Source: Clostridia bacterium | GTDB lineage: Bacteria; Bacillota; Clostridia; DSM-8532; SZUA-474 | Direction: 5' to 3' | Length of the DNA stretch: 32,598 nucleotides | Assembly (NCBI GenBank): GCA_003251775.1 | Contig: QKEK01000248.1 | Coordinates: 1 to 32,598 of the forward strand | Part shown: one piece after another, positions 1 to 32,598 of the stretch | Position numbering within the stretch: position 1 is the stretch's first letter | Layout: every line of letters begins with the position of its first letter | The notes under the pieces: generated by a model | The model's input: only the letters and a program-made list of their open reading frames with translations | What the model was told of the DNA's origin: nothing | Database searches by the model: none | Position numbers and translations under genes: made by a program

Positions 1-1896
1 AAGGTCATTGTACTTGATTTCCCTCTTTAGCAATAATTCAGCTACCTTATACTCTATATAGTATAATACAACGCTATGTCCACTGTCGTACTGAATTATC
101 CTCGCTTCCCTCTTTTGGGGGTCATTATCGGGTAAGCTGGAATTCAAAAGATATTCCGCCTCTGTGATATACTCCCACTGACTTATTACTGAATTATATG
201 CTTCATGCCATTTATGAAGCTGCTCAAAGCCAATACTGTTGTCTGTAATCACCTTTACACCCTCTACCTCCTGCACCCTAAACGAACCTGCTATTGGTGC
301 AACTGGTTTATCTGCATCAGAATCAGGCTTTGTAATAAGCACCTTAACTGAGGTAACAGATTTGTAGGGGGTAGATATTAATAACCCATCTGACAGGTTT
401 TCTATTAGATAATTCTTTTTTGCTTGAATAACAAAGTAATAGGTTGTATTTGAGTCCAGATTCTTTAGCTCATACTTATATCCTAATGTATTTCCTGTTC
501 CCTTCTCAATAACCTTGTTTGCTGCCCCCATCTTTTTTGAGTCTGCTATTTTATAGGAGGATGGTAGTGTGCCTAAAAGATTCAGGTCATCTAATAGCCA
601 CATATCGTAATATATGTCATCATCTACCTCGCCCTCTCCATTTAATGGAGCCTGCCATAAAATCATAGCTTCTTCACTGCCCAAGGAATCATAGAAGCTA
701 AGCGGTTCAGGGAAGGCGTTTACAAACTCATCTACTAGCCTTGGTGCCTCAGGATTTTGTGGAACCTGCTCCTTTAGCTCTACCTTCGTCTGTGAGTAAA
801 AGGGAACGCTTAGCCCGTCAGCTTTGACAGCCAATGCCTCTACCTTATATCTGTATTTCCCTTCTTCTCCATCTGGAACAGATATATAGAAATACTCCTT
901 GTTAGGTATCTGTGCAAAGAAGGTCTCCTTGTCATTTTCATCATATCTGTATAATTTATAGAATACGTTTTTATATATGTCATTACTAATTGAGCCAGTA
1001 ATAACTGGATCCCAAAAAAGCTTCCAGAGACTGCTGTCATTTGTATGCCCAACCTTTTCGGTTCTAAGTAGAATTTCAGTCTTAACCTTTTTTACCTTGA
1101 GGTCATTTTCATTCATAACCTTAACGCCAGGCTCTACAACAGGAACTATCTTAATAGAGTATTCACGCCCTGGAGATGCACCAGTATAAATATACTCTAG
1201 TTTATCCCCAGAGACTGTTACATTCAAAGCTCCAGTCCCGATACTTGAGCCTATAATGTCAGGTACAGGCGGTGGCTGCATAAAGCCTTGTGTATCGGAT
1301 ATCAGTATCCTGTAGTTTATTCTGCCCTTTACGTCCCATACATCATCCCATGCTATCTTTATATGGTTTGTTCCACTTATTAAAGAAGCATCAAATGCTA
1401 GCTCTGTAAGAAATTTTACTGCATTTGACTCGCCTGATTCTACAGGCACAGCAGAGCCCTCATACGTATACATTGATTTTGCACGTACTGCGTATATTGT
1501 TCCTGATTCTAGCTTGATTCCATATGTTCTGGTATCAAGCTCAGTTACTGCAGAAGGCAGAACTATTGATTTTTCAGCTTGCTCAATTTTCCCTTCAGGT
1601 AACACCTTATCAAAATATATCTCCACTCGTGTTTCCTCAACCAAGGCGTCGCCAACCTTAGTGGGAAAAGCGTTCGGTGGCATTGTCCACTTTAGCTTAA
1701 TATTCCATGTGTCAGGATCATCCCATGGATATCCAATCTCACTTACAGTAAGACCTTGAGGTGCCATAGGCACTGGAACAAGTGCATCAACTGCTTTTAC
1801 TGGAAAGCAAATTCCTAGCATATTAAGCATTATAACAGCTACTAAACAAATACTAAATGCACTTCTTTTAATCGCCTTATTCCCTGTGATATTCAT
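1..1896 (-). CDS. Secreted fibronectin-III-like surface protein, N-terminal 632 residues (gene continues past the window edge)
   Basis: An uninterrupted minus-strand frame runs from an ATG at 1896 to position 1, so the 3' end is outside the window. The start has a strong RBS (GGAGGAG, about 6 nt upstream). The first 35 or so residues form a signal peptide: basic start, a hydrophobic run (ICLVAVIMLNMLGICF), then an Ala-containing cleavage region. The rest is a series of beta-sandwich-like segments with fibronectin type III hallmarks such as GTIYAVRAKS and NTTYYFVIQAKK, rich in Tyr, Thr and Asp. No catalytic motif is visible. It lies 120 nt downstream of, and on the same strand as, the larger surface protein at 2017-7284, so the two may be co-expressed. 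The domain type is inferred from motif style; function (adhesin, cell-wall protein) is not known. Confidence 0.75.
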   Translation of the reverse strand, partial: MNITGNKAIKRSAFSICLVAVIMLNMLGICFPVKAVDALVPVPMAPQGLTVSEIGYPWDDPDTWNIKLKWTMPPNAFPTKVGDALVEETRVEIYFDKVLPEGKIEQAEKSIVLPSAVTELDTRTYGIKLESGTIYAVRAKSMYTYEGSAVPVESGESNAVKFLTELAFDASLISGTNHIKIAWDDVWDVKGRINYRILISDTQGFMQPPPVPDIIGSSIGTGALNVTVSGDKLEYIYTGASPGREYSIKIVPVVEPGVKVMNENDLKVKKVKTEILLRTEKVGHTNDSSLWKLFWDPVITGSISNDIYKNVFYKLYRYDENDKETFFAQIPNKEYFYISVPDGEEGKYRYKVEALAVKADGLSVPFYSQTKVELKEQVPQNPEAPRLVDEFVNAFPEPLSFYDSLGSEEAMILWQAPLNGEGEVDDDIYYDMWLLDDLNLLGTLPSSYKIADSKKMGAANKVIEKGTGNTLGYKYELKNLDSNTTYYFVIQAKKNYLIENLSDGLLISTPYKSVTSVKVLITKPDSDADKPVAPIAGSFRVQEVEGVKVITDNSIGFEQLHKWHEAYNSVISQWEYITEAEYLLNSSLPDNDPQKREARIIQYDSGHSVVLYYIEYKVAELLLKREIKYNDL

Positions 1897-1918
1897 AGTA
1901 TCTCCTCCAAACCATCTA

Positions 1919-2016
1919 AAGCCTTTTTGTTGTTAAATACTCATCAGCTATCAGCAACTTCAGCTACCTAAACGAGCTCTATAATTTTGTATAAATATGT
2001 AACAACGTAAAAGGCT
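1919..2016 (+). repeat. Dispersed intergenic repeat, copy A, with long inverted arms
   Basis: The right part (1985-2016) carries the family core TTTTGTATAAATATGTAACA followed by ACGTAAAAGGCT. A matching left arm GCCTTTTTGTTGTTAAATA sits at 1921-1939, so AGCCTTTTTGTTGTT pairs with AACAACGTAAAAGGCT to give a stem around about 68 nt. Copy D (14530-14582) has the same left-arm wording with a much shorter interior. The copy lies between two minus-strand genes and the core reads antisense to them. Confidence 0.6.
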
Positions 2017-5000
2017 CTATAATTCGCCAAGCCTCTTTAGTACCTTTGAAAATGCCTCAATTATTTCTCCCTGAGTGACAGAACTATTAAAATCAAATTT
2101 CCCAGCACTATCCAAGCTCATTATTCCCATATCTATAACGATTTCTATGTATTTATAGTATTTGTCCTCAATCTCGCCCTCATTTGATATAAATATTGTT
2201 CCTGTTGGCTCAAGATAATCAGAGCTACTTCCTGTTTTTGCACAAAAGATTTCTACCACCAATGCTGCAGTTTCCTGTTTTGTAACATCTGCATACTGAT
2301 TTCTAGTATTTACAAGACCACCAATCCCCATTTTATTTGCCTTATCTTTTATGCTATAGCCCTTAAGTCTTCCCTGATTCTCTGATACAAGCTCAAACAG
2401 AAGCACCGCCTGTTTTGAAACTACTTTGTTTTCAGGGTAGAAGACTCCACCTGAATCAAATATATCACTTATATCATATCGATTTATGAAATCCTTAATA
2501 CTATTTGAATATGGATAAGTGTCTTCATTTGCTATTATTTGCTGAGGCACAAGTAGTATAGCATATTCTCCAGGCTTTATTACAGTGAATATAGCACTGT
2601 TCATAACCTGTACGCTTGCTGTCTGTAGCTTGCTAAAAGCTGTTTCTCCTGTATACTTAACAAACGGCGTCTCTATGCCCTTACCCATTGAATAAACAAG
2701 TGAAACCCTTAAATAACTAGCAAACGAATTAATCTCTTTTTGCTCGTTAATAATAGACCTATATCCATTTCTTCCATAAATTACATCTCCAAGCGTAACA
2801 GATATCTGTTCTTCTATGGATTTTATAGCCTCACTAACTATGCCCTCAATATATGTTTGCGACTTATATGTCAATAGAGTGCTATCACTTAGTAGCTCAT
2901 TCAATATGCTATAATACAAGCTGTTTTGCAAAGCCTTTTCACTGCTATTTATATTAGTAGCCCCAAACAAATCACCATATAGCTCACCCTTTAAATTAGC
3001 ATAGGTTTTTGAAGAACCCATAACCTGTATTTGAAGCTTATTTACATTTGATACAGCCTGAGCATCTGGTGGTAATCCCTGTATATTTGAGCCCTGTCTT
3101 ACTATTACTAGCTTGACTATTAATTGCTTGTTAGCAGGATTACTAGCCAGCCTTCTAAGGCTAGCAAGGTCAAGGGTTGTTGGACCAAACGTGTAGCTTG
3201 CTCCATTTACCATTATAGTTATTGATTTCTTATGCTTTTTAAGCGAATCAAATACCTCTATAGGAATTAGTATTTCGTCGGTGTTGCTTGCTTCCTTCAA
3301 GCCTCTTAAGTCTAAGCTAAATCCATCCTTACCCGAATACTGGATTAATTCAGATACACGATCTGATTTTAAGAGAATTCTATTAGCCTGAGTATTCTTT
3401 TTATCTATTTCCCAGTATAGTCTCTCTTCAAGTTTAGCTATTGCTTCCTTATATATAAACTCAATATCATCTCTACGCCCTTCATCGTCATAGTCCTGCT
3501 GATTAAAGTCTGTCCTTGACGTAACAGGTCCTATATGTAAGGACTCCTCTATATTTTCAGCCCACACCTTACAATAATATGTAGTATTTGACTTAAGTGA
3601 CTGACGTGAGATAGTGCCATTTGGTTTCTTAACCTCCATTTTTCGAATTCTAGCGTAATACTTCCATTTATCACTACCATTAACCTGATTGTCCTCAATC
3701 AGGCGATTTGTCAATTCCTTATAGAACTCATATCTAGTGCCATTTGATGTCTCATACCAGTAATCTGAGTCTCCTGTACTCTTATACTCTAGGGGTGTAT
3801 ATTTCCTGTCTGTGCTTGTTTTCATTTCTATGTGATATTGGTTTGTGGGTTTTCCTATCCATGATATTTCAATTTCATGAAAGGCGTCACGGGTTTTCAT
3901 TGTTTTTGGGAAGCTTGAGTCAGTTACCCATACTTTATCCTTTTTGTTATATACCTTGATATTATAGGTAGTATCTGAAATCAGATTATACAGCCTTCCA
4001 TAATATTTACTTCCATCCTTTACAATGGTGTAGTTTGCTCTTGAAACCTCCTCATATACACTGGCATTTGCCTTTTTCAACCAGATAGCTAAGTCCTCAG
4101 AGCTCAAGTCTAGCGTAGTGTCAGTCCAATCAAAGCCAAGCTCAATATCCTTCATAGCCTCAACACTTTCAGGAGCATCGACAAGCTTAGTTGTAACAGG
4201 GATTGAAACCCATAGACTTACCTGTTCATCGGCAGCCCCTCTGTTTCTGACTGCTCTTAATGAGTAAAAATACAGGTGATTAGGATCCATAAAGTCCAGA
4301 TTTATAGGTAGCTTGCATATTCTAGTGCTTTCAGTGTCATATGTAAAGCCCTTTGCATTTAGTGGAGTATTAATAGGATTAATTCCCAGCTCAGGGTCAT
4401 TCGCAATGGTCTTATAGCTCTGGTAAACCTGTTGAAATCTTATGTTATAATTATCATTTTGATAGCTATTTAACAAAGCATTTTCATTTATTCTGACTGT
4501 AGTACAAATTAATTCATACTCCACGTCAGTTTCAAAGTTAATCCACTCTAGTAAAACCTCTGTACCTGTAATTAGTTTGTTACCCTCGGTATCCTGTGAT
4601 ATTTTGAACTCTACAGGTGCTCGTGGCCTTCTCTCTAGATCATCAATTTCTCCATTATTGACCTTGGGTGTAGTAATGGATTGAATAGCAGAAAAATCTG
4701 ACGAGCTGATAACTACACCGTTTTCTAAGGTATCAGCGTCATTTCCATCATTATCTACAGCAACGCGTGCCTTTACCATAAAATAGTATATACTATTTTC
4801 CTTCAGATCTAAATTCATATCCCTTTTTGTATTTAGAGCTATAGGGTTAGCTATTAAATTATCAGGATAATTATGAATATAGGTATACGCTGGTGACCCT
4901 ACTGGATCGCCAAAATCAGGAGAATTATTCATATATATGTCATAGTAAATCTCCCTTCCCTTGCTTACGTCAGTATAGCTCTCCCAATCCTTTTCCGTCA

Positions 5001-7284
5001 GTATTTTTGTTATATCTATATTAACTCCAGTAAACTCGGTATCTCCTGTTACACTATTTGGCTTAATCTCATTGGTTAATGTAAATTTTGGAACAGGCAC
5101 TGGCATTTCATCACTAGGAAAGGTTGTAAAGCTTCTAAGCGGTGTTAAGTAGGAGGCAACATCTATAAAGCTTTTGTACCCTTCATACCATTTTACCCTG
5201 TTCAAATCCTCATATCTAGTTGTAAAAACCTGTATATAATAAGGAGTATTGGGTAGCAGAACAGAAGGATAATCCTGCTTAATTCCGTCCTCGTTTATAT
5301 CCTCATTGTTTTCTTCAGGAATACTATTTCTCCCACCATTCGCTGTGGTTTGAATAAACTCATTGAATAGAATAATACCCTCCTGATTATTGGAATCAAA
5401 TTTGCTAAAGTCAATCTCTAGCCTATCAGGGTTTTTTGCAACCTCCTTTAGATAATTCTTACTAAATGAGAAAACCCTTTTTGATTTAGTAGGAAAGTAT
5501 ACTACTGTATCAGTCCCATTTATTTTTCTTTCCTCTGATTTTCTTATATCATCACTAACGTAGCCATTGATAACAACATGGTAAATATAATCCCCCGCAC
5601 TTAAGGAGCCATCTCCAACTACATCCTTCCATAGTTTGTTTTTGTAATCATACGGCTTATCAAAGGATATTGTTATATTTGATGTAGGAAGCTCTATACT
5701 CTCTTGCGTAGCAGATGTGGTTTTTACATCTATTGTTTCAACCCCCGCATATAAAGGCTTTACCTCTATGTTTGCAGGCATTGGGGGCTTACCTGTATCC
5801 TTACCAAGCCATCCCAAATACACTGCCATGGATCCTAACGGTGTCCTTGCATCATTATCAGTAACTATAACACGATAATACCTCTGAGGATTACTGCCAT
5901 CTGAATTTAAGGGAATTTCTACGATAACCTCCCCATACCCAGGATCACTATCAATACTGGTATCTGGAAGCTTTGGACCTGTATCTGCAAGAGTACTTCC
6001 TGTACCTGTTAAAAGCTCAAGAGAGCCAGCGTCCTGCATCTGATAATACATGTCACTTCGGTTTGTACTATTTATCTTCCATACCTTAAGAAGAATTTTA
6101 TCTATATCCACCTTTGTCATTTCAAACCGCATTGGTGTATATATTGAAGGGGTTTCTAAGGTCGAAAGGGTTGTAATAGGATCTATAAAGCAGCTATCAT
6201 TATTCTGTACATCAAACCCCTCTATAGTATCTCCAGGGATAGGTGTATCAGATTTATATCCCGCAACCATTTTGCTACCTACTTCATTTACAGTGTTGTT
6301 ATAGTAGAATAATGTCTTAATTCTTACGTTTTCGTACTCACAACCAGGCTTTATACCATGCAAGCCGCCATTAACTCCACCCTCAATAACAAATTCTGCA
6401 AATCCGTCTGCTGAGGTTACAAGACCAGCTGAATTAATACCAGAAACATCAATGTTTCTCCCCAGCACTTCCCATTTACTGTTCGTACTGTTATAGTATA
6501 TGTTAAAATCAAATTCGTCATAGGTATTTGAATTAATACCAGTTGCACCCCTCATTCTAACCTGAAACTTAACGCCATTTATAGGTATATCTGCTGGTGT
6601 AGTGCTATGTAAATACTCAAGTATATCGGGAACTGTACCTGCATCCACACCATCAGTCCTGTCCGTAACAGGAATAACGGTACCAGACGCTAAATCAAAA
6701 ATACGGGGCACCTTCCACCTAAACCTTATTTTGGGATTTTCACCGCTTACTATTTTAGTTACTGTACCTGGGTTACTAACACCATCCAAAATATCCTGAG
6801 TGGTAGCTGCATCTAGCTCCGTATCAGTCTTATCAATGAATTTAGGCTTGTTGTCTTTAATACCGTACCCAGCTGCCGCAGACTCATCAAATGAGTCTCC
6901 AAAGAAGGTCATATCGGCAAGAAAAAATCTTTCCCTTTGCCCTATGACATCTCCTCCAGCATTTCTTACAGTTATATTGACCTGATATATAAAATCACTT
7001 TCTAGGCTTAGACTCACAGTATTTTTACCTGCAACAGCAACAGCAGGCTCTGTCGTACTAACCAATGAACCATCTGGCTTTCTGTATGTAACCTCAATTT
7101 GATCAGAGCCAGCAACCTGTGTCCAGCTAAAATCCCATTTGAGGGTAGCAGGATTATAATTAATCGTTACTGGCAGGGATAGTATGGTTGCCGCCCTTGA
7201 GATTGATATACCTTGAGATAAAAATATATTAAGTAGTATTATGGTTGTTAATAGAATAGCTGAAATTCTTCTTTTTTGTTTCAC
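2017..7284 (-). CDS. Very large secreted surface protein: fibronectin-III-like modules with C-terminal SLH-like repeats
   Basis: About 1755 aa. I prefer the GTG at 7284 over an in-frame TTG at 7299 because a GGGGGT ribosome binding site sits about 7 nt before the GTG. The signal peptide is KQKRRISAILLTTIILLNIF followed by LSQGISISRA. Most of the chain is a string of beta-rich modules with Fn3 signatures, for example PNTPYYIQVFTTRY (near residue 685), NSIYYFMVKARV (840), HLYFYSLRAVRN (1010), DTTYNIKVYNKK (1110) and NTTYYCKVWAEN (1235). From about residue 1595 to the end there are three degenerate S-layer-homology-like repeats, marked by GVFYPENKVVSKQA, NQYADVTKQETAAL and GKFDFNSSVTQGEI, which would hold the protein on the cell wall. 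No enzyme motif was seen. The SLH call is by pattern only; the repeats are diverged. Confidence 0.8.
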   Translation of the reverse strand: MKQKRRISAILLTTIILLNIFLSQGISISRAATILSLPVTINYNPATLKWDFSWTQVAGSDQIEVTYRKPDGSLVSTTEPAVAVAGKNTVSLSLESDFIYQVNITVRNAGGDVIGQRERFFLADMTFFGDSFDESAAAGYGIKDNKPKFIDKTDTELDAATTQDILDGVSNPGTVTKIVSGENPKIRFRWKVPRIFDLASGTVIPVTDRTDGVDAGTVPDILEYLHSTTPADIPINGVKFQVRMRGATGINSNTYDEFDFNIYYNSTNSKWEVLGRNIDVSGINSAGLVTSADGFAEFVIEGGVNGGLHGIKPGCEYENVRIKTLFYYNNTVNEVGSKMVAGYKSDTPIPGDTIEGFDVQNNDSCFIDPITTLSTLETPSIYTPMRFEMTKVDIDKILLKVWKINSTNRSDMYYQMQDAGSLELLTGTGSTLADTGPKLPDTSIDSDPGYGEVIVEIPLNSDGSNPQRYYRVIVTDNDARTPLGSMAVYLGWLGKDTGKPPMPANIEVKPLYAGVETIDVKTTSATQESIELPTSNITISFDKPYDYKNKLWKDVVGDGSLSAGDYIYHVVINGYVSDDIRKSEERKINGTDTVVYFPTKSKRVFSFSKNYLKEVAKNPDRLEIDFSKFDSNNQEGIILFNEFIQTTANGGRNSIPEENNEDINEDGIKQDYPSVLLPNTPYYIQVFTTRYEDLNRVKWYEGYKSFIDVASYLTPLRSFTTFPSDEMPVPVPKFTLTNEIKPNSVTGDTEFTGVNIDITKILTEKDWESYTDVSKGREIYYDIYMNNSPDFGDPVGSPAYTYIHNYPDNLIANPIALNTKRDMNLDLKENSIYYFMVKARVAVDNDGNDADTLENGVVISSSDFSAIQSITTPKVNNGEIDDLERRPRAPVEFKISQDTEGNKLITGTEVLLEWINFETDVEYELICTTVRINENALLNSYQNDNYNIRFQQVYQSYKTIANDPELGINPINTPLNAKGFTYDTESTRICKLPINLDFMDPNHLYFYSLRAVRNRGAADEQVSLWVSIPVTTKLVDAPESVEAMKDIELGFDWTDTTLDLSSEDLAIWLKKANASVYEEVSRANYTIVKDGSKYYGRLYNLISDTTYNIKVYNKKDKVWVTDSSFPKTMKTRDAFHEIEISWIGKPTNQYHIEMKTSTDRKYTPLEYKSTGDSDYWYETSNGTRYEFYKELTNRLIEDNQVNGSDKWKYYARIRKMEVKKPNGTISRQSLKSNTTYYCKVWAENIEESLHIGPVTSRTDFNQQDYDDEGRRDDIEFIYKEAIAKLEERLYWEIDKKNTQANRILLKSDRVSELIQYSGKDGFSLDLRGLKEASNTDEILIPIEVFDSLKKHKKSITIMVNGASYTFGPTTLDLASLRRLASNPANKQLIVKLVIVRQGSNIQGLPPDAQAVSNVNKLQIQVMGSSKTYANLKGELYGDLFGATNINSSEKALQNSLYYSILNELLSDSTLLTYKSQTYIEGIVSEAIKSIEEQISVTLGDVIYGRNGYRSIINEQKEINSFASYLRVSLVYSMGKGIETPFVKYTGETAFSKLQTASVQVMNSAIFTVIKPGEYAILLVPQQIIANEDTYPYSNSIKDFINRYDISDIFDSGGVFYPENKVVSKQAVLLFELVSENQGRLKGYSIKDKANKMGIGGLVNTRNQYADVTKQETAALVVEIFCAKTGSSSDYLEPTGTIFISNEGEIEDKYYKYIEIVIDMGIMSLDSAGKFDFNSSVTQGEIIEAFSKVLKRLGEL

Positions 7285-7388
7285 AATATGTACCCCCAAA
7301 AAAATATAATCTCCCTATTTCTATATCGACATATACTTTTATTATTTTTACATATGCTGAGCTTTTGTAATATAAATGTAATTGGTCG

Positions 7389-7892
7389 TTATTGGCGACG
7401 CATTTTTTCTAAAATCTCCAGCAATTCTTGATCAAGGTTTGACATAATTGTGTTTCTCCGCATGCCTATATGTTTAATTTTTTCATTTGTTTCTCGTTTT
7501 TCTATCTGCATCTCAAGCTTAAGCTCCTTTGGAGTTACCCTAATACCTCCGCCTGTCAAAACCATACGTTGTTCAAGATAATCCGAGGTTACAACTCTTA
7601 CTATGTCATCCTCATGTGCATTATATACAAACCTTTCTATGTATACATCTGCACTCTCCTTTTCCTTTGTATAGACTACAGTTATGTTATCAAACTTCTC
7701 CTCTATTTGTCTGCTCTCCTTGACTAAGTGTGCATCAAAGACAACAATAACGTTTACTCCTTTATACCCTTGAAAATTGGATAGAAGATTCAACAATCGC
7801 TCTCTGCAATCCTCAAGGGGTTCATTTTTAAGATTAAATATATCTCTCCAGTTATTGATAACATTATAGCCGTCAATTAGTAAATACTCCAC
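7389..7892 (-). CDS. yacP: YacP/Rae1-type NYN-domain endoribonuclease
   Basis: 167 aa, close to the family's usual length of about 170. The start is a GTG at 7892 with GGGGAG about 5 nt upstream. The NYN (PIN-like) fold is shown by LLIDGYNVINNW at the N-terminus, the strand VIVVFDAH, the acidic ESADVYIERF segment, and VVTSDYLEQRMVLTGGG; the conserved Asp residues form the metal site. The C-terminal third is a charged helix. In Bacillus subtilis the homologue (YacP, renamed Rae1) is a ribosome-associated endonuclease that cuts mRNA in the A site. The location next to rlmB and mrnC matches the classic Firmicute order, although sigH, often next, is replaced here by a surface-protein gene. It is separated from rlmB by 285 nt containing a terminator and repeats, so it probably has its own promoter. 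Confidence 0.9.
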   Translation of the reverse strand: MEYLLIDGYNVINNWRDIFNLKNEPLEDCRERLLNLLSNFQGYKGVNVIVVFDAHLVKESRQIEEKFDNITVVYTKEKESADVYIERFVYNAHEDDIVRVVTSDYLEQRMVLTGGGIRVTPKELKLEMQIEKRETNEKIKHIGMRRNTIMSNLDQELLEILEKMRRQ

Positions 7893-7970
7893 TTCAACTC
7901 CCCATCCTAAACCATCTGTATATGCCGTTATTCTTTTAGTAGCTATTTACCAATCTATATTGAGTAAACT

Positions 7971-8037
7971 GCGTTCTTGTATATTTATACGCTATTTTGC
8001 GTTGTTTTGCATAAATATGTAAGCGTTAAAAAAGCTT
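7971..8037. repeat. Dispersed intergenic repeat, copies B1 and B2, head-to-head
   Basis: B1 (7971-8000) is the family core in reverse orientation, with GCGTTCTTGTATATTTATAC then GCTATTTTGC; it is nearly identical to copy G at 29495-29524. B2 (8005-8037) is a forward copy, TTTTGCATAAATATGTAAGC then GTTAAAAAAGCTT. The two together form an imperfect inverted pair in the rlmB-yacP gap. Confidence 0.6.
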
Positions 8038-8070
8038 CCGATTTGATAAAGAATTTATAGAAGCTTTTTT
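8028..8070 (-). terminator. Bidirectional hairpin, likely rlmB terminator
   Basis: AAAAAAGCTTC (8028-8038) pairs perfectly with GAAGCTTTTTT (8060-8070) around a 21-nt loop. On the minus strand the stem ends in a T-run, as expected for an intrinsic terminator 107 nt past the rlmB stop. It shares its 5' arm with repeat copy B2. Confidence 0.55.
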
Positions 8071-8083
8071 AATTGCCAAGACA

Positions 8084-8141
8084 AAATGGCTTGGAAACCG
8101 CTTACAGGTATTATTTGTGCAAAATGCATGGTGTAGTTAAT
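8084..8141 (-). repeat. 60-bp intergenic repeat, second type, copy 1
   Basis: Read on the minus strand this matches 22111-22170 at about 50 of 61 positions without gaps, including ATTAACTAC, CCATGC, GCACAAATAA and CCTGTAAGCG. The TTTTGCACAAATA part also resembles the core of the dispersed family (copies B2 and C), suggesting a common origin. Confidence 0.6.
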
Positions 8142-8177
8142 ATATAACAACCCAAAATGCTTATATTGTAATACTAT

Positions 8178-9401
8178 CTAAAAGCCTCTTTGCTTGGCAA
8201 CCTCATACATTACTAGCCCGGCTGCAACTCCTGCATTAAGTGAGGTTATTTCTCCCTTCATAGGAATTTTTACTACAAAATCACATTCTTCCTTTACTAA
8301 TCTGCTTAATCCTTCTCCTTCACTACCAATAACTAGTGCTATTGCCCCTTTAATATCTGCTTCATAGAAAACGGTGTCACCCTCCATATCTGTTCCAACA
8401 ACCCATATACCGTTTTGCTTTAGCTTCTCTATAGCATTTACTATATTTGAGACTCTAGCTACTGGAACATACTCCACCGCTCCTGCTGCTACTTTAGCTA
8501 CAGTTGAATTTAATGTAACTGAACGTCTTTTTGGTATTATTACGCCATGTGCCCCAGTAATGTTAGCTGTTCTTAGAATTGAACCAAAATTATTGACATC
8601 AGTTACCCCATCTAACAGAATAATAAAAGGTGGTTGCTCTTTTTCCTTTGCAATCTGCAAAATGTCCTCTATTTCAACATAATCCTTAACTGCAACAAAA
8701 GCTATAACCCCCTGATGTGAACGGGTCGTAGACAATTCATCTAGCTTTTTTGTCTCTAGCTGCTGTACTACTATTCCATTCTCTCTAGCTTGAGCTATTA
8801 TTTTCCCTAATGAGCTATGTCTATCATCAGTAGAAACCAAAATTTTATTTATTGTTCTACCAGCATTTAGTGCCTCTAGCACTGCATTTCTACCCTCAAT
8901 TCTATCAACCGCATCTTCCCTTTCAAAGCTGTCAGCTCTGTCAACAGTTTCATTAAATTTATGCTCTCTGTTTTTGAATCCTCTTTTGTCGCTATGCTTA
9001 AACTCTCTTTTATCGCCTTGCTTATATTCCCTTTTGTCACTATGCTTAAACTCTCTTTTATCGCCTTGCTTATATTCCCTTTTGTCACTATGCTTAAACT
9101 CTCTTTTATCGCCTTGCTTGTACTCTCTTTTGTCACTATGCTTAAATTCTTTTCTGTCGCCTTGCTTATATTCCCTTTTGTCGCCTTGCTTATACTCTCT
9201 TTTGTCATTACTCTTGTTTTCAAAGTGACTACTAAATGACTTTTCCTCGAATTTACGTGCTTTTCCCCTTGCTTCTCCTTCATTATTCTTTGCTTTAAAC
9301 TCTCTGGTAGCTTTAAATCCTTTTTCATTCTTAGCATCCCTATCTCTACCATTGTTTTTGTATCTATTACTTCTTTCTCCTCTGTTTGAATTGTATGGCA
9401 T
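8178..9401 (-). CDS. rlmB: 23S rRNA (guanosine-2'-O-)-methyltransferase RlmB, SpoU/TrmH family, with repetitive basic N-terminal tail
   Basis: 407 aa; typical RlmB is about 245-250 aa, which here fits residues 163-407. That core has the substrate-binding domain (IEGRNAVLEALNAGRTINKI) and a SPOUT knot with the family motifs LLDGVTDVNNFGSILRTAN, ALVIGSEGEGLSRLV and IPMKGEITSLNAGVAAGLV. It transfers a methyl group from SAM to the ribose of a conserved guanosine in 23S rRNA. Residues 1-162 are hydrophilic and Lys/Arg/Glu/Asp-rich, with about ten tandem octapeptides alternating KREYKQGD and KREFKHSD; this is probably disordered and may bind RNA (inference). ATG start at 9401 with only a weak upstream GAGTGG. 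It lies between mrnC and yacP, as in many Firmicutes. The tail's 24-nt DNA repeat keeps frame whatever its copy number. Confidence 0.93.
   Translation of the reverse strand: MPYNSNRGERSNRYKNNGRDRDAKNEKGFKATREFKAKNNEGEARGKARKFEEKSFSSHFENKSNDKREYKQGDKREYKQGDRKEFKHSDKREYKQGDKREFKHSDKREYKQGDKREFKHSDKREYKQGDKREFKHSDKRGFKNREHKFNETVDRADSFEREDAVDRIEGRNAVLEALNAGRTINKILVSTDDRHSSLGKIIAQARENGIVVQQLETKKLDELSTTRSHQGVIAFVAVKDYVEIEDILQIAKEKEQPPFIILLDGVTDVNNFGSILRTANITGAHGVIIPKRRSVTLNSTVAKVAAGAVEYVPVARVSNIVNAIEKLKQNGIWVVGTDMEGDTVFYEADIKGAIALVIGSEGEGLSRLVKEECDFVVKIPMKGEITSLNAGVAAGLVMYEVAKQRGF
8964..9203. repeat. 24-nt tandem repeat inside rlmB (about ten units; 48-nt higher-order unit)
   Basis: Nine clear units and one degenerate unit of 24 nt encode octapeptides KREYKQGD and KREFKHSD. 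In the middle the two types alternate, giving a 48-nt unit that is almost identical from copy to copy at the DNA level, which points to recent expansion. Because 24 is divisible by three, other frames on both strands also stay open here. Confidence 0.9.
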
Positions 9402-9514
9402 AATTTATTCCACTCAACCTTTCTTTTATTTAGTAGTTTTTCTATATTCCTTAACCTTACATGCTTATGATTTCATATAAGCCTTAGTCTCATATATTCT
9501 ATTTTTACATAATT

Positions 9515-9958
9515 TTACTTTTTTGACTCGCTATTTATTATACCAAAAGCCTCCGTTAGTAAACCTTTTAACCTTTTAAATTCCTTTTTTAGATATAAGT
9601 ACCCTATAAGTGCTTCAAAGCCCGTGGCATACCTGTAATCTGTTATATCAGCGTTTTTGGGAACAGTTGCTGTTTTAGCATTTCTCCCTCTTTTTATTAT
9701 ACCCTTTTCCTTGTCACTTAAACTTTCCCATATGGCATGTACAATCTTCGCTTGAGCTTCTGCCTTTACATAGCATATCGTCCTTTTGTGCATTTGATGA
9801 ACTGGTGTAGCCTTTTCCTGTAATAGGCTAGTCCTAACATAAACATCATATACAGAATCACCAATATATGCTAGTATTAAGGGCGAAAGCATATCTATCT
9901 CCTTAATGCTGTAATCCAGAATTTCTCCTATGCCAACGCTTAGCTCATCATCATTCAT
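9515..9958 (-). CDS. mrnC: Mini-ribonuclease 3 (Mini-III), 23S rRNA maturation
   Basis: 147 aa when started at the ATG at 9958, where AAAGGAG lies about 10 nt upstream inside the end of the preceding gene; a longer in-frame start at 10009 would add a tail the family lacks. It is an RNase III catalytic domain without a dsRNA-binding domain: LAYIGDSVYDVYVR carries the acidic signature, and RGRNAKTATVPKN with YRYATGFEALIGYLYL is the second half of the active site and dimer interface. Mini-III trims both ends of 23S rRNA precursor in Bacillus subtilis. Its ATG overlaps the upstream gene's TGA by 8 nt, so translation is probably coupled. rlmB follows on the same strand after 113 nt. Confidence 0.93.
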   Translation of the reverse strand: MNDDELSVGIGEILDYSIKEIDMLSPLILAYIGDSVYDVYVRTSLLQEKATPVHQMHKRTICYVKAEAQAKIVHAIWESLSDKEKGIIKRGRNAKTATVPKNADITDYRYATGFEALIGYLYLKKEFKRLKGLLTEAFGIINSESKK

Positions 9959-10397
9959 ATGTAGCAGTCTCCTTTGCCAACTCTCTAATAGCATTTCTGA
10001 ATTTATCATTATCTTCCTTGCTTCGTTTCTTTGTTTTAGAGCCTCTTTTCCCAGAACGTCTTAGCTCCTGTGATAAATGTCTCTCAAAAAGCAATCTGTC
10101 TATATTGTTTTCATTATATACCATGCCATTCTGGTTTATTGGAAATGCCCCCTTAGCAAGTGCCATTGTTGCAACCCCATAATCCTGTGTCACTACAATA
10201 TCATTCTTACAAACCCTATTAGCTAAGGCTATATCTACTGAGTCTCTTCCCTTGTCTACAGTTACTACCTGTGAGTAACCATCATTTATCTCATGACTTG
10301 TATCAATAAACATGATTACGTCAGCTGTAAATTCCTTTGCTACTTCGACAATCTCTCTTTTGACAGGACATGCGTCTGCATCCACCAATATTCTCAT
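9951..10397 (-). CDS. yqxD: YaiI/YqxD (UPF0178, DUF188) family protein
   Basis: 148 aa. The N-terminus MRILVDADACPVKREIVEVA is the family hallmark; VTVDKGRDSVDIALANRV and DIVVTQDYGVATMALAKGA follow, giving a PIN/NYN-like fold with conserved Asp residues, so a nuclease-type activity is suspected but unproven for the family. The C-terminus is Lys/Arg-rich (RRSGKRGSKTKKRSK). The start at 10397 fits the family best, with GAGGA about 12 nt upstream; an ATG at 10409 is possible but would leave no space for the RBS. It overlaps mrnC by 8 nt and lies 38 nt downstream of galE, all on the same strand. Confidence 0.88.
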   Translation of the reverse strand: MRILVDADACPVKREIVEVAKEFTADVIMFIDTSHEINDGYSQVVTVDKGRDSVDIALANRVCKNDIVVTQDYGVATMALAKGAFPINQNGMVYNENNIDRLLFERHLSQELRRSGKRGSKTKKRSKEDNDKFRNAIRELAKETATYE

Positions 10398-10435
10398 TTT
10401 TATGTTCATTCCTCTCTTCAGGCACAAATCTAAGT

Positions 10436-11443
10436 CTAGTACCCGTTAGGGTTTTGCTGCTGCCATCTCCATGAGTCTACACACATTTCATTTATTCCCC
10501 TTTGTGCAACCCAATCAAGCTCTTTTTGGGCTTTTGATGTGTCTGCAAAGCAAGAGGCTATGTCACCAGGTCTTCTGTCAGCTATTCTATATGAAATATC
10601 TTTTTGGGAAGCCTTTTTAAATGCCTCTATCATTTCGAGAACACTATATCCTTTTCCCGTTCCAAGATTGTATGTAACTATGCCTGGTTCTGACCAAAGC
10701 TTTTGTAATGCTTTAATATGGCCTAAAGCCAAGTCAACTACATGTATATAGTCCCTGACCCCTGTTCCATCAGGAGTAGAATAGTCGTTTCCAAAAACAT
10801 TAAGCTCCTTTAGCTTTCCGATTGCTACTTGAGTGATATATGGCATAAGATTATTTGGAATTCCATTAGGGTCTTCACCGATAAGACCAGAAGTATGAGC
10901 ACCTACTGGGTTAAAGTATCTTAAAATAGCAATATTCCATGATATATCAGCAGTATATACATCTCTTAGTATTTCCTCAATCATTAGCTTTGTTCTACCA
11001 TACGGATTTGTCGCGGAAAGCGGAAACTCCTCGGTAATAGGAACCTTATGCGGCTCCCCATATACTGTAGCAGATGAGCTAAAAACTAGATTCTTAACAT
11101 TGTGCTTTTTCATTACCTCACATAACATCAGTGTGCCAGTAATATTATTATGATAGTACTTTAATGGCACTGTTACAGACTCTCCTACTGCTTTAAGACC
11201 TGCAAAATGTATCACAGCCTCAATATTAGAATTACTGAAAACTTCGTCAAGTGCATTTTGATTTAATAGGTCAATTTTATGAAAGTCTAAGCTCTTCTTT
11301 GTTATTTTCTGAACCCTGTCAAGAGATTCTGACTTACTATTAGATAGGTTATCTACTACTACTACCTCATACCCCGCTTGAAGCAATTCTATACATGTAT
11401 GGCTACCAATATATCCTGCTCCCCCAGTAACTAATATCGCCAT
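10436..11443 (-). CDS. galE: UDP-glucose 4-epimerase
   Basis: 335 aa, the normal GalE length. ATG at 11443 with GGAGG 8 nt upstream; this is better than an in-frame start at 11458. It is an extended short-chain dehydrogenase: the NAD-binding GGAGYIGS is at residues 7-14, VVDNLSNS follows the second strand, the catalytic Ser/Thr is in SSSATVYG, and Tyr and Lys are in YGRTK near residues 148-152. [15 protein letters not shown] and [14 protein letters not shown] are standard GalE segments. It interconverts UDP-glucose and UDP-galactose in the cytoplasm, supplying precursors for surface polysaccharide or the Leloir pathway. No other galactose or sugar-nucleotide genes adjoin it. Confidence 0.96.
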
Positions 11444-11866
11444 TCCAGAGACCTCCAATTCTGTAATTTTACCACGTTTTTTTGTTAAGCAAATATTATC
11501 CTCTAGATTAATACTTTTAATTATATATGTATTTCAGCAAAATTCAAATAAAAACTTTTACTATTCACCATCAATACTGTTCCTAATTATAAATAACATG
11601 AATTAAGTATTTAATTTTAGTTTAATTTGGCAATAAAAAATTTGTTTGTTTGTTTTTTTGCTGGGTAAATAAATACAATGAGAATGATTAGACGTCTAGT
11701 ATAGAAAATACTCTACTATATATATCTTAATTGTTATTTTTGTCATATAAGTAGCATCTTAATAAATTTGTGTTTATTAACTAAATTGTATCACGAGTGA
11801 AGTATCATGATACTATGCAATTAGTAAAAGATACTTAAATCTGATAATCAAGTTTTATTGGTCTTT
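11444..11866. other. Divergent intergenic region between galE and a chemoreceptor gene
   Basis: No coding frame with an RBS was seen in either direction. It is very AT-rich, with a TTTG run near 11640-11660, a 10-bp palindrome TAGACGTCTA at 11689-11698, and the 14-bp palindrome listed separately. It must hold the promoters of both divergent genes, but I found no convincing -35/-10 pair. Confidence 0.6.
11801..11814. promoter_or_regulatory. 14-bp perfect palindrome upstream of the chemoreceptor gene
   Basis: AGTATCATGATACT is its own reverse complement. It lies 112 nt before the chemoreceptor ATG. A poor promoter candidate (TTGTAT, 17 nt, GATACT) would overlap it. An operator role is inference. 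Confidence 0.35.
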
Positions 11867-11906
11867 AGCTTTTGCACAAATATGTAACAACGCAAAAAGC
11901 TTATAT
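11867..11906 (+). repeat. Dispersed intergenic repeat, copy C, in the chemoreceptor 5' leader
   Basis: AGCTTTTGC, then the core ACAAATATGTAACAAC, then GCAAAAAGCTTATAT. The arms AGCTTTTGC and GCAAAAAGCT can pair as a stem-loop. It ends about 6 nt before the GGGGAGG ribosome binding site, so a structure here could affect translation or an RNA start (inference). Confidence 0.7.
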
Positions 11907-11925
11907 AAAAGGGGAGGAAGTTTTT

Positions 11926-14010
11926 ATGAATCTTAAAGCCAAGCTTGTATTAATTCCAGTAGTCATAATAGTATTGTCTTTGGCAGGTGCTACTATATTT
12001 TCATTAGAAAACTTTGAAAATGTATCTAAAAAAACACTTTTGGAGAATCAAAAGCTTTTAGTTGAAAGTATGGTATTTACAGCAGATGAGTTTCTCAATA
12101 AATATAAGGATGTTATAACAGTAACAAGAGAAAATGATATCGTTAAGGATACAAGTGAGTATAATAACATAAAGGTTGAAACAAGAGGACTTTCAGATAA
12201 GGAAGCAATTAAACTAAGGCAGCTTTTTAAGGATACGAGAGATGTGTATCCACAATTTGCTTACTTAGAAACATTTACACCTGACAAAGCCGTTAATGTA
12301 GTTTTAGAACCATATAAGTCTCAGCTAGGTATATCTGAAGAGGCGTATACCAAGGGATTTGCTTTTAGGGACTGGTATATTGGTGCAATGGAAGCAAAGG
12401 ATACGTATATTAGTGAGGCATATGTAAGTGCTTCAATTATGGAACCAGTAACTGCTATATCAACCCCAATATTTGATGAAAACAAAAAAATAGCAGGGAT
12501 TTTTATTGGTGCTGTTAGGCTAAAAGACCTTAGCACTATGATAAAAAAGCTTGGTTACGGCGAAACAGGTATAACATATATAGTTGACAAAAACGGTTCA
12601 CTCGTTGCTCATCCAGACGATAATTATTTTAAAGAAAAAACTCTTTTTAATATGAAAGAAACTGATATTGTGGCTTCTGTTTTAGACAATCAGGGTGTAA
12701 TAGAAAATTCAACTATAATGTATGACAGCCTCAGCGGTGAAGATGTATTTGTATACTACAAAAAAATGGAATCCACTAATTGGTATATAATTTCTCAGCA
12801 AGCAGTAAGCGAAGCAATGCGTCCAGTAAGAGTTATTACTCTTGGCGTTATTGGTATAACATTTATTATAATTGTTATTAGTGCCATTTTCCTCTATTTG
12901 AATGCTAGAAAAGTTTTAGTGCCATTAATCAAGTTAACAAATATTTCTAAAAAGGTAAGTACAAATAATCTTGTATTAGATGTAAATGAGGCCTCCAGTT
13001 TAGAATCTTTGAGCAATAGAAAGGATGAAATTGGACTATTATATCATTCATTTAAACAAATGTTTGATAACCTGATTAGCCTTATTAAGGGGCTATATGA
13101 TGTAACTCGTGAAGTTTCAAATTCATCTGATAATATTAGTAAAAGAATTACTGGTATTAATGAGTCATTTGTTGAAATAGACACCACTGTATCTGAAATT
13201 GCTAAAGCAGCGTCACAGCAAGCAATACAAACACAAGATGGTGCAGAGAAAACAAGCCAATTAAGTGAAATGCAAAAGATGAATGGGGAAAAAATGAAGG
13301 ATTTAAATACAACCTTTAGTATCATTAAAGATAGTACTAAGCTTGCTCAACAAAATCTGGATAGACTAAAAGAAAAAAATACATCAAATAACACTGTAAC
13401 TTATAAACTTTTTGAAAATGTAAAACAAACAGACGATAGCTCCAAAAAAATTAGCAATATCAGTAATGTAATTGCTTCTATAGCCGATCAAACCAATTTA
13501 CTTGCATTGAACGCTGCTATTGAAGCTGCCAGAGCTGGCGAGGCAGGCAGGGGGTTTGCTGTTGTTGCAGATGAAATTAGAAAGTTAGCTGAAGAATCTA
13601 CTAAATCAACTAAACAGATTGACGAGTTATTAAAGGAATTACAAAATAATTCAACTATCTCAGTAGAGAGTATTAATAACCTTATAAAAGCTACTGAAAT
13701 ACAATTAGAGTTTTTAAATCAAAGTGAGGAGCAGAATAAAAAAGTAATCTTGGCTTTGAGTGAAGAAGAAGGAGTTATCAATGAGCTTAACACCATTTCT
13801 AGTGATGTAAATAAGGTTAATGAAGAGATTATAGAGATTATGAGTGATTTATCTGCCGTTGCAGAAGAAAACGCCGCTGGATGTGAACAGGCTTCGGCTA
13901 CTACTACACATCAGACAGAAGCAATTTCATTAATAATGCAAAATACTGAGCATTTGAAGGAGGTTCTAAATAAGCTGTTCCATCAAGTTGAAAACTTTAA
14001 CATTAAATAA
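11926..14010 (+). CDS. Methyl-accepting chemotaxis protein with extracellular Cache sensor
   Basis: 694 aa. The ATG at 11926 follows GGGGAGGAAG at the right distance; an upstream in-frame ATG at 11872 lies inside a repeat and lacks an RBS. A first membrane helix (residues 6-26) is followed by an extracellular dCache-like domain (about 30-300, with [20 protein letters not shown] and the repeated [18 protein letters not shown] type of segment), a second helix (about 302-325), a HAMP region, and a long coiled coil with the highly conserved signalling tip around 515-555 ([20 protein letters not shown]). It should sense a small extracellular ligand, perhaps an amino or organic acid, and control CheA; the ligand cannot be read from the sequence. 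It stands alone, divergent from galE, with repeat copy C directly before its RBS. Confidence 0.95.
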
Positions 14011-14270
14011 GTGATTTCGTAATTAAATGTAATTACACTTCATAAATTTTTAACATTAGTTATTTGTTTTATTACTATACACACAATACATCTCTAAATT
14101 AAGTATATTTTAATTAGAATTTAACTCAAATCTTATTCATCCCTAATACAAGTGTTATAAAATCTTGAATGTAGGATGAACAAGGAATTTGTCGAATAGC
14201 TTATTTTATATGAGCTTAATTCTACGAATTAGATGAAGGGTTTCTTTTAAGATAGAAAGGGGAAATTGAG

Positions 14271-14486
14271 ATGTATAGTTCAGCAACTTTCAGTACTGAA
14301 GATAAAAATTTACATGAAATAAATTTACTTCATAGAGATATCAGGGAGAATTCAAAAAAGATAGACAAATGTCTAATGGAATTAAGAGCTCTAGAACGAA
14401 GGCTAGTAGCTGAAACAGAACTCATATTAAAACGGAACAGGGTTTTAAATGAAGAAATACAAAGCTCCTATAGGTCTATAGCATAG
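14271..14486 (+). CDS. Small charged coiled-coil protein of unknown function
   Basis: 71 aa, with a good ribosome binding site (AAAGGGG, 8 nt before ATG). After a short polar start the chain is a charged, heptad-like helix (LLHRDIRENSKKIDKCLMEL then RALERRLVAETELILKRN). No signal peptide or membrane helix. A faint likeness to Spo0E-type phosphatases (ILKRNRVLNEEI against the usual VLxLSQELDxLI) exists, but the key Ser-Gln and Asp positions are Asn-Arg and Asn, so I do not assign it. It follows the chemoreceptor by 260 nt on the same strand and ends inside its own terminator: the 5' arm of the hairpin lies in its last eight or so codons. Confidence 0.7.
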   Translation: MYSSATFSTEDKNLHEINLLHRDIRENSKKIDKCLMELRALERRLVAETELILKRNRVLNEEIQSSYRSIA

Positions 14487-14509
14487 ACAGCCTCATAGGG
14501 GCTTTTTTT
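14461..14509 (+). terminator. Intrinsic terminator overlapping the end of the small coiled-coil gene
   Basis: AAAGCTCCTAT (14461-14471) pairs with ATAGGGGCTTT (14495-14505) over 11 bp with one G-U, followed by a T-run. The loop holds a second small hairpin, GTCTAT-AGC-ATAGAC (14474-14488). The stop codon of the preceding gene is inside the structure. Confidence 0.85.
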
Positions 14510-14529
14510 GTTGTTCTTGTATGTTTCCC

Positions 14530-14582
14530 AGCTTTTTGTTAAATAATAATCTTGTATAAATATGTAACAGCATAAAAAGCTT
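14530..14582 (+). repeat. Dispersed intergenic repeat, copy D, with inverted arms
   Basis: GCTTTTTGTTAAATA (14531-14545) forms the left arm and the core TTGTATAAATATGTAACAGC with ATAAAAAGCTT (14552-14582) the right part; GCTTTTTGTTA pairs with TAACA...AAAAAGC. It lies just upstream of the promoter at 14599-14627. Confidence 0.65.
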
Positions 14583-14598
14583 GTTTGCACAATAAGCA

Positions 14599-14627
14599 TT
14601 GATTAACAAAATGATTTATCGTATAAT
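14599..14627 (+). promoter_or_regulatory. Predicted sigma-A promoter of the polyamine genes
   Basis: TTGATT (14599-14604), a 17-nt spacer, then TATAAT (14622-14627). It starts transcription about 35-40 nt before the TTG start codon and its GGGAGG RBS. The perfect -10 and ideal spacing make this a good candidate. Confidence 0.7.
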
Positions 14628-14669
14628 GAAAGGGAATTTAGAAGTTTTTAAGTTTGGGAGGAAACTAAA

Positions 14670-15869
14670 TTGGGAAAAGCTCTTATTATTGGTGCTGGTG
14701 GTGTTTCTAATGTAGTAGTACATAAATGCTGTCAGAACCCAGAGGTTTTTGAAGAAATATGTATAGCTAGCAGAACAAAATCTAAATGCGATGCTATGAA
14801 GGAAAAACTAGATGGTGGAAAAACTAAAATACAGACGGCTCAGGTTGATGCAGATAAAACTGAGGAATTAATTACTTTAATTAATCAATTCAAGCCAGAT
14901 ATTGTTATTAATGTGGCATTACCTTATCAGGATTTGACTATTATGGATGCGTGCTTAGCAACAGGTGTGCATTATCTGGATACAGCCAATTACGAACCTC
15001 CAGAGAATCCGAAATTTGAATATAAATGGCAATGGGCATATAAGGAAAAATTCGAGAAGGCTGGTCTTACTGCACTGTTGGGTAGCGGATTTGACCCAGG
15101 TGTAACTGGTGTTTTCACTGCGTATGCCCAAAAGCATTACTTTGATGAAATTCATACAATTGATATTGTTGACGCAAACGCAGGTGACCATGGTTACCCA
15201 TTTGCTACTAATTTTAATCCTGAAATAAACATTCGTGAAATCACAGCCAATGGCAGATACTTTGAAAATGGACAATGGGTTGAGACAAAGCCCTTGGAAT
15301 TTAAAAAAGTGTACGACTTGCCACAGATAGGTCCAAAAAACATTTATCTTCTGTATCATGAAGAATTGGAGTCTTTGGCTGTAAATATTAAGGGTGTTAA
15401 AAAAATTAGATTCTGGATGACCTTTTCTGATAACTATATAAATCACCTAACTGTTCTTCAGAATGTGGGCATGACATCCATTGAGCCTATTAATTTTGAA
15501 GGCAAGGAGATTCAACCACTACAGTTTTTGAAGGCGGTTTTACCAGATCCAGCTTCTTTAGGTCCACGTACAAAGGGTAAAACTAATATTGGCTGTATAA
15601 TACAGGGTACTAAGGATGGTCAGCCTAAAACCTATTATGTTTATAATGTTTGTGTACATGAAGATGCTTATGCCGAGGTAGGCTCACAGGCAATCTCATA
15701 TACAACAGGTGTACCTGCTATGATTGGTGCTAAGCTTATTTTAGAGGGTAAGTGGAGGAAGCCTGGTGTGTTTAATGTAGAGGAATTCGACCCAGATCCA
15801 TTTATGGACGAGCTTAACAAACAGGGCTTGCCATGGCATGAGGACTTTAACCCTACTTTATTGGATTAA
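14670..15869 (+). CDS. Carboxynorspermidine/carboxyspermidine dehydrogenase (saccharopine dehydrogenase family)
   Basis: 399 aa, the family's usual size. It starts with TTG at 14670, supported by GGGAGG 8 nt upstream and by the family N-terminus. ALIIGAGGVSNVVVHKC is the NAD(P)-binding glycine motif at residues 4-20; KPDIVINVALPYQDLTIMDA, HYLDTANYEPPE and GSGFDPGVTGVFTAYAQKH are characteristic of this branch rather than true saccharopine dehydrogenases. The enzyme reductively condenses aspartate beta-semialdehyde with putrescine or 1,3-diaminopropane to form carboxyspermidine or carboxynorspermidine. The next gene is the matching decarboxylase, so together they replace the SAM-dependent SpeD/SpeE route. 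A predicted promoter lies upstream and a 17-bp hairpin separates the two genes. Confidence 0.93.
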   Translation: MGKALIIGAGGVSNVVVHKCCQNPEVFEEICIASRTKSKCDAMKEKLDGGKTKIQTAQVDADKTEELITLINQFKPDIVINVALPYQDLTIMDACLATGVHYLDTANYEPPENPKFEYKWQWAYKEKFEKAGLTALLGSGFDPGVTGVFTAYAQKHYFDEIHTIDIVDANAGDHGYPFATNFNPEINIREITANGRYFENGQWVETKPLEFKKVYDLPQIGPKNIYLLYHEELESLAVNIKGVKKIRFWMTFSDNYINHLTVLQNVGMTSIEPINFEGKEIQPLQFLKAVLPDPASLGPRTKGKTNIGCIIQGTKDGQPKTYYVYNVCVHEDAYAEVGSQAISYTTGVPAMIGAKLILEGKWRKPGVFNVEEFDPDPFMDELNKQGLPWHEDFNPTLLD

Positions 15870-15894
15870 TACTAGGTATCAAAAAAATAGACAC

Positions 15895-15933
15895 AATGTA
15901 TAAATAACCGCGTTAAGCGGTTTTTTATACATT
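15895..15933. terminator. Strong hairpin between the two polyamine genes (terminator or attenuator)
   Basis: AATGTATAAATAACCGC (15895-15911) pairs with GCGGTTTTTTATACATT (15917-15933), 17 bp with one mismatch and a 5-nt loop (GTTAA). The GC-rich top followed by six T residues resembles an intrinsic terminator on the plus strand. It ends 21 nt before the nspC start, so it may lower nspC expression relative to the upstream gene. Confidence 0.75.
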
Positions 15934-15954
15934 TGACATTGGAGGCAAATTACT

Positions 15955-17091
15955 ATGATAAAGGATTTAACAAATGTACAAACACCAGCGTACATTGTAG
16001 ATAAAAGATTATTAAGAAAAAATCTGGAGATACTAAACACCGTTCAGGAAAAAACAGGCTGTAAGATACTATTAGCACTTAAGGGCTTCTCCATGCACGC
16101 CTTATTTCCTATGGTGGGAGAATATCTAGCAGGCATTACCTCCAGTTCCTTGTTTGAGGCAAGACTAGGCTATGAGAAAATGGGTAAAGAGGTACATATC
16201 TATGCACCTGCTTATCAGGAGCAGGAATTTGATGAGCTGTTAAGCTATTGTGACCATATAGTATTTAATTCTGTTCACCAGTATAATAAATATAAGAACA
16301 AGGTTATGGCATATACCTCAAAAAGAGTTGAATGTGGTTTGCGTGTAAATCCAGAGTATTCAGAAATCAAAACACCATTATATGACCCTTGCTATGCCAA
16401 TTCCAGACTAGGTGTTACAGCAAGCAATCTTAACGAAAATGATCTAGAAGGATTAGATGGCATACACTTTCATACCATGTGTGAGCAGAATTCTGATACA
16501 CTTGAAAGAACTATGAAGGTTATAGAAGAAAAATTCGCTAAATATCTATACAAGGTTAAATGGGTAAACTTCGGAGGAGGCCATCATATTACTCGACCAG
16601 ACTATGATATCAATAAATTAATTAATGTTATTAATAGTGTAAAAGAAAAATATAATGTTGAGGTTTATTTAGAGCCAGGTGAGGCTATACCGTTAAATAC
16701 TGGTTTTCTCGTTGCAAGTGTACTTGATATAGTTGATAACGGTATGAACATCGCTATACTTGACACTTCGGCAGCATGCCATATGCCTGACGTAATTGAA
16801 ATGCCCTACCGCCCTGAGATTATAGGTGCTGGTAAGTCTGGTGAATACAAGCATACCTACCGTTTGGGTGGAATGACCTGCCTTGCTGGTGATGTTATAG
16901 GGGACTACTCTTTTATGGAGCCTTTACAGATAGGACAAAAGCTAGTATTCTGCGATATGGCACATTATACAATGGTTAAGAATAATATGTTTAATGGAGT
17001 TAATCTACCATTGATAGCAACTATCGATGATAATGGTATTGAAATAATACGTGAATTTAATTTTGATGATTATAAAAATAGATTGTCCTGA
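15955..17091 (+). CDS. nspC: Carboxynorspermidine/carboxyspermidine decarboxylase
   Basis: 378 aa, ATG with GGAGG 9 nt upstream. A PLP-dependent fold-III (alanine racemase-like) decarboxylase: the PLP lysine is K43 in LLALKGFSMHALFP, GIHFHTMCEQNSDTLE carries the family His-rich loop, WVNFGGGHHITRPDYD is the phosphate-binding glycine loop, EPGEAIPLNTGFL the PLP-ring loop, and CLAGDVIGDYSF (Cys near 309) the active-site cysteine from the partner subunit. It removes the carboxyl group from carboxyspermidine or carboxynorspermidine to give spermidine or norspermidine. It sits 85 nt after the dehydrogenase with a hairpin in the gap and is closed by a convergent hairpin shared with the next gene. 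No putrescine-forming gene is nearby. Confidence 0.95.
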   Translation: MIKDLTNVQTPAYIVDKRLLRKNLEILNTVQEKTGCKILLALKGFSMHALFPMVGEYLAGITSSSLFEARLGYEKMGKEVHIYAPAYQEQEFDELLSYCDHIVFNSVHQYNKYKNKVMAYTSKRVECGLRVNPEYSEIKTPLYDPCYANSRLGVTASNLNENDLEGLDGIHFHTMCEQNSDTLERTMKVIEEKFAKYLYKVKWVNFGGGHHITRPDYDINKLINVINSVKEKYNVEVYLEPGEAIPLNTGFLVASVLDIVDNGMNIAILDTSAACHMPDVIEMPYRPEIIGAGKSGEYKHTYRLGGMTCLAGDVIGDYSFMEPLQIGQKLVFCDMAHYTMVKNNMFNGVNLPLIATIDDNGIEIIREFNFDDYKNRLS

Positions 17092-17098
17092 TTTTTAA

Positions 17099-17138
17099 TT
17101 TATCGTGGCACATTCCAACCAGAAGGTGCCACGATAAA
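17099..17138. terminator. Convergent hairpin between nspC and the second chemoreceptor gene
   Basis: TTTATCGTGGCAC (17099-17111) and GTGCCACGATAAA (17126-17138) are a perfect 13-bp inverted repeat with a 14-nt loop. It fills the 50-nt gap between convergent genes and probably ends transcripts from both sides, although the flanking T-runs are short. Confidence 0.75.
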
Positions 17139-17141
17139 GCT

Positions 17142-18614
17142 TTAAATATACTTCTCTATACGTTTTGAGGTATTAATCAGCTCTGTAACATTTTTCTTAG
17201 CCTGCTGAGCCTGCTCTATATTCTGATCAGTTTTTTCTCGTGCCTGATTTGCACTGGTATGTGTTTCTGCACACTTGTCTGCAATTCCCTGAATACTAGT
17301 TACCAAACTATTATTATCTAACAGAATTCTATTTATTTTCTCAGATACTAAGTTAACATTAATATTTACATCATCCATTCTGTCAGTTATATTAGTAAAG
17401 ATTTTATTTGTGCTATTTATAAGCTGGTTTTGCTCCTCATTTAATTGCTTAAGCTTAACTACCGCATTAACTGACTCATCTGATTTAGTATCAAGCTCAC
17501 TTATGATAGTTACAATACTGTTAGCAGATTCCTTACTTTGCGTAGCTAGCTTACGAATCTCCTCTGCTACTACTGCAAATCCCTTTCCAGATTCTCCAGC
17601 TCTAGCACTTTCAATAGCTGCGTTTAAGGATAGGAGATTAGTTTGCTCTGAAATAGCTGTAATCATCTGGGTCATACTCTGAATCTTGTTTGAATTCTCC
17701 TTCAACTGAAGCATAATTTTGTAAACATCCTCACTATTAGTATTAACAGCAGATGCCATTTTACTTAATTCATCTATGATTTTTATTCCTTCATCAACAC
17801 TTGATACAGTATCCTTTGTTATTCTTTCCATTACATTTGCACTGTCTGATGCCTCTTTAATGTTCTTGTTAATACCTTGTGTAAGCTGGGATTGCACCTC
17901 AATGCTTGATGAGATTTCAGAAGCACCCATAAAAATCTCATTAACCGCATTTGATACAACATTAGTAGCCTTAGATAAGTCACCAACGATTACGTCCACC
18001 TCTTTAGAATTACGCTCCAATACAGTGGCTATTTCTAGAACATCATTTAATATCTCTTCCTGCTTTTCCTTTTCGTCATGTATCTGTTCAAGCTTCTCAC
18101 GATTTAAAGCGTTCGATAGCTTTGTTGACATAATTAATGAGAAGCTGTATAGAATTACTGCTGCCATTTGAATTGTGAACTCAGTTAACTCGTCAGCACT
18201 ATTTCTTTCATTAACTGTGTAAAAAAATATTACCTTTACTATATTGACCAAAAACGCAACACTACATATAGTTTTTATTAATCGTAAATCAAAATACAAG
18301 AAATACATCAAGGATATAGGAAAAACATACACATATACAGATAGCTTATCGGCAGTAAACATAACAAAAGAATATACTATTAAATACCCTATTAGAGTAA
18401 AATACCTCATTTTGCTACTAGTTTGATCCCGTTTATATACAATACTGGCTATTACTAAGGGCACTACTACGATTACTGAGAATAACAAAACATAATCCAA
18501 TTGCTTAATCTTTTTTATGTATTCTCCAACGTACCCAGCAATTAAAAATAAACCTAGCAACCAATTAATGCTTAGTACAATTCTATTTGTACTTTTAGCT
18601 GTTGAATTCCCCAT
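17142..18614 (-). CDS. Methyl-accepting chemotaxis protein with six-helix membrane N-terminus and no HAMP
   Basis: 490 aa from the ATG at 18614, which has GGGGG 7 nt upstream; an in-frame start at 18656 overlaps the promoter. The first 180 or so residues hold six hydrophobic segments with short loops (for example [76 protein letters not shown]), leaving no room for an extracellular sensor domain. A short linker leads straight into the signalling coiled coil, whose tip ([20 protein letters not shown]) is near residues 325-345. No HAMP motif was recognised. Such receptors may sense membrane state or a ligand in the bilayer (inference). A good promoter lies just upstream; the gene is convergent with nspC. 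Confidence 0.93.
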
Positions 18615-18658
18615 TATATAACCCCCATTTTTGTAGATTAAAACTTTTCCTAACATTT

Positions 18659-18687
18659 ATTATATATTAAAACCTTAATTATATCAA
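18659..18687 (-). promoter_or_regulatory. Predicted sigma-A promoter of the second chemoreceptor gene
   Basis: On the minus strand TTGATA (18687-18682), a 17-nt spacer and TATAAT (18664-18659) give a near-consensus promoter about 45 nt before the ATG. A vegetative-type rather than a sigma-D flagellar promoter is implied. Confidence 0.7.
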
Positions 18688-19252
18688 TTAGTAACTGTTT
18701 TTTTCACAGATGAAGCATGAACTTTCTTCATCACAGTCTCTCAAGTCAGCCTCTCACACTTTTTACTATACTACAGTAGGCATTGGTATTCCGATAGCTC
18801 CCAGATCAGTTCACTTCTCCAATAAGCACTATGCCTCTAAAAATACTCCGTAGCTACCCGACAAATTCGCCCTCCTGGCTCAGTTGTCGGCAAAAATCAT
18901 CCATGCTTTTTGTACGCTACTCCATATTTTTAGACGCTAAGTGCTTCTAGGTTCGTTCAAATGCTCTGTGCACCATCAGAATACCAATGCCTACTACACA
19001 GAAAACTCATTAAGTTTTTAAAGGTCATTAACAAAATTTCCTGACTATAAAACCTTCAACCTCAATGTATGCTTCTGTTATGCAGTCTTTCGAATACTTA
19101 TCAAATGCCACTTCCAGTTCTTTTTATAAACTGATATAATGATTAGTACCACATCCAAATTTTTAAGTAGATTATATTTATACGAAGAATAAAAAAATCG
19201 GCAAGTTAGTATAATTAATGATATCGCGATTCTGTTTGAAAGGAGATTAATT
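18688..19252. other. Gene-free stretch upstream of the second chemoreceptor, holding a palindromic element
   Basis: No reading frame with an RBS was seen apart from short antisense shadows. It contains a small hairpin at 18709-18732 (GATGAAG with CTTCATC), the 219-bp palindromic element at 18776-18994, and, after it, AT-rich sequence with TATAAT-like motifs near 19134 and 19210 that may serve the small gene at 19253. Confidence 0.6.
18776..18994. mobile_element. 219-bp palindromic MITE-like element with 4-bp target duplication
   Basis: The ends GTAGGCATTGGTATTC (18776-18791) and GAATACCAATGCCTAC (18979-18994) are perfect 16-bp terminal inverted repeats. The halves stay in ungapped register: AAGCACT, TCTAAAAATA and GTAGC begin 48, 60 and 74 nt from the left end, and their reverse complements end at the same distances from the right end. 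A central stem CCGACAA/TTGTCGG (18858-18864, 18884-18890) closes the structure. TACA lies directly outside both ends (18772-18775 and 18995-18998), as expected for a target-site duplication. It encodes no protein, so it would need a transposase in trans. Confidence 0.75.
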
Positions 19253-19462
19253 TTGAAATCTTTAAAGCTTTTATTAATAGGCATTATAATGACAACTATA
19301 ATGATTTTCTATTTATCTTACGTTTTTCAACATCCTGAAATGGGATGTTTTGTAAGTCTAGAATTTACACGTACTCTTTATGCAATTTATTTTATAACAA
19401 TGATATCTATGTATGTTTTATACGTGGTTTTTAAAAAACGAGAATCTAGGAATAAAATTTAA
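19253..19462 (+). CDS. Small two-helix membrane protein of unknown function
   Basis: 69 aa from a TTG start supported by a very good ribosome binding site (AAAGGAG, 7 nt upstream). Two membrane helices (LLLIGIIMTTIMIFYLSYVF and LYAIYFITMISMYVLYVVF) are joined by a short loop with HPEMGCFVSLEFTRT, and the protein ends in a basic tail (KKRESRNKI). No similarity recognised. It stands alone downstream of the palindromic element. The RBS and the hydrophobic pattern argue that it is real, but its role (small regulator, holin-like or toxin-like protein) cannot be told. Confidence 0.6.
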   Translation: MKSLKLLLIGIIMTTIMIFYLSYVFQHPEMGCFVSLEFTRTLYAIYFITMISMYVLYVVFKKRESRNKI

Positions 19463-19677
19463 TAAGTCATATTTTAAGCTTTAGATTAAACGAAACCCTA
19501 AAACACTCATCTAAAGAAATCGTTAAATAATAAATAAGCAAAATCAATGCATAAATTTTTACAAAGACAAGTATATATATATTAGAAATGATTTTAACAG
19601 TATTTCCATTATTTAATTGAACATGCATATTGTAATTTAGATAATTAAAAACTAATAGATCCTTCTTAAGTATACAA

Positions 19678-19712
19678 AAGAGTATAATAATACTATTTAA
19701 AATTATACTCTT
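19678..19712 (+). promoter_or_regulatory. 11-bp inverted repeat directly before the RBS of the next small gene
   Basis: AAGAGTATAAT (19678-19688) and ATTATACTCTT (19702-19712) are perfect inverted repeats with a 13-nt loop, ending 7 nt before AAAGGAGG. It could be an operator over a -10 element (the arm contains TATAAT) or a leader hairpin. Confidence 0.45.
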
Positions 19713-19734
19713 AATAATAAAGGAGGTCGTTATA

Positions 19735-20040
19735 ATGGAAGCTATCAGTGTATTTCTAAAAATTATCTGCTGTGTATTACAAATCATTACCTTCTTTAGA
19801 GAGAATCAAGACGACATTAAAAGAGCAATCAATAAAATTAAGCATCCAAAGCTGTCAATTCTACCAAGCAACGTTATCAGAATTAAAGCCTTGTTTATAC
19901 ACAATAAGAACCTTGCCTTATTAAAGCTATCAAATCTAGCAGACAAAGTAATAGCCTCATTTTATTTGCAAAAAATGGTTCTAGAGAAGAAGCTCAGAAC
20001 CATCTACACAAAAATCTGCATAAAAATATTACATCATTAA
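19735..20040 (+). CDS. Small basic protein with hydrophobic N-terminus, unknown function
   Basis: 101 aa, ATG with AAAGGAGG about 8 nt upstream, among the strongest RBSs in the window. Residues 3-20 (AISVFLKIICCVLQIITFF) are hydrophobic with a Cys pair and could be a membrane-insertion or amphipathic segment; the rest is Lys-rich (DDIKRAINKIKHPK, QKMVLEKKLRTIYTKICIKI). No domain recognised. An 11-bp inverted repeat precedes the RBS and a textbook terminator follows the stop by 17 nt, so this is a complete single-gene unit. Possible membrane-active peptide or regulator, but there is no direct evidence. Confidence 0.65.
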   Translation: MEAISVFLKIICCVLQIITFFRENQDDIKRAINKIKHPKLSILPSNVIRIKALFIHNKNLALLKLSNLADKVIASFYLQKMVLEKKLRTIYTKICIKILHH

Positions 20041-20056
20041 ATCTCACCACAATATT

Positions 20057-20095
20057 AAGGAGCTTATATATCGCCTATATATAGGCTCCTTTTTT
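20057..20095 (+). terminator. Strong intrinsic terminator of the small basic protein gene
   Basis: AAGGAGCTTATATAT (20057-20071) pairs with ATATATAGGCTCCTT (20077-20091), 15 bp with one G-U and a 5-nt loop, followed by T residues to 20095. Confidence 0.9.
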
Positions 20096-20163
20096 CTATA
20101 TTATTATATTATTTATGATACAAATATATTACTTAAAATTTATTGTCTTTAATAGTATTTTTA

Positions 20164-20268
20164 GTACCAAGTATCAAGTACCAAGTATCAAGTATCAAGT
20201 ATCAAGTACTAAATATCAAGTATCAAGTACAAAGTATTAAATATAAAGTATTAAGTATCAAGTATTAA
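20164..20268. repeat. Heptanucleotide tandem array, 15 units of GTATCAA
   Basis: Fifteen head-to-tail 7-bp units; six are exactly GTATCAA and the others differ by one to three changes (GTACCAA, GTATTAA, ATATAAA and so on). Degeneracy rises toward the right. It lies in the convergent gap between the small gene's terminator and the export adaptor's stop codon, and does not code for protein. Confidence 0.95.
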
Positions 20269-20288
20269 TCATAAAGAATATAAATCTC

Positions 20289-21410
20289 TTATACCCCGAT
20301 TTCAACATCAACATTAAAGCCTGGTATCAAAAAGCCATCATTGTCCTTTATACTTATCTTTACATAAACATTAGTCTCTCCATTAGATGTAACGGCACGT
20401 TTTTGAATTACCTCTACCTCTCCTGTATAGCTTTTGGTTTTATCTGCTAAGGGAATTATCTTAACCCTTGCACCCTCCTTAACATCCACAATAAACTCTT
20501 CGGCTACCTCTGCCTCTACGTATAGCTCAGACACATTTATAAGGCTTATGCAACGGGTATTCTCAAGTAAAATATCACCCTCGCTACAAAGTATATCAGT
20601 AATTATTGATACCTCAGTGTCGCACAATACTACATTATCATTAATATCTGCCCTATTCTTTTTACTTAATAAGTCCTCCAGTATCACCTTGAGTATTTCT
20701 ATTTCCTTTTGTTTTAATTCATAAGCTGAAGCGTATTGTCTTATCTGAGTATCTATCCCTGCAATCTCTGATTCAAAGGCTAGCTCCAGCTCTTTAAGCT
20801 CATTTCGTTTTTGAATAACCCTTTCCTCAAAGGTATCAAATTCTGATTTTGTTATTGTGCCTGATTTCATCATTTCACTTTTTTGGACTAGTTCCTTCTC
20901 TAATTTATCTAAAGCTGTCTTTGTAGTCTCACTATTAAACACAAGTCTCTTTAGATTTGGGTTGTTTTCCTTATTTTTTTGCAGTCTTTGATGGGACAGC
21001 TCTTTTTCAAGCTTATTTAGCTCAAGTATAGCCTTATCTGTATTCATTTCTGCATTTCTTATAAGCTTCTCTTGCTGTGTCAGACTTATCTCCATTAGTG
21101 GTGTTCCCTTCGTTACTGTATCCCCTTCGTTTACCAAAACCTTAAGCACCTCGGCAGAGAATGGCAGGCTGATATTTTTACTACTTCCTGATTTGATAAC
21201 ACCGTACGCATTTACTCCACCAGCATCCTTATTGCTATCATTATTTACTTCACTAGCACCCTTGTCTCCCTCATTATTTACTTCAATACTAGCTTCATCC
21301 TTTGCGGTATCTACCTCAGATTTTGAATTACACCCTGTAAAGGCAATTGCCATTATTGCTACTGATAAGGCTAGATACAAGCCTTTTCTTAAAAAACTAC
21401 TTATACTCAT
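20289..21410 (-). CDS. Lipoprotein membrane-fusion (HlyD/MacA-type) adaptor of an ABC exporter
   Basis: 373 aa from the ATG at 21410, which has GGAGG 10 nt upstream; an ATG at 21428 adds six residues but has no RBS. The N-terminus is a lipoprotein signal (LALSVAIMAIAFTGC, Cys at 27), followed by an acidic, Asn/Ser-rich linker. Then comes a lipoyl-like half (LPFSAEVLKVLVNEGDTVTK), a long coiled coil (about residues 105-235), the second lipoyl half (ILCSEGDILLENTRCISLIN) and a beta-barrel domain (ELYVEAEVAEEFIVDVKEGA). In Gram-positives such adaptors cooperate with MacB-like ABC transporters to export peptides or other amphiphiles. It overlaps the upstream ATPase gene by 14 nt, so the two are translationally coupled; it is the last gene of the operon. 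Confidence 0.9.
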   Translation of the reverse strand: MSISSFLRKGLYLALSVAIMAIAFTGCNSKSEVDTAKDEASIEVNNEGDKGASEVNNDSNKDAGGVNAYGVIKSGSSKNISLPFSAEVLKVLVNEGDTVTKGTPLMEISLTQQEKLIRNAEMNTDKAILELNKLEKELSHQRLQKNKENNPNLKRLVFNSETTKTALDKLEKELVQKSEMMKSGTITKSEFDTFEERVIQKRNELKELELAFESEIAGIDTQIRQYASAYELKQKEIEILKVILEDLLSKKNRADINDNVVLCDTEVSIITDILCSEGDILLENTRCISLINVSELYVEAEVAEEFIVDVKEGARVKIIPLADKTKSYTGEVEVIQKRAVTSNGETNVYVKISIKDNDGFLIPGFNVDVEIGV

Positions 21411-22083
21411 CTGTTTCAATCCTCCCATCTCTTACGTGTATGACCCTATTACCATAATCCGCCGACTCACTTGAGTGGGTAACCTGTACAATAGTAGTCC
21501 CTTCAGATTTATTTATCCTTTTTAGTAGCTGCATAATTTCACAGCCAGTTTTAGAATCAAGATTACCTATAGGTTCGTCTGCCAGAATTATTTCTGGATT
21601 ATTAATTAGTCCTCTAGCTATAGCTACACGCTGCTGTTGACCACCTGATAATTCCCTTGGAGTATGATGACGTCGGTCTTCCAAGCCTACTATGTTAAGA
21701 ATTTCATCAAGTCTGGCTCTGTACTTTTTTATTTTTCCTCCATCTAATAATACTGGCATAAGGATGTTTTCTTCAACATTTAGATTTGGTATCAGGTTAT
21801 AGAATTGGAAGACAAAGCCTATATCCCTTCTTCTCATTATGCTCTCATCCTTATCCTTAAGCTTTGCCACATTTTTGCCATTAACCTTTACATTTCCGCT
21901 TGTAGGTTTATCAAGCCCCCCAATTAAATACAGTAAAGTGCTTTTCCCAGAGCCAGAGGGACCCATTATGGAAACAAATTCTCCTTTGTTAATAGCTATA
22001 TTAACATCCTTTAAAACCTCTACATCTACAGAACCGAGCTTATAGGTTTTATTCAGCTGCTCAGTCTCTATGACAACACTCAT
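21397..22083 (-). CDS. ABC transporter ATP-binding subunit, MacB/LolD type
   Basis: 228 aa, the usual length. ATG at 22083 with AAAGGAG 7 nt upstream; a longer frame to 22161 would run into an intergenic repeat. All ATPase motifs are present: Walker A GPSGSGKST, Q-loop in FVFQFYNLIPNLNVEENIL, signature LSGGQQQRVAIARGL, Walker B with the catalytic Glu in IILADEPIGNLDS, and the H-loop TIVQVTHSSE. The TYKLGSVDVEVLKDVN start is typical of the MacB/LolD/FtsE class that powers FtsX-like permeases. It is the middle gene of the operon, after the permease (139-nt gap) and overlapping the adaptor. Confidence 0.95.
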   Translation of the reverse strand: MSVVIETEQLNKTYKLGSVDVEVLKDVNIAINKGEFVSIMGPSGSGKSTLLYLIGGLDKPTSGNVKVNGKNVAKLKDKDESIMRRRDIGFVFQFYNLIPNLNVEENILMPVLLDGGKIKKYRARLDEILNIVGLEDRRHHTPRELSGGQQQRVAIARGLINNPEIILADEPIGNLDSKTGCEIMQLLKRINKSEGTTIVQVTHSSESADYGNRVIHVRDGRIETDEYK

Positions 22084-22110
22084 TTTAACACTCCTTTCAT
22101 TATGACAATC

Positions 22111-22170
22111 ATTAACTACCCCATGCCTACGGCACAAATAACGCCTGTAAGCGATTTTCAAGACATTTTA
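22111..22170 (+). repeat. 60-bp intergenic repeat, second type, copy 2
   Basis: Ungapped match, about 82%, to the reverse complement of 8084-8141. It fills much of the 139-nt gap between the permease and ATPase genes, in antisense orientation to the operon. TGTAAGCGATTTTC looks a little like a catabolite-response site but deviates at conserved positions. Confidence 0.6.
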
Positions 22171-22222
22171 TTGTTTTATCATATAAGCTTATTTGTTTCT
22201 TATAAACAAGCTTCCATAGCTT

Positions 22223-24727
22223 CTACTCAAACTTTATTGCCTCAATAATATTAAGCTTTGATGATTTGAGGGCTGGGCTTACAGAGGCAACCAGCATTAC
22301 AATTATACCGCATCCAACAGCAATAGCTGCCATATCATATCTAAAGGGTATATCCATATACATATCTATTGAGGTCATAAAATATGGAAGTAAATATGTG
22401 GAGAGAGCAGATGCCAAGCCCCCTACTGCACCTCCAATAAGTCCACTACTAATAGCCTCTAGCAACACCATTGAGGCGGTCTGCTTTCTGCTCATCCCTA
22501 CTGACTTTTGAACTGCGATATACCTTCTTCGCTGAATAAACGAAACAAGCAGATTATTTACAATGCCAATAATGCCGATAAGCATTGCAAATAATGAAAA
22601 TATCTTTAGCATGTTAAATATATTAGTAAAGCTCTCTTCGTCCATTGCTTGTATATCCTTCACGGTCTCTATGAATATGTCCATTCTCTGATAGTCATTT
22701 TTAATAAAGTCTACAACCTTGTCACCTTCAACCCCATTTGACACCTTAATATACATCTCACTGTAGCTATTCTTGCCTGTATCCAGCTTGAAAAATTTTT
22801 CAGAAACCAGTGCATAATTCCCCATGTTTCTTAAGCAGTTAAAAAAGCCTCCAACCCTATAGCTTTTTTCTCTGTCACTCAATTTTAAAGTGATTACATC
22901 ATTCTTCTGTACACTCAGTTTTTCCTTAAGTACATTACTTAGTAGAATTACCCTTTCTTTATTAAGTGCTTCATTAATCTCCTCTCGACTTAATTCAAAT
23001 CTAAAATCCCAAAAATCTAAGAATTTATTAGCATCTATACCTGCAAGCAAAGCAATCTTTTCATTCTTATTAACTACCTCAACACTACTTGTCTGGTATA
23101 CACCATGTACATCACCTATTAATCTGGAACGAGAAAGCTGCGATGAAAAATCTCTATCCATTTCATTGCCACCTACAACAAAGATATCAAACTTGCAGTC
23201 TGAATAGAAATCCAATACTTCTGCTACAATATTTCCACTTAACATACTGACAATTAAGATTACTGTCATTCCAACAGCCAGTAATGATATATTATTCATT
23301 TCAGATTTATTATTATTAAGATTCTTAGCAGCTAAAAATCCAATATTACCAAAAAGCCTGATAAAGAGCCTTTCAAGTATTTTTCCAAGAACCTTTGTTA
23401 TAAATGGCACTAGTAAAATAACACCCAATAATGAGAATATAATAAGCAAGCCAGAGGCAAGCCCCAAGTACTCCTTAGGACAAATTGGGGGTATACAAAC
23501 AACTCCTGTAACCATTACAATTCCAATAATGGTTCTTACCCAGCCCTTCTTTTCCTTTCCCCATTTTATTTCATTTAGAATTATTTCCTTAACTGGTGTT
23601 TTGGATAGCTTATTAATTGGAATTAATGAGCTTAATATACAGACTACTATTGTTAGGATAATTGCAATTAATAGCGTAGTTGGCTCAAACTCCACACTTA
23701 TAGAGGTTGGTGGCATCCATGGAGATTTTGAGAGCTGAGCTATAAGATATAGAACACCATATCCAAGCACACATCCAAATATTGTCCCAAATATAGCATA
23801 TAAAAAGCTTTCTCCTAAAAGAAAAAATTTAGTTGTCAATCTAGTTGCTCCAATGCTCCTCAACGTACCAACAACAGGAAACCGCTCCATAGTGATTACC
23901 TTGAAGGACGTGAATATAATAAAGATGCTCATTAGACACACCATAACAGCCATTACCATAAAAATTGCTGAGAGCATGCTTGCCATCTCCATCGCCTCTT
24001 CCTCGGATATGGTTTCATCAACCTCATATCTATTATAAAGCTCTGTAAGACTTTCAATTACCGCACTCTTTGAGAACTCTTCATTCGTCTTAATATAAAG
24101 CATTTGATTAACGCCCTTTTGTCCATATAGCTGTGATAGTGTGTCCTTTGGCATAACTGCATAAACAGTAAAGCCATCCTCAGCAAATAAGCCCTGTGGC
24201 TGTGCTATACCAACAATCTTGTATTTATGCTTATTGCCATTTATATTTAAGTATATATATTCCCCCTTATGAAGGTCTGCTCTCTCTGCAAAGTCCTTAC
24301 CAATAATAATCTCTCTTCCATAGAAATTAGTTAATTCTTTATTATCAATAAAGTATACTGGATTAAGTCTCTGTAAATCCTCAAATTCGCACCCAAAAAG
24401 AGCTAGCTTTTCTTTATTTCCTGTATCAGACTCGTAGCTTCCTTCCGACTCAAAGCATCCTATAACATAATCTAGCTTATCTTGTATTTGCTGTGCTTCT
24501 TTAGTTTTAATATATGGACTGGTAGAATCCGAGCCTGGGTATACAATAATATCGGCACTACCTGTATACTTTTTCATCTGCTGAATGTATACATTAGTTA
24601 TTGTGGATGAAGAAGCTATAGCCGCAAATATAAGAGCACATGCCGCCGCGGCAGAAAATATAATTAGAAATGTTCTAAACTTCTTTTCAAATATGTTTTT
24701 AATCAATAGCTTTAATACAAAATTCAT
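22223..24727 (-). CDS. ABC transporter permease with two FtsX/MacB-type halves
   Basis: 834 aa, ATG at 24727 with AGGAG 7 nt upstream. Topology by hydrophobicity: an N-terminal helix (about 15-38), a first extracellular domain (about 40-235), three helices (about 243-268, 295-325, 345-372), a helix pair (about 395-450), then a second half with one helix (ISLLAVGMTVILIVSMLSG), a second extracellular domain (about 490-690) and three helices to the end, closing with PALKSSKLNIIEAIKFE. Each half has the FtsX signature, including EAISSGLIGGAVGG. This duplicated ten-helix design is usual for macrolide/antimicrobial-peptide or lipoprotein-type exporters. It is the first gene of a permease-ATPase-adaptor operon. 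Substrate unknown; palindromes at the promoter suggest a local repressor that is not encoded nearby. Confidence 0.92.
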   Translation of the reverse strand: MNFVLKLLIKNIFEKKFRTFLIIFSAAAACALIFAAIASSSTITNVYIQQMKKYTGSADIIVYPGSDSTSPYIKTKEAQQIQDKLDYVIGCFESEGSYESDTGNKEKLALFGCEFEDLQRLNPVYFIDNKELTNFYGREIIIGKDFAERADLHKGEYIYLNINGNKHKYKIVGIAQPQGLFAEDGFTVYAVMPKDTLSQLYGQKGVNQMLYIKTNEEFSKSAVIESLTELYNRYEVDETISEEEAMEMASMLSAIFMVMAVMVCLMSIFIIFTSFKVITMERFPVVGTLRSIGATRLTTKFFLLGESFLYAIFGTIFGCVLGYGVLYLIAQLSKSPWMPPTSISVEFEPTTLLIAIILTIVVCILSSLIPINKLSKTPVKEIILNEIKWGKEKKGWVRTIIGIVMVTGVVCIPPICPKEYLGLASGLLIIFSLLGVILLVPFITKVLGKILERLFIRLFGNIGFLAAKNLNNNKSEMNNISLLAVGMTVILIVSMLSGNIVAEVLDFYSDCKFDIFVVGGNEMDRDFSSQLSRSRLIGDVHGVYQTSSVEVVNKNEKIALLAGIDANKFLDFWDFRFELSREEINEALNKERVILLSNVLKEKLSVQKNDVITLKLSDREKSYRVGGFFNCLRNMGNYALVSEKFFKLDTGKNSYSEMYIKVSNGVEGDKVVDFIKNDYQRMDIFIETVKDIQAMDEESFTNIFNMLKIFSLFAMLIGIIGIVNNLLVSFIQRRRYIAVQKSVGMSRKQTASMVLLEAISSGLIGGAVGGLASALSTYLLPYFMTSIDMYMDIPFRYDMAAIAVGCGIIVMLVASVSPALKSSKLNIIEAIKFE

Positions 24728-24742
24728 TTAGTCTCTCCTAGC

Positions 24743-24781
24743 ATAATGTACATTATTTGCAATATTACATATTGGATTATA
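24743..24781 (-). promoter_or_regulatory. Promoter region of the ABC operon with two inverted repeats
   Basis: On the minus strand a TATAAT (24781-24776) is followed by CAATAT-TAC-ATATTG (24760-24774) and then by ATAATGTACATTAT, a perfect 14-bp palindrome (24743-24756), 15 nt before the permease ATG. The -35 is poor. Their place at and just after the likely transcription start fits repressor binding; this is inference. Confidence 0.45.
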
Positions 24782-24851
24782 TCTTAATTAAATACCACGA
24801 AATCTATTATGCTTGCCAGCACTATTAAGTATTGAGGAATACTGAGTTTAA

Positions 24852-24890
24852 TTTTCATAAATATGTAACAACGCAAATAGCTTATATTTA
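24852..24890 (+). repeat. Dispersed intergenic repeat, copy E
   Basis: TTTTCATAAATATGTAACAA then CGCAAATAGCTTATATTTA. The right half matches copies A and C closely; no clear left arm is present. It lies about 125 nt upstream of the ABC permease start, antisense to it. Confidence 0.65.
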
Positions 24891-25061
24891 ACCTTGCTGG
24901 CTCCGTAGTAAAGTATATTATACAATTATTAGGTATGAATTGGTACGAAATTAGTTTTGAATTAAAGTCGTATTAGAAAAAAATTAGAATAAGTATGAGA
25001 TATAAACCTTGTTGATTACAATAAATAGAAACCTTATTGTTTGCACAAAAAGAATCATAAA

Positions 25062-25101
25062 GGGAAAGCAGTTACTAATAAATACAAGTAACTGCCTTCC
25101 C
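25062..25101 (-). terminator. Hairpin, likely terminator of the nucleotidase gene
   Basis: On the minus strand GGGAAGGCAGTTACT pairs fully (one G-U) with AGTAACTGCTTTCCC around a 10-nt loop, followed by TTT. The pairing is complete only as minus-strand RNA, which assigns it to the gene ending at 25194, 92 nt upstream. Confidence 0.75.
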
Positions 25102-25193
25102 TATTAAAGATATGACAACAAGAACCCTATCTTGTCTACACTATTAGAGATAGCTGATAGCTTATAGCCTTGTTGCTTGTACAATCACTCACT

Positions 25194-28100
25194 TTAGTTA
25201 CTTACAGGCACAATAAGCTTTTGTCCGACAAATATTAAATCTGGATTTTTGATATTATTTACTCTTTGAAGTTCCTGCCAAGTAGTCTTGAATTTAAGAG
25301 CAATCTTACTCAAGCAATCCCCTTTATTAACAACGTACTCTGATGCCAGCTTGTCTGTTACAGTAACTCTTCCCTCAACCTTAGGAGCAATAGCTTTTTC
25401 TGTCTGAATATACTTGATTAAGGCTTCATCCAATGCACTATACTCATTTATAAGTACGCTGTCCTTAAGCATGGTATAATTGTCTCCTCCAGCCGCCATA
25501 AAATCATTAGTTGCAAGGATATATTCCTTATTTAAGTCAACTGGTGCTCCTGCAATAATCAGATTTTGTATACGCTTTCCTGCATCTTTACCTGTGTTAA
25601 TAGTAAAGCTCATACCTGCTACATGAGGGAAGGAGCCTGCCTGATTTGGATATACTGATGTTCCATGCTCTAAGGCTGCTAGTATGTCCGAGCCTTTAAC
25701 CTTCTTAGTTACAATATAGTTTCCAAAGGGAAGTACTGTAATTACCTGCCCTTTAGATATATTTCCAGCTTCAATAGAAGCACGAATACCACCACCGTTA
25801 GTTAGTGCACAATCTGCATTTGATTCCTTCAACATAGCGTCAGCTATTAGATTACCCAAATTGGTTTCCCCAGCACGTACATTAGCTCTTTCACCCTCTA
25901 GCGTTACAGAGGTTGTTCCTACCACCTCTGAGAGTATCTCATCCTGCTGTGCTTTTATTTCATTAATAGCTACCGTTATTTTTTCATTCTGTGAGATATT
26001 CGTAGCATCTGTCTTAGTAAACAAATGTGCCTGCTTTGAGCTTACAGCTCCTTTTGACACATAAATATCTACGAAGCCTAAATTCTTGCTGTACTCACCT
26101 GCACTCGCAATTAAGGTATCACCCTCAAGGTATCCGTTTGTAAGGGTTGTATGACTATGTCCATCAATTATAACATCAATTCCATTAACTGTCTTTGCAA
26201 GACCTGTGCTTGTATATTCGCTTGATGCGTCCATTCCAAGATGGCACAACGCAATAATAACATCTGCCTTAGCTGACAACAACTTAACCATATTTTTTGC
26301 TTCATCATATGGACTTTTGAAGGTTAGTCCAGCAACGTTATCAGGATGTGTTTTATAAGTGGTTTCAGGTGTTGCAAGACCAAATACAGCTATTTTCACC
26401 CCACCCCTCTCAATTATTGTATAGGGTGTGATAAAATCAGAGGCGTCTGAGTTTTTAATGTTTGCAGCTAGAATAGGAAAGCTTGTCTTTGCATCTAATA
26501 ATTTTAGCTGCTCCTTACCATAGTTGAAGTCGTGATTACCTGGCGTCATAGCATTATAACCGATTCCATTCATGAGAGTAGCTATACTTAGACCTTTTTC
26601 AAGTGTTGCAAAGGTTTGCCCATGGAAGGTGTCTCCTGCATCTAATAAAATGGTATTAGGATTTTTAGTCTTTTCTTGTTCTACAAGTGTTGAAATTTTG
26701 GCTAATCCCATGCCATCATAACTACCCTCAATTACTCGGGCATGTATGTCATTAGTATGCAATATTGATATATGGACTGTATCAGATGGCTCAGCCTGAA
26801 TAACAGCAAGTGTTCCAGATACTTCGTGAGCTACCAGTAGCAACGCCTTACCTGTAGGACTTTTAGCCGCATCGACAAAGCACATTCCCTCTGGTGCAAG
26901 GTCTCCTGCTGGAGCCTCCTTACCAAATTCTCGGCTAGTAAAATAAGTAACAAAAACAGGGCTTTGTGGATTGGTAACATTATATACTGCTACCCCACCC
27001 ATTCTTTCCATTCCAATAAAGGCGTAGGTATTATTTCCTATTACACCTGTTTCTATATCCTCTGGCTCAATACCCTTGTCATCACTACGATTGTCAAACG
27101 CATCCTCATCATTAGTGGTATTAAAATACTCAGGCAAGGCATAAGCAGATAGCCTTTCAAGCTCTGAACCACTATCATAAACCTGCTCCATAGTCTTTGT
27201 ATCATATATGGAAAATGAGCGAGCACCATAGGTATATAATGCCTCATATTTACCTTCTGAATTTTTACCTAATTCAGTGGTTATCTTTAATCTTCCTAGC
27301 TTAGTTTTATCAAAAAGACCCTCTTCTACCAGCTTATCTAGCTCTGTTTGAGTAAAGCCCTTATAGTTTTCCGCATTCAGAGAAATTTCATCCTTAACTT
27401 CCCCAACACGTGCCTCCTCTGAAAAGCCGTCATAATCTCTGGAATCTCCTTCATTTGGAGTAATCAGGTAGTCCTTGCCGTCGATAGTTAAGATATCTAT
27501 TCCATCTGGCTGGTACATACCAAGCACTGGATATTTAGCGAAATTAATAGCTTCATCCTTATCAGATGCGTCCATCTCTTGTAATGACCAGTCCTTCAAG
27601 CCAAGGCTTTTAACGTTTAAAAATTTCCCGGTCAATATATCAAGGACAGCGATAGCGTTATGCTCTTGCAATGCTACATAAGCCGTTGTGCCATCTGATG
27701 AAAGGGTTATGTATTCAGGCTCAAAATCCTGTGCCTTTGTAGCACCTGATTTTATACCACGCACCTTGCTATCAACTATTACTGAATCGTCAAATATTGC
27801 AGTACTTACGGTAGCATTCTCAGCACCTGCTGAAATATCTATAATAGAAACACTGCCCTCTGGGTCAATGGAGTAATCATCGCTAGGCTCACCCTCATTG
27901 GCAACCAATATCTTGTTTCCATCAGGGGTAAAAGCTAGCATATCGGGCAACGCACCAACCTGAACCGTTTTTATTACTGTCCCTTCCAAATTGACAAGGG
28001 CAACTATACCATTTTCAGTTTTTGGCTCTGACGGAATAGCTACAGCTACTATGCTTTCGTCAGGGCTAACTGCAACGCTGGTAATGTCACTCACCCCTGT

Positions 28101-28406
28101 TGCAAGGCTATCTAAAGCTAATCTTTTTTCATAAGACAGCTTTGTAAAGCTCTGAGATAAGCCTCCTAAATTAACTATATCTAATGAACGCTCACTACCG
28201 TTTACAATAAATGCTTTTTGAGAATTGGGTGCATACGCAACTATTTCAGCACCCCCAGCACCACTACCGCTGTCATAGTGTGCGATTAGCTTCATACTGA
28301 GCTCACCAGTACCATTCCAGCCTGCTGTCCCAGCATTAGCCTGAATAATCATGGTACAGAGCAGTGCCATGCACATAAGAATTGCAAACAACCTTTTTCT
28401 TTTCAT
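25194..28406 (-). CDS. Secreted choice-of-anchor-I / 5'-nucleotidase fusion with C-terminal LysM
   Basis: 1070 aa. ATG at 28406 has GGGGAGG 8 nt upstream; an in-frame ATG at 28517 lies before a repeat and lacks an RBS. The signal peptide ([20 protein letters not shown], cleaved near QANA) is followed by a beta-propeller-like choice-of-anchor-I region (about 45-530; [31 protein letters not shown]). A metallophosphatase/5'-nucleotidase follows (about 545-1010): [28 protein letters not shown] and IDGHSHTTL supply the dinuclear metal ligands, and [20 protein letters not shown] starts the substrate domain. A LysM (about 1022-1069; [20 protein letters not shown]) would bind peptidoglycan. It probably hydrolyses extracellular nucleotides or UDP-sugars at the wall. 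Repeat copy F lies in its leader. Confidence 0.93.
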
Positions 28407-28440
28407 AAAATTAACCTCCCCTAACCCATAATTTAGTATT

Positions 28441-28471
28441 AAGCCTTTTGCGTTGCTACATATTTGAACGC
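28441..28471 (-). repeat. Dispersed intergenic repeat, copy F, in the nucleotidase leader
   Basis: On the minus strand GCGTTCAAATATGTAGCAAC then GCAAAAGGCTT. GCGTT and AACGC are inverted arms. A TATAAT lies at 28488-28483, so an RNA started there would carry this repeat at its 5' end; the -35 is poor, so this start is tentative. Confidence 0.65.
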
Positions 28472-28625
28472 AATTCACTCGTATTATATGTGAAGTTATC
28501 ATTTTGCTATTAATCACATATTAATTATGTGTTAAATGAGTGTTATTTATTTTATCATATGATTTTATATGGCTTTATTGAGTATTAGATTCTTAATACA
28601 TAATATTTTAGAAATTATATGAGCT

Positions 28626-29387
28626 TTAATAATTCAGTTTAACATAATCAATCCATTCTTTATAAATTTCTTGTTCAGATTTTGAGAAGATTTTATTATA
28701 TGTTTCTTTCCCTGTAATCAAGTCCAAAACCTTGTCCCAGCCATACTGTTTATTCAAAAATTCAATATAAGTATAAGAATATTGATAACCACCTATATTC
28801 CCAAAATATACTTCATTTTCACTTTTCATATCATCTATAGTAGGGATAGAATTATACTTTGTAAACCCTTTATTAGGAGACTGTTTTGCTAGAAATGTCG
28901 CTACTCCGTTATCATTCCAATATGATAATTTAGGATTAATTTGGTAATTAATTGTATGCACAAGTTCGTGGGTAGCAACTCTCAAAATACTATCATTATC
29001 ATATCCTGATACTTTTGCATATGGTGAAATCATAATAACCTTGTCTTTTTTATTATCCCCAACAAACCAATTTGGTGCACCTAGAATTGTAATGAATCCA
29101 TATTTTCTTATCCATAAAGATTTTTGATTAGCATATATATAAATATTAGTTGGTTTTGAACTGTTAAACTTAAGTTTTTTTCTTATCTCTTCTGCAGAAT
29201 TTTCTAAATTGTCGTAAACTTGTCTCGCTCCTCTTTCGTCACCATTTTGGTAGTAAACAACGATATTTTTCCCTTTTATTTGCTTAGCAACCATTGGCTT
29301 TAATATAAACACAGGTAATGTCTGTAAAACAGCTGGAATTAAAACACAAAATATAGATACATATAGAATTTTAAGCTTTTTATTCAT
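28626..29387 (-). CDS. Membrane-anchored zinc metallopeptidase (peptidase MA-like)
   Basis: 253 aa, ATG with GAGGT about 6 nt upstream. One N-terminal membrane helix (LYVSIFCVLIPAVLQTLPVF) followed by an extracellular domain. The zinc-binding HELVH is at residues 140-144 in RVATHELVHTINYQ, followed by the NDNGVATFLA segment where the third ligand (normally Glu) of gluzincin-type peptidases is expected; here the usual Glu is not obvious, so activity is uncertain. The C-terminal part (YSYTYIEFLNKQYGWDKVLDLITG) matches the helical end of the peptidase-MA family. Function likely cleavage of surface or wall proteins. A predicted promoter and repeat copy G lie upstream; the nucleotidase gene follows on the same strand after 219 nt. 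Confidence 0.8.
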   Translation of the reverse strand: MNKKLKILYVSIFCVLIPAVLQTLPVFILKPMVAKQIKGKNIVVYYQNGDERGARQVYDNLENSAEEIRKKLKFNSSKPTNIYIYANQKSLWIRKYGFITILGAPNWFVGDNKKDKVIMISPYAKVSGYDNDSILRVATHELVHTINYQINPKLSYWNDNGVATFLAKQSPNKGFTKYNSIPTIDDMKSENEVYFGNIGGYQYSYTYIEFLNKQYGWDKVLDLITGKETYNKIFSKSEQEIYKEWIDYVKLNY

Positions 29388-29441
29388 TTTCTTACCTCAG
29401 ATCTCAATAATACCATTTGATATATTTTTTATATACAGTCT

Positions 29442-29470
29442 ATTATACAAAAGTTACTTAAAAACCACAA
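29442..29470 (-). promoter_or_regulatory. Predicted promoter of the metallopeptidase gene
   Basis: Minus strand: TTGTGG (29470-29465), 17-nt spacer, TATAAT (29447-29442), about 55 nt before the ATG. The -10 is perfect; the -35 matches only in TTG. Confidence 0.5.
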
Positions 29471-29487
29471 CTCGACTTAATATCTAA

Positions 29488-29524
29488 GCAAATTGCGTTA
29501 TTGTATATTTATACGCTATTTTGC
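29488..29524 (-). repeat. Dispersed intergenic repeat, copy G
   Basis: Minus strand: GCAAAATAGCGTATAAATAT then ACAATAACGCAATTTGC; nearly identical to copy B1. GCGT...ACGC and GCAAA...TTTGC give inverted arms. It sits just upstream of the metallopeptidase promoter. Confidence 0.6.
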
Positions 29525-29562
29525 TTTAGGTCCATTATTTATAGTTTAATTATTAGTATAAC

Positions 29563-29874
29563 TTAGGGTTTTAATTTTCTCTTTTTAAGTTTATCATATA
29601 TCAATATAGATACATATAGAAATAAACTAAAAAGAGTCATTATAACCTGTAAACCAAAGAACATTGATGCATCATTAACAAAATAGAGTCTTATTCTTTC
29701 CCTAATTGGTTCAGAAGGAAAATATGACGCTATAGACTTCCATATTATATAAAAATTTATTAATAAAATACTAAGTGGTGAAAGAAATAAGTATTTTTTT
29801 TTATATTTATATAATATGCTTGTAGTTACCAATGGAATGCCCACAATTATTGAAACTATAATCATAATAGCCAT
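29563..29874 (-). CDS. Small membrane protein, paralogue of the one at 31865-32188 (RLYFxNDASM motif)
   Basis: 103 aa from the ATG at 29874 (GGGAG about 12 nt upstream); GTG 29883 and TTG 29886 are less likely because the RBS would be too close. Three hydrophobic stretches: AIMIIVSIIVGIPLVTTSIL, FLSPLSILLINFYIIW and FFGLQVIMTLFSLFLYVSIL, with a loop SYFPSEPIRERIRLYFVNDA and a basic end (KLKKRKLKP). The loop matches that of the second protein (YSPNEVFKEQCRLYFHNDAS), in the same place between helices, so they are paralogues. No family recognised. It follows a gene scrap (29880-30011) whose stop overlaps this start region, so it may once have been the second gene of a pair. Confidence 0.65.
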   Translation of the reverse strand: MAIMIIVSIIVGIPLVTTSILYKYKKKYLFLSPLSILLINFYIIWKSIASYFPSEPIRERIRLYFVNDASMFFGLQVIMTLFSLFLYVSILIYDKLKKRKLKP

Positions 29875-29879
29875 TATAC

Positions 29880-30011
29880 TCACCAACTCCCTAGTTCTCC
29901 AACCTCAACATGGTCATTATATTTTGAATCTGCGTTGATGCTACCAATAATTAAAAAGCGATATACTTTTCTCCATGGCTTGTTTGCAGTTATGTTTGAT
30001 ATTATAACTAT
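29880..30011 (-). pseudogene. Possible C-terminal remnant of an unknown gene
   Basis: Open minus-strand frame of 43 codons without a good start, ending at TGA 29880-29882. It contains KPWRKVYRFLIIGSINADSK and YNDHVEVGELGSW, which read like real protein. The family is not recognised. It ends at the start of the small membrane gene. Confidence 0.3.
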
Positions 30012-30025
30012 TTATATATTGGATT

Positions 30026-30501
30026 TCAAGCATTATTTTCCACATTAATTTCAACTTGCAAAGGGTAACCATAATCAAGTTTGTTCCCTAGTTCAGTTCC
30101 AATTTCTCTTATAAAAGCTCCTGCTTTAAAGAGTTTTTTCCAAATATCATCATATTCAGCTCCAGCATATAAAGATATAAATTTAGTATATAAGTCTGTA
30201 TCCACCAAAGCTCGTTACATACTTTATTCCATTCACTTTCAGTAGGTTTCTTTACAAAATATATACTATCATTGGGTTCAGGTAACCTATCAGTTATATT
30301 ATCTTTATTAAGCAATGTTTTACTGAGTGAGTCCTCTTTTATTGCCGATTTACCCTTTTTTTACATCATTAAAGCGAAGGTCTATTCTTACACCATCTTT
30401 AAATTGCATTAGAAATATATATGAGCTATCATCAAAATCATTTTGTTGTCATTATTTGCAAACTCAATAATTTGTTTTAGTACTTGTTCTTCGGTTCTCA
30501 A
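30026..30501 (-). pseudogene. Broken ANT(6)-type aminoglycoside 6-adenylyltransferase (AadE-like)
   Basis: Pieces of the family occur in order on the minus strand but in different frames: LRTEEQVLKQIIEFAN (from 30501, N-terminus), SYIFLMQFKDGVRIDLRF, then SAIKEDSLSKTLLNKDN with LPEPNDSIYFVKKPTES and NELWWIQTYI, and finally YDDIWKKLFKAGAFIREIG with NKLDYGYP. Frame changes occur near a run of seven A residues (about 30360) and elsewhere. The whole is about 476 nt against roughly 860-900 nt for an intact gene, so large internal parts are lost, including the nucleotidyltransferase GSR motif. It cannot make an active enzyme. It is a relic of an acquired or ancestral resistance-type gene. Confidence 0.85.
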
Positions 30502-30557
30502 AACAACATCATATCCTAGCTCAATTTAAAATTGTAAATTGCATTACATTCAAGATA

Positions 30558-30689
30558 CTATTTTGAATAGTTTTGAAGCAGTTCCATTGCATCTACTGCT
30601 CTATCAAACTCTCCAACAGAGGTTTCAATCTCTGCCCATTCTTTTTCATCACCAGATAACTGGATTAATTTCTGTATGGCAACATTGGA
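30558..30689 (-). pseudogene. Short gene remnant after the methyltransferase, family unknown
   Basis: A 43-codon minus-strand frame bounded upstream by TAA and ending TAG at 30558-30560 encodes VAIQKLIQLSGDEKEWAEIE then TSVGEFDRAVDAMELLQNYS. It has no start codon and reads like the helical C-terminal end of a lost protein. Confidence 0.4.
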
Positions 30690-30692
30690 TTA

Positions 30693-31481
30693 TCATTTTT
30701 GAGCAAGCAATATGTAATATAATGGATAGTCTTTGTTATCATACGCATTTGTCATTCCCACATCATAATTATATTCATCCAGTTTTTTTATTGCCATTCC
30801 AGCAATAATTACCGAATTAACAATATCAGATAAAGTATGTGAAAAACTTATAAATGTTTTTGACTCATACTGTAGCGTCATATAACCCATACCACTGTTT
30901 TCAATCCAAGGTTCTTTTCTATAATATGAATATGTTATTTTGTTTAAATTTTCCCCATCAAAACCATCTTCATGCGGTAGCGGGAGCATATTCATGAAGG
31001 GATGAAAGTCGTTAATTAGCATTAGTCCATTTGACTTCAAGCATTTTGATACTTTTTCAAACAATAAACTTAAATCTTTAAACCAAGTAATAGCCCCAAT
31101 TGTAAAGAAAATAAAGTCAAACTTGTTATAATAGTTTTCATCAATATCAATAATGTTAGTTGCTACAAAATCACAGTTAGATATATTTGCTTTTCTTGCA
31201 GTCTCCTTTGCTTGCTCAATAATATTTTCAGCGATATCAAAACCAACTCCACAGCTTGGATTTAACTGCATCATGGACAATAATTCGCGACCATTGTTGC
31301 AACAGAACTGAGCAATTGTTTTTCCCTTTAAGTCAATCTTTTCAATTTCACTAACAACATCAGCATTAAAAAAGGGAAGTTTCTCATTCATTAGGGTTTT
31401 ATAGTTATCATCTCCCCAGCTAGGTCGTCTGTTTTCAAACGCTTCTTCCCATGCTGCCTTATTATTATTTATATAGTCCAC
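30693..31481 (-). CDS. Class I SAM-dependent methyltransferase
   Basis: 262 aa from a GTG at 31481, chosen because GGAGG lies 7 nt upstream; a longer frame to 31538 has no RBS. The Rossmann methyltransferase fold is shown by motif I KTIAQFCCNNGRELLSMMQL, the acidic strand-2 end CGVGFDIAENIIEQAKETA, CDFVATNIIDID, the motif IV region FDFIFFTIGAITWFKDL and LKSNGLMLINDFHPF. The family includes small-molecule and tRNA or antibiotic methylases; the substrate cannot be told. It is flanked by gene scraps on both sides, so it appears to be a surviving accessory gene in an eroded region. Confidence 0.85.
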   Translation of the reverse strand: MDYINNNKAAWEEAFENRRPSWGDDNYKTLMNEKLPFFNADVVSEIEKIDLKGKTIAQFCCNNGRELLSMMQLNPSCGVGFDIAENIIEQAKETARKANISNCDFVATNIIDIDENYYNKFDFIFFTIGAITWFKDLSLLFEKVSKCLKSNGLMLINDFHPFMNMLPLPHEDGFDGENLNKITYSYYRKEPWIENSGMGYMTLQYESKTFISFSHTLSDIVNSVIIAGMAIKKLDEYNYDVGMTNAYDNKDYPLYYILLAQK

Positions 31482-31601
31482 TTCTATTCCTCCATTCAAA
31501 TCTTTATAGAATACTATGAAGTCTATCTTTTTTATCAATTAATTTAATTAATCTAATATGGTTTAACAATATTTTACTATAATTAGCCACAAAGTTAATA
31601 A

Positions 31602-31730
31602 AAACTTATAGAACTCGCCATTATAAGGATTGATAGCATAGACAGCTTAAAAGAACTTCAGGACTTTGACATTGAGGGCAAAACAGCCTTTAAGGCATTT
31701 GAAAATAATCATTTTTATAGGCTTCATTAA
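31602..31730 (+). pseudogene. Possible plus-strand C-terminal gene remnant
   Basis: A 43-codon frame preceded by TAA and ended by TAA (31728-31730) reads IDSIDSLKELQDFDIEGKTA then FKAFENNHFYRLH. The composition is protein-like, but there is no start codon or RBS and no family is recognised. Confidence 0.35.
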
Positions 31731-31800
31731 TACTCTCATGGCTCTACGCCAAAACAGATTAGTATAATAATTATATACCAAACGCGTTCGAGTAGAGAGG

Positions 31801-31839
31801 AATAATTAAGAGAGTTTTTGTCTCTCCTAAATAATTATT
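31801..31839 (-). terminator. Nested hairpin after the second small membrane gene
   Basis: AATAATTA/TAATTATT encloses GAGAG/CTCTC (31810-31814, 31822-31826). It lies 26 nt past the stop at 31865 on the minus strand. There is no T-run after it, so terminator function is uncertain. Confidence 0.35.
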
Positions 31840-31864
31840 ATTTACACTATAATATATATTCTTA

Positions 31865-32188
31865 TTATCTTTGTGCATATATTTTTTTTATGAATTTTAT
31901 TACTATTTCTAATACAATACTTAATATAGGTAAAATAGTTCCTATTATTATTCCAGGTGCAATTATAAAATAAAAATACATTGAAGCATCATTGTGAAAG
32001 TAAAGTCGGCATTGTTCTTTAAACACTTCATTTGGGCTATAAGAATTTATTTGTGTATATAATACTAATAACCATAAAAAAGAATTTGAAAAAGCTACAA
32101 TTCGTTTAATCTTATTATATTTGAGTTTATAAAAGAAATATAATAAGACTAAAGCTAAAAAAATTAGAATAATATAAGTATTAATCAT
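31865..32188 (-). CDS. Small membrane protein with RLYFxNDASM motif, paralogue of 29563-29874
   Basis: 107 aa, ATG at 32188 with AAAGGA 6 nt upstream. Helices at YIILIFLALVLLYFFY, IVAFSNSFLWLLVLYTQI and FYFIIAPGIIIGTILPILSI, with the loop NSYSPNEVFKEQCRLYFHND and a basic C-terminus. Same size, helix layout and loop motif as the protein at 29563-29874, although the helices have diverged. It follows directly (TAA then ATG in the same frame) a decayed reading frame at 32189-32394. Function unknown; immunity or small accessory membrane roles are possible but unproven. Confidence 0.7.
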   Translation of the reverse strand: MINTYIILIFLALVLLYFFYKLKYNKIKRIVAFSNSFLWLLVLYTQINSYSPNEVFKEQCRLYFHNDASMYFYFIIAPGIIIGTILPILSIVLEIVIKFIKKIYAQR

Positions 32189-32394
32189 TTATTTTCCTTT
32201 CTTTTTATTGTTAACCCATTCATTTGACCAGATTATAATAATCACACCTAAATTACCGCTAAAATTGACTGCTATCCTTACACTTCTCCAACTTATTTTA
32301 TTTCAAGTATTTTTTACCATGGTATCTATGCCGTTATTTGTCTTATTTTTTCCTGTAGGAGCATTAGTAATGGTTAGAAGTATATGTTAAGTTT
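32189..32394 (-). pseudogene. Possible decayed reading frame directly upstream of the second small membrane gene
   Basis: The minus-strand frame reads ILLTITNAPTGKNKTNNGID then TMVKNT, a TGA stop (32303-32305), and continues in the same frame with NKISWRSVRIAVNFSGNLGV, IIIIWSNEWVNNKKKGK, ending TAA immediately before the next ATG. No start codon with RBS. It may be a gene interrupted by one nonsense change or chance coding. Confidence 0.25.
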
Positions 32395-32476
32395 TGAGGA
32401 CAGCGAAGCAAGCAATAAACTAAACGCTATTTACAAAACAAAATGTCAAAAAGGTGTCAATTTTGGTGACATGGCA

Positions 32477-32510
32477 TAAAAAAGACCTTCAAGGAATTCC
32501 TCGAAAGTCT
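32477..32510 (-). terminator. Intrinsic terminator of the tRNA-Leu transcript
   Basis: Minus strand: AGACTTTCGAGG pairs with CCTTGAAGGTCT (12 bp, two G-U) around a 4-nt AATT loop, followed by six T residues. It begins right after the tRNA 3' CCA. Confidence 0.93.
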
Positions 32511-32597
32511 TGGTGCCGAAGGCCGGACTCGAACCGGCACGGTATCGCTACCACTGGATTTTGAGTCCAGCGCGTCTGCCAATTTCACCACTTCGGC
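32511..32597 (-). tRNA. tRNA-Leu (anticodon CAA)
   Basis: 87 nt including an encoded CCA. The acceptor stem GCCGAAG pairs with CTTCGGC, the anticodon arm is CTGGA-CTCAAAA-TCCAG with anticodon CAA, there is a long variable arm typical of class II tRNAs, and the T arm contains GGTTCGAGTCC. It reads UUG leucine codons. It is followed directly by a terminator and so is the last or only gene of its transcript within the window. Confidence 0.97.
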
Positions 32598-32598
32598 G

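What the first reader, a model, noticed from the sequence alone, without database searches (positions are those of the whole stretch)
18776..18994. 219-bp palindromic element with perfect terminal repeats and TACA target duplication
Sixteen-bp perfect terminal inverted repeats, three internal blocks at identical distances (48, 60, 74 nt) from both ends, a central CCGACAA/TTGTCGG stem and a 4-bp duplication TACA at both borders. This is the structure of a MITE that can also fold into one long hairpin RNA. No coding capacity and no recognised insertion sequence family.
Basis: seen in the sequence. Interest (0 to 1): 0.6.

Follow-up and report, generated by a model that had tools for sequence, protein, structure and literature searches.

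The report
Mobile repeat carrying TwoAYGGAY RNA
The palindrome is one old copy of a dispersed repeat whose core is a catalogued RNA of unknown function (TwoAYGGAY), and related copies in other bacteria show that this RNA spreads as a hitch-hiker on several different transposons, which gives a solid lead to what the RNA is.

Summary
The 219-bp palindrome is real (16/16 terminal repeats, fold z -10.7). It is an old, diverged copy of a repeat found at about 20 places in this genome. Its core, on the minus strand, is Rfam RF01731, TwoAYGGAY RNA: 35 bits here, below the cut-off of 43, but five sister copies reach 44-55. It is a three-way junction ending in two A(N)GGA loops, not one hairpin. The TACA "target duplication" is false, because homology between copies runs past both TACAs.

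Elsewhere, TwoAYGGAY copies are clearly mobile. Genome G180 has at least 33 copies of a 257-bp element; 24 of 24 tested copies lie between two copies of a terminator-like hairpin, and a sister species has the empty site with one hairpin. The ends match an intact IS1182-family transposon. In Roseburia hominis the ends differ and 3 of 4 copies have 6-bp duplications. In this genome a sister subfamily sits in an IS66-type element. So the RNA core is conserved while transposon ends change.

The RNA-level function is inferred: both loops fit CsrA sites, 49 of 51 carrier genomes have CsrA, and the annotated strand folds better in 28 of 30 genomes. I found no paper describing TwoAYGGAY as mobile.

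The parts
18705..19021 (.). probable full extent of the repeat unit of the window's subfamily; left limit |CAC(A/G)GATGAAG recurs in four unrelated flanks, right limit approximate
18808..18962 (-). TwoAYGGAY RNA core (RF01731), 35.4 bits, below the gathering score of 43; sister copies in this genome score 44-55
18776..18791 (+). left terminal inverted repeat = one side of the basal stem
18979..18994 (-). right terminal inverted repeat = other side of the basal stem
18891..18912 (-). terminal hairpin 1, loop CAUGGAUG (AUGGA)
18858..18890 (-). terminal hairpin 2, loop CCAGGAGG (AGGA); its outer stem covaries between subfamilies

Best explanation
Window 18705-19021 is an old, diverged copy of a non-autonomous mobile element whose conserved core is a TwoAYGGAY RNA (RF01731) read from the minus strand. 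The element moves as DNA: it has no gene of its own and depends on transposases of resident insertion sequences that recognise its ends. Those ends differ by lineage: IS1182-family ends in the G180 genus, where insertion beside a terminator-like hairpin duplicates the whole hairpin; IS66-type ends in a sister subfamily of this genome; other ends with 6-bp duplications in Roseburia hominis; ends of unknown origin in the window's own subfamily. What is kept across phyla is the RNA core: a long stem opening into two hairpins with A(N)GGA loops. The most likely role of the core is as RNA that binds CsrA, two sites per copy, either as a decoy or to the benefit of the element. Shown by computation: identity of the core, dispersal, hairpin duplications and an empty site in relatives, matching IS1182 ends. 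Inferred: mobilisation in trans, transcription, CsrA binding, any effect on the host. My confidence is about 0.85 for 'mobile TwoAYGGAY element', 0.6 for function at RNA level and 0.45 for CsrA as partner.
For: Core identity; 17 of 59 pairs with changes on both sides, covariation above all 500 shuffles. Dispersal; multi-copy in many genomes. Transposition in G180: left flank matches its own right flank best in 24 of 24 copies, a hairpin of about 13-29 nt; empty orthologous site with a single hairpin in G460; intact IS1182 transposon in G460 with 15 of 15 identical end bases, itself between two copies of a 27-bp hairpin. IS66-type carrier in this genome. R. hominis 6-bp duplications. RNA strand: 28 of 30 genomes, also with loops neutralised. 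CsrA: 59 of 60 loops A(N)GGA; 49 of 51 carriers have CsrA against 236 of 348 others, p 3.9e-6; CsrA present in this genome.
Against: The window copy itself scores below Rfam's cut-off, has no recognisable transposon ends and no target duplication. No close relative is held, so no empty site for the window locus. No target duplication was found for the IS66-type TwoAYGGAY copies. The CsrA co-occurrence is not corrected for phylogeny; loop conservation is partly ascertainment, since Rfam hits are selected for it; older copies in this genome have lost loops (C285, C187, C293). No expression or binding data.
Confidence: 0.72

Rival explanations
1. Pure DNA parasite: palindrome and hairpins serve transposition only (cruciform or transposase-binding DNA), and the RNA family is a misreading of a DNA repeat.
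For: All copies are palindromic and multi-copy; transposase-dependent insertion explains everything seen at DNA level. G-U excess on the RNA strand is not significant.
Against: The core, not the transposon ends, is what is conserved across carriers. One strand folds better in 28 of 30 genomes even with loops neutralised. 59 of 60 loops keep A(N)GGA. Carriers almost all have CsrA.
Confidence: 0.28
2. Cis-regulatory leader, as Rfam's type 'Cis-reg' says; in the window it would control the downstream chemotaxis receptor gene (17142-18656, minus strand).
For: The window RNA points towards this gene and ends about 150 nt before its start. Rfam type is Cis-reg.
Against: A good promoter-like site (TTGATA-17-TATAAT, 11 of 12; a consensus match only) lies between element and gene. 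In G180, 25 of 25 copies are intergenic and in both orientations to their neighbours. Weinberg et al. 2010 marked the family as probably not cis-regulatory.
Confidence: 0.07
3. Chance or composition-driven palindrome, terminator or REP cluster without mobility.
For: Some relatives carry REP-like hairpins beside the core (G130, G354) or REP-like ends (G306). The window copy has no target duplication.
Against: Sharp limits in unrelated flanks, hairpin duplications, an empty site and a matching autonomous transposon. No terminator-like site in window 18600-19300.
Confidence: 0.04

Closest known systems
TwoAYGGAY RNA (Rfam RF01731; Weinberg et al. 2010, PMC2864571)
   Same: Same consensus structure and loops; sister copies in this genome pass the curated cut-off.
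   Different: Known as a candidate RNA of unknown function with type 'Cis-reg'; here shown to be the core of transposable repeats with lineage-specific ends.
IS1182-family transposons, IS1272 (Wan et al. 2017, PMC5678879)
   Same: Ends of the G180 element equal those of an intact IS1182-family transposon in G460; target is a hairpin of any sequence.
   Different: IS1272 replaces the target hairpin; here the whole hairpin is duplicated, which that paper only draws as an alternative pathway. No IS1182-type transposase in the window's genome.
IS66-family elements and their MITEs
   Same: A sister subfamily in this genome starts at the IS66-type end GTAACTATTCAGACC; an IS66-type MITE here has an 8-bp duplication.
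   Different: The window copy does not have these ends.
CsrA-binding sRNAs (CsrB/RsmZ type; hypothesis of PMC4333381)
   Same: GGA in hairpin loops, several sites per RNA.
   Different: Dispersed mobile copies with two sites each; no evidence of expression or binding.
REPINs and other REP-type elements
   Same: Short, palindromic, non-autonomous, dispersed; G306 copies end in an inverted pair of GAGTCACGGGGACGGTTCTTCTGACTCA (REP-like by my recollection).
   Different: The core is a conserved RNA family; a RAYT transposase was not looked for.

Membership tests
TwoAYGGAY RNA (RF01731) | covariance-model score at or above the curated cut-off of 43 bits | tested here: inconclusive
   window copy 35.4 bits; its homologues in C320, C20, C89, C293 and C88 44-55 bits
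TwoAYGGAY RNA (RF01731) | three-way junction with two terminal hairpins carrying AYGGAY loops | tested here: inconclusive
   structure met; loop 1 AUGGAU, loop 2 reads AGGAGG in the window copy, ACGGAU in sister copies
MITE | multi-copy, short, non-coding, terminal inverted repeats | tested here: met
MITE | target-site duplication | tested here: not met
   TACA in the window lies inside the repeat; met in relatives: G180 hairpins, R. hominis 6 bp
MITE | autonomous partner with the same ends | tested here: inconclusive
   found for G180 element (IS1182) and for the sister subfamily here (IS66-type); none for the window subfamily
IS1182-mobilised element (window copy) | IS1182-type transposase in the genome | tested here: not met
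   no PF13751 match in G000
CsrA-binding RNA | A(N)GGA in hairpin loops | tested here: met
   59 of 60 loops in 30 genomes; window loops AUGGA and AGGA
CsrA-binding RNA | expressed and bound by CsrA | not testable with these tools
   no expression or binding data available here
Cis-regulatory leader | fixed position and orientation before a class of genes | tested here: not met
   both orientations, no shared neighbour pattern in 25 copies of the G180 genus

The most novel reading that the evidence does not exclude
TwoAYGGAY is a mobile RNA module: a CsrA-binding RNA carried by several unrelated transposon families (IS1182-type, IS66-type and others) across Bacillota and gammaproteobacteria, so that its multi-copy, terminator-targeted spread changes the cell's pool of CsrA decoys.
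Probability: 0.35. Interest if true: 0.85.

Novelty: new variant of a known kind. Interest (0 to 1): 0.6.

Why it matters
TwoAYGGAY has been in Rfam without a function. Showing that it is a mobile element explains its scattered distribution and high copy number, argues against the cis-regulatory label, and gives two directly testable claims: mobilisation by IS1182-type transposase beside terminator-like hairpins with hairpin duplication, and binding of CsrA by its loops. Hairpin duplication in 24 of 24 tested copies is also natural evidence for a branch of structure-dependent transposition that had been drawn as a model for IS1272.

Tried and rejected
TACA duplication: rejected, homology between copies crosses it. 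Window element as leader of the receptor gene: unlikely, promoter-like site in between. Terminator in window 18600-19300: none found. Weak Rfam matches SCARNA7 and sR30: chance level. Empty site of the window locus: not testable, none of 60 relatives has the element and no same-family genome is held. Transposon between the two half-elements in contig C183: only an acetyltransferase-like ORF (by eye), so not the autonomous partner. IS1182-type transposase in this genome: none. 8-bp duplications for the IS66-type TwoAYGGAY copies: not found; most copies are cut by contig ends. G-U pair excess as strand test: not significant (46 against 33, p 0.22), while the energy test was. Two calls with untranslatable ranges failed.

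Full report
1. The observation. The palindrome is in the sequence as described: 16-bp perfect terminal repeats, 80-nt ungapped arms at 73% complementarity, fold energy -80.5 kcal/mol against -39.9 for shuffles. Two points are wrong. The centre holds two adjacent hairpins (18858-18890 and 18891-18912), which makes a three-way junction. The TACA copies are not a target duplication: the window is homologous to contig C309 from 71 nt left of the claimed border and to C286 up to 27 nt right of it, so TACA is inside the repeat. The left limit |CAC(A/G)GATGAAG recurs in four unrelated flanks.

2. Copies in this genome. The window copy finds about 16 distinct places (19 rows, three of them self or mirror matches). 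A sister copy finds further places at 92-99% identity. None of 60 genomes of the same order and class has a match, and no genome of the same family is held. The window copy is one of the diverged members (75-81% to the other long copies).

3. What the core is. Rfam places RF01731, TwoAYGGAY RNA, on the minus strand at 18808-18962 (35.4 bits, E 0.00058, below the gathering score of 43). Copies in contigs C320, C20, C89, C293 and C88 score 44-55, above it. On an alignment of nine copies of this genome, 17 of 59 consensus pairs show changes on both sides with pairing kept, and none of 500 shuffles reaches the observed covariation. The outer stem of hairpin 2 changes sequence between subfamilies and keeps pairing. 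The copies are related, so these counts are not independent events.

4. TwoAYGGAY is a repeat in many genomes. In 399 genomes of the phylum, 51 have it, several at the limit of six scored candidates. An exact 20-nt pattern of one loop finds 84 stretches in named genomes, among Lachnospiraceae, Roseburia, Shewanella, Pantoea, Colwellia and Nitrincolaceae, often several per genome; many of a sample score above the curated cut-off. Within the genomes examined, copies are typically 75-98% identical over about 150-320 bp with unrelated flanks and sharp ends.

5. Transposition in relatives. Genome G180 holds at least 33 copies, mostly 91-95% identical. The copies inspected lie between two copies of a hairpin that looks like an intrinsic terminator. 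For 24 of 24 tested copies (23 from G180, one from G460) the left flank matches its own right flank better than any other right flank (median score 18 against 5 for unrelated pairs). One of the 24 (L118) shares only 8 nt, within the range of unrelated pairs, so it is weak on its own; L116 was read by eye because its end is altered. The sister species G460 has the orthologous site without the element and with a single hairpin of different sequence. G460 also has a complete IS1182-family transposon (NF033551, 456 bits; Pfam PF13751 and PF05598) whose ends equal the element's over 15 bp and which itself lies between two copies of a 27-bp hairpin, read from the two contigs that share it. Wan et al. 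2017 (PMC5678879) show that IS1272, of this family, recognises hairpins by structure and replaces them, and they drew duplication of the hairpin as an alternative pathway; that alternative is what is seen here.

6. Different carriers. In this genome the sister subfamily begins at GTAACTATTCAGACC in ten places, two of them altered in the first bases. To its right, in four copies, lie IS66 transposase remnants or ends of the form GTCTGAATAGTTAC. A related MITE in C188 has the 8-bp duplication AAAACACT, but no duplication could be read for the TwoAYGGAY-bearing copies. In Roseburia hominis the ends are TGTTGTTGGTGTCAAAAGG... and three of four copies have 6-bp duplications, ATAAAC, ATTTAT and ATATTA (read from the printed flanks). 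G306 has yet other, REP-like ends. The core is common to all, the ends are not. Whether the core was captured several times or the ends diverged beyond recognition is not decided.

7. RNA-level role. In one copy from each of 30 genomes the annotated strand folds better than its complement in 28 (mean -7.5 kcal/mol, p 6e-6), also with loops neutralised; G-U excess alone is not significant. 59 of 60 terminal loops hold A(N)GGA, the core of CsrA sites, and a CsrA role was proposed from these loops in PMC4333381. 49 of 51 carriers have CsrA, against 236 of 348 non-carriers (p 3.9e-6); the two exceptions are incomplete assemblies (75% and 94%). This is not corrected for phylogeny. The 25 copies examined in the G180 genus are all intergenic and in both orientations to their neighbours, which speaks against a leader role. 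CsrA binding remains an inference.

8. Verdict. The window feature is a decayed copy of a mobile element built around a known RNA family. The individual copy is ordinary; what it reveals about TwoAYGGAY is not described in the papers I could search. The supplement of the 2010 paper could not be read.

Noticed in passing
L187:6283-6852, L210:5001-5574 (Lachnospira sp. MAG RGIG8763): TwoAYGGAY copies come as divergent pairs about 235-240 nt apart, and the pair recurs at several loci: a larger composite unit with four loops.
   Followed up: partly
G000:C183:11789-12482 (L016:1501-2194): A GNAT-like acetyltransferase ORF (by eye) lies between two half-elements of the window's repeat.
   Followed up: partly
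G000:C188:255-500 (L064): IS66-type MITE with GTAACTATTCAGAC ends and a perfect 8-bp duplication AAAACACT, unrelated inside to TwoAYGGAY.
   Followed up: no
L257, L263, L269, L274, L278 (G458): Five IS1182-type transposons whose ends also lie beside hairpins of different sequence; hairpin targeting looks general for this group.
   Followed up: partly
L101-L105 (G130), L129-L133 (G354): REP-like hairpins (CCGCC...GGCGG) directly beside the TwoAYGGAY element, on opposite sides in the two genomes.
   Followed up: no
L108, L109 (G306): Element ends in an inverted pair of GAGTCACGGGGACGGTTCTTCTGACTCA, which resembles REP sequences.
   Followed up: no
window 14670-17091: Saccharopine-dehydrogenase-like and decarboxylase-like genes side by side; looks like a norspermidine/spermidine synthesis pair, from memory.
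   Followed up: no
L024:1004-1294 and L036:1179-1278 (this genome): A T-box leader and a TPP riboswitch lie near two of the repeat copies; probably coincidence.
   Followed up: no

Follow-up and report, generated by a model that had tools for sequence, protein, structure and literature searches.

The window analysed here (the whole stretch of 32,598 nucleotides of a Clostridia bacterium contig, QKEK01000248.1) carries near its end two small open reading frames, the predicted products of which share a short polar motif between hydrophobic segments. The sequence-only reading of this DNA considered them paralogs belonging to no known family and proposed that they were once partners of genes now lost. 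The locus thus raises the question of whether the two frames represent a genuine protein family, and whether its members are tied to a neighbouring gene.

Two small membrane proteins and their setting

The relevant features of the window are as follows:
29563-29874, minus strand: P0001, the first of the two small three-helix membrane proteins (103 aa; residues 62-71 form the motif RLYFVNDASM)
29883-30011, minus strand: 43-codon open frame that stops 5 nt short of the P0001 start
30026-30525, minus strand: decayed aminoglycoside 6-adenylyltransferase-like gene, recognized from PF04439 pieces
30693-31538, minus strand: open frame of a class I SAM-dependent methyltransferase (Methyltransf_31, E 8.9e-15), between P0001 and P0002
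31865-32188, minus strand: P0002, the second of these proteins (107 aa; residues 61-70 form the motif RLYFHNDASM)
32192-32302, minus strand: open frame of 37 codons, the stop of which abuts the P0002 start
32511-32597, minus strand: tRNA-Leu (caa), lying 322 bases upstream of P0002 where the contig ends

Translation confirmed that both small frames, as originally delimited, begin with ATG and contain no internal stops. They are poor in G+C (GC 0.237 and GC3 0.183 for P0001; GC 0.204 and GC3 0.12 for P0002). By eye, AAAGGA can be read a short way 5' of the P0002 start, while AGGGAG and GGTGAG stand 5' of the P0001 start.

The suggested homology of the two proteins through their shared loop was borne out. 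BLASTP aligned them with an E value of 1e-10 (16 of 31 residues identical, confined to residues 43-73 of P0001), and their Smith-Waterman score was 100, a value that neither 1000 plain nor 1000 hydropathy-preserving shuffles attained (maxima 79 and 75, respectively). The motif itself is shared, although its formula required correction to [FS]P[SN]E...E..RLYF.NDASM[FY]F: the first S occurs only in P0002, and the glutamates are separated by three residues, not four. Similarly, the three hydrophobic segments ascribed to both proteins were found in P0001 by hydropathy, whereas the middle segment of P0002 falls below a simple hydropathy cut-off; a structural model of P0002, of low confidence, predicts three long helices.

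Between 28.5 kb and the vicinity of the tRNA-Leu gene the G+C content drops to 0.25-0.32, as compared with 0.38-0.43 over the preceding 2.5 kb. Within this stretch, PF04439 pieces were identified at 30353-30448, 30112-30360 and 30029-30214 (profile positions 82-108, 111-167 and 218-273), and a further piece (30412-30525), with no Pfam match, was assigned to the same adenylyltransferase relic by position only. The relic ends approximately 150 nt upstream of P0001, and no second copy of it was found in the same genome. The description of the region between the two genes as decayed is therefore correct for the broken pieces at about 30026-30448, but not for positions 30693-31538, which hold the open methyltransferase frame. 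Each of the two genes had also been thought to follow a broken frame. Two open frames, one of 43 codons and one of 37, do end at or near the two ATGs, but they had no match in Pfam, in plasmids or in the other family loci, and no lost gene is evident there; the 37-codon frame may be due to chance.

The G+C content and position of the stretch suggest an accessory island beside a tRNA gene. No 13-base repeat of the tRNA-Leu was found elsewhere in the window, and no integrase was recognized; the contig ends at the tRNA gene.

Several other features of the window are worth recording. Beside P0001, and within the stretch of low G+C, the frame at 28626-29387 (minus strand) encodes a protein that begins with a hydrophobic segment, carries HExxH (HELVH, read by eye) and matched Peptidase_MA_2 weakly (E 0.0069, below the cut-off). 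The frame at 25194-28517 (minus strand) specifies a protein of 1107 aa in which choice-of-anchor I, calcineurin-like phosphoesterase, 5'-nucleotidase C-terminal and LysM domains are fused. Between MCP-type and HlyD-type genes lies a segment of about 1.6 kb (18660-20288) with no listed frame of more than 106 codons; it contains a small hydrophobic frame (19253-19462, plus strand). At 14670-17091 (plus strand) a saccharopine dehydrogenase-like gene is followed by a gene for an Orn/DAP/Arg decarboxylase C-domain, an arrangement like that of the carboxyspermidine route to polyamines.

Members and distribution of the family

Searches detected motif-bearing homologs in six genomes besides that of the window, all belonging to its class (G026, G163, G185, G792, G803 and G813). 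The G185 member lies in record JAAYPO010000136.1, a Clostridiaceae MAG, from which it follows that the class of these genomes is probably Clostridia. The family comprises eight core proteins in seven genomes, plus two distant proteins (referred to as G803b and G804); the core protein of G803 is referred to as G803a. At the level of sequence, it proved to be real, small, rare and undescribed.

In the larger genome samples scoring was limited to the 11-12 top candidates of each genome, and the member counts from these samples are lower bounds. Single-sequence searches of 61 genomes (the window's own and 60 relatives) gave matches in four, of which those of G056 and G052 were set aside, leaving G026 as the sole other accepted member; a search of 11 genomes matched two, G163 and G056. 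A three-sequence profile matched 17 of 391 genomes of a class sample at E ≤ 0.01. Three were kept, i.e. the window's own genome, G163 (E 7.5e-24) and G185 (E 1.4e-16), and 14 were set aside, 12 of them with partial matches at E of 0.001 or worse and the other two being G056 and G089. A five-sequence profile added G813, G792 and G803 within the order of G163, which brought the family to 5 of the 58 genomes there; in the window's own order it was present in 2 of 33. In a phylum sample of 398, the window's own genome alone matched at E ≤ 0.001. Finally, an eight-sequence profile matched 5 of the 391 genomes of the class sample, with G163 and G185 accepted, and 9 of the 58 genomes of the order of G163 (E ≤ 0.01), namely the five, three chance matches and G804. 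Two further weak places were noted in the window's own genome (E 0.19 and 0.20). A pattern search of genome_contigs matched 12 stretches, of which at least one is a member, since one was confirmed against P0001 and the other 11 may include true distant members.

The following candidates were rejected: the G089 protein (a GAF/HD protein by Pfam), the G056 protein (for its likeness to the former), the G186 protein (a BPD_transp_1 permease) and the G797 protein (a DUF2752 protein). The matches of G056, G089 and G797 to the eight-sequence profile were treated as due to chance.

The core members, as used, are 102-109 aa long and 15-51% identical to one another. All eight carry the core motif [YF][FL]xND.[SI]M at the start of helix 3 and, within a length of about 100 residues, end in a basic C-tail with 2-6 K/R; only the N, the D and the final M are invariant in the eight-row alignment. 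When [YF][FL].ND.[SI]M was sought in six-frame translations of the window and of the family loci then collected, it occurred in the eight members only. In shuffle tests (1000 of each kind) the score was unreached in 10 of 12 pairs, including all nine core pairs tested.

The two window proteins are, by sequence comparison, no closer to each other than either is to a protein of another genome: the G185 protein scored 132 with P0001 and 113 with P0002, as against 100 for the window pair, and the tree did not join P0001 and P0002 together. The two copies would then go back to a duplication long ago, or to two independent arrivals, and not to a recent tandem duplication.

The distant proteins (L058:1459-1830 in G803 and L057:1459-1827 in G804) are 72% identical. 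They retain the three-helix outline, with YINE or YIYE replacing the motif, and are linked to the core by profile E values of 8.1e-4 and 0.0044. The score of G803b with G813 was reached by none of 1000 shuffles and that with G163 by 0 and 3 of 1000, so that the latter is nearly above the shuffles; its score with P0001 was reached by 111 and 129 of 1000, i.e. it is not above them.

At a G+C content of 20-24% frames can stay open by chance, and one could regard P0001 and P0002 as spurious or dying frames preserved by base composition. This is extremely improbable, given that eight homologs of similar length share the motif, and that identity at codon positions 1, 2 and 3 was 0.66, 0.74 and 0.48 for G026 and G163, and 0.76, 0.91 and 0.47 for G803b and G804. 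The sequence-only reading had described the helices outside the motif as free-running; in the distant pair, the latter values indicate that the whole protein is under coding constraint.

The claim that the proteins fall into no known family also held, as all ten were below every Pfam and NCBIfam cut-off. Two weak similarities were recorded. The G185 member matched the lmo0954 family of membrane proteins (NF052277) over residues 31-99 (E 0.0023; 18.5 bits against a cut-off of 40), whereas the other nine proteins did not. P0002 and the G026 protein matched DUF4131 (PF13567) with E values of 0.012 and 0.0073 (15.7 and 16.5 bits against 31.6); this match spans helices 1-2 and ends before the motif, and the other eight proteins lack it. 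Since none of the ten reached the curated cut-offs, membership in either family was rejected. Five family proteins had no match in PADLOC, and the same number gave a best E of 0.062 against PHROGs; a PDB sequence search with a five-row profile yielded a best E of 0.15. Fold searches, one for each low-confidence model, returned nothing under E 3, as expected from models of such confidence. No match was obtained in plasmid or phage searches (two members, one per search), and of six pattern matches in viral contigs none was confirmed. A literature survey conducted by topic rather than by motif (small membrane proteins, holins, lineage-specific families, orphan immunity, adenylyltransferase) disclosed no mention of the family in titles and abstract openings.

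Neighbouring genes and the question of a partner

The genes adjacent to the family members in the other genomes are:
G185: upstream, a YjbR gene (at 30 bp); downstream, a HAD hydrolase
G163: upstream, a GNAT acetyltransferase (at about 165 bp); downstream, a protein weakly like methylguanine methyltransferase
G792: upstream, a YgjP-like metallopeptidase (at 35 bp) that follows a type I restriction gene; downstream, a dockerin protein (at 70 bp)
G803a: dockerin proteins on either side
G803b and G804: flanked by a metallophosphoesterase (named by Pfam in G803b, with 78% identity to its G804 counterpart) and by a dockerin protein
G813: upstream, a zinc-dependent phospholipase C
G026: 620-aa protein and FMN oxidoreductase, both some hundred bases off

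A BLASTP comparison of the 359 frames of at least 60 codons at the nine loci (flanks of 1.5 to about 8 kb, some ending at contig ends; the window from 20 kb on) revealed no neighbour that all the loci share. The links that did appear were (i) a pair of ABC ATPases (window 21400-22167 and G813, 31%), (ii) dockerin-bearing and related proteins among G803a, G803b and G804, and (iii) the single conserved neighbour of G803b and G804 (78%). No shared partner emerged when six short pieces of the window, the methyltransferase and the peptidase-like protein were compared with the other family loci by tblastn, and the methyltransferase had no match there. The kinds of adjacent genes named by Pfam differ between loci, with the partial exception of the dockerin-bearing ones. 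The proposal that P0001 and P0002 are partners of lost genes is thus not supported, and a recurrent gene directly upstream, the expected sign of such a partnership, was not found among the frames of at least 60 codons at the nine loci.

Dockerin type I domains above the Pfam cut-off adjoin four of the nine loci, in three genomes (G792, G803a on both sides, and the pair G803b and G804; L038:3966-6755, L039:2439-3737 and 5034-6569, L058:2191-3303, L057:2004-3296), which may reflect a loose association. Such neighbours would fit a protein accessory to surface or cellulosome-type enzymes, acting for instance in their export or anchoring. However, G803 and G804 represent one genus and G803b and G804 look orthologous, which reduces the independent dockerin loci to three. 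Moreover, no adjacent dockerin gene was recognized at G163, G185, G813, G026 or the window pair. We consider a role of this kind very unlikely.

Bacteriocin immunity membrane proteins are, as a general class, small, polytopic and accessory, and the present proteins resemble them in all three respects. The family might, on this analogy, consist of orphan immunity proteins shielding the cell from the bacteriocins or antimicrobial peptides of its neighbours, the toxin gene being missing. The sporadic spread, the divergent copies, the AT-rich setting next to the relic of a resistance gene and the predicted exposure of the loop (see below) are all consistent with such a function. On the other hand, the family differs from that class in having no family match and no toxin gene in view: no common gene for a toxin or peptide was seen among frames of at least 60 codons at the nine loci (a scope that reaches shorter peptide frames only for the six window pieces), although an orphan would in any case lack such a gene, and the five proteins compared with PADLOC matched no defence system there. 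Furthermore, the loop is the most conserved part of the family, yet variation would be expected in the regions that give immunity proteins their specificity. We judge this prediction unlikely.

Predicted topology and possible role of the conserved loop

Three separate hydrophobic cores were resolved by the simple cut-off in seven of the eight core members, P0002 being the exception. In the six core members in which the cut-off separates the loop between helices 1 and 2 (not P0002 or G163), this loop has 2-4 K/R and lacks acidic residues. The motif loop, in the seven core members that could be split, has 3-4 acidic residues and 1-4 basic ones. By net charge, the predicted inside is the more positive in all seven. 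Hydropathy and charge indicate that the proteins are likely oriented with the N-terminus out, the C-terminus in and the motif loop on the outer face. We regard this topology as likely rather than sure because the K/R count alone favours the inside in only five of the seven, with a tie in G163 (3 and 3) and the reverse in G026 (6 and 7).

Class I holins of the lambda S105 type are about 100 residues long and have a basic tail. Three helices in an N-out, C-in arrangement are described for class I holins (PMC9636201). The size, the basic tail and the predicted topology of the family resemble these features, which would be compatible with a holin-like or prophage protein forming lethal membrane holes. 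The family differs, however, in its conserved loop motif and in showing no sequence match and no recognized phage or lysis gene nearby: no lysin or phage gene was recognized by eye among the frames listed around the loci, Pfam named none among the adjacent genes scanned, and the PHROG, phage and viral-contig searches described above yielded no convincing match. A holin-like identity is accordingly highly improbable.

The models of P0002 and P0001 were built from three-row alignments (mean pLDDT 67.4 and 70.0; pTM 0.36 and 0.41, respectively). They place helices at residues 2-21, 27-50, 56-66 and 68-106 of P0002, and at 2-24, 26-51, 57-67 and 69-101 of P0001. In both, a short helix (56-66 or 57-67) is predicted, with a break at the D of the ND pair, which tentatively suggests a hairpin at this pair in the loop. 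The E..R.YF part of the motif would lie in the short helix, and the ND pair would end that helix and start helix 3, so as to give a fixed hairpin.

Because conservation centres on the loop, including the place where it joins helix 3, and the nine loci showed no common neighbour, we tentatively favour the reading that the family is a stand-alone small membrane protein with the outer-face hairpin as its working part, although the dockerin genes beside some loci and the K/R distribution in G163 and G026 lower our confidence to somewhat short of even. Such a protein would act alone or on something encoded elsewhere. Its helices would serve mainly as an anchor and the outer hairpin as the binding part, the target being possibly a protein of the envelope, a peptide outside the cell or a precursor of the cell wall; the gene would behave as a dispensable accessory. 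A more specific version, in which the hairpin senses or blocks an extracellular peptide or cell-wall precursor and the gene is a single-gene protection module passed among fibre-degrading and related Clostridia, is decidedly doubtful, more so than the immunity function considered above.

A purely structural role of the motif accounts for its conservation equally well. The ND pair would then merely cap helix 3, and the protein would be a small subunit, or an assembly factor, of a larger membrane complex encoded elsewhere, in keeping with the helix break predicted at this pair in both models and with the retention of the outline by G803b and G804 despite the altered motif site. Nevertheless, the sporadic presence of the family in the two orders is unlike that of a subunit of a widely kept complex, and this alternative as a whole seems to us about as unlikely as orphan immunity.

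Whatever the role of the hairpin, a motif first spotted by eye now defines a searchable family of eight core and two distant proteins, and the notion of a lost partner loses support. If the hairpin does not bind anything, the family is one among many uncharacterised families of small membrane proteins; if it does, these proteins would represent a recognition module of a single gene and only 100 residues.
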